Positions 1 to 50,745 of a stretch of 50,745 bases of DNA are shown here, piece after piece. How positions within the stretch are numbered: position 1 is the stretch's first letter; each line of letters begins with the position of its first letter. This DNA comes from Halothermothrix sp. (lineage in GTDB: Bacteria; Bacillota; Halanaerobiia; DY22613). The stretch lies in the NCBI GenBank assembly GCA_016841825.1, contig JAENYK010000007.1:1-50745 (forward strand), read 5' to 3'. Below the pieces are notes generated by a model. It did no database searches. It saw only the letters and a list, made by a program, of their open reading frames with translations, and had not been told where the DNA came from. The translations under genes were made by a program, and so were the position numbers.

Positions 1-115
1 TGAATTTCTAGAACTCAGATTATTGTTTTTTAGCTAGATGAATAATTCGGGATTAATATTGTTACTACTAATATTTTTTAACATTTTGATAATTTTTAAG
101 GAGGATTTAGGCTTT

Positions 116-136
116 ATGTATAGAATACCTTATTAG
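116..136 (+). CDS. possible 6-codon leader ORF (MYRIPY)
   Basis: An AAGGAGG sequence at 99-105 is followed 10 nt later by ATG and six sense codons (MYRIPY), then TAG. It ends 26 nt before the next start codon. It may be a leader peptide or a chance start behind an SD-like stretch. The spacing is slightly long and nothing else supports translation. Confidence 0.2.
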   Translation: MYRIPY

Positions 137-162
137 ACCATTTTATAAAGGAGGTGTTCCTA

Positions 163-300
163 ATGATAAAAGTAGTTGTTCCCTGTAAAATAGCCTGTCC
201 CAGTTTCCCTATAGGCACTCCAGTCGATGAAAATGGATGTCCAGGTTCTCTATGTCCTTATTATGGCCACTGTGAATATACCAAACCTACTCCTTTTTAG
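163..300 (+). CDS. small Cys-rich peptide, 45 aa, unknown function
   Basis: This short ORF has a near-perfect ribosome site (AAAGGAGGTG at 147-156, seven nt before ATG) and ends in TAG at 298-300. It encodes 45 residues with five cysteines (positions 8, 12, 26, 31, 37), spaced CxxxC, then 13 residues, then CxxxxC and CxxxxxC. Several prolines and glycines lie between them (for example GCPGSLCPYYGHC). There is no signal peptide or membrane segment. The cysteine pattern could bind a metal or form disulfides, but I do not recognise the family. It is the only plausible plus-strand gene in the window, divergent in orientation from everything to its right. The strong SD is the main reason for calling it; homology is unknown. 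Confidence 0.5.
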   Translation: MIKVVVPCKIACPSFPIGTPVDENGCPGSLCPYYGHCEYTKPTPF

Positions 301-401
301 AACCTAACGTTAAAGTCGGATTAACTAAGCTATTAATGCGACTCTAGCGACTTCAGAAGGAGATTTATGCCTCCTTAAAGTAAGAACTATTTTGTGATTA
401 T

Positions 402-449
402 ACTCCCACTTATGAGTTTGGGAGACTTCCCTTCTGAAATGTCGTTAAA
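402..449 (+). repeat. dispersed hairpin repeat, left copy
   Basis: Hairpin CTCCCA...TGGGAG followed by a tail ACTTCCCTTCTGAAATGTC. A closely similar copy lies at 43779-43826 in the same orientation; about 41 of 48 positions match by eye, including the stem. The hairpin-plus-tail design resembles ends of IS200/IS605-type elements, but no transposase is beside it, so the class is unproven. Confidence 0.6.
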
Positions 450-550
450 AAGAGCTGTCTCATCATGGATGTATGTTGTATACTTACTAGTCAGTGTTTT
501 GTTCACTATGACTAGCTAACATGGTATCCGAAAATGAGACAGCCCTTTTT
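447..550. repeat. 104-nt long inverted repeat (MITE-like or bidirectional terminator)
   Basis: The 17-nt ends (447-463 and 534-550) pair with a single G-U wobble: AAAAAGAGCTGTCTCAT against ATGAGACAGCCCTTTTT. Inner arms also pair: 467-477 with 518-529, and 485-496 with 504-515, so the whole element folds into one long imperfect hairpin. Both outer ends are T-rich when read outward, so it could terminate the Cys-rich ORF from the left and cblS from the right. The GCTGTCTCA terminal motif resembles ends of some insertion sequences. I saw no clear target duplication. Confidence 0.6.
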
Positions 551-660
551 CCTGGGTAAATTAATCAATTATGTTCTATCCTGATCTTGACAACCATATT
601 TTCCTTAGTAAATTTCGATTAGTGAAAATTTTTTTCTTAGCGATAGCACATACATCAGGA

Positions 661-1422
661 TTAACCTGACAATCTACCAATAATATGAATCGGTTTTTTT
701 ATTGCATTTTTTACTTCGTCCAGGATAAATTCGGGAATAGCAGCCAGTAAAGTAGTGGCTGGCCCTGCAGATTTATTTAAATCTATTCTACCATTTTCCT
801 CTATAATAAGATCTAAACCTGACATCTTTGCTAAAATATTGGCTTCATAAGCTAACCCCTGTGAACCTACAGGGATTATTTCATGAACTTCTTTAAATTT
901 AAGTAACTGCTGCAAATCAAAGAGATCAGCAATCTGCCCTTCATTACAGACTACCTCTTCCCCGACCAGCGGTAAACCTATAGCTATTATAAGATCATCG
1001 GCTTTAGAAGTTGCCATTTTTAATTTATCTTTGTCAACTCTTGCTATCACTGTTACTCCCATACCTGTCTGCGAAGTTTCAATATTCTCTTCTGTACTAC
1101 CATTTATTATTTTCTCGCTATCCAAACCAATTTTTCCGGCTTCTTCGCGAATTCCATTTAATATCTTTCTTCCCGTAGGTTCATATTCGACAGACAGTGT
1201 ATTTATAATGCTAATCGGCTGTGCAGCAACACTGAGAACTTCCATTAAAGCTACCCGCGACGTATAACTGCCGACTAACTCAGCAGAAACTCTAACTCGA
1301 TCTTCTCTTTTCGGACCAATACCACCCAGAGAATCACAGGCGATAACTAACAAAATATCTTCAACTATCTCTAAAACTGTTAGATCACGCTTGAATTTCT
1401 CAACTCCCTTAATCTTTGACAT
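661..1422 (-). CDS. cblS: alpha-ribazole kinase-like protein CblS (AIR synthase-like fold)
   Basis: The 253-residue protein resembles CblS, the alpha-ribazole kinase of Gram-positive bacteria that phosphorylates salvaged alpha-ribazole so it can be joined to cobinamide as the lower ligand of B12. The N-terminal part has AIR-synthase/SelD-type features: ACDSLGGIGPK near residues 29-39 and GSYTSRVALMEVL near 51-63. A glycine/alanine-rich C-terminal half follows, with no membrane segments. It is the last gene of a three-gene salvage operon. Its ATG overlaps the end of cblT by 14 nt, with AGAGGG upstream, so translation is probably coupled. The operon sits behind a cobalamin riboswitch, which fits this role. 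Family assignment is from recognition of sequence pattern and operon context. Confidence 0.8.
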   Translation of the reverse strand: MSKIKGVEKFKRDLTVLEIVEDILLVIACDSLGGIGPKREDRVRVSAELVGSYTSRVALMEVLSVAAQPISIINTLSVEYEPTGRKILNGIREEAGKIGLDSEKIINGSTEENIETSQTGMGVTVIARVDKDKLKMATSKADDLIIAIGLPLVGEEVVCNEGQIADLFDLQQLLKFKEVHEIIPVGSQGLAYEANILAKMSGLDLIIEENGRIDLNKSAGPATTLLAAIPEFILDEVKNAIKKPIHIIGRLSG

Positions 1423-1915
1423 CGACAGTACCCTCTCGATTTAATTTGTTCAAATCAATCCGGTCTGCCAATATCTTGTTGAGCACACCTGCTAAAATAA
1501 TATTTACCGCAGAACCTACTAATAAAGGACTTACCATTGATAGAAAGAACGCATATCCCAGGAATGGAATCAGCAGAGCAGTAATAACCACTCCATTTAA
1601 TAAAATGACTAAAACTGAACTAATAATGATATTTGTCTTCTTATACACATAATAAAATGCTATACCACATCCCCCCATCAGAACAGCGATCAAAAGATGA
1701 ATCATTCCGAGAGGAAAACCCATTTTCAGTGATGATAGCAGGTGTCCCAAAAATAGAACTATACTACCGTTAATACTGCCAAATAGCAATGATGACAAAT
1801 ATCCTGGTGCTGAATCAAGAGCAACCGTGCCAATTGGACTGGGGAGAACAATATATGCTCCTACAGCGCTTAATGCTACCATTAATGCTAATAACACAAG
1901 TTTTTTAGTATTCAT
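1409..1915 (-). CDS. cblT: alpha-ribazole transporter CblT (ECF S-component-like membrane protein)
   Basis: A 168-residue hydrophobic protein with about five membrane segments. Its N-terminal pattern (LALMVALSAVGAYI, then PSPIGTVALDSAPGYL) is typical of CblT, the substrate-binding membrane component for alpha-ribazole uptake. GFPLGMIHLLIAVL near the middle is another family-like stretch. I prefer the ATG at 1913-1915 because GAAGGGAG precedes it at good spacing and it clears the btuR stop by 16 nt. An in-frame ATG at 1942 would add nine residues and overlap btuR. It lies between btuR and cblS on the same strand, the classical CblST pairing. It presumably works with a generic ECF energising module encoded elsewhere. 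Confidence 0.8.
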   Translation of the reverse strand: MNTKKLVLLALMVALSAVGAYIVLPSPIGTVALDSAPGYLSSLLFGSINGSIVLFLGHLLSSLKMGFPLGMIHLLIAVLMGGCGIAFYYVYKKTNIIISSVLVILLNGVVITALLIPFLGYAFFLSMVSPLLVGSAVNIILAGVLNKILADRIDLNKLNREGTVDVKD

Positions 1916-1931
1916 AGTATATCTCCCTTCT

Positions 1932-2444
1932 TTATTTTTCAATTCCGGTTCTTGCGGCTAACCCTTGCTGATAGTAATGTTTTATCTCTTCCATCCTGGT
2001 AACCAGGTCAGCTTCTTCAATCAACTTCTGCTCAGCCTTTCTTCCGGTGATTACTACTTCCACGTGGTCAGCTCGATTTTTGATGACATCCAATAGTTCT
2101 TCAACAGAAAAAAGTTTATAATAAACAGCAATATTCGCCTCATCCAGCACAACAAGCTGATAATCCCCTGACTTTAAGATTTCACCCATCTCCCGAAGTC
2201 CTTTACGGGCAGCGGCAATATCTTCTGCTGTAGGCTGATTTCTAATAAAGCAGCCCCTTCCATACTGTTTAAGCTCAATCTGATCAAGTGAATCTAAAAC
2301 TTTAATTTCGCTGTATTCCCTTCCTTTGATAAACTGCCCAAAAAATACCCTAAACCCTGCACCAACTGCTCTGATTGCTAGACCAATAGCTGCAGTAGTT
2401 TTGCCTTTTCCGTTCCCGGTATAAACATGAATTTTACCCTGCAT
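1932..2444 (-). CDS. btuR: cob(I)yrinic acid a,c-diamide adenosyltransferase (BtuR/CobO type)
   Basis: This 170-residue P-loop enzyme transfers the adenosyl group of ATP to the reduced cobalt of corrinoids, making the coenzyme form. Visible motifs are the Walker A GNGKGKTTAA at residues 10-19, VVLDEANIA near 98-106, VVITGRKAEQKLIEEADLVT near 130-149, and the family-typical C-terminus IKHYYQQGLAARTGIEK. Length is normal for the family. AAGGAGG lies upstream of the ATG. It is the first gene of the B12 salvage operon, directly downstream of the riboswitch and terminator, so expression is likely repressed by cobalamin. It could serve general B12 metabolism and also any B12-dependent enzyme of the neighbouring NRPS line; the second is inference. 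Confidence 0.93.
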   Translation of the reverse strand: MQGKIHVYTGNGKGKTTAAIGLAIRAVGAGFRVFFGQFIKGREYSEIKVLDSLDQIELKQYGRGCFIRNQPTAEDIAAARKGLREMGEILKSGDYQLVVLDEANIAVYYKLFSVEELLDVIKNRADHVEVVITGRKAEQKLIEEADLVTRMEEIKHYYQQGLAARTGIEK

Positions 2445-2482
2445 TATTGATTCTCCTCCTTATTCTTTGATTATCCAAAACT

Positions 2483-2520
2483 AAAAATGCCCTCTTTCAT
2501 AAAGAAAGAAGGCATAAAAT
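2483..2520 (-). terminator. intrinsic terminator, riboswitch expression platform
   Basis: On the minus strand a stem ATGCC-TTCTTTC / GAAAGAGGGCAT is followed by TTTTTAG. It lies between the aptamer and the btuR ribosome site, where a transcription-attenuating terminator of a cobalamin riboswitch is expected. Confidence 0.75.
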
Positions 2521-2587
2521 TGACCCCCCATAAAATCTGGGTTTAACTCATTATAACCAATCCTTCCCTCCGAAAGACATCCGAGCA

Positions 2588-2756
2588 TTTCCAATAGGCA
2601 GGTCTCCTGACTTGTGTACTTCTATAACTGATAGCCTTCCCAGTTGCCCAGTGGCTAGCTTATCAATTCATCCACACTCACAGTAGCGGGGGCTGCAACG
2701 GATTTTCACCATTTTCCCTATTGATCTGGTTACCCAGAACCTATTGAATTATTCAA
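2588..2756 (-). ncRNA. cobalamin riboswitch aptamer
   Basis: Read on the minus strand, the region contains the hallmarks of the B12 riboswitch in order: a P1 strand CAATAGG, the conserved GCAGCCCCCGCTACTG block (2678-2694), GCCACTGGG...GGGAAGG, and the B12 box AAGTCAGGAGACCTGCC (2594-2610), closing with CCTATTGG that pairs with the start. It controls the btuR-cblT-cblS operon, with ligand binding expected to favour the downstream terminator. The motif match is strong; exact ends are approximate. Confidence 0.93.
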
Positions 2757-2765
2757 TTCACTTGC

Positions 2766-2794
2766 ATTATATCATGGATAAACTGTCTGAGCAA
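2766..2794 (-). promoter_or_regulatory. sigma-A-type promoter of the B12 salvage operon
   Basis: On the minus strand TTGCTC (2794-2789), a 17-nt spacer and a perfect TATAAT (2771-2766) precede the riboswitch by about 10 nt, so the predicted start falls at the beginning of the aptamer. It lies only ~60 nt beyond the stop of the PKS/NRPS gene, and I see no strong terminator between them, so some read-through from the large operon is possible. Confidence 0.7.
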
Positions 2795-2855
2795 GAAAAT
2801 ATAGTCAAAATTATTGGATAGATTAACTGTGATGATTTTTTGAGCTAATCATTTA

Positions 2856-5800
2856 TTACTCAGTGCCTTCAAGATTGTTATGCTGTAGCAAAATCCGATT
2901 TATCAAAATCCCAGTTTCCTTCACCAGAGGTTCCTCCAACATTGAATAATGATCTCCCGCAGTTTCATACATAACTACCTCTCCAGAAGTCAAAGAACTC
3001 CAGGCTGCGCTGTCCACCTGTTTATCAGCATTTTCGACTGCTTTTATCTGAATAAAATCTGTGTTCACTAACCTATCTGGCTTATAGGTTGACAGTAGAT
3101 AATACATATTCTTCTCAACCTCAATCTGTAATCCTAAACTATCTTTCTCAGATGGATCTTTTGTTTTCATCAAATTTAAATTTAGACCATTCTGCAGCTT
3201 TAATGCTGCACCTTTAAATCTAGTCAAAATTCCAATTTTTGGTTTTTGAAGATAAGTACGGAGCTGATAGACCTGTCCGCCTAATTTATTTCCCATTTTA
3301 AATGAAGGAGAATCTAACATAATATAGCTCCCAACCTCTGTGGAACTATCTTCTAACTGTTTGAGCATCTCATAACCTAACATCCCTCCCAGACAGAATG
3401 CAGATAGAATGTATGGCCCACTTTCCTGAACTGTTTTAATCTCCCGTAAATAACTACTGGCCACTTCTGCAACACTCTGTGGTAGCTCTGTCTTTTCTAA
3501 CAACCCCTTTGCCTGTAATGCATAGACAGCATATTCCCGATCAATATATTTACTTAATTCCAAAAACCAGTGTACTCCCCCGTCCAGTGGGTGAACAAAA
3601 AAGATATTTTTGCTCCCTGTACCCGAACGTAATTTGATTAAAGAATCTCCCAACATACTAAAACCATCTGTCTGTAGATGCTTTACCAGTTCCACAATGG
3701 TAGTGTTCTGAAAAACATCCAGGAATTTTAGTTGTACAGAAAATTTATTATTAATTATCGAAATCATACTTAATAATTTGACCGAGTTACCTCCCAGATC
3801 AAAGAAATTATCCTGTATTCCAATCCGCTCAACTGCTAAAATATTGGACCAGATCTCTGCTAACTCTTTTTCCAGTTCAGTTACCGGAGGAAGAAACTCG
3901 TATCTCTGTGCTTCTTGATTAATATCTGGTAGTTTATTTCGATCTATCTTTCCATTAGATGTCAATGGTAGAGTCTCCAGACGAAGAAAATATGTTGGAA
4001 TCATATACTCAGGTAATCTCTCCCGCAGATAACTCTTAATCTGGCTAATGAACTCTTCGTCTATCTGATCGTATAAACCAGCTTCCTGATTGTTTTCGTC
4101 TAATTGTTTAACCAGATATGCACAAAGATATTGATCTTCTCCCGGATCGCCCACTGTTTTGACTACTGCATTTTTTACCATTGGACAGTCGGTTAATACT
4201 GTTTCAATCTCTCCTAACTCAATCCTAAATCCATGAATTTTTATCTGATAGTCTTTACGTCCATAAAATTGAATATTCCCATCTTCTAGCCAGGCACCAA
4301 TATCTCCTGTTCTGTACATTCGAAAATCTTCACTGTCGTTCCAGAAATCTTTTGAAAAAGCTTGATCTGTTTTCTCTGGCTCATTGACATAACCGCGACC
4401 AACTCCAATACCTGAAACCATTATCTCACCTTTGACGCCAATAGGAACAAGGTTTTGATCTTTATCCACTATATATATCTGCATATTTTGGATCGGTCTA
4501 CCGATCGGAATCTGCGGTAAATCAACACAATTATTCATAATATAATGGGTTATATCATCAGAAGCCTCTGTCGGACCGTAGGCATTAACTAATTTTATCT
4601 TTGGAAAATGCTTAAACCAGTTTCTCACCAAAACAGGTTGTACAGTTTCTCCAGTAACCAATAGATAGGTTAAGCTCTGCATCTTATACTGCTTATATTC
4701 AATATTTGTCAGCATTGCCGAGAGATACGAGGGAACCACCTCCAGAATCGTGACCTGATCTTCTTCCACCTGGCTAAGAAATCTATCTACATCATATACC
4801 ACTTCGTTTGGATAAATAACTGTTTTACCACCCACAATATGTGCTGCAAAAAATTGCCAGATAGAAATATCAAAACAATGGGATGCATTTTGCACAATAA
4901 TGCTCTTTTCACTTAGCTGTAAATCATTTATTTTGGCATAAAGATGATTCATCATTCCAATATGCTCCACCATAGCTCCCTTTGGTTTACCGGTAGACCC
5001 TGATGTAAAGATAATGTATGCTAACCTCCCCATCTCAATCTCCCAGGTTTGCTCATCTTGAGTAGATATTTTCAATCGCTTAGTTTCCGAGAAATCTAAT
5101 ATCTCCAGGCTTCTATCCTGACTACTCCATCTTTCGCACTGCTCTGCAGAATAACCCTGATCATCACTGTTAACTATCAATAGTTTGGTTCCCGCCTGAA
5201 GTAAAATCTCCTGAATTCGTTGGTTAGGATACTCTAAATCAATCGGAATATATGCCCCACCCGCTTTCCAGATACTCAATATGGTCTCACACATCACTGG
5301 AGAACGTTCCATTAGAACAGCAACAGTATCTTCAGTTTTGAGTCCTGCTGTTCTAAGTAGTAGTGCCAAATGAGTAACCCTGTTGTGGAGTTGACTATAG
5401 GTTAGACTTATCTCCCCACATTCCAGAGCTATCTTATTTGGTAAATTTAGCGCATATCTTTCAATATATTGATGAACTGTCACGTCTTTTGGAAACTCTA
5501 CTTTGATGGAATTGAACTCTTCCAGGATTATCCTACATTCAGAATCAGTCAGTAGGTTAATCCTGCCAATCTGGATATCTGAATCTCTAATAATTGAATC
5601 AATAATCTGGACAAAATGTCCTGCCATTCTTTCAATCCGTTCCCGCTTAAAAAGTTCTCGACTATACTCAATAGTACACTGAATTGATCTCTCACTCTCA
5701 AAAACTTCCAATGACAGATCAAATTTTGAAACCTGGCTGGGAATCTCATAAGGCAAAAATTTTAAATCTTTCACTATAGCTTTTGCCGATGGGGTATTCT

Positions 5801-8800
5801 GGACATTTAGCATCGTATCAAATAAAGGATTTCGGTTTAGGTTCCGCTTTAAGCCTAATCTGTCGATCAATGTTTCAAACTGGTATTCCTGATGGTCATA
5901 AGCCGCAAAAGATCTATTTTTAACTTCCTGAATAAAATCTGCAAAACTTTTCTCTCCAATGGGGTAATTTCTCATTGCCAGAGTATTAACAAAAAGTCCA
6001 ATAATTTTTTCCAATTCAGCATATATTCTACCAGCCACTGGTGAACCAATCACAATATCTTCTTGGCCAGTATACTTATAAAGCAAAATATTATAGACAG
6101 TCAAAAAGAAAACATATAAGGTCAGACCATTTCCAGAGATATATTTCGAAATCTTCGCCCTTAATTCACCAGTTAACTCAAATGTATATTCGGCACCATT
6201 ATTTTTCATCACCGCTGGCCTTGGATAATCTGTAGGTAAGTTTAACACCGGAATCTCTCCAGTAAAAACTTCTAGCCAGTAATCTTCCAACTTTTTCAGT
6301 TTTCCACTGGTGAAGAGATTGTTCTGCCAGACAGCAAAATCTTTATACTGAATCCGTAACCCCGGTAATTCTTCACCCTGGTAAAGCCAGATAAAATCCT
6401 GGATAAGTAAAGCTAATGAGAAACCATCGGAGATAATATGATGCAGGTCATATAAGAAGACATGTTTAGCATCAACTTTAATCAATGCAACCCTGAATAG
6501 TGGTGGAGTCTGTAAATCAAACCGTCGATAAAATTTCTTCGCTATCTCTTTTATTTCAGCCTCTGTGTTGACTTCAGTGTAGGTTATCCTAAATTCTACA
6601 TCCTCATGAACTCTCTGATATAATTCTCCTGCTTTCATTTCAAATGACGTTCTTAAAGACTCATGGCGGAGAATCAACTGACGAAATGCTTTCTCAAAAC
6701 GTCTTTTATCTAGAGGGCCTTCAACTAACATTGCTCCGGGTAGATTATAACTTATCCCTCCCCATTGATGTAAAACATACATGCGTTTTTGAGCAGATGA
6801 CATCGAATACATCTCCCGGAATGGTAAGACCTCAATCGGAGCAAACTTCTCTTGTTTTGCACCTGAGAGCAATTTTGCCAATTTAGCAACCGTCGGCTGA
6901 TTAAAGATGTCTGCAATTGAAATTTCTACACTCAGTACCCGATTAATCTCAGCAGCCAGCATGGTAGCATTCAAAGAATGTCCACCTAACTCAAAAAAAT
7001 CATCATCAAGCGCTACTTGCTCAAGTTCCAAAACCTCAGCCCAGATCTGGCCAATTTTTTCTTCCAGTTCGCTTCCCTTACTCGCCAGTCCACGATAATC
7101 AACCTTTTTGGCTTCAACTTTATCAATTTTCTGCTTTAAATTTTGTAGTTTCATGTAAATTTCTGTACCCAACTGCAGAGGTAATTCTCCCTGACGTCCG
7201 ACCAGTAATTCTAAATTTAAGTTTCCGGGAATCACTCTCTTTTGAACAGAGTTCAATAATTTATCAATTACTGCCAATCCATCACCTGTACTGACGGGTT
7301 TAAACAGCCCCTTATCAAAATTAACTTTATGCTCAACAGCCATTCCCGTATCTTTCCAGGCTGGCCAATTAATTGCTAAAAATTTTCTTCCTTGACAATT
7401 CACATTTTCTGCATAACTATCCAGATATGCATTAGCAGCTGTATAATCACCCTGCCCTGGACTTCCAACAATCGAGGTCACAGAAGAGAATAACAGAAAA
7501 AAATCCAATTTCATGTCACAGGTTAGCTGATCTAAGAGCCAGGTTCCAATAATTTTCGGTGCCAAAACTTCCTTAAACTGACTTTCATCCTGAGTAATCA
7601 TAAATCCTTTTCCCGCAATCCCTGCAGCATGAATTATCCCATCCAACCGTCCAAATCTTTTTTGTAAGTCTGTTAATACTTCACACAGCCTTGTTTCTCT
7701 GGATACATCACAGCTATATATCATAATAGTACTGCCATTATCCTCAATCTCGCGAATGATTCGAAGCTTCTGTGCAAGTCTGGTCTGATTAGATCTACCA
7801 ATAGCAGACCATTCTCCCCGTTCCGGAAATCCAGAACGACTAAGCAGCACAAGAGTGATCTGGCTTTTTTGAGACAGATATCTGGCAATCTCCAGACCGA
7901 TCCCACCAGTTCCTCCCGTTATCAAATATACTCCCCGGGGGGTAATCTGCACAGATTCAGTAAAATCTTCTCTGGTGGTTTCCAATTCCTGAAGTTCCTC
8001 AACATATCTCCGACCTCTCCGATACATAACCAAATAATCTCTGCAGTCATGTAATATCTCTTCCTGAATTCGCTCCACCGAGATCTGCCGATCAATATCT
8101 ATCCCCCGACATCTGAGTTGAGGATTCTCTTGAGAGATGACTTTACCCAAAGCTAAGAAACTTGCATTATGAGGTTTGGTCTGCTCAAAATTTAACTGAT
8201 TAGTGGAATCATTAAGTCGATAAGCATTTTCTGAAATAAGAATCATCTCCATTGTGGAGATTTTCTTAGTTTTATAGAGTGCCTTAATCAGATAAAATAG
8301 ACCATAGACTCCTTTGTGTAAAGCATCTTCTAAGTCCCGGACATGATTAATCTGTAAATACCTACCAAAAGTTGCTAAATGAATAATTCTCTTAACAGAT
8401 TTATTCTGCAGTTCAGTGAATAACTGAACAAAACCTGCTTCATTAACTGGAATGACATATTCATTAGAATGTAATTTCGAATAAGTTTGAGCTAAGTGAA
8501 CTTTAACAACTTCTGAACCGTTATCACCTAATCTTTGAGAAAGTTTGTCGCCTAGTCCCACCTCATCCATAATAATCAGAGTGGTCTGTTTTGTCTGGAT
8601 ATTACCCTTTTCTAATGATAATATAGGTGTATTTACCCAATTTAATTGATAGCAATCCAGTGTTTGACTTCCAGCTATGCTCATAGGCACATGTCTAATG
8701 ATATATTCCTCGATCGCTACCAGGATATCTCCGTCTTCAGTCATAATGGTGACATCAAAAACAATGGTATCACTATTTTCTTTTACTGGTGACCTATTTT

Positions 8801-11549
8801 TCAGGTAGCAGTATAATCTGCTGGTCAGTGAATTATAAATCTGAATTTTTTTAAAAGACACAGGTCGATACAGATCAGCTTTAATTCTCCTGATAACCAG
8901 ATTAACTGCATTATCCAACAAAGCTGGATGGAGGGAATACTCAGTTAATAATTCTCCGGTATACTCCTCTTTTAACTGAAGTTCGACTAAAAACTCACCA
9001 TCACCCAGATAAAAATTTTGCAAACTATCCCAGTGCGGCCCCAAAGCTGAAATCGGAGGAGTCCGCTCATCAGGTTTTTTATCTACTACCAATGAACAGC
9101 GTCCGATTATCGCCTGCAGATCCCGGGAAATAGATTGACGCTCAACCGGTTTAAAACTAATCTTACCTCCGGCATGAGTCAGATAATTTCCACTATCTTT
9201 ATCTTTTCCACTGACTACAGCAAAATCATAGCTCTTCCCATGTTTGTTAATCACCAGATGAACTTCCTTAACTTCATCTGGAGCTATAACGAAAGGTGTA
9301 GCAAAAGTAACATCTTCTATGCAAATTAGATCTTGCTGATTAAATTCGCGTCCCACCTGATATGCCATCTCAATATATGCGGTATCGGGAATCGTATGTT
9401 GGCCCATTATCTGATGTTCAGCTAATTCCCAGTGGGCGTTAACCGAAAATTGTGTTTGATATATCTTATAAATAGAATCAGCTATCAGCTTATCCAATAG
9501 TGGATGCTTGATCAGCTTCTCCCTTTTATTCTTATGTTGCTCTCTCAACTCAAGCCAACAACGTTTTCTGTCGAAAGGATAGACCGGTATAGAGATTCGT
9601 CTCCTAATCTGACCTTGCTTTTCCGATTTATAAAATCCTTTCCAGTTAATATTCGCCCCTCTGGTATACAATCTGGCCAGTTCACGATATATATTAATCT
9701 CCATTCGATTATCTTCTAACAACTGACTCATACATTTAGCTGCTGTCTGATCCAATTCCAATTTCTCAAGCTCGGTATTTTCCCTTTCTCCTGCATTCAC
9801 ATTTCTGTTGCTAGTATGATTGATCAACTTATACTGCCCATAATAAACATCGGGAGTAAGCTCTAAAATATCTTCGTTAACGAACCGATCATCTCCACCT
9901 GCGAGGATTACAGCAAGCTTTGTCTGGAGATCTGAAATATTTTTGAATATTATGGCCAATCGATGATCATAATGACCTCTTCCTACTGCAGCTGTGTAAC
10001 AAATATTGGCAATTTTGCTCAAAGAAACTCCATCCGGTGAATTGATCAATTCTCTGGTAATAAATAGATCGTAAAGATGAACTAATTTTCGTAATACTGT
10101 TTCATTTTTAGCAGATAAAGGTAAGATAAAATAACTTTCTTCGTCCAAAATCTCCTCCCTATCTCCAGGAATAGGTGGCTCTTCCAGAATTAGATGGCAG
10201 TTAGTTCCGCTAAGTCCAAAAGAACTAACTCCACATCTCAATGGTGACCCTTTGCTTTTCCAGCTTATCAATCGATCAACGGGAAATACTGCCGATTCCG
10301 GAAAACTGATCACCCGATTGGGTCTTTGAAAATGGACCAATGGAGGAATTTTTTTATGTTTAAGTGCTAAGACAGCCTTGACAATACCGGCAATTCCTGC
10401 TGCACTATCCAGATGACCGATGTTGGTTTTGACTGAACTGACTGCACAAAACTGTTTTCTGTCAGTATATTTTTTGTAAGCTCTATTTATAGCGTCAATT
10501 TCGATTGGATCTCCCAGCTCTGTACCGGTTCCGTGTGCCTCAATATATGAGACCGTCAGGGGGTTAATTCGAGCATCTTTCCAGGAAGTTTCAATTACTT
10601 CTGCCTGAGCTAATCCATTCGGTGCAGTTATTCCGATAGATTTACCATCCTGATTTATCCCACTACCTTTAATTACTGCATAGATATGATCCTGATCCTT
10701 TTTAGCCTGAAGTAATGGTTTAAGCAATAAGGCTACAACTCCTTCACCAAAGCCAGTCCCATCCGCACTATCATCAAAAGTATGTGCCCGTTGAGTGGTT
10801 GATTGGATTCCAATATCTGCCCGATTATTCATCATCGGCAACAGATTAACACTCACCCCCCCAACAATTGCCATCTCACATTCACCTTTTCTCAGACTCA
10901 TACAGGCCTGATGAATAGCAGTCATAGTAGAAGAACAGGCTGTATCAATAACCATTGATGGTCCATGTAAATCCAGAATATATGCTATTCGACTGGCCAT
11001 AATCGATTTAATATTTCCGGGAACTCCTAATCCCTGCGAAGCTGAATCCGTCTCCTGGAGTAATCTGCGATATTCAAGGTTACTATCACTACTATACCCC
11101 AGAAAGACACCTGTTCTACTTCCTGTGATCGCATCTCCACCATAACCTGCATCTTCCAGAGCCTGGTAAGCGACCTCTAAAAACAGACGTTGCTGAGGGT
11201 CTATCAATGCTGCTTCTTTTGGCGAGATTTTGAAGAATAAAGGGTCAAAGAAATCAATTCGTTTTAGATATGCCCCTTCTGCATACTTCACCCCGGAAAT
11301 ATCATAACCCATGCTGCTCAAGAAATTATCCGTATCTTTCCTCCGGGATAATGGAAACTTACCGATAAGATCACTTCCATTTTTAATTCCCTCCCAAAAG
11401 GTGTCAAGGTCATCAGCATCTCCAATCATTCCTGCCATTCCAATAATTCCGATCTCATTGCTGGAAGTCTCGGTAAACTCCAGTTTGGTATTGGTTTTCT
11501 CCTGTGCTTTTTTTAGACTTACTTTCAATCCCAGGGATTTGTTATCCAT
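2856..11549 (-). CDS. hybrid trans-AT PKS/NRPS terminal synthase: KS-DH-KR-T-C-A-T-TE
   Basis: The 2897-residue protein finishes the assembly line. KS spans ~28-455 with DTACSS (Cys205), EAHGTGT and KTNIGH. No AT domain or GHSxG follows, so malonyl units must come from a separate acyltransferase. DH (~670-960) keeps HxxxGxxxxP (HQIMGQHTIP) and an Asp in HPALLDN. KR (~985-1455) has TGGTGGIG and the Tyr of GDYTAANAY. T is at ~1490-1560 (LGGHSL). C (~1575-2000) has HHIISDG. The A domain (~2020-2550) has TSGSTGKPKG and a hand-read pocket code DIWELTADDK, which I cannot assign; its acidic residues hint at a basic side chain. T is at ~2555-2625 (LGGNSV). The TE (~2640-2885) has AFCLGG, a Cys (2719) in place of the usual Ser, and a GDHYSMLEEP His. 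Its ATG overlaps the upstream stop as TGATG, implying coupled translation. Confidence 0.93.
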   Translation of the reverse strand: MDNKSLGLKVSLKKAQEKTNTKLEFTETSSNEIGIIGMAGMIGDADDLDTFWEGIKNGSDLIGKFPLSRRKDTDNFLSSMGYDISGVKYAEGAYLKRIDFFDPLFFKISPKEAALIDPQQRLFLEVAYQALEDAGYGGDAITGSRTGVFLGYSSDSNLEYRRLLQETDSASQGLGVPGNIKSIMASRIAYILDLHGPSMVIDTACSSTMTAIHQACMSLRKGECEMAIVGGVSVNLLPMMNNRADIGIQSTTQRAHTFDDSADGTGFGEGVVALLLKPLLQAKKDQDHIYAVIKGSGINQDGKSIGITAPNGLAQAEVIETSWKDARINPLTVSYIEAHGTGTELGDPIEIDAINRAYKKYTDRKQFCAVSSVKTNIGHLDSAAGIAGIVKAVLALKHKKIPPLVHFQRPNRVISFPESAVFPVDRLISWKSKGSPLRCGVSSFGLSGTNCHLILEEPPIPGDREEILDEESYFILPLSAKNETVLRKLVHLYDLFITRELINSPDGVSLSKIANICYTAAVGRGHYDHRLAIIFKNISDLQTKLAVILAGGDDRFVNEDILELTPDVYYGQYKLINHTSNRNVNAGERENTELEKLELDQTAAKCMSQLLEDNRMEINIYRELARLYTRGANINWKGFYKSEKQGQIRRRISIPVYPFDRKRCWLELREQHKNKREKLIKHPLLDKLIADSIYKIYQTQFSVNAHWELAEHQIMGQHTIPDTAYIEMAYQVGREFNQQDLICIEDVTFATPFVIAPDEVKEVHLVINKHGKSYDFAVVSGKDKDSGNYLTHAGGKISFKPVERQSISRDLQAIIGRCSLVVDKKPDERTPPISALGPHWDSLQNFYLGDGEFLVELQLKEEYTGELLTEYSLHPALLDNAVNLVIRRIKADLYRPVSFKKIQIYNSLTSRLYCYLKNRSPVKENSDTIVFDVTIMTEDGDILVAIEEYIIRHVPMSIAGSQTLDCYQLNWVNTPILSLEKGNIQTKQTTLIIMDEVGLGDKLSQRLGDNGSEVVKVHLAQTYSKLHSNEYVIPVNEAGFVQLFTELQNKSVKRIIHLATFGRYLQINHVRDLEDALHKGVYGLFYLIKALYKTKKISTMEMILISENAYRLNDSTNQLNFEQTKPHNASFLALGKVISQENPQLRCRGIDIDRQISVERIQEEILHDCRDYLVMYRRGRRYVEELQELETTREDFTESVQITPRGVYLITGGTGGIGLEIARYLSQKSQITLVLLSRSGFPERGEWSAIGRSNQTRLAQKLRIIREIEDNGSTIMIYSCDVSRETRLCEVLTDLQKRFGRLDGIIHAAGIAGKGFMITQDESQFKEVLAPKIIGTWLLDQLTCDMKLDFFLLFSSVTSIVGSPGQGDYTAANAYLDSYAENVNCQGRKFLAINWPAWKDTGMAVEHKVNFDKGLFKPVSTGDGLAVIDKLLNSVQKRVIPGNLNLELLVGRQGELPLQLGTEIYMKLQNLKQKIDKVEAKKVDYRGLASKGSELEEKIGQIWAEVLELEQVALDDDFFELGGHSLNATMLAAEINRVLSVEISIADIFNQPTVAKLAKLLSGAKQEKFAPIEVLPFREMYSMSSAQKRMYVLHQWGGISYNLPGAMLVEGPLDKRRFEKAFRQLILRHESLRTSFEMKAGELYQRVHEDVEFRITYTEVNTEAEIKEIAKKFYRRFDLQTPPLFRVALIKVDAKHVFLYDLHHIISDGFSLALLIQDFIWLYQGEELPGLRIQYKDFAVWQNNLFTSGKLKKLEDYWLEVFTGEIPVLNLPTDYPRPAVMKNNGAEYTFELTGELRAKISKYISGNGLTLYVFFLTVYNILLYKYTGQEDIVIGSPVAGRIYAELEKIIGLFVNTLAMRNYPIGEKSFADFIQEVKNRSFAAYDHQEYQFETLIDRLGLKRNLNRNPLFDTMLNVQNTPSAKAIVKDLKFLPYEIPSQVSKFDLSLEVFESERSIQCTIEYSRELFKRERIERMAGHFVQIIDSIIRDSDIQIGRINLLTDSECRIILEEFNSIKVEFPKDVTVHQYIERYALNLPNKIALECGEISLTYSQLHNRVTHLALLLRTAGLKTEDTVAVLMERSPVMCETILSIWKAGGAYIPIDLEYPNQRIQEILLQAGTKLLIVNSDDQGYSAEQCERWSSQDRSLEILDFSETKRLKISTQDEQTWEIEMGRLAYIIFTSGSTGKPKGAMVEHIGMMNHLYAKINDLQLSEKSIIVQNASHCFDISIWQFFAAHIVGGKTVIYPNEVVYDVDRFLSQVEEDQVTILEVVPSYLSAMLTNIEYKQYKMQSLTYLLVTGETVQPVLVRNWFKHFPKIKLVNAYGPTEASDDITHYIMNNCVDLPQIPIGRPIQNMQIYIVDKDQNLVPIGVKGEIMVSGIGVGRGYVNEPEKTDQAFSKDFWNDSEDFRMYRTGDIGAWLEDGNIQFYGRKDYQIKIHGFRIELGEIETVLTDCPMVKNAVVKTVGDPGEDQYLCAYLVKQLDENNQEAGLYDQIDEEFISQIKSYLRERLPEYMIPTYFLRLETLPLTSNGKIDRNKLPDINQEAQRYEFLPPVTELEKELAEIWSNILAVERIGIQDNFFDLGGNSVKLLSMISIINNKFSVQLKFLDVFQNTTIVELVKHLQTDGFSMLGDSLIKLRSGTGSKNIFFVHPLDGGVHWFLELSKYIDREYAVYALQAKGLLEKTELPQSVAEVASSYLREIKTVQESGPYILSAFCLGGMLGYEMLKQLEDSSTEVGSYIMLDSPSFKMGNKLGGQVYQLRTYLQKPKIGILTRFKGAALKLQNGLNLNLMKTKDPSEKDSLGLQIEVEKNMYYLLSTYKPDRLVNTDFIQIKAVENADKQVDSAAWSSLTSGEVVMYETAGDHYSMLEEPLVKETGILINRILLQHNNLEGTE

Positions 11550-14500
11550 CAGCTAACCTCCTTTTCACCGATTAATTGTTCGAGTAAGTTAACATACCAG
11601 ATCAGTAACTCCTCAATTTTGCCTTTCTGTAACTTTCCCGAATTAAAACCACATTCGATTTGCACTCTATTATTGACTTCAGTAAATACAAGCAATAGAT
11701 GTTGATTTCTTAGCCCTTCTGTCTGTTCCCCAGTACTAATTATGGGGATGATCTCCTGATCCATTTGTGAAGTCAAAACTGGTGGATCGCAAGCTGTACT
11801 CATCTTTTCAACCATTGACCATTTAGAGTTAATCTCCCGATATAATTGGATAAAATCTTCAATTTCCGTCAAATCGATCCATAAAGGTAACCCCAGCTCT
11901 GAATTAGACTTTTCGGAAATATTCCTGGGAACTACCTCTATCCAGAATGCCGAAGTTTCGGCAAGTTCGGACAGGAGATAAACGAAAATGGCTGTTAAAA
12001 TATCTGACAAATCTACTTTTTCCAATTCTTGAATTGCCCTGAGCTGAAAGGTTAAATCATCTGTCAATTCAAATAGCAGATTAATCCATTCTGGATGTCC
12101 AGCCGGGAGATTAAAGTACTCATCTGATAATCTGAGCAACTGTCCAGCATTGACCATTTCTTTCTGCCAGAACTCCGCCTCGCGTGTTAGAATCTCCGGG
12201 TCAAGTTTTTCTGTCTGCTTTTGTTGATTTATATTTTCCAGGTGTTCGGTTAATTTGGCGATAGTGTTGTAAATAAATAGTTCAGCAATGGTTAACCTTT
12301 CGGGAAAACACTTTTCCAATAGTAGATGAGACTGAACTAAAAGCATGGAATTACCACCAAGTTCAAAGAAGCTGTCATTAACTCCTATGCGATCTATTCC
12401 TAATATCTTTCGCCAGATGTCAGCGATTAGCAACTCAACCTCTGATTCTGGCATTGCGTAGTGGGTAGACAACTCAGGTCTCTCTTCTGCAATTTGCGGT
12501 AAAGCCTGTTGATCAATCTTTCCGTTAGGAGTTAAAGGTAAAGAATCCAGTTTGTGAAAGTATGTAGGTATCATGTATTCAGGCAATTTTTCTCCGAGAT
12601 AACTTCGCAGCTCGGATACTGTAGGCTGCAGGTCTCCCAAATAATACCCAACCAGATACTTATAATCCTGAACTCCCTCCCGGGCTACAACTATACTATC
12701 TATAATACCGGGGAAGCTATTTAAAATTGTTTCAATCTCACCGGTCTCAATTCTATAGCCCCTTAGTTTAATCTGTCGATCTTTTCTCCCAATAAATTGA
12801 ATCTCCCCACCAGGCAGCCAGCATGCCAAATCTCCAGTTTTATACATATGTTGCTGAGCAGTTCCAGCAAATCGGTCTGGTAGAAACACACTACTGGTTA
12901 GTTCGGGTCTGTCGAGATAACCTCTCGCTACCCCAGCACCGGCAATAAAGATCTCACCAACCACCTGCTCGGGCACTGGGTTTGAATAGTTATCCAAAAT
13001 ATAGATTCTAGTGTTAGCCAGAGGTCTTCCGATTGTTACTTTTTCCTTGCTGGCAGTTAGTTCTTTTATCGTTGACCAGACTGTGGTCTCTGTTGGACCA
13101 TAAACATTAAATATCCTTCCTGTGGCTAACTTTTTTACCCGTTCCACTAATTGCTCTGGAAATGTTTCACCACCAACGATGATCTCTGTAAATTGACCAA
13201 AGAATCCCGTATTTGCCACACTATCTAACAACAACTGCAGTCTGGAAGGAGTAAGTTGAATAATCTCTATCTGCTTACACTGGACAAGTTTCACCAGCAG
13301 TCCGGGATCCTGTAATTCGACTTCTCTGGTCAGAACCACTCCCGCCCCTCTAGTCAAAGGAAGTAATGTCTCAAGAACAAAGATATCGAATGATACTGTT
13401 GTGAGTGAGACTATTCTTTTCCGATCAAAGTCGATCTTAGCACAGATTCCCTGGATTAGATTATGCACCATTCTATGTTCAATTACTGTACCTTTTGGTT
13501 TTCCGGTGGAACCCGAAGTATAGATGACATAGATCATATCGGATGATCTGCGATCTCTCAGATAATTATCCGTATTACTATCTGATTTTGTCTCATATAT
13601 AGCCTGATCGTCTATATTTACTAATAACCTTTCTCGAAGCTCTTCACTTCCGGCAAATTTTTGCTGAGTGATACTGTCTGTGAGGATAATTTGTGTTCCA
13701 CTATCTTGTACCATATAAATAATTCTCTGCACCGGATATTCGGGATCAATCGGCAGATAAGCCCCTCCTGCTTCCAAAATTCCTAACATCCCAGATAATA
13801 ATCTGGATGATCGGCTGACCATGAGACCTACTACTGATTCTCGTCCCACACCTTGCTGGCGTAAAAAGCTGGCTAACTGACAAACCTGAGTATACAGTTC
13901 GTTATAACTCAACTCTTCATCTCCACAGATTAGTGCCAATCTTTCCGGAGTCTTTTCAACCTGCTCAGCAAATAGTTGTGTAACCAACTTATCTATCGGA
14001 TAATCTTTCTGTGTATTATTGTATTGATGGAGCAAACGCTCTCTGTCCCTTTCACTCAAGATCTCCAGTTCCCATAACTTTAACTCAGGATGTTCTACCA
14101 CAGACTTAATTAACTGCTTCAGGTTATCAGCCATCCGTTTAATAGTAGCCTCAGTAAACAGAGCCGTGCTATATTCCAGGTGCAAATTGATTCCATCCCG
14201 CACTTCAAAAGCATTTAATGTCAGATCGAATTTGGAAACATTGTGGGCAAAGGGGTATGATCTAAAGCTTAGATCGCTGATGGTCAACTCTATATCTGGC
14301 ATGTTCTGTAAAGCAAACATAGTATCAAACAGTGGGTTTCTACTTAGTTCCCGGGGAATATCTAGTTGTTCTACCAGCATCTCAAAAGGATAATCCTGAT
14401 TCTCATAGGCCCGCACGGCCAATTCTTTAATCTGTAATAGATATTCGCTAAAATTTTTAGTTAGAGCAGGATAACTTCTCAAAGCCAATGTATTGACAAA

Positions 14501-17500
14501 AACCCCAATCACTTTTTCCAATTCTGGATCTTGACGACCTGCAATTGGTGTCCCAACAACAAGATCAGTTTGGCTCGAATATTTTGCCAGAAATATCTTA
14601 TAAATTGTCAATAGTAACATAAATCTGGTAACCCCAAATCTTCGTTCCAAAATACTTAACCTATCCACCAACTCCTGGTCTAAACTGAACCGGTACGTGC
14701 TTCCGCGATAATTCAAAATCTTGGGCCGCGAATAATCTGTTGGTAGATTCAATATCGGTACTTCTCCAGCAAACTGCTCTCTCCAGAACTTCTCCTGAAT
14801 CGCAAATTCTTCACTAGTTAGCAGTTCCCTCTGCCACTGTGCATAGTCTTTATATTGAATTCGCAAAGGTGGCAGCTGAGTACCTTCATACAGTTGGACA
14901 AAATCATTTATCATAATCCCCATTGAGATTCCATCCGCAATAATATGCGGCAGATCATACACTAATAGATGTCTATTCTCTGCTAACTGCAGCAGTCCTA
15001 CCCGCAATAATGGAGGTCTTCTGAGATCAAAAGGTTGAATAAATTCTGTAATTACTGACTGCAGATCACCGGTTAACTCCTGGATACTAAATTCAACCTC
15101 TGGTTGAAGCTGTTGAACCAATTCACCCCAGGTTCCGTCAACAGTTGCGACTATTTTGTGATCTCCAGAACTATCGGAATCTTTCAAGAAAAATGATGTC
15201 CGCAATATTTCATGGTGCTGAATCAATCGAGTAAAACTTAACTCCAGCCTGGTCTTATCCACTGAACCTTCTACCAGAAGCGCACCCGGCATATTATATG
15301 CTGTACTATTACCTTCAAACTGGGTTAAGATATACAGACGTTTCTGCGCAGAAGAGACAGGATAATAATCTCGCTTCTCAATCTGTCTAATGGCAATATA
15401 GTCTCTCTGATCAGCCAACTTAACTCTCCTAGCTAAATCGCGTAAATTCTCTGCTTCAAAAATTGCTTGCAGGGAAATATCGACATTAAATTCTTTAAAT
15501 ATTCGTAAGGCCAACTGGGTCGCTGTTAATGAATGACCACCCAGATCAAAAAAGTTATCAAACACCCCAATCCCCGTGATTCCGGGAATCAACTCTACCC
15601 AGAGATCAGCAAGACTTTTCTCATAGTCACCTTCAGGTGGAATATACTCAACACCTGTCTGTAACTGACCAGAAAGTTCAGGCAAAGCCTGCCAATCAAT
15701 CTTCCCATTGGTATTTAATGGTAACTGATCTATATAGAGATAATGAGTGGGGATCATATATTCAGGTAATTCCCGCGCCAGATACTCTTTTAACTCCCGC
15801 ACCGATAATTCTTGACCGCATTCTCTGGCTACCAGAAAAGCGCAGAGATACTTATCACCAGATAAATCTGTCCGGTCTACAACTACTGCTTGATTAATCT
15901 CATCATGGAGCAGTAGTTGATTTATAATCTCCCCTAACTCTACCCGAAACCCCCTAATCTTCACCTGATGGTCACGTCTACCCAAAAATTCAATATTTCC
16001 ATCAGGGAGCATCCTACCTAAATCTCCTGTCCGATACAGCATTCTCTCACGGGGACAGTGTGAACGCTGTTCTCTGGTCAGCATCTCCCGAAAAACATTG
16101 GGGATAAAAGAACTTGCAGTCTTCTCCGATTCATTTAAATAACCTCGGGCTACTCCCACACCTCCGATAAACAACTCACCCGCAACACCTGTTGGCACCG
16201 GGGCCAGATTCTCATCTAAGATGTAGAAATAGTTATTAGAGATTGGTTTACCATATGGAATACTGGTCTGTCCCTCCATAACCCCTTCGATGGAATAATA
16301 GATCGACCAGACAGTCCCTTCAGTTGCACCTCCCAGACTAACTACCTTTGCCTGCGGAAAATATTTCTGCACAAGCCCAGGTAATTTGACAGGAATCCAA
16401 TCACCACTCAGGAAGACCAATCGAAGATCTGGTTGAACATAATCAGGGTCTGTCTGATTAAGAGTGTTAATCAGATTATTTAAAGTAGTGGGAACAGAAT
16501 CCCAGAAAGTTATCTTCTCTGTTATCAGGAGTTTCTTTAACTCTACTGGATTACGTATTTCAGCTTTACTGGCGATTACTACCTGCCCTCCGGCAGCGAG
16601 AATACCAAAAACATCGTACACTGATAAATCAAAACAGACGGATGTAATAAATAACAGTCGATCATTTAGACCAATCGCGAACTGACGATTGACCCAGACG
16701 ATCAGGTTAACTGCTGAATGATGCTCAATCATCACCCCTTTTGGCCGCCCAGTAGACCCGGATGTAAAGATCACATATGCCAGGTCACAGGAATCTTTAT
16801 CCAAAGATAGATTCCCATCAGGGTAATTTCGCAATCTATCTTCATTTAAATGAAGCTGATCTATGTTACAGTTGTCAACTGGTGAATCTACGACAATCAC
16901 GCTGACAGCAGACTTTTGCAGAATATACTCTTTTCTGGCCAGAGGATAATCAGGATCAATGGGAATATATACAGCTCCTGCTTTCAAAATTCCCAGCATC
17001 CCACTAATCATATCTGGTTGGCGCTCTACTATCAAGCCGACATGATCTCCCGTCCTTACTCCCTGTTCTCGCAATAAATGGGCCAGTCGATTTGCCCGCT
17101 GATTTAGTTCCCGATAACTAACCAGCTGATCCTTCCACTTGACAGCCGGGTTTTCAGGATTAGCGAGGGTTCTTTCTTCAAATAACTGATGAATCGTCTT
17201 CTGATATGGATAGGGAGCATCGGTGTTATTGAATTGATAGATCAGCCAATCTTTTTCCTCTGCTGTCAATAGATCGACAGATCTGAGCATGGTAATTCTA
17301 CTGTCCGCTAAACTCTCCAAAATCCTGATATATAATCGCAAAGCAGTGGTGATATCTTGATCGGTAAAATAGTTCGGTGAATATTTTATCCAGACCTTTA
17401 ATCTGCCAAGAGTTTTGGATACTTCCAGATCGAAGAGAGTATTAGTCATCTCACTGGGTTCAACAGTCAGCTGATTACCATCAGTTTTTACGTATTCTGA

Positions 17501-20500
17501 ATCAACATCTTTCAGGACATGAAAGTCAATGTAGTTAAAGATTGTATCAAAGATGGGATTCTGTAAATGATTTCTCTCCCCAATCAGCTCCGCTATATCT
17601 CCCAGAAATATCTCATAGGGTTTGACATCAATCAGATAGGCTGAAACCTGTTGAATCAGCTCTGATTTGGAGATTTCTTTGTCAACTTTCAGTCGGAGAG
17701 GAATCGTATTCAAAAAACAGCCCAGAATTTTATCACTATCCTCCATTACTGGTCGATCATTGGTCACAACTCCGGTAATGATTTCCTCTTCGGTGGTGAT
17801 GATTCTTAATAGATAAAGATATGCACTCAAAAACAAGGCTTTACCGGAACAGCCAAAAACTTTAATCTGTTCTTCTAACTTTTTCAGAAGTTCTACCCCT
17901 AAATTCACCCGTTGAATCTTACTTTGGTATAAATTATGCAACTTTTTACCAGAAAGATTAAATGGAAGTTTACTTCGTGTATACCCTCTCAATTTATTTT
18001 GCCAATATGCTCCGATCTCTTGATTCTTTTTTCTCCCCAGCAGCAATGCCACATAGTCTTGATAGCTATGCTGTAATTTCTGGATCTGGATTTCTAATCC
18101 ACTCTGCAGTTTTTTGTAGATAGCTAAACATTCTGGGATCAAATTGGCTACACTCCATCCATCAAGAATTGAGTGATGGAATGAGAAGATTATATAATAC
18201 TCATGATTTTTGACCCGAAAGAGCTGCATTCTCCAGAGAGGGTTATTCTCAAATCTAAACTTTTCTCCCAAATCCTCTTCTTTCAAATATCGATTAATTC
18301 TCTCTTCCTGTTCCTGTCGATTTAGATCAGTAATATCTGCAAAATTTATTACTGGCTCCAACTCTCGATGAACAATCTGAATCGGTTCAGCAAAGTGCCG
18401 CATTTGATAAGTTGTCCTGAGAATGGGGTGTTTGCTCATCATCAATTTAAAACTCTGAACGAATTTATCCAGTTCAAAATTAACAAATCGAACCGGATAG
18501 ACAAATTGGTCATGGTACACTGGTTCCTCCGGTTTAATGTTTGAATAATAAACCATGCCCAACTGAATTGGGCTTAAGGGATAAAAATCCTCCATTCCTC
18601 CCGGCAGTCTCTTCAGAAGAGACTGATCATTGGCGATATTATTCTTAAACTCTGCCAATAGATCTCTTCCCCGCTGCAGAACACTTGTTAATCCCAAATC
18701 ACCTTTTTCTTTCAATTCTTCCAAACACAGAGCCAGCTCTTTAATCGTCTGATGTCGATACAGATCTTTGATCTCCAAACCAACATCTAGCCTACGATTA
18801 ATCTCTGTCACCAATCTTACCGCCTTAATTGAATCTCCTCCACATTCAGAGAAATTATAATTAATCCCAACCTCTATAAGTTCCAGTACCTCTGCCCAGA
18901 GTTCAGCCAATTCTTTCTCCAAATGACTTTTGGGCAAAAGCAGGTCAGTTCCCACTTTAAGTTCATTACCCATTATAGACAGTGCCTGTTGATCAATCTT
19001 CCCATTGTCTGTCAGAGGCAGTCTATCAACCTGCAGAAAATGAGTTGGATACATATATGATGGCAGATGAAGAGCCAGATGATTCCTGAGTTCAGCAGTT
19101 GTAACCTCTCCCTCACAAACCAGATATGCCCACAGGTCTTTTTCACCTATCTGATTATCTTTTAACATCAGATGTACAGTTTTAATCGCCGGATGGGAAA
19201 GCAATCGGTATTCTACCTCGCCCAATTCAATCCGAAAACCCCTAATCTTTATCTGACGATCTCTTCTGCCCAGATATTCTATCTCACCAGAGGGCAAAAT
19301 TCTTCCCAGATCGCCGGAACGATATAACCTATTCTCAGGCTTAAAGGGATCGGGGATAAACTTTTCTGCAGTAAGTTCAGGACGATTTAGATATCCCCTA
19401 CTAACCCCAACTCCCCCAACAACAATTTCACCTATAACTCCCCGGGGAACTAATCGTAAATCTGAATCAAGGATATACACCTGTAAAGTGGGAATTGGGC
19501 GTCCGAGATTACTGAGGTTATGCTGAATCTCCACTTCAGTAATCTCCTTATAAGTAACATGAACTGTGGTCTCGGTAATTCCATACATATTGATTAATTT
19601 GGTTTCAGGGTAACGCTGCTGCCATTCCCGAAGAATAGCCGGTTTTAACGCCTCGCCACCAAAAATAACATAACGCAGATTCAGTTTCCTCTCTGCTGTT
19701 CTGAATTCCTCAGTCAGCAGATTGGAAAAAGCTGTCGGTGTCTGATTTAATATCGTCACTCCTTCACCGATAATCACCCGCAAACTCTCCCCGGGATCTC
19801 TGGCAGTAGAACGGGGTATGATTATCAGCTTACCTCCGAATAATAACGCTCCATACATCTCCCAGACAGAGAAATCAAAACAATAAGAATGGAACAATAA
19901 CCAGATATCTTGTTCATCAAAAGCGAATGGAGATGAGTCATTGATAAACAATCTAACTACATTGCGCTGTTCAACCAGTACTCCTTTAGGTTTACCAGAA
20001 GAGCCTGAAGTATAGATTATATATGCCAGATCATTTGGGCCAGAAGAAGCTATTAACTCCATCTGATCTGCTGCAGATACCACAGAATCTGCTATATTCA
20101 CTATCTCTCCAGAATAATCGAACTCCGTATAAATTTCAGAATTACAAAGCAATATAGAGCTCTGACTATCTGCCAGCATGTATTCAACTCGCTCCCGGGG
20201 ATACTCAGGATCAATAGGCAGATAACAACCCCCGGCCTTTAAAATAGCCAGAATCCCGATTACCATCTCCAATGAAGGTTCTACCAATAGACCGACAATT
20301 GTTCCTGGTCTAACACCTTTACTGTGCAGTCTCTGAGCCAGGGTATTAGCCTTTTGATTTAGCTCCCGATATGTCAGTTCTAAACCCTGCTCAGAATCAG
20401 GAGATTGATACTTAAGCGCCACTCTCTCAGGAAATCGCTCTACCTGTTGGCCAACGATCTGTTGAATAGTCTGATCCCGGGGATAATCTGCATCAACAGC

Positions 20501-21256
20501 ACAGGATAATAACTTCTGCTTTTCTGCATCTGACAATAGATCAATATCTGCCAGGGTAGTTTCTGGTGAACGGGCAACAATAGTCAACAGATTTTCCAGA
20601 TGCCTGACCCACTGTTCAACTGTCTCCTGTAGGTATAACCCGGGATTATATTCAACCCGTAACAGCAGTTGATCAGCTTGATGGGTAAACCTGAAGCTTA
20701 CGTTAAAACCTTCTTCAGCTAGATGCTGCTCTTGATGAATATTTTCCAGGACAACCAATACATCGGCCAACGGCCATTTGTCTGAAGTAGATTTAAAATT
20801 TAACTCTGCAATTAGATTTTTTAACGGATAATTTTGATGACTAACCACATCACTAACTCTGGTCTTTGTCTGAACCAGCAGGTCAATGAAAGTCAAATTT
20901 TGATCGATCCAACTTGAATAGACCAAAAAATTATTAATAAATCTGCCTTCACCCAGCTGTTTAAAGATAGGTGCAGCGACTACTACCGGACTTCTATAGG
21001 TATAGCGGTACAGCAAATATTCAATTCCTGACAGTAAGATCAGAAAAAATGCTTTTTCAGAACCCTTAGCCATCTGGTTCAATCGTTGGGTTAGTTCGAA
21101 CTGAAAGGTGTATTCGATCAGCCCTTTCCCGGAACTATAGTTCTGAATTGAATCGGAGGGAAATTTACTGACCGCAAAATCTTCTGAAAACATATCTAAC
21201 CAGAAGTCATGATCATTGACCAGAGCGTTTGAAGGTTGTTGCCGATTGTTCGTCAT
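11549..21256 (-). CDS. NRPS, three modules: half-C-A(Thr)-T-C-A(Cys-like)-T-C-A(Gly-like)-T-half-C
   Basis: 3235 residues, third in the operon. It opens with only the C-terminal lobe of a condensation domain (~15-255, no HHxxxDG). Next are A (~270-775; code DFWNIGMVHK, the Thr code), T (~775-845; GGDSIKAV), C (~885-1340; HHSILDG), A (~1355-1870; hand-read DLYDFSLVWK with SGDWIPV and LGGATEG, resembling Cys-activating domains), T, C (~1960-2400; LPHIIADG, first His replaced by Pro), A (~2415-2930; DILQIGVVWK, Gly-like), and T (~2935-3005; GGNSM). A degenerate C-terminal C-lobe (~3020-3235) precedes the PKS protein. All three A domains keep the GKID lysine. No Cy motif precedes the Cys-like A, so no thiazoline is predicted. 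The start is an ATG with AAGGAGAGG, 15 nt after the preceding gene. Codes were read by eye against GrsA and are provisional. Confidence 0.92.
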   Translation of the reverse strand: MTNNRQQPSNALVNDHDFWLDMFSEDFAVSKFPSDSIQNYSSGKGLIEYTFQFELTQRLNQMAKGSEKAFFLILLSGIEYLLYRYTYRSPVVVAAPIFKQLGEGRFINNFLVYSSWIDQNLTFIDLLVQTKTRVSDVVSHQNYPLKNLIAELNFKSTSDKWPLADVLVVLENIHQEQHLAEEGFNVSFRFTHQADQLLLRVEYNPGLYLQETVEQWVRHLENLLTIVARSPETTLADIDLLSDAEKQKLLSCAVDADYPRDQTIQQIVGQQVERFPERVALKYQSPDSEQGLELTYRELNQKANTLAQRLHSKGVRPGTIVGLLVEPSLEMVIGILAILKAGGCYLPIDPEYPRERVEYMLADSQSSILLCNSEIYTEFDYSGEIVNIADSVVSAADQMELIASSGPNDLAYIIYTSGSSGKPKGVLVEQRNVVRLFINDSSPFAFDEQDIWLLFHSYCFDFSVWEMYGALLFGGKLIIIPRSTARDPGESLRVIIGEGVTILNQTPTAFSNLLTEEFRTAERKLNLRYVIFGGEALKPAILREWQQRYPETKLINMYGITETTVHVTYKEITEVEIQHNLSNLGRPIPTLQVYILDSDLRLVPRGVIGEIVVGGVGVSRGYLNRPELTAEKFIPDPFKPENRLYRSGDLGRILPSGEIEYLGRRDRQIKIRGFRIELGEVEYRLLSHPAIKTVHLMLKDNQIGEKDLWAYLVCEGEVTTAELRNHLALHLPSYMYPTHFLQVDRLPLTDNGKIDQQALSIMGNELKVGTDLLLPKSHLEKELAELWAEVLELIEVGINYNFSECGGDSIKAVRLVTEINRRLDVGLEIKDLYRHQTIKELALCLEELKEKGDLGLTSVLQRGRDLLAEFKNNIANDQSLLKRLPGGMEDFYPLSPIQLGMVYYSNIKPEEPVYHDQFVYPVRFVNFELDKFVQSFKLMMSKHPILRTTYQMRHFAEPIQIVHRELEPVINFADITDLNRQEQEERINRYLKEEDLGEKFRFENNPLWRMQLFRVKNHEYYIIFSFHHSILDGWSVANLIPECLAIYKKLQSGLEIQIQKLQHSYQDYVALLLGRKKNQEIGAYWQNKLRGYTRSKLPFNLSGKKLHNLYQSKIQRVNLGVELLKKLEEQIKVFGCSGKALFLSAYLYLLRIITTEEEIITGVVTNDRPVMEDSDKILGCFLNTIPLRLKVDKEISKSELIQQVSAYLIDVKPYEIFLGDIAELIGERNHLQNPIFDTIFNYIDFHVLKDVDSEYVKTDGNQLTVEPSEMTNTLFDLEVSKTLGRLKVWIKYSPNYFTDQDITTALRLYIRILESLADSRITMLRSVDLLTAEEKDWLIYQFNNTDAPYPYQKTIHQLFEERTLANPENPAVKWKDQLVSYRELNQRANRLAHLLREQGVRTGDHVGLIVERQPDMISGMLGILKAGAVYIPIDPDYPLARKEYILQKSAVSVIVVDSPVDNCNIDQLHLNEDRLRNYPDGNLSLDKDSCDLAYVIFTSGSTGRPKGVMIEHHSAVNLIVWVNRQFAIGLNDRLLFITSVCFDLSVYDVFGILAAGGQVVIASKAEIRNPVELKKLLITEKITFWDSVPTTLNNLINTLNQTDPDYVQPDLRLVFLSGDWIPVKLPGLVQKYFPQAKVVSLGGATEGTVWSIYYSIEGVMEGQTSIPYGKPISNNYFYILDENLAPVPTGVAGELFIGGVGVARGYLNESEKTASSFIPNVFREMLTREQRSHCPRERMLYRTGDLGRMLPDGNIEFLGRRDHQVKIRGFRVELGEIINQLLLHDEINQAVVVDRTDLSGDKYLCAFLVARECGQELSVRELKEYLARELPEYMIPTHYLYIDQLPLNTNGKIDWQALPELSGQLQTGVEYIPPEGDYEKSLADLWVELIPGITGIGVFDNFFDLGGHSLTATQLALRIFKEFNVDISLQAIFEAENLRDLARRVKLADQRDYIAIRQIEKRDYYPVSSAQKRLYILTQFEGNSTAYNMPGALLVEGSVDKTRLELSFTRLIQHHEILRTSFFLKDSDSSGDHKIVATVDGTWGELVQQLQPEVEFSIQELTGDLQSVITEFIQPFDLRRPPLLRVGLLQLAENRHLLVYDLPHIIADGISMGIMINDFVQLYEGTQLPPLRIQYKDYAQWQRELLTSEEFAIQEKFWREQFAGEVPILNLPTDYSRPKILNYRGSTYRFSLDQELVDRLSILERRFGVTRFMLLLTIYKIFLAKYSSQTDLVVGTPIAGRQDPELEKVIGVFVNTLALRSYPALTKNFSEYLLQIKELAVRAYENQDYPFEMLVEQLDIPRELSRNPLFDTMFALQNMPDIELTISDLSFRSYPFAHNVSKFDLTLNAFEVRDGINLHLEYSTALFTEATIKRMADNLKQLIKSVVEHPELKLWELEILSERDRERLLHQYNNTQKDYPIDKLVTQLFAEQVEKTPERLALICGDEELSYNELYTQVCQLASFLRQQGVGRESVVGLMVSRSSRLLSGMLGILEAGGAYLPIDPEYPVQRIIYMVQDSGTQIILTDSITQQKFAGSEELRERLLVNIDDQAIYETKSDSNTDNYLRDRRSSDMIYVIYTSGSTGKPKGTVIEHRMVHNLIQGICAKIDFDRKRIVSLTTVSFDIFVLETLLPLTRGAGVVLTREVELQDPGLLVKLVQCKQIEIIQLTPSRLQLLLDSVANTGFFGQFTEIIVGGETFPEQLVERVKKLATGRIFNVYGPTETTVWSTIKELTASKEKVTIGRPLANTRIYILDNYSNPVPEQVVGEIFIAGAGVARGYLDRPELTSSVFLPDRFAGTAQQHMYKTGDLACWLPGGEIQFIGRKDRQIKLRGYRIETGEIETILNSFPGIIDSIVVAREGVQDYKYLVGYYLGDLQPTVSELRSYLGEKLPEYMIPTYFHKLDSLPLTPNGKIDQQALPQIAEERPELSTHYAMPESEVELLIADIWRKILGIDRIGVNDSFFELGGNSMLLVQSHLLLEKCFPERLTIAELFIYNTIAKLTEHLENINQQKQTEKLDPEILTREAEFWQKEMVNAGQLLRLSDEYFNLPAGHPEWINLLFELTDDLTFQLRAIQELEKVDLSDILTAIFVYLLSELAETSAFWIEVVPRNISEKSNSELGLPLWIDLTEIEDFIQLYREINSKWSMVEKMSTACDPPVLTSQMDQEIIPIISTGEQTEGLRNQHLLLVFTEVNNRVQIECGFNSGKLQKGKIEELLIWYVNLLEQLIGEKEVS

Positions 21257-21271
21257 AATATCCTCTCCTTA

Positions 21272-24200
21272 TCAAAATTCAAATTCCAGATCAGCAAAGT
21301 CCACAGTATCCAGATTCTGTAGTCCACCCCGAAGCTGAATATCCTGTATTTTACACTCCCGATTTTGAACTATTACCCCGAAAATTGTCAACAGATCCTC
21401 TGACAGCAAACTGATCGTCGTCTTCTCGAAAAGTTTACTTCGATATTCTAGATGGAATTTTAGTCTATCACCCCGAATAAATCCCCGGAGAGTAAGCTCA
21501 AATTTAGCAATCAGGTTATCATAGTCATAGTTGATCAAACCGGTCTCGTTAAAGTCGGGAACTCCGTTCTGTTCTTCCATAACCAGGACAGTATCAAAGA
21601 TCGGATTCTGACTCATATCCCATTTCAGCTGCATCCGATCAACCAATAATTCGAAAGGATATTCTTGATATTCTGAAGCATTCAGAACTGATTCCTTAAC
21701 TTCCCGTAAAAATTCCGCAATAGTTTTATCTCCCACGGGTTGATTTCTAATTGGCAAAGTATTGACAAAAAGACCGACTACTCTTGATAAATCAGGATGC
21801 GTTCTGCCTGCAAAAGGTGTACCTGTAATTACATCCTCTGTCTGACAATATCTGCCCAGAAGTAGCTGATAAGCTGCCAGAATAAGCATAAACAGAGTTA
21901 GTCCCTCAGTATGGGCAGCTTTTCTTAGGTTTTCGGTTAATTCCGATCCGACCCAGAATTTATATAGCTGCCCATGATAGTTAGCAACCTCCGGTCGGGG
22001 ATAATCTGTCGGCAGATCCACTCGGAAAGTTTTCCCGATAAACTGATTTAACCAGTATATTTCCGCATCTTTCATCTGACCGGAAGTCAATAGATATCTC
22101 TGATAACAGGCAAAATCTTTGAACTGATATCTGGCTTTCTCAGGTTCGCTTCCCTGATACACTGCCCAAAAATCTTCTAACAAAACCTGCATTGATACGC
22201 CATCACAGATAATATGATGGAGATCAAAGATTAAGAACTGTTGATCGGCTAACTCAACCAACTGAACTCTAAACAAAGGTGGCTGATCTAATCTAAATGG
22301 TCTGATAAATCTATCAAGCACATCCGAAACTGATCTCCTATCGACGACCATTTCTCTCGAATAGTTAATCTTTAGCTGGAGCTCAGGATAAATTTTTTGC
22401 ACTGGTTGACCATTCATCCAGACAAATGCTGTTCGCAAAGCTTCATGACGATCCAATAAACTTTGCAAAACCTCTGTCAATCTCTCCAGGTCTAGCTGTT
22501 GATTAACCTGCAAAACAAAAGGCATATTATAGACAGTATTGTCACCTAACAGTTGGTTAATCAGATACAACTGTTTTTGAGCAGAAGATACCGGGTAGTG
22601 ATCTGGAGGTAAACCAAAATCCCTACTTATCAGATCAGACTCCAGTGGCAAATAATACTTCTCCTCATTCATTCTGATACAAGCAGCCAGTTCTTCAATT
22701 GTCGGACATTCAAAGAGTATGCGCAGAGGCAGCTCTATACCCCATTCCCGATGTATCTGGCTAATACAGGCTGTCGCTTTTAGAGAATGACCACCCAGTT
22801 CAAAGAAATTATCACCAATTCCCACTCCACTTACCTGTAAGAGCTCTTCCCAGATTGCTGTCAATCGCCTTTCTATCTGATTAGTTGGTGGTTGATAATC
22901 ACCAGTTCTGAGAAGTTCATCTTTGGGTTCGGGTAAAGCAGCCAGATCAACTTTCCCATTAGTAGTCAAAGGCAGCTCTGCTAAAAAAATAAAATATGCC
23001 GGAATCATATAATCAGGTAAACTGGTCTTCAGATACGCCCGAAGCTCTGTTCTGGTTAGGTCAGAATCAGTGGGAACGATATATGCACAGAGATTGTGTT
23101 CACCATTATCTACCAGGAGGTGTAATACCAGATCAGCTACGGATTGATGCGTCAGAAGTACCCTTTCAATCTCCCCAGGTTCGATTCTAAAACCTCTAAT
23201 CTTAATCTGACGATCACCTCTTCCCCGATATTCCAGACTCCCATCGGGAAGTAATCTTGCCAGATCACCGGAACGGTATAAACGCTCAGCCGGATTATAG
23301 GGATTAGAGATAAATCTGGTTTGCGTTAGCTGATCCTGAGTTAAGTATCCTCTAGATACTCCATCTCCGACAACAAAAATCTCACCCACGACTCCTGTTG
23401 GTACTAGTTTAAAGTTCTGATCAAAGAGATATATACCTAAACCCGGAATGGGTTGACCAATATTGCTGATATTCCCCGCTATATCCTCTGCTGTGATCTC
23501 TTTAAAGGTCACATGAACAGTTGTTTCGGTTATCCCATACATATTAACTAACTGACAGAAAGGATATTTTTCCTGCCAGGACAGTAATTTTCCAGGTTTT
23601 AAAGCTTCACCACCAAAAATTACATATCTGACAGCCAGTTCATTTATCTCTTCCCGTAATTCATACCGGAGAAGGTTATAAAAAGCGGTTGGAGTCTGAT
23701 TTAAGATCGTAACCCCCTCCCGGAGACATAGGCTACGAAAGTTTTCTGGATTTTGTGCCGTATGTTTCTCCACCACCACTAACTTACCTCCACTCAAAAG
23801 TGCCCCATACATCTCCCAGACCGAAAAATCAAAACAGGGAGAATGAAACATTGTCCAGACATCAGTTTCATCAAAATCAAATAAGCTAAAACAACCAGTG
23901 AATAAGCTAATCATATTCCTCTGTTCGACCAGTACTCCTTTAGGTTTTCCCGTAGAACCCGAAGTGTAGATTATATAAGCCAGACTATGCGGTGTACAAC
24001 GCGGCTCAAAATCTGGACAGTTATGTTCATCAACTAGCCCATTCTGCACTTCTATTAACCTGGCGTTAGCATCTGCTAGCATATAATCTATTCTCTCCCG
24101 GGGATAATCGGGATCTAAAGGTAGACTGACTCCACCAACTTTCATCACACTCAGAATTGCAATAACCATCTCTAACGATCGTTCGCCCAGTAAACCAATA

Positions 24201-27200
24201 ACCTCGCCCGGCTGTACACCTCTGGTTAAGAAACTCTGGCCCAGACTATTCACTCTGGATTCTAATTGTTGATAAGTCAGTGTCTGAGACTGAAATTTGA
24301 CAGCTATCTGCTCAGGGGTATGCTGTACTTGTTCGCGGAATTGTTGATAGATCGTCTTCTCGGATAAAGGATCAACTGCCCTCTGCCATTTTGTGAGCAA
24401 AAATCGTTTCTCATCCTCACTCACTAATTCCAGATCTTTAACTCTGATCTCCGGATCTGTGATCACCTGTGTACAGAGCAGTTGAAAATGGTCTGCCAAC
24501 TGTTGAATAGTTCCGGGAGCAAACAACTTTGTACAATAGTAGAAAGATAGAATAATTTCATCATTCATCTGGGCGACATTCACTGTCAGGTCAAATTTTG
24601 CCCCATAACGGGGGATTTCCAGAGGAGTGATCTTCAGATCTGGAAGATCATTTTCAATCTGTTCAATATTGCGCATAACCATTACTGTATCAAAAAGAGG
24701 GTTCCGACTCAAATCCCGAACCAGATCAAGTTTCTCAATCAACAGCTCCAACTGATAGTCCTGATTTGCATAGGCTTCCAGAGCGTTTAGTTTGACCTGT
24801 TGAAAAAATTCCCGAAAAGTAGCTGTATAATCCACCTGATTTCTAAGCGGCAATGTATTGACAAACATTCCAACTATCTGCTCCAGTTCCGGATTGGTTC
24901 GACCTGCCGTCGGTATCCCGATTACTGTATCAGTCTGAGCCGTGTAGCGGGTTAATAAGAGATGATAGACAGCCAGAAGCAGGATATATAAAGTTGCATC
25001 ATTCTCCCGGGCTAATTTTTCCAAAGCTCTCCCAGAAGCGGCACTTAACTTTACCGACAGTAGACCTCCGGTAGAATCAAAGACCATAGGTCGGGGATAA
25101 TCCAGAGGTAAATCTAAAACCGGCGGTAAATCCTGATAAACATTCAACCAATACTGTTCCTGAGCCAGTATCTTCTCTGAACGATAGTAGTCATTCTGCC
25201 AGACCGCATAGTCTTTGTACTGTATTGGCAAATCAATAAGTGTTTTACCCTGATATAACAGAATAAAATCATTCACCAGATTAATTGCTGACACTCCATC
25301 GAAGATTATGTGCGGCAGATCATAAACCAGAATTTGTCTCATCTCTGTTCTCACCAAAAACACTCTAAAAAGTGGAGCTTTGCTCAACTCAAATGGTTGA
25401 ATCAACTTAGAAATCAATCCTCCAACCTCTGCTTCAGCAGTGTTTAAATAAGTTATTTTTATCTCCAGATCATTATGGATCTGCTGAACAGGCTGCCCAT
25501 CAATAAAATGAAATGAAGTCCGTAATGATTCATGACGTTCGATTAATTGATTAAAAATCGTTTGCATAATTTGCTGATCTACATCGCCCTGAATCTCCAG
25601 AAATTTTGGCATATTATACAAAACACTTTCTGGTTCCAACTGATGCAAAATAAACATCCTTTTTTGGGCAGAAGAGAGAGGATAATACTGTTGTTGAACA
25701 GCAGGTTTAATCTCCAGAAAATCTGCACTATCTCCACCACTAATCCGTTTTGCCAATTCCGGAATCGTTGGTGACTTCAAAAATTCCAACAGTGTAATCT
25801 CCACCCCAAATTCTTGGTGAATCCTCTGCAGTACTGCCAAAGCTTTTAGTGAATGACCTCCCAGATCGAAGAAATTATCATTCAGCGTAATCTGCTGCAC
25901 TTTGAGAACTTTTGACCAGAGTTCCCGGATTCTACTGGCAACAGAATTCTCAGGAACTAACACAGGTTGAGAATCCTCCTGCTGTCGGGTAGGTTCGCTA
26001 AATCCCTGCCGATCTATTTTACCAGTTGAAGTCACAGGCATCTCTGACAAGCAGATACAGTATTGAGGGATCATATAGCCTGGTAATTTGCTTCGTAAAG
26101 CATTTTTTACTGTCTGTGGATTGAGTTGTTGATCAGCATGTACAGTATAAAAAGCAGTCAGATAATTCTCCCAACCCTGCTCCTCTCCTGCATCATCTTT
26201 GAAGGCAATGACAACACCTTCTTTAACTCCACCAATTCCCATCAAAGCAGCTTCAATCTCAGCAATCTCTATCCGATAACCTCTGATCTTAATCTGTGAA
26301 TCTTTCCGACCAACAAATTCCACCATCCCATCAGGTAAATATCTACCCAGGTCACCACTATAATACAGTCTAGCGGTATCTTTTTTTGAAAAGACTCTGA
26401 CAGTCTCAGCAGGATTTAACCAATATCCCAATGCCAGATAAGGACTTTTAAAGACCAGTTCGCCAATCTGATAGACTAAAGTTTCTTCACCATCCTGATT
26501 CAGGATTAAAACCTCAGTATCATCTATCGGATATCCTACCGGAACCCTATCTCTGCTGAGTTCAGTATCCTTTGTCGCAAAATACTGGAGGGTTACAGTA
26601 GATTCCGTCGGCCCCAATCCATTAATAAATACCGTCTGATCCGAAAAATGTCTCTTATACGCCTCTAAATCGCTGCGAAAGACTGCTTCTCCTCCCAAAA
26701 CTATCATGCGAACAGTGGAGAGATCTTCATCACCTGTCAGGGATTTGACAAAATATCTGAAAACCGTAGGAATCGAATGGTAAATTGTAATTTGATTGAC
26801 TTCCAACCAATGCGCTAATTTCGTCAATCCACTCTCAGCTTTAATATTATATAGATAAAGAGTCGCACCATTTAACAAGGCTCCATACAGATCCATTACT
26901 GCCGCATCAAAACTATATGATGAGAAAAGGGTCAGGCGATCATCAGGTTGAATCCCTAAGTTATTGGTATAATTCCTGATAAAATGCAAAATATTTCGCT
27001 GATTTTGCATTACCCCTTTGGGCTTACCTGTAGAACCAGAAGTATAGAGAATATAAGCTAACTGATCTGGTTCGATCTCCAGGTCTGGATTGGCCTGTGA
27101 GATCTCTGCTGGAACTTCTTCACAGATCAAAATTGTCATCTGAGTTGCGGATTTTCGCACCAGTGTTCTAGCCAGTCTGGAGTTCAGATGATCTGTCAAA

Positions 27201-30200
27201 ATAAACCTGGCGCCTGAGTTATTGATCATCTGCAATAACCTCTCTTCAGGATAAGCCGGGTCAAGCGGAAGATAACATTTTCCTGTCTTTAGAACACTAA
27301 ACACACCGATAACCATCTGTAAATCATGTCCCAAAAGTAAGGGAATTATCTGGCTTGAAGAGATTGAATCAGATCTGTCACTGATAGATAATAACCAATT
27401 AGCCAGTTGGTTAGCTCTCCAATTTAATTGATTATAGGTTAAACTACTACCATCCCGAGCAACAACCGCAGTTTTTGTACCATATCTGACGACCTGTTCG
27501 GCAAACCGACCAACCAGTGTTTGGTCGATATCTTGTTTTTTAAACACCTCCTGCCGATTAAGTAGAACATCCTTCAGTTGTACTCTGGGGACAGTTAGCA
27601 ACTGATATTCACTCAAACACTTTTCTTCACCCAGTACCATTTGCTCCAACAAGTTTTGATACGAGTCCATTAGGTACTCAATCGTAGAGGATGTAAACAG
27701 ATCACTCCGATAAAGACAGGTTACCTCCAAACCATTTGCATATTCACTTACATGACAACCCAAATCAAATTTCATCCTCTCACCCAGGACTAAGTGTACA
27801 GGATCAAAGTTTTCAATTACCTTTTCCGCGGTAAAAGAAAAATTTAATAGATTAAAAATGATTGAAGTTAGTGTGGGTCTGGCTTCATTATTTTCCAGAT
27901 CTAATTCTTCAATCAATAATTCCAGTGGGTAATCCTGATGAGCTAACACCCCTAAAGTGGACTCTCTGATACTCATCACAAATTCTTGTAGATTCTGTTT
28001 CAGATCAACCTGATTACGATAAATAACTGTATTGAGGAAACATCCCAGCAAACCTTTCACCTGTCGATGTTCCCTGCCAACAACTGGCCCTGCGATAATA
28101 ATCTCTGTCTCTCCAGACAATCTGGCCAGAAACAGATTAAACCCTGCTAACAGTACTATAAATAAACTGGCTTGACAACTTTGAGCCAATTCCTTTAAGC
28201 CAGTAACTTTTTCTCTTGATAGATAAAAAGAATAGCTGGCTCCGTGAGAACTGTTCAATCTATTGATATATGGATAATCATATGGCAGTTTTATCAGGTT
28301 TAATTCTCCTGTCAAACTGTGGTGCCAGAAGTCTTTACTTTTATTTAAAACTCCAGATGCCAACTGTTGATTCTGCCAGACAGCAAAATCTTTATATTGA
28401 ATCGGTAAAGATGGTAAAGTAACCTCTATCCGGGAAGCAAATCTCTGATAGAGGGCAGTCAATTCCTGATAAAAGATATCGATAGACCAACCATCAGCAA
28501 TTATGTGATGGAACGTGAATACCAGATGGTACTTTTTTTCACTCAGTTGAAAGATCAATATTCTGATTGCTGGTTCTTTGCTTAAATCAAAAGGTTTGCT
28601 GGTTTCAGCTGTGATTAGAGAATCTAAACTTTCCTTCTGCACAGCACTCTCATCCCAATTTATGAATTCGGGTCGTAGTTGCCAATCTGTGATAATCTTC
28701 TGTCTGGGTTCACCAGATCGGGTAATAAAGATTGTTCGGAGAATCTCGTGACGCTGAACCAAAAAATCGCAGGCAGTATTGAAATATTCTAAATTTAGAT
28801 CTCCTGCAAAAGAATACTGTCCTGTCAGATTATAAGCGGAACTCTCAGAGTTCATCTGCCAGAGCAGCCAAAAACGTTTCTGGGTATACGACAATTCATA
28901 GTCTTCTGCCCAGGGCTGTCGCGCGATAGCATCATAATCCACAATTTCTCCAGTCTCCTGCAAAAACTCAGCTAATTCAGCAATGGTTGGATAGATAAAG
29001 AGATCTTGAAGGCCAACATTTTTGGCAAAAACTTTTTTAATTTTGTCCACAACCTGAATCGCCTTTAAGGAGTGCCCACCGATTTCAAAAAAATTATCCT
29101 CAATTCCAACCTCAGATATTTTGAGTGTTGCCATCCAGATCTCGCTAAGCTTCATCTCTACAGAGTTAGTAGGGTGGATTCTTTTCCCTTTTCTTCCTAC
29201 CGCTACAGCCATCTCTGTCAATCTATTCCGATCAATTTTGCCATTAGGGGTAAATGGAAGTTCTGGGATGACAGAAAATTTTGTAGGAATCATATATGCC
29301 GGTAAATCCTGGGCCAGTTTTTTTCTCAACCATTCCTGTGATATCTCACCATCAACAACCAGATATGCTATCAATTCCAGACTATCATCTATATCTTTAT
29401 GGCCGATAACCACTGCTTCTTTGATCTGGTGAATCTGCCGCAGCCGTTCTTCGATCTCTCCAGGTTCAATCCGCTGGCCGCGGATCTTTAATTGTTGATC
29501 AGATCGTCCCAGAAAACGAATCTCCCCATTATTTAACCAACAACCCAGATCCCCAGTACGATAAGCCCTTTCAATCCGGCCATTCTGCAGACTTATTGTT
29601 GGAAATCGCTCAGCAGTTAATTGTTCCTGTTGATAATAACCTCTGGCCACTCCTGCACCAGCGATATACACCTCACCCTCAATCCCCTCTGGTACCAGCT
29701 TTAAGTTCTGATCCAGAATATATATCCTGGTGTTAGCCAAAGGACTACCGATAGTAATAAGTAAATTATTTTCTTTTATGGGTTTAATTTCCTTACAAGT
29801 AGACCAGATAGTTGCCTCGGTTGGACCATAAACATTATAAATTTTAGCTTTGGTCAATCCCTGTAATCGCTTTAATAACCTTTCCGGCAATTCTTCACCG
29901 CCGATAATGATCTCCTGCAAATTTTTAACTCCCTGAAGATGGTTATTATCACAGGTCAATATCTGTAATTTAGAAGGAGTTGATTGAATCATCTGTACCC
30001 TGTGTTTACACATAACTTGATCAAAAAACTCCGGCAATCTTTGCTCCGCTTCAGTCGCGATCACCACTTTTAAACCTCTGGTTAAAGCGACAAAAGATTC
30101 CACGCCAAAGATATCGAAGGAGATTGTAGTCAGAGATAACAGTGTTTTGCCGACAGAAAAATCGATCACCTCAGATAGACCATAAATCAAATTAACTACC

Positions 30201-33200
30201 GAGCGGTGTTCGATCATCACACCTTTCGGCTCACCTGTTGACCCGGAAGTATAGATCAGATACGCCAAATCTTCAGGTTTACTAATCTCCCCTGGTTCAT
30301 TAACCAAAACTGAATTACTAAACAAAGATTCATCCAACAGATTGAGTATCTCCACTCCCACATTCTCTTTAATCAGACCGGGAATAGTTAATAACAGCCT
30401 GGCTTTGCTATCTTTCAACATATAATTTATTCTGGCTTCAGGATAGTCCGGGTCCAGGGGAAGATACACCCCACCAGCCCGTACAATTGCCAGTATTGCA
30501 ATCATCATCTCCAGTGAACGCTTAACCAGAACACCAACTATGGTCTCTGGTCTCACACCTTTCTCCCGCAAAATTCGAGCTAATTTGTTAACCTTAAGGG
30601 CCAGCATTTCATAAGACAACTCATCTTCGCGACAGCATAAAGCAATCTGCCGGGGAGACTTCTCAACTTGCTGAAAGAACATCTCAACAAGGGTTTTCTG
30701 AGCACAAAAGGAGTGTTCAGTTTCAATTCCATTGAAATCGACTAACAATCTTCTTCGCTCAATATCAGAGAGTAGATCGATCTCGGCAATTATGATATCT
30801 GGATTATCAGCGATGATCTCAAGAATCCTTCTATAATGAACTGCTAACCTTTCCATAGTCTGCGGTAGAAAGATATCCGTACAATATTCCACCTGAAACT
30901 CCAGCGTATCATCAATTTTTATCCAGTTAATACTTAGATCAAACCTGGCGATCTGATCGGAAAAAAGGTATGGTGACAGAGTAAGACTATCTGTTTGATA
31001 ACTAACTGACTCAATATCCTCATTATGTAATCCCAGTAAAGTATCAAACAACGGGTTTCTCCCCAGATCACGCCTTAGTTTTAACTTTTCTATCAGAAGT
31101 TCAAAAGGATAATCCTGATTTTCATACCCTTCCAGAGCAGTACTTTTAACTTCTGTCAGAAACGCAAGAAAACTATTCCCCGACTCAACCCGATTGCGAA
31201 AAGCAAGGGTATTAATAAACACACCAATAACCTCCTGCAAAGCCGGATCTGATCTGCCAGCAACGGGTGAACCTACAATAAACTCTTTCTGTCCTGTATA
31301 TTTAGCCAATAAAATATTATACCCAGCCAGAAGAATCATAAATAAAGTCGTTCCAGATTTTTTCGCCAATTGCTCCAACTTTACTGTCAATTCAGCAACT
31401 AACGCAGAAAAGATCTTTTCACCTTGATAACTCTGAACTATTGGGCGGGGAAAATCAGTCAACAGGTTTAAAACCGGTGGTTGATCTGAAAATCGTTGTA
31501 ACCAGTAATTCTCCTGCCTGACAAACTCAGGTGATTTGAAAAAGCCCTGCTGCCAGACTGCATAATCCCGATAGCGAATAGATGGATTATTTAATTCTTT
31601 ACCTTCATAAAGTTCTAAAAATTCTTTGGTTAGAATGCCCATCGATGTCCCATCGGAAATTATATGATGTATATCCATCAGAATAAGATATTCTTCCGGA
31701 GTAAATTGAACCAGTTTCACCCGTAAAAGAGGTGGATCATTCAGCTCAAAAGGTCGAATAAATTCCTGGGCTACTTGTTGAATTACAGCTGGCTCAACCA
31801 TTACCTGTTCCAATTCAAAGGATACCGTCCGATGAATTCTCTGAACTATATCTCCTGCTGAATTTACCTCAAAAGAAGTTCGCAAAGCTTCATGTCTGGC
31901 GATCAATCTATCAAACGCAGTAACAACCCTCTTCAGATCTAGCTTACCTTTTACAAGAAAAGCTCTGGCCAGATTATAATTGATGTTTTGCCCATCCAGT
32001 TGATGCAAAATGTACAGACGTTTCTGGGCAGCTGATAAAGGATAAACCTCTCTGTCCTCAGCTTTCTCAATAGCAGAATACAGATTTTTCTCTGCACTCT
32101 GGATATAACGCTGAATATTTTCTACAGTCGCCAAATTGAAGATCTCCTGTAAAGGAATTTTTACACCAAAATCTCTTAAGATATACGATACCAACCTGGC
32201 TACTTTCAGAGAATGACCACCCAGTTCAAAGAAATTATCTGTAATTCCGACCTTGTCCACATGCAAAACCTCTGCAAAGATCTGCACTAATTTTATCTGT
32301 GTCTCTCCAACAGGAGGAGTATACTGACCTTTAATCTGATAGTCAATTGCACTCTGAGGGTCTGGCAATGCCTGGCGGTCAATCTTCCCGTTAGGGGTTA
32401 GAGGCATCTGAGTCAGACGAATAAAATACGTCGGAATCATCACCTCGGGTAATACTTTTCTCAATGTCTGATGTAACTCACCAATAGTCAGCTCCCGATC
32501 TGTTACCAGAAAAGCTGTCAGATATGTCCCTGAACTCAGATCGTCTCTGTCAATTACTACCGCCTCTTTAATCTCAGGGTGACTGAGTAGTTGATTTTCA
32601 ATCTCAGTTAATTCAACTCTGACGCCTCGTATCTTTACCAGATGGTCAATCCGACCAACCAGTTCTAAATTCCCATCGGGTAGTATTCGTCCCAGGTCAC
32701 CTGTTTTATAGATAATATCTCTGGGATTATCTGAAAAAGGATTCTGCATAAATACCTGCCGGGTTAATTCTGGTTGATTATAATAACCTGATGAGATGTA
32801 GGGTGTTCTAATATATACTTCTCCAATATTACCTATTCTACACCGCTGCATTTCCTCATCCAGAACTAACACCTCTGCACCGGGAATTGGTTTTCCCACC
32901 ACCACATTTACCCGATTCTGATCTTCTCTTTTAATCCGATAAAAGAGTTTGGCCAGAGTAGTCTCGGTTGGTCCATAAAGATTAACCAACTGAGTATTCC
33001 CGTGCGTAGTGTGATAAAACCGATGCAGGTCAGTACCCCGAACCATCTCACCGGCGAAAACAATATATCTAAGTTTAGCCAACTGTTCCTTACTCTGAAC
33101 ACCTTTTAGCAGATGACGGAAGAGGGAAGGTGTGATATGGATAAAAGTAATCTCTTTCTCCACAATCCATTCTACTAATTTTTCAAAATCCAGAAGCAGT

Positions 33201-33907
33201 TCCTGCTTCTCTGGAATACAAATAGTTCCACCACTCCAGAGAGGGGTTAAAATATCCCGTAAATATGGGTCAAAGGATGGAGAGGTTAATTGTCCATAAC
33301 GATAATCCAGATTCAGCGCTAACTCATTGACCTCCCATTCGATAAAATGCTGTAAACTTTTCTGACGACCCAGAACACCCTTCGGTCGCCCGGTTGAACC
33401 AGAAGTAAAATATATGTAGCAGTATTTATTCAAAACAGGTGCTGAGTTAATTGATACATTCTGGATAGTCAAATTCCGCTCCACCCCATCTTCTCTAATT
33501 AGTATAGCGGAATCAGCAGCAATTATTGGGGTAATATTCAATTGAGCAGTTTTCTGCAATCTTTCCAGTTTATCCAGCCCTTTCCGATCCACAATCGCCA
33601 AATCAGCCGGAGCTTCTTTCATCATTAACTTTATTCTATCATCAGGATAGTTCAGATCTATAGGAACGAAAATACACCCAGCCTTAACCACTCCAAGAAG
33701 AGCGGTAATTAGCTCAGGACTTTTTTCCAGCAGCAGATAAACAATCTTATTCTCCTTGACTCGCTGCTGCAAAAGAGCAGCAATTTTACTGAATTCTTCA
33801 AGCATATCATCATACGTTAACTGTTGTTCCCCTTTCTCGATAGCTATCTTCTGCGGATTTCGCTGACAAACTTTACTAATCACCTCTATTAAACTGGTAT
33901 TTTTCAC
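21272..33907 (-). CDS. NRPS, four A domains: A-T-C-A(Gly-like)-T-C-A-T-C-A(Thr)-T-C
   Basis: 4211 residues, second in the operon. It begins directly with an A domain (~10-520; hand-read code DPRHVALLAK, unassigned) whose C domain ends the previous protein. Then T; C (~615-1045; HHIISDG); A (~1065-1570; DIVQIGVIWK, Gly-like); T; C (~1665-2110; HHIIADGWS); A (~2125-2640; DAMHVGGVTK, unassigned); T; C (~2735-3165; LPHIIFDG, first His is Pro); A (~3180-3680; DFWNIGMVHK, Thr); T; and a terminal complete C (~3760-4195; HHIICDG). The acidic-aromatic tail FADLEFEF may be a docking peptide. Every A domain has TSGSTG and the A10 Lys; every T has GGHS. There are no E or MT domains. The start is GTG at 33905-33907 with AAAGGGGAG seven nt upstream; an ATG seven nt earlier is out of frame. 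Confidence 0.92.
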   Translation of the reverse strand: MKNTSLIEVISKVCQRNPQKIAIEKGEQQLTYDDMLEEFSKIAALLQQRVKENKIVYLLLEKSPELITALLGVVKAGCIFVPIDLNYPDDRIKLMMKEAPADLAIVDRKGLDKLERLQKTAQLNITPIIAADSAILIREDGVERNLTIQNVSINSAPVLNKYCYIYFTSGSTGRPKGVLGRQKSLQHFIEWEVNELALNLDYRYGQLTSPSFDPYLRDILTPLWSGGTICIPEKQELLLDFEKLVEWIVEKEITFIHITPSLFRHLLKGVQSKEQLAKLRYIVFAGEMVRGTDLHRFYHTTHGNTQLVNLYGPTETTLAKLFYRIKREDQNRVNVVVGKPIPGAEVLVLDEEMQRCRIGNIGEVYIRTPYISSGYYNQPELTRQVFMQNPFSDNPRDIIYKTGDLGRILPDGNLELVGRIDHLVKIRGVRVELTEIENQLLSHPEIKEAVVIDRDDLSSGTYLTAFLVTDRELTIGELHQTLRKVLPEVMIPTYFIRLTQMPLTPNGKIDRQALPDPQSAIDYQIKGQYTPPVGETQIKLVQIFAEVLHVDKVGITDNFFELGGHSLKVARLVSYILRDFGVKIPLQEIFNLATVENIQRYIQSAEKNLYSAIEKAEDREVYPLSAAQKRLYILHQLDGQNINYNLARAFLVKGKLDLKRVVTAFDRLIARHEALRTSFEVNSAGDIVQRIHRTVSFELEQVMVEPAVIQQVAQEFIRPFELNDPPLLRVKLVQFTPEEYLILMDIHHIISDGTSMGILTKEFLELYEGKELNNPSIRYRDYAVWQQGFFKSPEFVRQENYWLQRFSDQPPVLNLLTDFPRPIVQSYQGEKIFSALVAELTVKLEQLAKKSGTTLFMILLAGYNILLAKYTGQKEFIVGSPVAGRSDPALQEVIGVFINTLAFRNRVESGNSFLAFLTEVKSTALEGYENQDYPFELLIEKLKLRRDLGRNPLFDTLLGLHNEDIESVSYQTDSLTLSPYLFSDQIARFDLSINWIKIDDTLEFQVEYCTDIFLPQTMERLAVHYRRILEIIADNPDIIIAEIDLLSDIERRRLLVDFNGIETEHSFCAQKTLVEMFFQQVEKSPRQIALCCREDELSYEMLALKVNKLARILREKGVRPETIVGVLVKRSLEMMIAILAIVRAGGVYLPLDPDYPEARINYMLKDSKARLLLTIPGLIKENVGVEILNLLDESLFSNSVLVNEPGEISKPEDLAYLIYTSGSTGEPKGVMIEHRSVVNLIYGLSEVIDFSVGKTLLSLTTISFDIFGVESFVALTRGLKVVIATEAEQRLPEFFDQVMCKHRVQMIQSTPSKLQILTCDNNHLQGVKNLQEIIIGGEELPERLLKRLQGLTKAKIYNVYGPTEATIWSTCKEIKPIKENNLLITIGSPLANTRIYILDQNLKLVPEGIEGEVYIAGAGVARGYYQQEQLTAERFPTISLQNGRIERAYRTGDLGCWLNNGEIRFLGRSDQQLKIRGQRIEPGEIEERLRQIHQIKEAVVIGHKDIDDSLELIAYLVVDGEISQEWLRKKLAQDLPAYMIPTKFSVIPELPFTPNGKIDRNRLTEMAVAVGRKGKRIHPTNSVEMKLSEIWMATLKISEVGIEDNFFEIGGHSLKAIQVVDKIKKVFAKNVGLQDLFIYPTIAELAEFLQETGEIVDYDAIARQPWAEDYELSYTQKRFWLLWQMNSESSAYNLTGQYSFAGDLNLEYFNTACDFLVQRHEILRTIFITRSGEPRQKIITDWQLRPEFINWDESAVQKESLDSLITAETSKPFDLSKEPAIRILIFQLSEKKYHLVFTFHHIIADGWSIDIFYQELTALYQRFASRIEVTLPSLPIQYKDFAVWQNQQLASGVLNKSKDFWHHSLTGELNLIKLPYDYPYINRLNSSHGASYSFYLSREKVTGLKELAQSCQASLFIVLLAGFNLFLARLSGETEIIIAGPVVGREHRQVKGLLGCFLNTVIYRNQVDLKQNLQEFVMSIRESTLGVLAHQDYPLELLIEELDLENNEARPTLTSIIFNLLNFSFTAEKVIENFDPVHLVLGERMKFDLGCHVSEYANGLEVTCLYRSDLFTSSTIEYLMDSYQNLLEQMVLGEEKCLSEYQLLTVPRVQLKDVLLNRQEVFKKQDIDQTLVGRFAEQVVRYGTKTAVVARDGSSLTYNQLNWRANQLANWLLSISDRSDSISSSQIIPLLLGHDLQMVIGVFSVLKTGKCYLPLDPAYPEERLLQMINNSGARFILTDHLNSRLARTLVRKSATQMTILICEEVPAEISQANPDLEIEPDQLAYILYTSGSTGKPKGVMQNQRNILHFIRNYTNNLGIQPDDRLTLFSSYSFDAAVMDLYGALLNGATLYLYNIKAESGLTKLAHWLEVNQITIYHSIPTVFRYFVKSLTGDEDLSTVRMIVLGGEAVFRSDLEAYKRHFSDQTVFINGLGPTESTVTLQYFATKDTELSRDRVPVGYPIDDTEVLILNQDGEETLVYQIGELVFKSPYLALGYWLNPAETVRVFSKKDTARLYYSGDLGRYLPDGMVEFVGRKDSQIKIRGYRIEIAEIEAALMGIGGVKEGVVIAFKDDAGEEQGWENYLTAFYTVHADQQLNPQTVKNALRSKLPGYMIPQYCICLSEMPVTSTGKIDRQGFSEPTRQQEDSQPVLVPENSVASRIRELWSKVLKVQQITLNDNFFDLGGHSLKALAVLQRIHQEFGVEITLLEFLKSPTIPELAKRISGGDSADFLEIKPAVQQQYYPLSSAQKRMFILHQLEPESVLYNMPKFLEIQGDVDQQIMQTIFNQLIERHESLRTSFHFIDGQPVQQIHNDLEIKITYLNTAEAEVGGLISKLIQPFELSKAPLFRVFLVRTEMRQILVYDLPHIIFDGVSAINLVNDFILLYQGKTLIDLPIQYKDYAVWQNDYYRSEKILAQEQYWLNVYQDLPPVLDLPLDYPRPMVFDSTGGLLSVKLSAASGRALEKLARENDATLYILLLAVYHLLLTRYTAQTDTVIGIPTAGRTNPELEQIVGMFVNTLPLRNQVDYTATFREFFQQVKLNALEAYANQDYQLELLIEKLDLVRDLSRNPLFDTVMVMRNIEQIENDLPDLKITPLEIPRYGAKFDLTVNVAQMNDEIILSFYYCTKLFAPGTIQQLADHFQLLCTQVITDPEIRVKDLELVSEDEKRFLLTKWQRAVDPLSEKTIYQQFREQVQHTPEQIAVKFQSQTLTYQQLESRVNSLGQSFLTRGVQPGEVIGLLGERSLEMVIAILSVMKVGGVSLPLDPDYPRERIDYMLADANARLIEVQNGLVDEHNCPDFEPRCTPHSLAYIIYTSGSTGKPKGVLVEQRNMISLFTGCFSLFDFDETDVWTMFHSPCFDFSVWEMYGALLSGGKLVVVEKHTAQNPENFRSLCLREGVTILNQTPTAFYNLLRYELREEINELAVRYVIFGGEALKPGKLLSWQEKYPFCQLVNMYGITETTVHVTFKEITAEDIAGNISNIGQPIPGLGIYLFDQNFKLVPTGVVGEIFVVGDGVSRGYLTQDQLTQTRFISNPYNPAERLYRSGDLARLLPDGSLEYRGRGDRQIKIRGFRIEPGEIERVLLTHQSVADLVLHLLVDNGEHNLCAYIVPTDSDLTRTELRAYLKTSLPDYMIPAYFIFLAELPLTTNGKVDLAALPEPKDELLRTGDYQPPTNQIERRLTAIWEELLQVSGVGIGDNFFELGGHSLKATACISQIHREWGIELPLRILFECPTIEELAACIRMNEEKYYLPLESDLISRDFGLPPDHYPVSSAQKQLYLINQLLGDNTVYNMPFVLQVNQQLDLERLTEVLQSLLDRHEALRTAFVWMNGQPVQKIYPELQLKINYSREMVVDRRSVSDVLDRFIRPFRLDQPPLFRVQLVELADQQFLIFDLHHIICDGVSMQVLLEDFWAVYQGSEPEKARYQFKDFACYQRYLLTSGQMKDAEIYWLNQFIGKTFRVDLPTDYPRPEVANYHGQLYKFWVGSELTENLRKAAHTEGLTLFMLILAAYQLLLGRYCQTEDVITGTPFAGRTHPDLSRVVGLFVNTLPIRNQPVGDKTIAEFLREVKESVLNASEYQEYPFELLVDRMQLKWDMSQNPIFDTVLVMEEQNGVPDFNETGLINYDYDNLIAKFELTLRGFIRGDRLKFHLEYRSKLFEKTTISLLSEDLLTIFGVIVQNRECKIQDIQLRGGLQNLDTVDFADLEFEF

Positions 33908-33921
33908 GCTTCATCTCCCCT

Positions 33922-36900
33922 TTAAACCAGAAAATCATCATTGTCATCAAATTCAAAGGTCTGATCAGTGTGTACAGCCTCTTCCACCAATCTCATCTCT
34001 GCCACTGGAATCGACTCATCGGCAAGCACTAGTTCAATCAAATACTCCAGATCATGTAACAGTCTTCTCATAATGTATTCCTCATATCGTTCAGCCTTAT
34101 AAATCAACCTGAAGCGCAATCCATCAATCTGCTCCAGCACATAAAGCGTCAGATCATATTTAGCCTCCATATTGTGCAGATCCACAAGCTCCCAAATGAG
34201 CTTGTTTGTAGGAAGTTCGCCTACAGTAGGTTCATTAATCCCCAATTGATCGACCGTGAATGGTGCATAGTTAAAGAGTATCGAAAAAATGTCACGATTC
34301 TGATGTCGCTTATCCTGAAGCTTTTCATAGATTAGATCAAAAGGATAATCCTGATTGTCCAGAGCATCTAAAACCACTGAGTTGACCTGGGCCAAATATT
34401 CAGCAAAGTCACTGTTCTGCTGAAGTCTGGTTCTGATCGGTAAAACATTTAAGAATAAACCCATCAGATCAGCCAATTCGGTTCGATTACGCCCAGCTAC
34501 AGGTACACCAATAGTTAGATCTTCCTGTTTAGTCTCTTGATACAAAAGCACCTTAAAGATACTCAGTAAAAAGGAAAATCGGGTGACATTATGTCTCTGA
34601 CAGACCTCATCAATCTGCTCTTTCAACCCAACATCAATTACGAGATCCAACTGCTTACCACTAAACTCATCTATTTCCACCAATTCCGTGCCAGGTAACC
34701 TTGTTGAACTGACGTTTTGCAGATGATTTAGCCAGTAAGCCTCCTGACCACCTATAATCTCGGATTTCAACATACGCTGCTGCCAGAAAGCAAAATCTTT
34801 ATACTGAATCTGCAACTCTGGTAATTCTGTGTTATCATATAGCCCAATAAAGTCACGAAATAGGATTTCTATTGAAGCGCCATCTGAGATAATGTGATGC
34901 ATATCAACTAATAGCAGATGTTTTTCATCCTCAATCTGAACTAGCTTCACCCGCAAGAGAGGAGGCTGACTAAGGTCAAAAGGACGAACAAAATCTTTTA
35001 TCAACTGATCAATTTCAACTGCTTCACCTTTCATGTTAATAAAATCGATCTCTAAAGGAACATCAGAATAAACTTTTTGCACAACTTCACCATGATCTTC
35101 AGAAGTAGAATCAACTAATCCAAAAGATGTTCGTAAGATCTCGTGTCTCTCAATCAGCTCTGCCCATGATCTAGTAAATTCCGTTTTGTCCAAACTGCCA
35201 TATAACCAGAGCACTCCCGGAAGATTATAATTAGTCTGCATTGGATGCAGTTGATTGAGAATAAATAGACGTTTTTGAGCTGAAGAAGTAGGATAGTACT
35301 CCCTATCTTTTACCTTTTCTATCTTTTCATAAGATTTACTCTCCTGTTCTTTTAGATATTCAGCCATAACTTTAATGGTTGGATAACGGAAGATGTCTCT
35401 TAGAGATAATTCAATGCCAAACTCCTGATAGATTTTAGCGATCAACTGAGTCCCCCGTAATGAATGACCACCCAGTTCAAAGAAATTATCAATAATCCCG
35501 ATCTCTTTAACTCCAAGAATCTGGGACCAGAATTCGATGAGTTTGCTTTCAACTGCATTAGTCGGAGGTTCATATCCACTTACCCGTTTCAAAAATCCAG
35601 CCGGTTCAGGTAATGCCTGCCGATCCAATTTACCACTCATAGTGTGTGGTAATTTTTTCATAATTACAAAATATCCAGGAATCATGTATTCGGGTAAATT
35701 ATCAGCCAGATATGCTCTAATATCAGCAGTTGGCAGATCATAATTAACCACCAGATAGGCACACAGATATTTGCCGCCATCATGATCATCGCGATCAATC
35801 ACAACAGCTTCTTTAATCACTTCATGTCTTAAAAGCTGACTTTCTATCTCACCCAACTCTATCCGATAGCCTCTAATTTTTACCTGATAATCCATCCTAC
35901 CCAAAAATTCAATTTTCCCATCGGATAACCATCTGGCCAGATCTCCTGTTCGATACATTCTAACCTGCTCATTTAAAATACTTCGCACAAACTTCTGATC
36001 AGTTAACTCAGGTCGGTTGATATACCCTCTTCCAACACTTTGCCCTGCAATACATAACTCACCGGGAATACCTACCGGTTGTGGGAGTTCACCTTCATCC
36101 AAAATAAACATCTGAGTATTGGTGATTGGCTTACCGATTGATGGAATTGCCGGAATCTCTTCTTGCGGATTCAGAGTAAGAGTTGTTACAACATGAGATT
36201 CTGTCGGTCCATAATGGTTATGCAAATACACCTGATTCTGTTGTAAATAGTCACGTAAACCATCAGTGATAACCAGTTGCTCTCCAGCGGTAATGATATG
36301 TTTAATCCCACCAGGTAATCTTTCCAGATATTCCTGATTAGCAGCAATGAATTTTAGAAAAGCTGTCGGGAAAAAGATTATCTCAATCGCCTTTTCTGCA
36401 ATATATTTAAACAATTTAAGTATATTTTTCTTCAATTCCCGATCAATCAGGTATAATTCACCCCCACTGGTAAGAGTCGAAAATATCTCCTGTACAGAGA
36501 CGTCAAAACTAATAGTGGCAAACTGTAAAACTCGTCTGCTAAAATCAATATTGGTCTCCTTTTTCTGAAAATCCAACAGATTATGAAAATTCCGATGTTC
36601 TAACATCACACTTTTCGGTCTTCCAGTCATTCCAGATGTTGAGATCAGATAGAATAGATCCTGTGGGTCATTCACAGGTTCAGGATTAGTGTTCTGCTCA
36701 TCCTCCAATTCTGATATGATCCGATCCAGAAAGATAACTTCTCGATTCAAGGTACCCAAAAGTTTTTTGGTATCTGGCTTCATATATGCCAGACCATCTA
36801 TCTCTGCCAGAACCTCTTCGGAAGGTAATTTTTTGTCATTTTTGAGCATAGCATCGATTAATTCGACAAAGGTAATCTCGCCTTCACTGAGTACCGCCAG

Positions 36901-39900
36901 ATCTATATTGGCGTCTTTTAACATCACCTGATAGTCACTGGTGGCATACGGTCCCCCGGCGATAATCGGCAGCTTAAAACCCCAGTGTCTAATATAAGTG
37001 ACTGTCTTATGGAAAAATTCTTTGTACATGGATAGTGTTCTAATCCCGATCAAATCCGGTTGAAAACTGTTAATCAATTTTTTTAATTCATCATAGCTAT
37101 TAAAATCACTCCTTGACTTGGCGACCTTTCCGATAATCTTTTGGCCTAACTTCTCCTGGGCAAATGTCAGCAAATACATTAAACCCAACGGTTCTCCCAC
37201 CACATCATACATCACGTTTCCACTATCTTCACTAAACCATTGCGACAGGTCTAAGAGCAGAGTTCTCATGGCTGTAGATTGAGGTTTTTTGACTGGATAA
37301 TATTTTTTGATCAGATTATTGAAATCTGGTGCTGCATAAGAATCTTCCCGCAGCAATTTTGTTCCCTGTAGTTCCTCTTCTTTAATTCCAACAAAATGTA
37401 ATAAATCGGCAAAACTTCTAATCTCAACAGGTAGGTAACTATCATACTTCTGGACAAGTTCATCCTCTGTTAGAATCTTCATCTGAACCGGAAGTACATG
37501 CAGTAACCGTTCTTTTAAGAGAAAATACTCCTGCATATACTTAGCCTGATATTGTCTGGTAAATTTTTTGGGGAATGGTAGAGTCTCTGGCAGCTGATGG
37601 AAAGCCAGATGAGTAGACCTTTCAATCCTTTCAGGGGATATTCCATTCTCCACTGCCAACTTATAGATCTCTGTATTGGGGAAAATTTTTAAGATGTTCA
37701 TATTAGGAAAATGCAGCCATTTAATACTTTTCACAAAATCAAAAGTCATCATAGCTTCTTCTTCAGTCTCAGTCGGAAAACCATGCATCATCTCCATCTC
37801 CAAAATCACATGAGGATGCCTCGCAGCAATATATTGAAGATTTGCCTGCAGTCGTTCCAAATTCACATTTTTACGCAACATTTTCTGAATTCGTGGAGAT
37901 GCCGATTCCAATGCCAGATCCAGGTTAACCGCACCTGCTTCGACCATTAGATCAATAAAATCTGGAGTCAAAATATCACCCCGAAGACCATTTGAATAGA
38001 ACAATTGAACATCCAGACCATTCTCAATAATCATCCGTAAAAGACGACCACTATTCTCCATATCCAGATTGAAAATATCATCAATAAAGACAAATCTTCT
38101 AACTCCAGCTTGATAACAACCAAGAATCTCATCAAAGATATTCTCAGCACTCCGCACCACATGCTTTTTGGGCCAGATCTTGTGACAGTATAAACAGTTA
38201 TAAGGACAACCTCTCGTCGCCTGTAACGAGATAACATTTTTCGCAGGGGCAATTCCGATATAGTTAAAATATCTGGAATAATCCAACAAAGTTCTATCAG
38301 GTTTAGGTAGAGAGTCAAAATCTTTGATTGGTGTTCTGGGTGATGTAGTATGTGGCTCTATATCCTCCAGATTTAGATTTTTTAAACTGGTATAAGGTAT
38401 GCGATTACTAAGTTTCTCTCCGGTCAAAAGTACAGAGGCATTGGCATCATTTAGGATCGCTAATACCCGATTATTAGGGTATTCAGGATCAATAGGGAGA
38501 TATGCTCCACCCGCTTTTATCACTCCCAAAATAGCTGTAATTAACTCTATAGAAGGTTCTAAAAGAATTCCTACAATACTCTCCCGATTAACACCCTTTC
38601 TACGTAAAAGATGGGCTAACCGATTTGCCCGTTCATTTAATTCCCGATAGGTTATTTCCTGCAAGTCGTGGATCAGAGCAGTTCTTTCAGGAGTCTGAAT
38701 CACCTGTTCCTCAAATAGCTGTTGAATCGTTTTCGCTACAAAATTAGGATCTATTGTCTGATTAAATTCGTGGAGTACCTTCTTTTTCTCCTCATCTCCT
38801 ATGATATCTAAATGACCCAGTAATATATCTGGATTTTCAATTACCAGTTCAACAATTTTAATGTAATGACTGATAAAACGCTTCATAGTCTCTTCTTTAA
38901 ATATTTCAGTGCTGTACTCCAGATAAAACTCAATTTGCCCATTCTTCTCTTCACCTGCCAAAGAGAAGTCAAAAGCTGACTTACGATTGATATAATTATA
39001 CGAACCCAGGATAATTTCCCCCAAATCAATTTCAGCCATTTTCATATTCTGTAGAACAAACATAGTGTCAAATAATGGATTACGCAGATGATCTCGTTCC
39101 AGATCCAATTTTTCCACCAACATCTCAAACTGATAATCCTGATTTTCATACGCCTCAATAGCAGTTCTTTTGACCTCTTGTAAGAACTGATTAAAACTCT
39201 TTTCTTTGGTAGGATGGTTACGCAGTGGTAAGGTATTCACAAACATTCCGATTAGTTTTTGCAGATCTTCATGCCTTCTTCCTACAATGGGTGAACCAAC
39301 TATGAGATCACTTTGTCCGGTATATTTGAAAAGCAGAACATTATATATAGATAGAAGCTCCATATACAGAGTTACATCATGGAGTAAAGTCAGTCGTTTC
39401 AATCCAGCAGTCAACTTTTGATCCAGGTTAAAATAGATCACTTTCCCTGCAAATGTTCTGGTGAGTGGTCTGGAGTAATCTGTCGGCATATTGAGAACAG
39501 GAATCTCTCCACGAAATCGTTCTAACCAATATTGTTGCTGTGCCTTAATCTCAGCTGACTCCAGATATTTATTCTGCCAGAGAGTAAAATCTTTATAGTG
39601 AACTCTCAAATCAGCTAACTCCAGATCTGCATAGAGTTGATTTAACTCGCTAATCAAGATGTCAGCAGATGTTCCATCAAAGATTATATGATGTACATCA
39701 AAGATCAGTAATGAATAATCTCCACATGGAATGTAACCAATTCTCATTAAAGGTGATTTGCCTAAATCAAAAGGTCGGATAAATTTAGCAATCTGTTCAT
39801 CAATTCCGGGATCACCATTCAATAATTGCTCTTTTGAGGTATTCAGTTCAGGGTAAAGTTCAATTGCAAACTCAAATGTCTCATGAACAATCTGAACCGG

Positions 39901-42900
39901 TTCTCCATTAATAAAATCAAAAGAAGTTCTCAATGTTTCATGTCGATTAATTAATTGTCTGATCACTCTTTCAATTTTATTAAAATTAATCGGATTGTGG
40001 AGAATTAAAATTTTGGGAACATTATAGCTGGTATTATCATTATTAAACTGATTTAATAAGAACAATCGGCGTTGAGCAGATGAGACAGGATAATAGTCCC
40101 GTTTCTCAACGCTAGCAATATCGTAAAATTCAGCCCTTTTTGCCGCAGTAATATAAGCGGCAATATCTCTTAATATGGGTGTATCAAATATTTGATGAAT
40201 TGGTAAATCCACCTGTAAATCTTTCACAACTCTCGTTGTCAATTGCATCGCATTTAACGAATGTCCACCCAGACTAAAGAAATTATCGTCAATTCCAACC
40301 TCTTCTACACCTAAAATATCTTTACATATTTTAACGATCTGTGTTTCCGGTTTTGTTAGAGATTCCCCGAAATCAATCTGCTCAAGCCTGACTACCGACT
40401 GTTTTGATAATTGGTGATAATCTATTTTCCCATTAGATGTATAGGGAATCTGCTTTATTTTACTAAATATCGGGAGCATATACTCTGGCAGTCTTGCTGC
40501 CAGAAATTCTCGCAATTCAGCTTGTACAATATCCTCTTTTAAGACCAAAAAAGCTACCAGATAATTATCCTTGTTCAGAATAACGACTACATCTTCTATT
40601 GATTCATACTGCCGCAATTGAGTCTCAATCTCTCCCAACTCCACCCTATATCCTCTAAGTTTAATCTGTCTATCCATTCGACCAAGAAACTCAATATTCC
40701 CATCCGGTAAATATCTTCCTAAATCTCCTGTCTTAAACAGTCTTTCACCTGAACGAAATGGATTGGCAATAAATCTTTCCGTAGTCAGTTGATCCCGATA
40801 TAAATATCCCCGGGCTACACCTACCCCACCAATATACATCTCTCCTGGCACTCCTACAGGTGTTGGTTCCCCTTCTGAGTCCAGAATATATATCTGTACA
40901 TTAGGCATTGGAGAGCCAATCGGTACATTTCTACCTTCTGAATCTGGTGAAGTAAAGTTATAACATGTCGAGCAGATTGTAGTTTCAGTCAGACCGTAAC
41001 AATTATTTATCTGAATATTACTTTTAAGCTGCAGATAATCTGCTAAAAGTTGATCATTGATTGGTTCCACTCCTACCAGGATCTTATTTAAACTAAGAGG
41101 TTTATCCATCTGTTTGAATAGGTTGTACAATCCACCAAGTACGGTAGGGGGAATATAAGCATAAGTGATCTCCTCTTTTTGAATCATCTCAGCCAAATCC
41201 TGAAGATCTAAATACTGTCCTCTCTGCATCAAAATCAGGGTTCCTCCTGATAGTAGTGGGACGAAGAATTCACTCACACTAACATCAAAGGAGATATTGG
41301 TCACGCTTAGACATCGATCAGCAGGTCCAAAATCATGATTATAAGTCTCAAAAACCCCGTAAATATAATTAGTCAAAGATCTATGTTCAATCATAACACC
41401 TTTAGGCTGTCCAGTAGAACCCGAGGTATAGATCATATAAACCAGATTATCAGATCTGTTCACTATCTTTACTCCGGTTGCAGAAAACTGGGTAAAGTCT
41501 TTACTAAAGAGGTCACAAACTAATCCATTAAAGTTTAAATCTTTTGCTCCTTCTGTATCGGTCAAAAGAATTTTCGTTTTGCTATCCTTTAAAATAAACT
41601 CTTTCCTCTGAACTGGATAATCTGGATCAATTGGCAGATATGCACCTCCTGCCGTGATAATTGCCATAATCCCGATCATCATCTCCAGAGAACTTTTCAG
41701 CATCAAAGCTACAATACTGTCTGAACCAACTCCTTTTTCCTGAAGAAAATTTGCCAGCTTATTAATTTTGGTAGCGAATTCTTGATAAGTCAGGCTTTGA
41801 TCTAAATATCGTACTGCCATCTGTTCAGGATATTTATCTACAATCTCAAAAAATAGTTGATTGACAGGCTTATGTAATGGATATTTCCTGGCTGTAGCAT
41901 TAAATTTTTCAATTACCTGTTCCCGTTCTTCGGGAGTAAGACGCAGAATTTCAGAGACCTGCCTCTCTGGATACTCAATCAGTTGTTCTAAGATTTTCAC
42001 CAAATGGTCAAGAGTCTGACGCATTCCGGAAGAAGTATATTTCGCCCGATTATAATGAAGAATAATCTCATAACCTTTGAAAGCATGCACTGCTACTATA
42101 ATCTCAAATTTCTCTGTTTCACGCATAGCATAGGACTCAATCTGCAATTGACCATTTCTGGTAGATAATTCTGTTAGAGGATAGTTTTCAACAACCACAA
42201 CTGTATCAAAAAGTGTATCTTCATAATTTATTCGACTTAATTGTTTTATTTTATATAATGGAGTATGGATATAGCGCAGTTTATCCCGACTATCCTGACT
42301 GACTTCCTGTAAAAGATGTTCAATCTGTTCTTCTCTATTAACTCTGATCCGAACAGGTAGTGTATTGATAAACAATCCAACCATCTTCTCAATCTCGACC
42401 AACTCTGTCGGACGACCAGAGACAACAGTACCAAAAAGTGGTTCATTATTAGTATATTTAGTTAATAATAGTCCCCAGGCAGTATTAAACAGTATTCCCA
42501 GGGTCAGTTTCTGATCTTTGATAAAATTATCTATTCGATTGGCAAAATCTTCAGATAAGTTAAAATTACAACTATCCATCTCACCTTCTTTATTTGTCTC
42601 TCGATTTCTACCAGGTAAATGACTTTTGTTCTCTATCCCTGCCAAATAATTACTCCAGAAGACTTCACCATCTGTTATATTCTGTGCAGCTGCTACTTTC
42701 AAATATTCTTTAAACCTGGTTTTAGGGGCTAATCGCACATCTGTCTTGCTATCGAGAGCTGTATAAGCAGTAAAAAATTCTTTTAGAATAATTCCATTAC
42801 TCCAACCATCATAAATAATATGATGATTACAGATAATCAGCTCATACTTATCTATAGCCAATTTGCAGAGAATGATTCTAAATAATGGTCCAGTCTGCAG

Positions 42901-43269
42901 ATCAAACCCAATCTCCCTCTCTTCAACTTTAATCTGTGATAACTTTTCCTTTTGAGCTTTCTGAGTCAGTGCAGAAAGGTCATACTCATAAAAGGAAAGT
43001 TCCTGTTTTTTCAAGACAATCTGTACTGGATCTTGCAAATTATCCCAGGTAAAAACTGTTCTTAACATCTCATTAGTTTGAACAACTATCTCCCAGGCTT
43101 GTTTACAGATTAAGCTATCCATGTCCCCTGCCAATTTTAAACTTAACTGTTCAAAATACAGGTCATTCTCTCTATCCAGGAGATAGTGATAAAGAATACC
43201 ACTCTGCATAGGACTCAACGATAATATGTCTTCCACATTCTGTTTGTCAAGCGTAAAATAATCTTTCAT
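33922..43269 (-). CDS. initiating NRPS with embedded radical SAM/B12 insert: C-A-T-C-A(Pro-like, interrupted)-T-C
   Basis: 3115 residues, first gene of the operon, ATG preceded by AAAGGAG. The leading C (~12-440; HHIIYDG) stands before the first A domain, as in lipoinitiation C domains, so the peptide may be N-acylated. A1 (~460-960; hand-read DVSYLGCICK, unassigned), T (Ser ~1003, GGHSL) and C2 (~1050-1480; HHIIFDG) follow. The second A domain begins ~1500, is interrupted at ~1630-2200 and resumes with STSGMTGRPKSV, a degenerate A3 motif. Its code DVQFIAHVVK matches known proline codes (DVQLIAHVVK type). T2 (~2570-2640) and a C-terminal C3 (~2655-3085; HHIISDG) complete the protein, whose tail TFEFDDNDDFLV may dock to the next enzyme. 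The A10 Lys is present in both A domains (NGKID, SGKLD). Confidence 0.92.
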   Translation of the reverse strand: MKDYFTLDKQNVEDILSLSPMQSGILYHYLLDRENDLYFEQLSLKLAGDMDSLICKQAWEIVVQTNEMLRTVFTWDNLQDPVQIVLKKQELSFYEYDLSALTQKAQKEKLSQIKVEEREIGFDLQTGPLFRIILCKLAIDKYELIICNHHIIYDGWSNGIILKEFFTAYTALDSKTDVRLAPKTRFKEYLKVAAAQNITDGEVFWSNYLAGIENKSHLPGRNRETNKEGEMDSCNFNLSEDFANRIDNFIKDQKLTLGILFNTAWGLLLTKYTNNEPLFGTVVSGRPTELVEIEKMVGLFINTLPVRIRVNREEQIEHLLQEVSQDSRDKLRYIHTPLYKIKQLSRINYEDTLFDTVVVVENYPLTELSTRNGQLQIESYAMRETEKFEIIVAVHAFKGYEIILHYNRAKYTSSGMRQTLDHLVKILEQLIEYPERQVSEILRLTPEEREQVIEKFNATARKYPLHKPVNQLFFEIVDKYPEQMAVRYLDQSLTYQEFATKINKLANFLQEKGVGSDSIVALMLKSSLEMMIGIMAIITAGGAYLPIDPDYPVQRKEFILKDSKTKILLTDTEGAKDLNFNGLVCDLFSKDFTQFSATGVKIVNRSDNLVYMIYTSGSTGQPKGVMIEHRSLTNYIYGVFETYNHDFGPADRCLSVTNISFDVSVSEFFVPLLSGGTLILMQRGQYLDLQDLAEMIQKEEITYAYIPPTVLGGLYNLFKQMDKPLSLNKILVGVEPINDQLLADYLQLKSNIQINNCYGLTETTICSTCYNFTSPDSEGRNVPIGSPMPNVQIYILDSEGEPTPVGVPGEMYIGGVGVARGYLYRDQLTTERFIANPFRSGERLFKTGDLGRYLPDGNIEFLGRMDRQIKLRGYRVELGEIETQLRQYESIEDVVVILNKDNYLVAFLVLKEDIVQAELREFLAARLPEYMLPIFSKIKQIPYTSNGKIDYHQLSKQSVVRLEQIDFGESLTKPETQIVKICKDILGVEEVGIDDNFFSLGGHSLNAMQLTTRVVKDLQVDLPIHQIFDTPILRDIAAYITAAKRAEFYDIASVEKRDYYPVSSAQRRLFLLNQFNNDNTSYNVPKILILHNPINFNKIERVIRQLINRHETLRTSFDFINGEPVQIVHETFEFAIELYPELNTSKEQLLNGDPGIDEQIAKFIRPFDLGKSPLMRIGYIPCGDYSLLIFDVHHIIFDGTSADILISELNQLYADLELADLRVHYKDFTLWQNKYLESAEIKAQQQYWLERFRGEIPVLNMPTDYSRPLTRTFAGKVIYFNLDQKLTAGLKRLTLLHDVTLYMELLSIYNVLLFKYTGQSDLIVGSPIVGRRHEDLQKLIGMFVNTLPLRNHPTKEKSFNQFLQEVKRTAIEAYENQDYQFEMLVEKLDLERDHLRNPLFDTMFVLQNMKMAEIDLGEIILGSYNYINRKSAFDFSLAGEEKNGQIEFYLEYSTEIFKEETMKRFISHYIKIVELVIENPDILLGHLDIIGDEEKKKVLHEFNQTIDPNFVAKTIQQLFEEQVIQTPERTALIHDLQEITYRELNERANRLAHLLRRKGVNRESIVGILLEPSIELITAILGVIKAGGAYLPIDPEYPNNRVLAILNDANASVLLTGEKLSNRIPYTSLKNLNLEDIEPHTTSPRTPIKDFDSLPKPDRTLLDYSRYFNYIGIAPAKNVISLQATRGCPYNCLYCHKIWPKKHVVRSAENIFDEILGCYQAGVRRFVFIDDIFNLDMENSGRLLRMIIENGLDVQLFYSNGLRGDILTPDFIDLMVEAGAVNLDLALESASPRIQKMLRKNVNLERLQANLQYIAARHPHVILEMEMMHGFPTETEEEAMMTFDFVKSIKWLHFPNMNILKIFPNTEIYKLAVENGISPERIERSTHLAFHQLPETLPFPKKFTRQYQAKYMQEYFLLKERLLHVLPVQMKILTEDELVQKYDSYLPVEIRSFADLLHFVGIKEEELQGTKLLREDSYAAPDFNNLIKKYYPVKKPQSTAMRTLLLDLSQWFSEDSGNVMYDVVGEPLGLMYLLTFAQEKLGQKIIGKVAKSRSDFNSYDELKKLINSFQPDLIGIRTLSMYKEFFHKTVTYIRHWGFKLPIIAGGPYATSDYQVMLKDANIDLAVLSEGEITFVELIDAMLKNDKKLPSEEVLAEIDGLAYMKPDTKKLLGTLNREVIFLDRIISELEDEQNTNPEPVNDPQDLFYLISTSGMTGRPKSVMLEHRNFHNLLDFQKKETNIDFSRRVLQFATISFDVSVQEIFSTLTSGGELYLIDRELKKNILKLFKYIAEKAIEIIFFPTAFLKFIAANQEYLERLPGGIKHIITAGEQLVITDGLRDYLQQNQVYLHNHYGPTESHVVTTLTLNPQEEIPAIPSIGKPITNTQMFILDEGELPQPVGIPGELCIAGQSVGRGYINRPELTDQKFVRSILNEQVRMYRTGDLARWLSDGKIEFLGRMDYQVKIRGYRIELGEIESQLLRHEVIKEAVVIDRDDHDGGKYLCAYLVVNYDLPTADIRAYLADNLPEYMIPGYFVIMKKLPHTMSGKLDRQALPEPAGFLKRVSGYEPPTNAVESKLIEFWSQILGVKEIGIIDNFFELGGHSLRGTQLIAKIYQEFGIELSLRDIFRYPTIKVMAEYLKEQESKSYEKIEKVKDREYYPTSSAQKRLFILNQLHPMQTNYNLPGVLWLYGSLDKTEFTRSWAELIERHEILRTSFGLVDSTSEDHGEVVQKVYSDVPLEIDFINMKGEAVEIDQLIKDFVRPFDLSQPPLLRVKLVQIEDEKHLLLVDMHHIISDGASIEILFRDFIGLYDNTELPELQIQYKDFAFWQQRMLKSEIIGGQEAYWLNHLQNVSSTRLPGTELVEIDEFSGKQLDLVIDVGLKEQIDEVCQRHNVTRFSFLLSIFKVLLYQETKQEDLTIGVPVAGRNRTELADLMGLFLNVLPIRTRLQQNSDFAEYLAQVNSVVLDALDNQDYPFDLIYEKLQDKRHQNRDIFSILFNYAPFTVDQLGINEPTVGELPTNKLIWELVDLHNMEAKYDLTLYVLEQIDGLRFRLIYKAERYEEYIMRRLLHDLEYLIELVLADESIPVAEMRLVEEAVHTDQTFEFDDNDDFLV
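36680..38370 (-). other. radical SAM plus B12-binding-like insert inside the Pro-like A domain
   Basis: Between A2 (GGAYLPIDPEYP) and A3 of the second A domain lie ~560 extra residues. DFDSLPKPDR (~1648) is the linker that normally joins a B12-binding domain to a radical SAM core. ATRGCPYNCLYC follows, with cluster cysteines 1688, 1692 and 1695, then a TIM-barrel-like stretch to ~1990 (SNGLRGD, LALESAS, MMHGFPTET). Residues ~2000-2160 look like a B12-binding Rossmann domain (EPLGLMYLLTFA, DLIGIRTLSM, IIAGGPYATSD, SEGEITFVEL, IDGLAYMKPD). No DxHxxG cobalt-ligand motif is visible, as in many B12-radical SAM enzymes. The usual order (B12 domain first) is permuted. A likely role is radical modification, such as C-methylation, of the amino acid activated here; that is inference. 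Confidence 0.88.
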
Positions 43270-43821
43270 TTTTCATTCTCCTTTCTTTAAAAGCAAGGTA
43301 TGCAATCCTACCCAATTAGCAATTTATTTGTTCTTTTTTATTGAATTTTCTATTTTTTTCCACATTAAGAAAATAAAAAAATCATTATTCATAAAATTAG
43401 TGGCAGGATTATCGGCAATGCCTATCCAAATCTTTGATAAGCATCATGTAAAATCAAAGGAGGCACAGTAGCATTGAGAATCTGACTTTTCTGTAGTAGA
43501 AAGCAAAAGATCATATCTTACATTACAATTTTGGCCATATCTTCATCCTTTCTGTTATTTTATTTCAACTATACCGAAATTACGACTACTATATTATTCT
43601 ACATTTTTATGTAATTTCCTTCTATTTTGATTTAAGTTTAATTTTGGTAATGTAAAAAATTGATTTTTTACTTATTATATAAAAATCACCTTAAATTTAT
43701 TTAAGGTGATTTTTATCTACTGGTGAAAACAAAACTGGATAAATTTTTATCGAAATCGTATATCTTCTAGAGTAAAGCACTCCCAACTATAGAGTCTGGG
43801 AAACTTCCCTTCTGAATGTCA
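43270..43821. other. 552-nt intergenic gap upstream of the NRPS operon
   Basis: The leader of the NRPS operon must lie here. I find only weak promoter-like hexamers and no convincing one. The region holds the palindrome at 43681-43714 and most of the repeat at 43779-43826, and is otherwise AT-rich. Very short minus-strand ORFs at 43422-43550 lack support. Confidence 0.6.
43681..43714 (-). terminator. perfect 15-bp palindrome, terminator of the metallo-hydrolase gene
   Basis: AAAAATCACCTTAAA, a TTTA loop, then the exact complement ending in TTTTT. The A/T ends give a U-tract in either direction. On the minus strand it follows the hydrolase stop by ~110 nt and precedes the NRPS leader, insulating the two transcription units. 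Confidence 0.8.
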
Positions 43822-43826
43822 TTAAA
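43779..43826 (+). repeat. dispersed hairpin repeat, right copy
   Basis: Second copy of the 402-449 repeat, same orientation: hairpin CTCCCAACTATAGAGTCTGGGA, then ACTTCCCTTCTGA-ATGTC. It runs into the last codons of the hydrolase gene, which takes its TAA stop (43822-43824) from the repeat. Together the copies bracket the B12 operon and the NRPS/PKS operon. Confidence 0.6.
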
Positions 43827-44463
43827 TCCACCTCTGAATAGAATGCTGATAATCATTTGAATATCCAGTATGGGCTGTGAAAAGCCAGTTAAAATTAGTG
43901 TATTTTTCAGCCAGATTCTTAATCGTCTCTTCTTGTCTTCTCGTATTCATATTCTGTAACCAGTAAAATGGATATATCATACCTCTGCGCAGAGTTAATG
44001 TATCCCCAGAAAATAAAATATCATCATTAATTATATAAGACATGGAGCCAGGAGTATGACCGGGAGTACTAATTGCCTTAACTTTGATTTTCCCAATACT
44101 GACCTCTTCATTATCTTCAAGCAAATTATACGTCCTCTTAAGGCTATTATATTTGACTTTTAAAGCTCTAGATGTAGTTCCATTAATCATCTGTTCTTCT
44201 TCTTCAGAAATATATACTTTAGCGTTGTTGAATAATCCTAATCCGCCTACATGATCATAATCGGTATGTGTTAGAAAAACATGACTTATATCTTCAGGGT
44301 TTATACAAAGTTTACTCAGACCCATCTTTGCCAGAAAACCAGATATTCCAGCATCAATACATATATAATTCACACTATCTGTATAGACAAAAAAATTAAC
44401 AAACACATTCCTGATTGCATATACATTTTCAGTAATTTTTTGTGTTTTTGTTGGATAAAACAT
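43822..44463 (-). CDS. metallo-beta-lactamase-fold hydrolase
   Basis: 213 residues, a soluble MBL-fold protein. The metal motif reads THTDYDHVGG near residues 66-75, that is HxDxDH, with Asp where the second His of HxHxDH is usual. STPGHTPGSMSYI supplies the next His, FSGDTL the bridging Asp and FTAHTGYS the last His, so a binuclear site is still plausible. The substrate is unknown; glyoxalase II-like or general thioester/ester hydrolases share this pattern. ATG is preceded by AAGGAG. The 3' end lies in the dispersed repeat, so the native C-terminus may be slightly altered, although length is normal. It is separated from the NRPS operon by a strong terminator, so a biosynthetic role is doubtful. 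Confidence 0.85.
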   Translation of the reverse strand: MFYPTKTQKITENVYAIRNVFVNFFVYTDSVNYICIDAGISGFLAKMGLSKLCINPEDISHVFLTHTDYDHVGGLGLFNNAKVYISEEEEQMINGTTSRALKVKYNSLKRTYNLLEDNEEVSIGKIKVKAISTPGHTPGSMSYIINDDILFSGDTLTLRRGMIYPFYWLQNMNTRRQEETIKNLAEKYTNFNWLFTAHTGYSNDYQHSIQRWI

Positions 44464-44661
44464 AACGATCTCCTTTCAAACTTAAAATAATTCCTATTTA
44501 TTCTTTAACTGAATATCAAATCATCCAGCGAAGTTAAAATAACCTCACTGTAGGGTTGTATTATTTCTCATACTCTACAAGTTTATTAAATATACTGCTA
44601 TTAACTACCTTGATCAGTTTATAGTACTTTATAGTACTTTAATTAGTAGCTATCTATTTAC

Positions 44662-44699
44662 GAGATAGTCAAATAAAGTAGGATTTATTTAACTATCTC
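44662..44699. terminator. 38-nt inverted repeat spanning the GNAT stop codon
   Basis: GAGATAGT-c-AAATAAA pairs with TTTATTT-a-ACTATCTC around a six-nt loop. The GNAT stop lies inside it. There is no U-tract after it on the minus strand, so it may be a factor-assisted terminator or an RNA 3'-end stabiliser. A second AGATAG arm at 44651-44656 could compete for pairing. Confidence 0.45.
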
Positions 44700-45197
44700 A
44701 TTGGAGATGTTTTCCGGAAGACGTACCATAAACAGATATACACCAGACTCTTTTACAACTGTGAATCCAAGGTTCTTATACCACTTTTTCGCTGGATTAT
44801 AACACTCAACATGAATACTCAGTTGGATATTTTCTTCTTCAGATTTTTTGATCAAGTCATGTAGAATTTTTGACCCAATTCCTCTATTTCGATATTCTTT
44901 TAAAAGAGCAATATCAATAATCCTAATATCATCTTCTCCCCAATTGATATAAATTCTGCCAATAGGATTGTTATCAAACAAAATAATTTCAAACGAAGGA
45001 TTGTTATAATTCTTCATATATTGAGTATGCTGCAAATCAAATTGATGTCTTAAGAACTCCTCTTTCTCCTTTTCTGGCCACAAGGCCACTCCTATTTCAT
45101 CAATTCTCGTCGATCTATATACCGTATAGAGAAATTCAAGGTCATCATCTCTAATCGGACGAAAACCCAGTAATCTCAAATCTATGTTATTAATCAT
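44685..45197 (-). CDS. GNAT family N-acetyltransferase
   Basis: 170 residues with the GNAT acetyl-CoA motif: strand IIDIALLKEYRNRGIGSKILHDLI near residues 90-113, including the RNRGIG pyrophosphate loop, then IQLSIHVECYNPAKKWYKNLGF typical of motif B. It would transfer an acyl group to an amine; the substrate is unknown. GNAT genes occur beside tail-collar (MdpB-like) and DUF6916 genes in other genomes, and the same arrangement is seen here, so it probably belongs to that locus. A remnant of a second copy (46500-46586) keeps only the first ~29 codons. No strong SD is seen; GATAAG and GTGAGGTAA lie upstream of ATG, the latter being the likely weak ribosome site. Confidence 0.88.
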   Translation of the reverse strand: MINNIDLRLLGFRPIRDDDLEFLYTVYRSTRIDEIGVALWPEKEKEEFLRHQFDLQHTQYMKNYNNPSFEIILFDNNPIGRIYINWGEDDIRIIDIALLKEYRNRGIGSKILHDLIKKSEEENIQLSIHVECYNPAKKWYKNLGFTVVKESGVYLFMVRLPENISNEIVK

Positions 45198-45264
45198 CGA
45201 AGTTTACCTCACTTATCTTATTAACTTTTCCTAAAAGTTATGATAAATCCTGATTTTAAAAGAA

Positions 45265-45286
45265 GGAGTTGTCTTTTGACAACTCC
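45265..45286 (-). terminator. hairpin after the DUF6916-like gene
   Basis: A perfect 9-bp stem GGAGTTGTC / GACAACTCC with a four-nt loop, followed on the minus strand by TTCTTTT. It lies 16 nt past the DUF6916-like stop and ahead of the GNAT gene. A decayed version is visible at about 46650-46672. Confidence 0.6.
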
Positions 45287-45301
45287 TACATATACTTGTA
45301 T

Positions 45302-45598
45302 TTAATCAATAACTCTAGCAAACTGAGCATCATAATAAACTTTATCGCCCTTATGTAGATAGGGACTGATAAAAAGTTCAAAAGAACCTAATACATCATG
45401 CTCAAACTTATATGTGTTATCATGAAGAATTAAATCATCTGTACCTTCAAAGATTAAGCAAAAACTTTCCAGACCAGGCACATTCCTTTCTTCACTTTTA
45501 ATTAGTTTGAGCTCTACGACTCCATTCCCTTGTGGTTTCACTCGATAACCTGTATTTAATGTCTCATCAAAATTAACTTTGGTTAACTTTAACTGCAT
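45302..45598 (-). CDS. DUF6916-like protein, 98 aa
   Basis: A small beta-rich protein. The pattern LTKVNFDETLNTGYRV, then VELKLIKSEERN, FCLIFEG, YKFEHDVLGSFELFISPY and YYDAQFARVID resembles the DUF6916 family, found beside tail-collar genes. I chose the ATG at 45596-45598 because GGAGGGG lies just upstream. An in-frame ATG at 45655 would add 19 residues, overlap the tail-collar gene and lack this ribosome site. Function is unknown; co-occurrence suggests assembly or display of the tail-collar protein. It is followed by a terminator hairpin. Confidence 0.75.
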   Translation of the reverse strand: MQLKLTKVNFDETLNTGYRVKPQGNGVVELKLIKSEERNVPGLESFCLIFEGTDDLILHDNTYKFEHDVLGSFELFISPYLHKGDKVYYDAQFARVID

Positions 45599-45620
45599 CT
45601 CATCCCCTCCACAATATTTA

Positions 45621-46232
45621 TTACTGTCTTGGTGGGTATACTCCCTCGGTTGCAATAATATAATTCAATACTAAATAAGGCTGCATGTTAATAATTGGTT
45701 GTCCTCCACCAGTAGATTCAACCGCTATGGCGGCATCACTCATATCAATACTCACACTACCAGATGCCATCTGAGTATTTTTTTGGGTTGGGTCAATATA
45801 AGAATGAACCGGAACTGGTCTTGACTCATCAGTTTGAGAAGCAGCAGGAATCTTACCGGCAGGAGATTGATCTGTTGCACCTGTAGTACTCGCATCCTGG
45901 GCAAAGGTAGCTTCAACAGTTCCTCCAATCTCTGCTGCATGAGTATGAGGAGGAAGATTATTTATGGATAAAGTCACAGACTCATAACCGCCCTTTTGAC
46001 CGATATTTCTAGTTGTTAGTCCAACACCTGTTCCTTCACCAATTATAGTTCGTCCTCTCAAATCTGGTAATCCAAAATTATTCATCCCATCACCACCATA
46101 ATAAGTTCCCAGCAGTGAATACAGAGCAGCATTTTGTTGAACCGGAACTAACTGCCCCCAACATTTCGCCCAACCCACTGGTGCATAGGTAAAACCTACA
46201 GCTCTAATTTCCCCTAAAAAAGGATCTGCCAT
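45621..46232 (-). CDS. phage tail collar domain protein (MdpB-like), copy 1
   Basis: 203 residues. The N-terminal half is a tail-collar domain: FLGEIRAVGFTYAPVGWAKC at residues 4-23, SLLGTYYGGDGMNNFGLPDLRGRTIIGEG, then LPPHTHAAE. The distal half is low-complexity and Ser/Thr/Ala-rich, ending in NMQPYLVLNYIIAT, the typical family close. Such proteins are found in phage tails, extracellular contractile systems and in stand-alone 'microcystin-dependent protein' loci whose function is unsettled. No signal peptide or other tail genes are visible here. ATG is preceded by AAGGAGGT. It is a close paralogue of the gene at 46876-47487, with a 156-nt identical core. Confidence 0.9.
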   Translation of the reverse strand: MADPFLGEIRAVGFTYAPVGWAKCWGQLVPVQQNAALYSLLGTYYGGDGMNNFGLPDLRGRTIIGEGTGVGLTTRNIGQKGGYESVTLSINNLPPHTHAAEIGGTVEATFAQDASTTGATDQSPAGKIPAASQTDESRPVPVHSYIDPTQKNTQMASGSVSIDMSDAAIAVESTGGGQPIINMQPYLVLNYIIATEGVYPPRQ

Positions 46233-46262
46233 TTTTCATACCTCCTTGTTTTTTATTTTCAA

Positions 46263-46301
46263 TGATCAGAGTAGAGTGGATACTCAACCCTACTATAATC
46301 A
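46263..46301. repeat. imperfect inverted repeat upstream of tail-collar copy 1
   Basis: TGATCAGAGTAGAGT pairs with ACCCTACTATAATCA, the diverged equivalent of the perfect palindrome at 47519-47557. Both lie ~25-30 nt upstream of a tail-collar ATG and just after the 3' end (or its remnant) of the LamG gene. Confidence 0.6.
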
Positions 46302-46302
46302 T

Positions 46303-46435
46303 GAAAAACTTGATTAGCAAGTTTTGAATTGCTTCATCGGAATAAATTTCTTAAAATATCATTCTATTCACGACTATAGGAAAATCTGGGCACTACTATC
46401 CACATAATGAAATGAGTAATTTGCTTTACTATTTC
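46303..46435 (-). pseudogene. remnant of the LamG-protein gene 3' part
   Basis: This stretch aligns by eye with 47859-47990 of the large surface-protein gene; for example CAAGTTTTGAATT...GCT and CACGACTATAGGAAAA match CACGACTGTAGGAAAA. The sequence between the palindrome and this point (equivalent to ~47580-47858) has been deleted, and frameshifts are present. It shows that the duplicated unit once included the end of the LamG gene. Confidence 0.7.
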
Positions 46436-46499
46436 TCATATTCTACAAGTTTATAAAATATCCTGCTATCGACTTTCTTGATCAATGTATACTACCCTG

Positions 46500-46586
46500 G
46501 CGACCTATATACCATATACCGAAACTCAAGGTCATCATCTCCAAACGGACGAAAACCAGGTAATCTCAAATCATGTTATTAATCAT
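46500..46586 (-). pseudogene. 5' remnant of a GNAT gene
   Basis: Aligns with 45110-45197, the first ~29 codons of the intact GNAT gene, including CTCAAGGTCATCATCT and GTTATTAATCATCGAAG. The interior of the gene is lost: the flank immediately left (46430-46495) matches the region downstream of the intact GNAT gene (44569-44640), which gives the deletion junction. Confidence 0.75.
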
Positions 46587-46689
46587 CGAAGTTTACCTTG
46601 TTATTTTTGTTAACTTTTCTAAAAACTACGATGAATCCTATCTCTAAAAGAAGAAATTGTCTTTCGGCAATTCTTACATATATCGGTGA

Positions 46690-46858
46690 TTAATCCAAAA
46701 TTGTATTAACCGAGCATTATAATAAACTTTACCCGGTACATTCCTATCTACTTTTTAATTAGCTTGACCTTTATGGTCCAGCTCCTTGTGGTTTCACTCG
46801 ATAATTCGTATTTAATATCTCATTAAATTAGCTTTGGTTAAGTAGTTGCATCTCATCT
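46690..46858 (-). pseudogene. remnant of a DUF6916-like gene
   Basis: Matches both ends of 45302-45598 (AATAAACTTTA... and TTGTGGTTTCACTCGATAA), but about 120 nt of the middle is missing and the frame is broken. It sits directly downstream of tail-collar copy 2, mirroring the intact arrangement at copy 1. Confidence 0.75.
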
Positions 46859-46875
46859 CCCTCCTAAAATATCTG

Positions 46876-47487
46876 TTATTGTCTTTGTGGAAAATATCCC
46901 GTGGTTGCAATAATATAATTCAATACTAAAGAAGGCTGCATATTAATAATTGGTTGCCCTCCACCAGTAGGTTCAATCGCTATAGCGGCATCACTCAGAT
47001 CAATACTCACACTACCAGATGCCATCTGAGTATTTTTTTGGGTTGGGTCAATATAAGAATGAACCGGAACTGGTCTTGACTCATCAGTTTGAGAAGCAGC
47101 AGGAATCTTACCGGCAGGAGATTGATCTGTTGCACCTGTAGTACTCGCATCCTGTGCAAAGGTAGCATCAACAATTCCTCCCATTTCTGCTGCATGAGTA
47201 TGAGAAGGGAGACTATTTATGGATAAAGTAACATCCTCATAACCGCCCATTTGACTGATATTTCTAGTTGTTAGTCCAGCACCTGTTCCTTCACCAATTA
47301 TAGTTCTTCCTCTTAAATCTGGTAACCCAAAATTAGTGGTTCCATTACCACCATAATTAGTTCCCAGCAGTGCAAACAAAGCATTATTTTGTGTAATCTC
47401 CATTAACTGCCCCCAACATTTCGCCCAACCCACTGGTGCATAGTTAAAACCTACAGCTCTAATTTCCCCAATAAAAGGATCTGCCAT
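46876..47487 (-). CDS. phage tail collar domain protein (MdpB-like), copy 2
   Basis: 203 residues, same length and layout as copy 1: FIGEIRAVGFNYAPVGWAKC, LLGTNYGGNGTTNFGLPDLRGRTIIGEG, LPSHTHAAE, a Ser/Thr/Ala-rich distal half and NMQPSLVLNYIIAT. ATG is preceded by AAGGAGGT. Differences from copy 1 cluster in the N-terminal 85 residues and the last 25, while the middle is identical at the DNA level. Its downstream partners (DUF6916-like and GNAT) are decayed here, so copy 2 either depends on those beside copy 1 or is losing function. It follows the large LamG/Ig-like gene by ~80 nt. Confidence 0.9.
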   Translation of the reverse strand: MADPFIGEIRAVGFNYAPVGWAKCWGQLMEITQNNALFALLGTNYGGNGTTNFGLPDLRGRTIIGEGTGAGLTTRNISQMGGYEDVTLSINSLPSHTHAAEMGGIVDATFAQDASTTGATDQSPAGKIPAASQTDESRPVPVHSYIDPTQKNTQMASGSVSIDLSDAAIAIEPTGGGQPIINMQPSLVLNYIIATTGYFPQRQ

Positions 47488-47518
47488 TTTACATACCTCC
47501 TTGTTTTTTTATTTTCAA

Positions 47519-47557
47519 TGATTAGAGTAGGGTGAATACTCAACCCTACTCTAATCA
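47519..47557. terminator. perfect 15-bp palindrome after the LamG-protein gene
   Basis: TGATTAGAGTAGGGT, a 9-nt loop, then the exact complement. It lies 12 nt past the stop of the surface-protein gene and 31 nt before the tail-collar start codon. No U-tract follows on the minus strand, so it may be a partial terminator, a processing site or a leader structure of the tail-collar mRNA. Conservation in both duplicated units suggests function. Confidence 0.55.
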
Positions 47558-47569
47558 TGAAAAATTTGA

Positions 47570-50500
47570 TTAATAAGTGTTATAAATATCACTTACTTCA
47601 GTTGCAGATAATGCCCGATGATATATAATCACATCATCAATTAACCCTTGCCAGGAATATATTACTGAGCTACCAAGAAAAATATATTTTGCACCTTCCA
47701 AAGAGATCTCATCATTAATGGTTGTACTGGTACTTTGACTTCCTCCATTTAAATACATAATTAACTCATTTCCATCATAAGTTACAACAACATGATACCA
47801 TGCAGCTTTATTTACACCTGTAATTTCTACTATAGCCCTTGAATAAAGCAATTCTCCAACAAGTTTTGAATTTGCTACATCATAATAAATCGTTAAAATG
47901 CCGTCCTGTTCCACGACTGTAGGAAAACCTGCAGCACTACTATCTACACAAAAACATGCAGATAATGAAATAGTATTATTCTCAAATTTTGGCAGTTTAT
48001 CCTCGGGTGAAATTTCCACCTGTATAGTATCACCGCCATTAATCAGAATACTACTGCTCCCCTCAAAAGCCATGGAATCAAAGTCGTAACTTCCTTCCCG
48101 TAAAACAGCATCATAATTCCCAGTCTCATCATCCAGATTATTTTCAAATCGCCATCTTGCAGTATAATCATCAGGTATAGAAGCTACACTCATTGTTGTA
48201 AAATCATAGTTACTATCAACATAACTATTCATCGCATTCCCTACGGTATCTTTAAAGCCATTTATTGTGATATTTGAATATGTAGTTTCTCCTATCAAAG
48301 ATTCACTGGGATTAATTGTAACTGTATCATTCTCTGCAGTTGTAGATGAGAAAGATATAGAACAGTTTGAACCATTAGTATAGGTTATAACTGGATTTGC
48401 AAAACTCACTTCTCCTAATACATTAGTATCAAGACTTTCATCAAATACCACTACTATATCTGTTTCTACATCCAAATCTGTTCCTCCATCTGTAGGAGTT
48501 ATGGAAATAATTTCTGGTGCTGTTTTATCTATGGTTACGGTTATCAGATTACTGTTATTCGATAGATTATCCGCCTCATCTGTCTGTCTGGCCAATATCT
48601 CATAAATCCCTTCGTCAGATAAGTTCACTTCAGCGGAATAATCATTCCAATCTGTTCCATTATTCAGTGAATACTCGATAGCCGCTCCCGCTTCTCCACT
48701 CAGAGTAAACCTCTGATTTGTGTTATAGCTTCCTGTAGATATACCATTAACTGTTGGAGCTGCCGGTGCTGTTTTATCTAATAACAAAGTAACGCTGTCA
48801 TCTGTTTTAGTGTTACCGGCTATATCGGTGGCTGTTACACTTATTGTAATACTTGAACCTTCTTGCATGTTTCCATTACTATTAAGAGGATCTGTTGTAT
48901 AGTTATAAGTTCCATCTCCATTATCATTAAACTCCTGACTGCTGGCAAAGTCGCTATCCAGAACTGATAGATTAGCTATTACCGTTAATTCATTTTCATT
49001 CAGATCAACAATAAAACTTATTGTCTCTCCAGATTTATAAGTACTATCCCCATTTTCTATTACACTGACAAAGTTCGGCACAACAGTATCTTTTAGCACC
49101 GTATCTGTTCCGTTTTCCTGAGGATTACCCTGGTCATCTAGAAGAAAAACTGTTAAAGTTAATGTACTATCATCTAAACTTGATACATCTATATCACTTA
49201 CTTGTTGATCTGAATCTATAATTGTTCCATTACCAGTTACTGCCAGTGTTCCCCCATTTGTATCATCTATTGAATATGTATATTCTCTTCCCACTTCAGC
49301 ACCAGTGAAGGTAAAGGACATATTAGTCTTATTACTATCATTGATATAATCTTGATCTATTGAGACACCGTTTGGCATAATTACATCATTGACTACAATT
49401 GTTATGACTTCACTATCACTTTTTCCATTAGCTTCTGCAGTAAAAGATACCTCATATATTCCTGCAGCATCATAGTCAGGTATCCAGTTAAACTCTCCTG
49501 TTGATGTATTAAAACTAGCTCCTTCTGGCAAATCGGTTACACTCAGATGTATCTCATCTCCATCCGGGTCATAACCACTAACCACAAAATTTAACTCACT
49601 ATCTTCGTCGACTTCTTTATCACCAATTACATTAAGTACCGGAGCTCTATCGGTATTATTGACAGTTATCGTAATCGTCTCCTGATCTGTTAATTCTCCA
49701 TCACTAACGCTAAAGATCATCTGATAACTTCCTGCTTCACTATAATCCGGAGTCCAATCAAAGATCTGGGTCGATTCATCAAAATACTCTGCTAAATCTC
49801 CAGTTGCATCATAGGTCAATTCATCTTCATCTGGATCGGTTGCTGTAATTGTAAAAGTCAACTGTTCATCTTCCTGGACTGTCTTATCTCCTATCGAATC
49901 TAACACCGGAGCTCTATTAATATTATTGACAGTTATCGTAATCGTCTCCTGATCTGTTAATTCTCCATCACTAACGCTAAAGATCATCTGATAACTTCCT
50001 GCTTCACTATAATCCGGAGTCCAATCAAAGATCTGGGTCGATTCATCAAAATACTCTGCTAAATCTCCAGTTGCATCATAGGTCAATTCATCTTCATCTG
50101 GATCGGTTGCTGTAATTGTAAAAGTCAACTGTTCATCTTCCTGGACTGTCTTATCTCCTATCGAATCTAACACCGGAGCTCTATTAATATTATTGACAGT
50201 TATCGTAATCGTCTCCTGATCTGTTAATTCTCCATCACTAACGCTAAAGATCATCTGATAACTTCCTGCTTCACTATAATCCGGAGTCCAATCAAAGATC
50301 TGGGTCGATTCATCAAAATACTCTGCTAAATCTCCAGTTGCATCATAGGTCAATTCATCTTCATCTGGATCGGTTGCTGTAATTGTAAAAGTCAACTGTT
50401 CATCTTCCTGGACTGTCTTATCTCCTATCGAATCTAACACCGGAGCCCGATTTACAGCCTCTTCGGTTACCGTTATCGTAATCGTCTCCTGATCTGTTAA

Positions 50501-50745
50501 TTCTCCATCACTAACGCTAAAGGTCATCTGATAACTACCTGCTTCACTATAATCCGGAGTCCAATCAAAGATCTGGGTCGATTCATCGAAATACTCTGCT
50601 AAATCTCCAGTTGCATCATAGGTCAATTCATCTTCATCTGGATCGGTTGCTGTAATTGTAAAAGTCAACTGTTCATCTTCCTGGACTGTCTTATCTCCTA
50701 TCGAATCTAACACCGGAGCCCGATTTACAGCCTCTTCGGTTACCG
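47570..50745 (-). CDS. large surface protein with near-identical Ig/cadherin-like repeats, SbsA-type Ig and C-terminal LamG domain (5' end outside window)
   Basis: At least 1057 codons; the frame is open to the right edge, so the N-terminus is missing and the GTG at 50713 is not a real start. From the edge: four 89-91-residue repeats (NRAPVLDSIGDKTVQEDEQL... ending DQETITITV) of the He_PIG/cadherin-like type, with acidic DPDEDEL motifs; a divergent fifth repeat (~359-445); more Ig-like segments (~446-730, including DKTAPAAPTV); an SbsA-type Ig domain (~730-840, IISITPTDGGTDL, SYVDSNYDFTTM); and a C-terminal LamG/concanavalin-like domain (~851-1047, ARWRFENNLDDETG, WYHVVVTYDG, GLIDDVIIYHRALS). 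It is probably secreted and adhesive, possibly calcium-binding through the Asp-rich repeats. Signal peptide and anchor cannot be judged. The tail-collar gene follows on the same strand. Confidence 0.85.
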   Translation of the reverse strand, partial: VTEEAVNRAPVLDSIGDKTVQEDEQLTFTITATDPDEDELTYDATGDLAEYFDESTQIFDWTPDYSEAGSYQMTFSVSDGELTDQETITITVTEEAVNRAPVLDSIGDKTVQEDEQLTFTITATDPDEDELTYDATGDLAEYFDESTQIFDWTPDYSEAGSYQMIFSVSDGELTDQETITITVNNINRAPVLDSIGDKTVQEDEQLTFTITATDPDEDELTYDATGDLAEYFDESTQIFDWTPDYSEAGSYQMIFSVSDGELTDQETITITVNNINRAPVLDSIGDKTVQEDEQLTFTITATDPDEDELTYDATGDLAEYFDESTQIFDWTPDYSEAGSYQMIFSVSDGELTDQETITITVNNTDRAPVLNVIGDKEVDEDSELNFVVSGYDPDGDEIHLSVTDLPEGASFNTSTGEFNWIPDYDAAGIYEVSFTAEANGKSDSEVITIVVNDVIMPNGVSIDQDYINDSNKTNMSFTFTGAEVGREYTYSIDDTNGGTLAVTGNGTIIDSDQQVSDIDVSSLDDSTLTLTVFLLDDQGNPQENGTDTVLKDTVVPNFVSVIENGDSTYKSGETISFIVDLNENELTVIANLSVLDSDFASSQEFNDNGDGTYNYTTDPLNSNGNMQEGSSITISVTATDIAGNTKTDDSVTLLLDKTAPAAPTVNGISTGSYNTNQRFTLSGEAGAAIEYSLNNGTDWNDYSAEVNLSDEGIYEILARQTDEADNLSNNSNLITVTIDKTAPEIISITPTDGGTDLDVETDIVVVFDESLDTNVLGEVSFANPVITYTNGSNCSISFSSTTAENDTVTINPSESLIGETTYSNITINGFKDTVGNAMNSYVDSNYDFTTMSVASIPDDYTARWRFENNLDDETGNYDAVLREGSYDFDSMAFEGSSSILINGGDTIQVEISPEDKLPKFENNTISLSACFCVDSSAAGFPTVVEQDGILTIYYDVANSKLVGELLYSRAIVEITGVNKAAWYHVVVTYDGNELIMYLNGGSQSTSTTINDEISLEGAKYIFLGSSVIYSWQGLIDDVIIYHRALSATEVSDIYNTY
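49640..50745 (-). repeat. tandem 267-nt coding repeats (four copies, one lengthened to 273 nt)
   Basis: The sequence starting TCGAATCTAA recurs at 49894, 50161, 50428 and 50701: spacings 267, 267 and 273 nt, always a multiple of three. The copies are nearly identical in DNA as well as protein, with a handful of changes (for example the NNINRAP linker versus TEEAVNRAP). The array continues past the window edge, so its total length is unknown. Confidence 0.93.

Follow-up and report, generated by a model that had tools for sequence, protein, structure and literature searches.

An apparently permuted B12-binding radical SAM enzyme inside a proline-type adenylation domain of a nonribosomal peptide synthetase

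Why would a nonribosomal peptide synthetase (NRPS) carry a radical enzyme inside the domain that selects its amino acid, and what would that enzyme do there? The question was raised by the first gene of an NRPS/PKS operon in Halothermothrix sp., which we analyzed within a stretch of 50,745 nucleotides (the window; Table 1). This open reading frame encoded an NRPS of 3115 aa (P0001) with Pfam matches to Condensation (three), AMP-binding, PP-binding (two), Radical_SAM and B12-binding, and the radical SAM/B12 part formed an insert within its second A domain. The BtuR/CobO gene (1932-2444) was considered as a partner of the insert and found unsupported, given a gap of ~410 bases and an adenosyl rather than a methyl role.

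Table 1. Positions of the features discussed, numbered along the window
Feature	Position	Strand	Evidence
NRPS P0001, C-A-T-C-A[rSAM-B12]-T-C, first gene of the NRPS/PKS operon	33922..43269	-	
Interrupted proline A domain, N-terminal piece (motifs A1-A2), residues ~1511-1638	38356..38739	-	
Inserted B12 radical SAM enzyme, apparently permuted, residues ~1639-2189	36703..38355	-	
Radical SAM domain PF04055, residues 1684-1846	37732..38220	-	Pfam E 1e-15
CxxxCxxC (Cys1688/1692/1695), [4Fe-4S] cluster ligand motif, CPYNCLYC	38185..38208	-	
B12-binding domain PF02310, residues 2024-2137, C-terminal to radical SAM	36859..37200	-	Pfam
Proline A domain remainder (A3-A10), residues 2190-2550, code DVQFIAHVV-K	35620..36702	-	
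Thiolation (PCP) domain with GGHSL, residues 2576-2639, presumed substrate carrier	35353..35544	-	
Second NRPS of the operon, four A domains, 0/4 interrupted by an rSAM-B12 insert	21272..33907	-	
Third NRPS, three A domains	11549..21256	-	
Hybrid PKS (KS-DH-KR-ACP) with one NRPS module and terminal thioesterase	2856..11549	-	

The insert was an in-frame loop insertion with A2 (IKAGGAYLPIDP, 1584) before it and A3 (STSGMTG, 2211) to A10 after it, which made its host an interrupted A domain. The initial annotation had proposed a B12-type radical SAM insert at the a2-a3 site in 36680-38370; the range was right within ~25 bases, and the three cysteines that it named were exactly where it had put them. 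PF04055 scored 58.7 bits against a cut-off of 29.5, and PF02310 scored 32.1 bits (E 1e-7), exactly at its gathering score, with 51.1, 33.4 and 48.8 bits in three paralogues from the same genome. By its CxxxCxxC motif, PF04055 score and TIM-barrel fold the insert belonged to the radical SAM superfamily, and by the PF02310 Rossmann domain on the same polypeptide to the B12-binding radical SAM proteins. The His-type DxHxxG motif was absent from its B12-binding domain. It fell below every curated cut-off of the named NCBIfam B12 radical SAM families (PhpK, BchE, HpnJ, KedN5 and others), with a top score of 95 bits against a cut-off of 600, and was thus a member of none of them. The AlphaFold2 model of the insert alone, built with 35 homologues in the input, was confident (pLDDT 89.5, pTM 0.89) and matched radical SAM structures.

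The A domain around the insert also appeared foldable. In the AlphaFold2 model of the 1062-residue interrupted domain (pLDDT 88, pTM 0.86), A-domain structures were matched over residues 1-1058. The closest of 1000 chains compared was the proline A domain core of the gramicidin S synthetase GrsB1 (8P5O; Z 57.7), which aligned over 390 residues at 1.1 Å and 53% identity and, unlike the P0001 domain, is uninterrupted. When we re-read the specificity code by alignment, it was DVQFIAHVV plus Lys, the same proline-like code that had been read by hand before. By this code and the identity to GrsB1-Pro, the second A domain of P0001 is proline-type, with a predicted specificity for Pro. Its A3 motif was atypical (STSGMTGRPKS); ordinary A3 motifs were found in the close proline homologues L013 and L041. 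The odd motif would suit an insert that is a mere passenger, folded yet catalytically idle or structural only, which we considered the least probable of the explanations discussed here. Against it, the cysteine triad and the GGP and EGE motifs of the B12-binding domain were invariant in the 35-sequence alignment (35/35 for the cluster cysteines). Moreover, dN/dS was ~0.05-0.09 for the L013 and L041 inserts, half of the pairs being saturated at synonymous sites, and these sequence comparisons pointed to strong purifying selection on the insert.

An assembly error as the source of the insert was ruled out. The window's genome had four copies (P0001, P0002 on C4, P0003 on C2 and P0004 on C21) with inserts 53-55% identical, the three paralogues were in frame and sat in other NRPSs, and many homologues came from independent assemblies. 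A scan of the genome collection returned ~33 close loci, mostly A2-A3 inserts. Besides the three in the same genome, ~25 further A-domain inserts were present in other genomes, chiefly of Ca. Aminicenantes but also of Desulfobacterota, Clostridia and others. Hosts of the A2-A3 form included Ca. Aminicenantes MAGs (at least 10 copies in genome CS4-C025), an Acidobacteriota MAG, Ruminiclostridium, Deltaproteobacteria/Desulfarculus and Elusimicrobia, and the module was also found in the complete genome of a cultured bacterium, Desulfosediminicola flagellatus IMCC35005 (L032). The insert was present in 0/60 close relatives of the window's genome and in none of the other genomes among 398 of the same phylum, at up to three candidates scored per genome; this absence fits horizontal spread. 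On plasmids, the search yielded no more than a distantly related radical SAM protein of Roseibium.

The insert resembled CysS, TokK and TsrM in combining a radical SAM core, a Rossmann B12-binding domain and a helical domain. However, its order, radical SAM followed by B12-binding, was the reverse of that in known B12 radical SAM enzymes: CysS and TsrM have an N-terminal B12 domain, whereas that of the P0001 insert was C-terminal. The structural matches of the insert were to the radical SAM halves of AprD4 (Z 20.1), TsrM (17.4), OxsB (15.3) and CysS (14.3). Insert residues 6-324 corresponded to AprD4 162-444, TsrM 165-565, OxsB 276-628 and CysS 162-611, all of them portions C-terminal to the B12 domains of these enzymes, and the rest of the model matched the MetH cobalamin domain (Z 12.5). 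Profiles of both halves, run on the tested loci, found both in 73 proteins, with B12 first in 72 of them; the one with radical SAM first was L043, a member of the insert family, and neither it nor the insert had a B12 domain N-terminal to radical SAM. Since the order was reversed in the insert and canonical in 72/72 distant relatives, we read it as a circular permutation: the insert looks like a permuted form of the usual B12 radical SAM scaffold. A cut in the linker between the halves would place the new ends side by side, giving an enzyme that could be inserted into a loop. A duplicated linker was also considered as a trace of the permutation. Envelope overlaps had seemed suggestive, and by alignment coordinates an overlap of at least 5 residues occurred in only 4/72 canonical proteins; we do not claim such a trace. 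The permuted order, the further copies in the same genome and the standalone relatives described next went beyond the initial annotation.

The family occupied three placements, of which the A2-A3 position within an A domain was the first. In the second, the insert lay in line between A and T (L014, L017, L022, L025 and L029, with L022 and L025 assigned from BLAST layout only). Here, a complete A domain was followed by a decayed second-A piece or by none, then by the insert and T; the complete A domains had the code CVQ[YF][IV]AHVV, with Asp235 changed to Cys. In the third placement the proteins were standalone, radical SAM then B12 (L034, L035, L036, L038, L042 and L043; two tandem copies in L036), and came from Pelagibacteraceae, SAR324, Kordiimonadales and [Clostridium] polysaccharolyticum. 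These shared the domain order and 43-49% identity with the insert and were located beside AMP-ligases and carrier proteins. They differed from P0001 in being free, mostly in surface-sugar/acyl gene clusters, and in having DIYKT instead of HKIWPK after the cluster motif. L042 was surrounded by a transketolase pair and AMP-ligase, LuxE, LuxC, FabA-like, SPASM radical SAM and SDR genes; the surroundings of L034 and L035, read by eye, were similar, with NeuA/NeuB-like genes or an ACP. For L043, the neighbours were the A-T, KS-ACP and acyl-ligase proteins of an NRPS/PKS cluster. Retention of the in-line insert after decay of its own A domain, and the existence of free-standing relatives, spoke further against an idle passenger. 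All three placements involve an adenylating enzyme together with a carrier protein, and the common substrate is therefore likely to be a carrier-bound acyl or aminoacyl thioester.

Judged by general knowledge of specificity codes, the A domains that host the family had codes for Pro, Thr, Ile, Leu, Glu and Asn, a Tyr-like code and several codes without an assignment. Thus, the role on proline that had been suggested suited the host domain of P0001 but was too narrow for a family that includes Thr, Ile, Leu, Glu and Asn codes. On the insert tree, host code required 15 changes, compared to a mean of 20.5 and a minimum of 17 in 500 shuffles (0/500 as low), and genome required 14 changes against a shuffled mean of 15.3 (68/500 as low). 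The insert phylogeny therefore tracks the host code and not the genome. The window insert, L013, L041 and L016 formed a proline clade (100/97), where the contig of L016 ends inside its A domain, which reads FDVSFQE at A4; a DPWY clade (100/100) united two of the same-genome copies with Delta, Aminicenantes and Acidobacteriota sequences. Because the tree follows the code, each insert appears to fit the amino acid that its host A domain selects. We thus thought it unlikely that the insert targets something other than the loaded proline, either the growing peptide or, in trans, a neighbouring module. Standalone relatives, such as L043 next to an A-T protein, must work in trans and would favour such a target; it is at odds with inserts that follow the code of their own A domain, notably in the Pro, DPWY and in-line clades.

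Co-occurring domains limited the kind of modification. At least three modules (P0002, L024 and L032) had an E domain together with the insert, and C domains following modules without E had LCL-like starts (SxAQxR, motif reading); the C domain downstream of the interrupted module of P0001 looked LCL-type by the same reading. In L031 and L023 a second, methyltransferase-type insert was located at A8-A9 (read by eye). Some A domains of the family thus combine the radical SAM/B12 insert with an additional one, either methyltransferase-like or ATP-pyrophosphatase-like. Epimerization, which the initial annotation had allowed for, or attack on C-alpha has the attraction that the C-alpha hydrogen is the position common to every host code, and radical SAM epimerases do occur in RiPP pathways. 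We nevertheless held it to be very unlikely. The E domain of P0002, L024 and L032 would be redundant after epimerization and impossible after C-alpha methylation, the LCL-like C domains after modules without E disagree with epimerization, and known radical SAM epimerases do not require B12. Similarly, the methyltransferase-type second insert speaks against the radical SAM/B12 insert being a backbone N-methyltransferase. This leaves modification of a side-chain carbon.

We therefore propose, with a probability of about 0.55, that the insert is a cis-acting B12-dependent radical C-methyltransferase of the carrier-bound prolyl thioester. The A domain would activate L-proline and load the neighbouring T domain, and the phosphopantetheine arm would deliver the prolyl thioester to the insert, where an sp3 carbon (most likely one of the ring and not C-alpha) would lose hydrogen to a 5'-deoxyadenosyl radical. 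Methylcobalamin would then give the methyl group, producing a C-methyl-prolyl residue prior to condensation. The analysis itself shows the predicted fold, the cluster motif, the permuted order, the proline-type host domain, the conservation and the clustering by host code; from these we infer the use of B12 and SAM, the carrier-bound substrate, the methylation and the carbon attacked. In secondary metabolism, methylation of sp3 or sp2 carbons is the usual reaction of B12 radical SAM enzymes. Crystal structures with pantetheinylated substrates exist for TokK and CysS, and CysS is a methyltransferase that acts in an NRPS pathway; this precedent favoured C-methylation of T-bound proline.

Several observations counted against methylation. 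The nearest solved structure, AprD4, is a diol dehydratase and not a methyltransferase, and the OxsB and BchE relatives perform other chemistry. In addition, the breadth of host codes, including Thr, pointed to no single obvious carbon, the scores lay far below the NCBIfam B12 radical SAM cut-offs, and the atypical A3 motif of the host was counted on the same side. It is possible, if doubtful, that the insert acts on the carrier-bound aminoacyl group without methylation, by hydroxylating, desaturating, cyclizing or rearranging it as BchE, OxsB or AprD4 do on their substrates. It might then be an oxygen-independent equivalent of oxygenases whose substrates are T-bound amino acids. The radical SAM half had its highest NCBIfam scores with the PhpK, Sden_1168, BchE and BzaD families and its best structural match with AprD4, and many of the hosts belong to lineages with an anaerobic lifestyle. 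However, PhpK and Sden_1168 are themselves methyltransferase families, standalone relatives are also found in marine Pelagibacter and SAR324 bacteria, and methylation is what most characterized B12 radical SAM enzymes in secondary metabolism carry out.

Interrupted A domains as such are already known. TioN, TioS, KtzH and MarQ also have a catalytic domain inside a foldable A domain, TioN and MarQ are likewise split at a2-a3, and in such domains the modification acts on the T-bound amino acid (PMC11355689). The inserts known so far are ordinary SAM methyltransferases, Ox or KR, whereas that of P0001 is a two-cofactor radical enzyme of 550 aa. Recent reviews of interrupted A domains list M, Ox and KR inserts and no radical SAM insert, and searches of the open full-text literature found no report of a radical SAM A-domain insert, a permuted B12 radical SAM enzyme or an Aminicenantes NRPS. 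Furthermore, CysS, TokK and TsrM are stand-alone proteins and the P0001 enzyme is embedded. Within the literature covered, a permuted two-cofactor radical insert in an A domain appears to be new.

Since relatives occurred in A domains for many amino acids and in several bacterial groups, the insert is probably a real, little-known route to modify unreactive amino-acid carbons during loading. We lean slightly towards the view that the permuted form was loop-insertable and then spread as an on-line C-H functionalization module, tuned to the amino acid of each host. If active, the insert would unite in a single polypeptide the selection of an amino acid and radical chemistry at unactivated carbons, a coupling not reported for known interrupted A domains, and it would illustrate how permutation allows an enzyme with two cofactors to be built into a loop. 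NRPS engineering would also gain parts that can be swapped, and peptides of Ca. Aminicenantes, Desulfobacterota and Clostridia would be expected to contain C-modified residues. As D. flagellatus IMCC35005 is cultured and has a complete genome, the module is open to testing.

Doubly interrupted A domains were found in two further NRPSs of the same genome, P0003 and P0004, and likewise at loci L026 and L027. In all of these, the permuted radical SAM and B12-binding enzyme (rSAM-B12) was located between core motifs A2 and A3, and about 340 residues had been added after A8. The latter region contained CxxC pairs and an ATP-pyrophosphatase-like loop (AGGRGA or NGGRGA), weakly matched QueC (E 0.009), and was seen with interrupted A domains of the specificity code DPWY[IF]GTIN. 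This code was also present in L030, where the sequence ended ahead of the post-A8 site. For the post-A8 region, a role in sulfur or amido transfer is conceivable. The start of P0004, which closely follows another NRPS ORF, fell within a condensation domain (profile 188-456), and this domain seems to be split, via a frameshift or an assembly flaw.

Coordinates of interrupted A domains and of the neighbours of the NRPS operon
Feature	Location	Description
P0003	L010:6164-12085	doubly interrupted A domain
P0004	L011:5803-11112	doubly interrupted A domain
P0004, start region	L011:5803-11286	condensation domain that seems to be split
Natural double interruption	L031:869-7192	rSAM-B12 at A2-A3, SAM methyltransferase-like domain at A8-A9
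Natural double interruption	L023:2-4876	rSAM-B12 at A2-A3, SAM methyltransferase-like domain at A8-A9
Corrinoid adenosyltransferase (BtuR/CobO family), ECF transporter S component	window:1409-2444	adjoin end of NRPS operon
Two phage tail collar domain proteins, large Ig-like/lectin repeat protein	window:45621-50713	upstream of NRPS operon

In the window, the BtuR/CobO and ECF transporter genes probably formed an operon separate from that of the NRPSs.

At L014, L017, L022, L025, and L029, rSAM-B12 stood in line after an A domain with the proline-like code CVQYIAHVV, where Cys replaced Asp235, the usual binder of the alpha-amino group. Permuted rSAM-B12 proteins were also encoded in marine alphaproteobacterial and SAR324 gene clusters (L034, L035, L036, L038, and L042), together with a transketolase pair, an AMP-ligase, LuxE/LuxC, and FabA-like, SDR, and NeuA/NeuB-like proteins. 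These marine clusters seem to produce an acyl group for surface sugars.

Follow-up and report, generated by a model that had tools for sequence, protein, structure and literature searches.

An insert of ~520 residues separates motifs A2 and A3 in the second A domain of an NRPS from Halothermothrix sp., and it is almost certainly a circularly permuted class 1 B12-radical SAM enzyme seated in the A2-A3 loop. The NRPS gene lies on the minus strand at 33922..43269 of the window, the whole 50,745-nucleotide stretch of DNA that was analysed. It encodes 3115 aa with three C, two A and two T domains, as judged from its open reading frame and Pfam matches. Taken as a whole, we lean towards the explanation that the permuted enzyme resides in a working proline-type A domain and C-methylates the residue bound to the T domain.

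To define the interruption, we located the parts of the host A domain on either side of it (all features of this gene are on the minus strand). The N-terminal part (38377..38772) carries motifs A1-A2 and extends to about LLTGEKLSNRIP. The insert starts ~12 residues past the end of this part and occupies about 38340-36772, ending ahead of REVIFLD (from 36744, aa 2176), the A-domain strand that precedes A3. The A domain then resumes (35584..36744) with REVIFLD and motifs A3-A10, and is followed by the carrier (T) domain of the insert-bearing module, detected by Pfam at 35353..35544. The 3' limit of 36680 given in the initial annotation runs ~60 bases too far, into the A domain. A structure predicted for the A domain together with the insert (pLDDT 89.1, pTM 0.86) gave the proline A core of GrsB1 as the top structural relative, with 388 of 388 residues aligned across the insert (1.1 Å, Z 58.8, 53% identity). 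By sequence, the top solved relative in a single stretch was tyrocidine synthase 2 (484 bits). Since the GrsB1 core can be aligned across the insert, the insert leaves and re-enters one A-domain loop. The residues flanking it belong to that loop, and its termini must therefore lie close together in the predicted structure, as judged from the A-core superposition. We read the specificity residues DVQFIAHVV as a proline-like code, and the host A domain probably selects proline. Using loose patterns on 29 hosts picked for a complete A domain, motifs A3, A4, A5 and A7 were found in all 29, A8 in 26 and A10 in 28. A foreign catalytic domain between A2 and A3 with retained core motifs corresponds to an interrupted A domain of the a2-a3 type. 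Just downstream of the NRPS cluster and on the same strand, window positions 1409-2444 encode a BtuR/CobO corrinoid adenosyltransferase (215.8 bits) and an ECF transporter S component.

The insert consists of a linker, a radical SAM core, a helical domain and a Rossmann B12 domain, in that order. Its N-terminus, PRTPIKDFDSLPKPDR (38293..38340), corresponds to the segment that joins the B12 and radical SAM domains in canonical proteins and includes the linker DFDSLPKPDR (aa 1650-1659, 38293-38322). The radical SAM core (PF04055, 58.7 bits; aa 1684-1846, 37732..38220) contains CPYNCLYC (aa 1688-1695, 38185..38208), the CxxxCxxC motif for the [4Fe-4S] cluster. A helical segment with approximate limits of 37279..37620 separates the radical SAM and B12 regions and is the predicted equivalent of the class 1 C-terminal domain. 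The predicted cobalamin-binding Rossmann domain (36772..37278, from Pfam and the model) matches PF02310 at aa 2024-2137 and ends in EIDGLAYMKPD (aa 2156-2166, 36772-36804). Positions in the open reading frame and the Pfam matches confirmed the motifs and the order that had been proposed for them. The PF02310 score was 32.1 bits, exactly at the curated cut-off of 32.1, and the homologous stretch of a related locus, L034, scored 41.0 bits. DxHxxG was absent from 68 of 69 aligned rows of the family, which were selected for near-full-length matches. The NCBIfam matches to the insert were all far below their cut-offs (PhpK P-methyltransferase, 95 bits against a cut-off of 600; BzaD, BchE, AprD4 and others), and the nearest models include non-methylases.

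To examine the fold, the insert was modelled with AlphaFold2 (pLDDT 90.8, pTM 0.90) and compared with solved structures using VIA-align. The best structural match was AprD4, of which residues 162-439 aligned with model residues 8-288 (Z 20.8, 3.0 Å, 266 aligned). TsrM 165-545 aligned with 9-343 (Z 17.1, 3.6 Å, 268 aligned), OxsB 277-594 with 8-268 (Z 15.6, 2.8 Å, 240 aligned) and CysS 162-598 with 8-340 (Z 14.2, 4.0 Å, 293 aligned). All four alignments begin at model residue 8 or 9, a point past the B12 domain of those chains (residue 162-277). The B12 half of the model, which has five strands and a short sixth, was matched by the MetH cobalamin domain (746-880 against model 360-525; Z 12.1, 2.6 Å, 131 aligned). 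The C-terminal half thus matches a B12-binding fold both in PF02310, at the cut-off, and in MetH, and the failure that would have spoken against the permuted order was not seen. Short strands are present at both ends of the model, at residues 4-5 and 524-526. Class 1 B12 domains have a β-hairpin after strand 5, according to the available text of the Avalos and Drennan review (PMC13331322). From these two observations, we infer that the new chain ends were created by opening this β-hairpin at its turn.

Class 1 enzymes (OxsB, TsrM, TokK and CysS, with AprD4 as a structural relative) share with the insert the radical SAM core, the linker, the helical domain, the Rossmann B12 domain and CxxxCxxC. 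In contrast, their B12 domain lies ahead of the radical SAM and helical domains, whereas here it lies behind them, within an A domain. The insert therefore has the radical SAM core and the Rossmann B12 domain of class 1 and departs from it in that its B12 domain is not N-terminal to the core. A B12 domain C-terminal to the radical SAM core is already known in class 2 (Mmp10 and DUF512 proteins; PMC13331322, in the text available). However, in that text the B12 domain of Mmp10 is four-stranded and CFeSP-like, whereas the insert matches PF02310 and the Rossmann domain of MetH. Mmp10 structure 7qbt aligned over 42-312 only, and 7qbs aligned out to 473 but at 11.1 Å.

To compare domain order across relatives, HMMs were built from each half of the permuted set and applied to 24 canonical loci (L112-L135) taken from the phylum of Desulfosediminicola. 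The main match of each locus had B12 first and radical SAM second, with bit scores of 138-219 for the radical SAM half and 33-111 for the B12 half. The same canonical proteins thus match both halves, compared separately, in the opposite order, which upholds the permuted order proposed in the initial annotation. All fetched open frames of at least 250 aa with a match to these HMMs gave 143 distinct frames: 70 with radical SAM before B12, one with two copies in that order, 46 with B12 before radical SAM, 24 with radical SAM only and two with B12 only. No copy in canonical order was found inside an A domain among the fetched frames, the 46 canonical-order frames all being 293-698 aa. Seven of eight canonical proteins examined have a B12-to-linker spacing that differs by 0-7 residues from the value predicted if the end of the insert were joined directly to its start, and the eighth (L043can) was 24 off. 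This spacing fits a direct join and indicates that the insert begins and ends at the two sides of the canonical inter-domain joint, which is where the cut had been placed. The permuted and canonical sets were split in the tree with 100/100 support, and the permutation looks like one event. Together, these results support a domain order that is permuted relative to class 1. The chain would be broken after GLAY, where the B12 domain ends, and before the linker PRxxIxDxDxLPxPDR. Since the new termini would be two segments that are adjacent in canonical relatives, they would fit one surface loop.

The architecture, the domain order, the predicted fold, the conserved motifs and the intact A core are shown by computation. 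In the proposed mechanism, the A domain would load its amino acid (proline by code) onto the T domain, whose arm would then swing to the insert. The insert is presumably loaded with its cofactors, and the [4Fe-4S] cluster and SAM would generate a 5'-deoxyadenosyl radical with methylcobalamin as the methyl donor. The carrier-bound aminoacyl group would thereby be C-methylated ahead of condensation, and the insert is apparently a built-in tool that alters an amino acid during peptide assembly. Two free-standing relatives have informative neighbours: L043 is flanked by an A protein and a carrier protein, and L062 comes after an A-T protein. This suggests that the substrate of the insert is likely to be carrier-bound. 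CysS, one of the structural relatives that have been solved, takes a pantetheine/thioester-linked substrate (PMC12846815), and in A domains interrupted by methylases of other folds, the methylase works once T has been loaded (PMC11355689). By analogy with both, C-methylation of aminoacyl-S-T may be the chemistry of the insert, with roughly even chances. An active insert with another chemistry, such as cobalamin-dependent radical epimerisation, cyclisation or dehydration of an aminoacyl or peptidyl thioester, is a less probable reading. It draws on the top structural match, AprD4, which is a diol dehydratase, and on the NCBIfam relatives, which include BchE and BzaD; however, characterised class 1 cobalamin-dependent radical SAM enzymes are mostly methylases.

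We found 66 related loci, mostly in NRPS A domains, under record names including Aminicenantes, Acidobacteriota, several Bacillota, Bacteroidales, Desulfobacterota, Spirochaetales, Elusimicrobia and SAR324. Carriers of such modules include Pseudobacteroides cellulosolvens and Clostridium puniceum. The distribution of the family among phyla is patchy. One Aminicenantes genome had 34 matches, fragments counted, and the genome of the window had four at E < 1e-60. Among 61 relatives of the window genome, the only one with a match at 1e-60 was the window genome itself, and in the phylum of G061 the only one of 199 genomes at 1e-100 was G061. Matches at 1e-40 occurred in six of 247 genomes in the family of the Pelagibacterales genome G076, itself included, and in 16 of 297 in the phylum of G072, where the G072 match alone spanned the whole permuted model and the others covered mainly the radical SAM part. 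A near-full-length filter reduced 98 hits to 69 distinct rows, dropping truncated or frame-split copies such as L053, L056, L058, L061 and L064. These rows comprised 49 copies inserted in an A domain, 10 borne by an additional A domain that is partial or degenerate, and 10 free-standing copies, eight of which came from the Pelagibacterales searches. Rare free-standing Pelagibacterales copies include L051, L052, L055, L060 and L063. LuxE, LuxC, an AMP-binding protein or NeuB are among the neighbours of L051 and L063, a setting that resembles surface-sugar gene clusters, and the surroundings of L060 appear similar by eye. In L003, L011, L015 (second copy), L020, L025, L033, L038, L054 and L061, a full A domain is followed in frame by a partial A domain lacking A3-A10 that bears the permuted enzyme. 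The code of the preceding A domain in these nine copies is always CVQ[YF][IV]AHVV, with Cys in place of the usual first Asp.

Some A domains at these loci carry other interruptions. In L034 (8470-9780), the A domain is broken again between A8 and A9 by a PP-loop domain of the N-acetyl sugar amidotransferase type (TIGR03573, 75.7 bits; QueC, 30.9 bits). A second A8-A9 interruption also occurs in L026, L027, L031, L032, L035, L069 and L070, seen either as a split C-terminal subdomain or from the motif only, and hosts with this second interruption have the code DPWYIGTIN or near, L027 excepted. In L016 (6377-8110), a neighbouring A domain is interrupted at A2-A3 by a ThiF/MoeB-type domain (PF00899, 184.2 bits), and a similar domain was seen by eye at A2-A3 of a neighbouring A domain in L021 (6268-8000).

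To ask whether the free-standing copies preceded the inserted ones, trees were built from 44 of the 69 permuted rows with 0, 2 or 9 outgroups; their rooting is unsure, given the odd composition of L047 and some outgroups. In the best trees, the free-standing copies were nested among the inserted ones, with three changes needed in the best of these careful trees. The inserted rows formed a single clade in 0% of 200 bootstrap trees. In addition, free-standing L043 retains a remnant of the A2 region of an A domain upstream (16.8 bits, against 8.9 for the best of 1000 shuffles). The nesting and the remnant point to excision of the free-standing copies from A domains. The opposite course, in which the permuted enzyme was first a free-standing gene for carrier-bound substrates and entered A domains later, runs against both observations and we consider it rather unlikely. 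It accords with the 10 of 69 rows that are free-standing, eight of them from Pelagibacterales searches, and with AU tests, in which a tree placing the free-standing copies outside a single clade of inserted ones was not rejected (p 0.913, 0.155 and 0.297). A quick tree with five distant outgroups was set aside, as the constrained tree was 62 log units better. The initial annotation had suggested permutation on insertion into a loop. The permuted order and the anchoring of both ends in one A-domain loop stand, and the permutation may or may not have coincided with insertion, given that free-standing relatives of the same order, the counter-example named in the initial annotation, exist (10 of 69) and that the AU p is 0.297.

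Domain shuffling instead of permutation, in which a B12-less radical SAM protein was fused to a B12 domain from another protein of the family, is more doubtful still. The nearest canonical protein does differ by half: L112 for radical SAM (39.0% mean identity), and L119 for B12 (31.8%), followed by L135 (31.6%) and L112 (30.3%). However, conservation is lower in the B12 half, where the identities are nearly equal, the same proteins match both halves, and the N-terminal linker and C-terminal GIAF/GLAY are both preserved at the chain ends of the permuted set. A decayed, inactive passenger is very improbable: L024 lacks one cluster cysteine, and neither L056 nor L064 lies in a single frame in the assemblies retrieved, but CxxxCxxC is conserved in 68 of the 69 near-full-length rows, and GGP and the linker Arg in all 69, across many phyla.

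Besides Pro, the specificities predicted from the host A-domain codes were Thr, Ile, Leu, Val, Asn, Glu and Phe. Mapped on the insert tree, the codes clustered overall (29 labels, 12 changes against 19.3 when shuffled, 0 of 300 as low), and this clustering was gone without the Pro and DPWY groups (18 labels, 10 changes against 10.3, 155 of 300). Across 29 hosts, the specificity core was the part least correlated with the two insert halves (rho 0.27 and 0.32), compared with 0.49 and 0.58 for the N-terminal A part. Such weak correlation is expected from A-core exchange around a resident insert. One family serving modules of many amino acids suggests a target common to them, such as the α or β carbon. 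We tentatively propose that the insert may be an in-line radical C-modification cassette for NRPSs of many amino acids, in which permutation fitted the enzyme to the A2-A3 loop and A-core exchange spread the specificities.

The interrupted A domains of TioN and MarQ resemble this one in the a2-a3 site, the intact A motifs and the proposed action on a T-bound residue, and a2-a3 insertion is thus already known for ordinary methylases (PMC11355689, in the portion available). In contrast, their cargo is an S-methylase domain with SAM as the direct donor, whereas the insert is a permuted B12-radical SAM enzyme. No report of a permuted class 1 enzyme or a radical SAM domain as A-domain cargo was found in the literature searched, mostly open-access journal papers, and the available text of two A-domain reviews (PMC11355689, PMC11253843) does not mention a radical SAM insert. 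If true, natural circular permutation to seat a two-cofactor radical enzyme in the loop of a working enzyme would be a rare solution to the domain-insertion problem. The permuted insert shows where cobalamin-radical SAM enzymes tolerate new termini and is a potential part for NRPS engineering. A further prediction is that bacteria, mostly anaerobic and uncultured ones, make radical-modified nonribosomal peptides that have yet to be seen.
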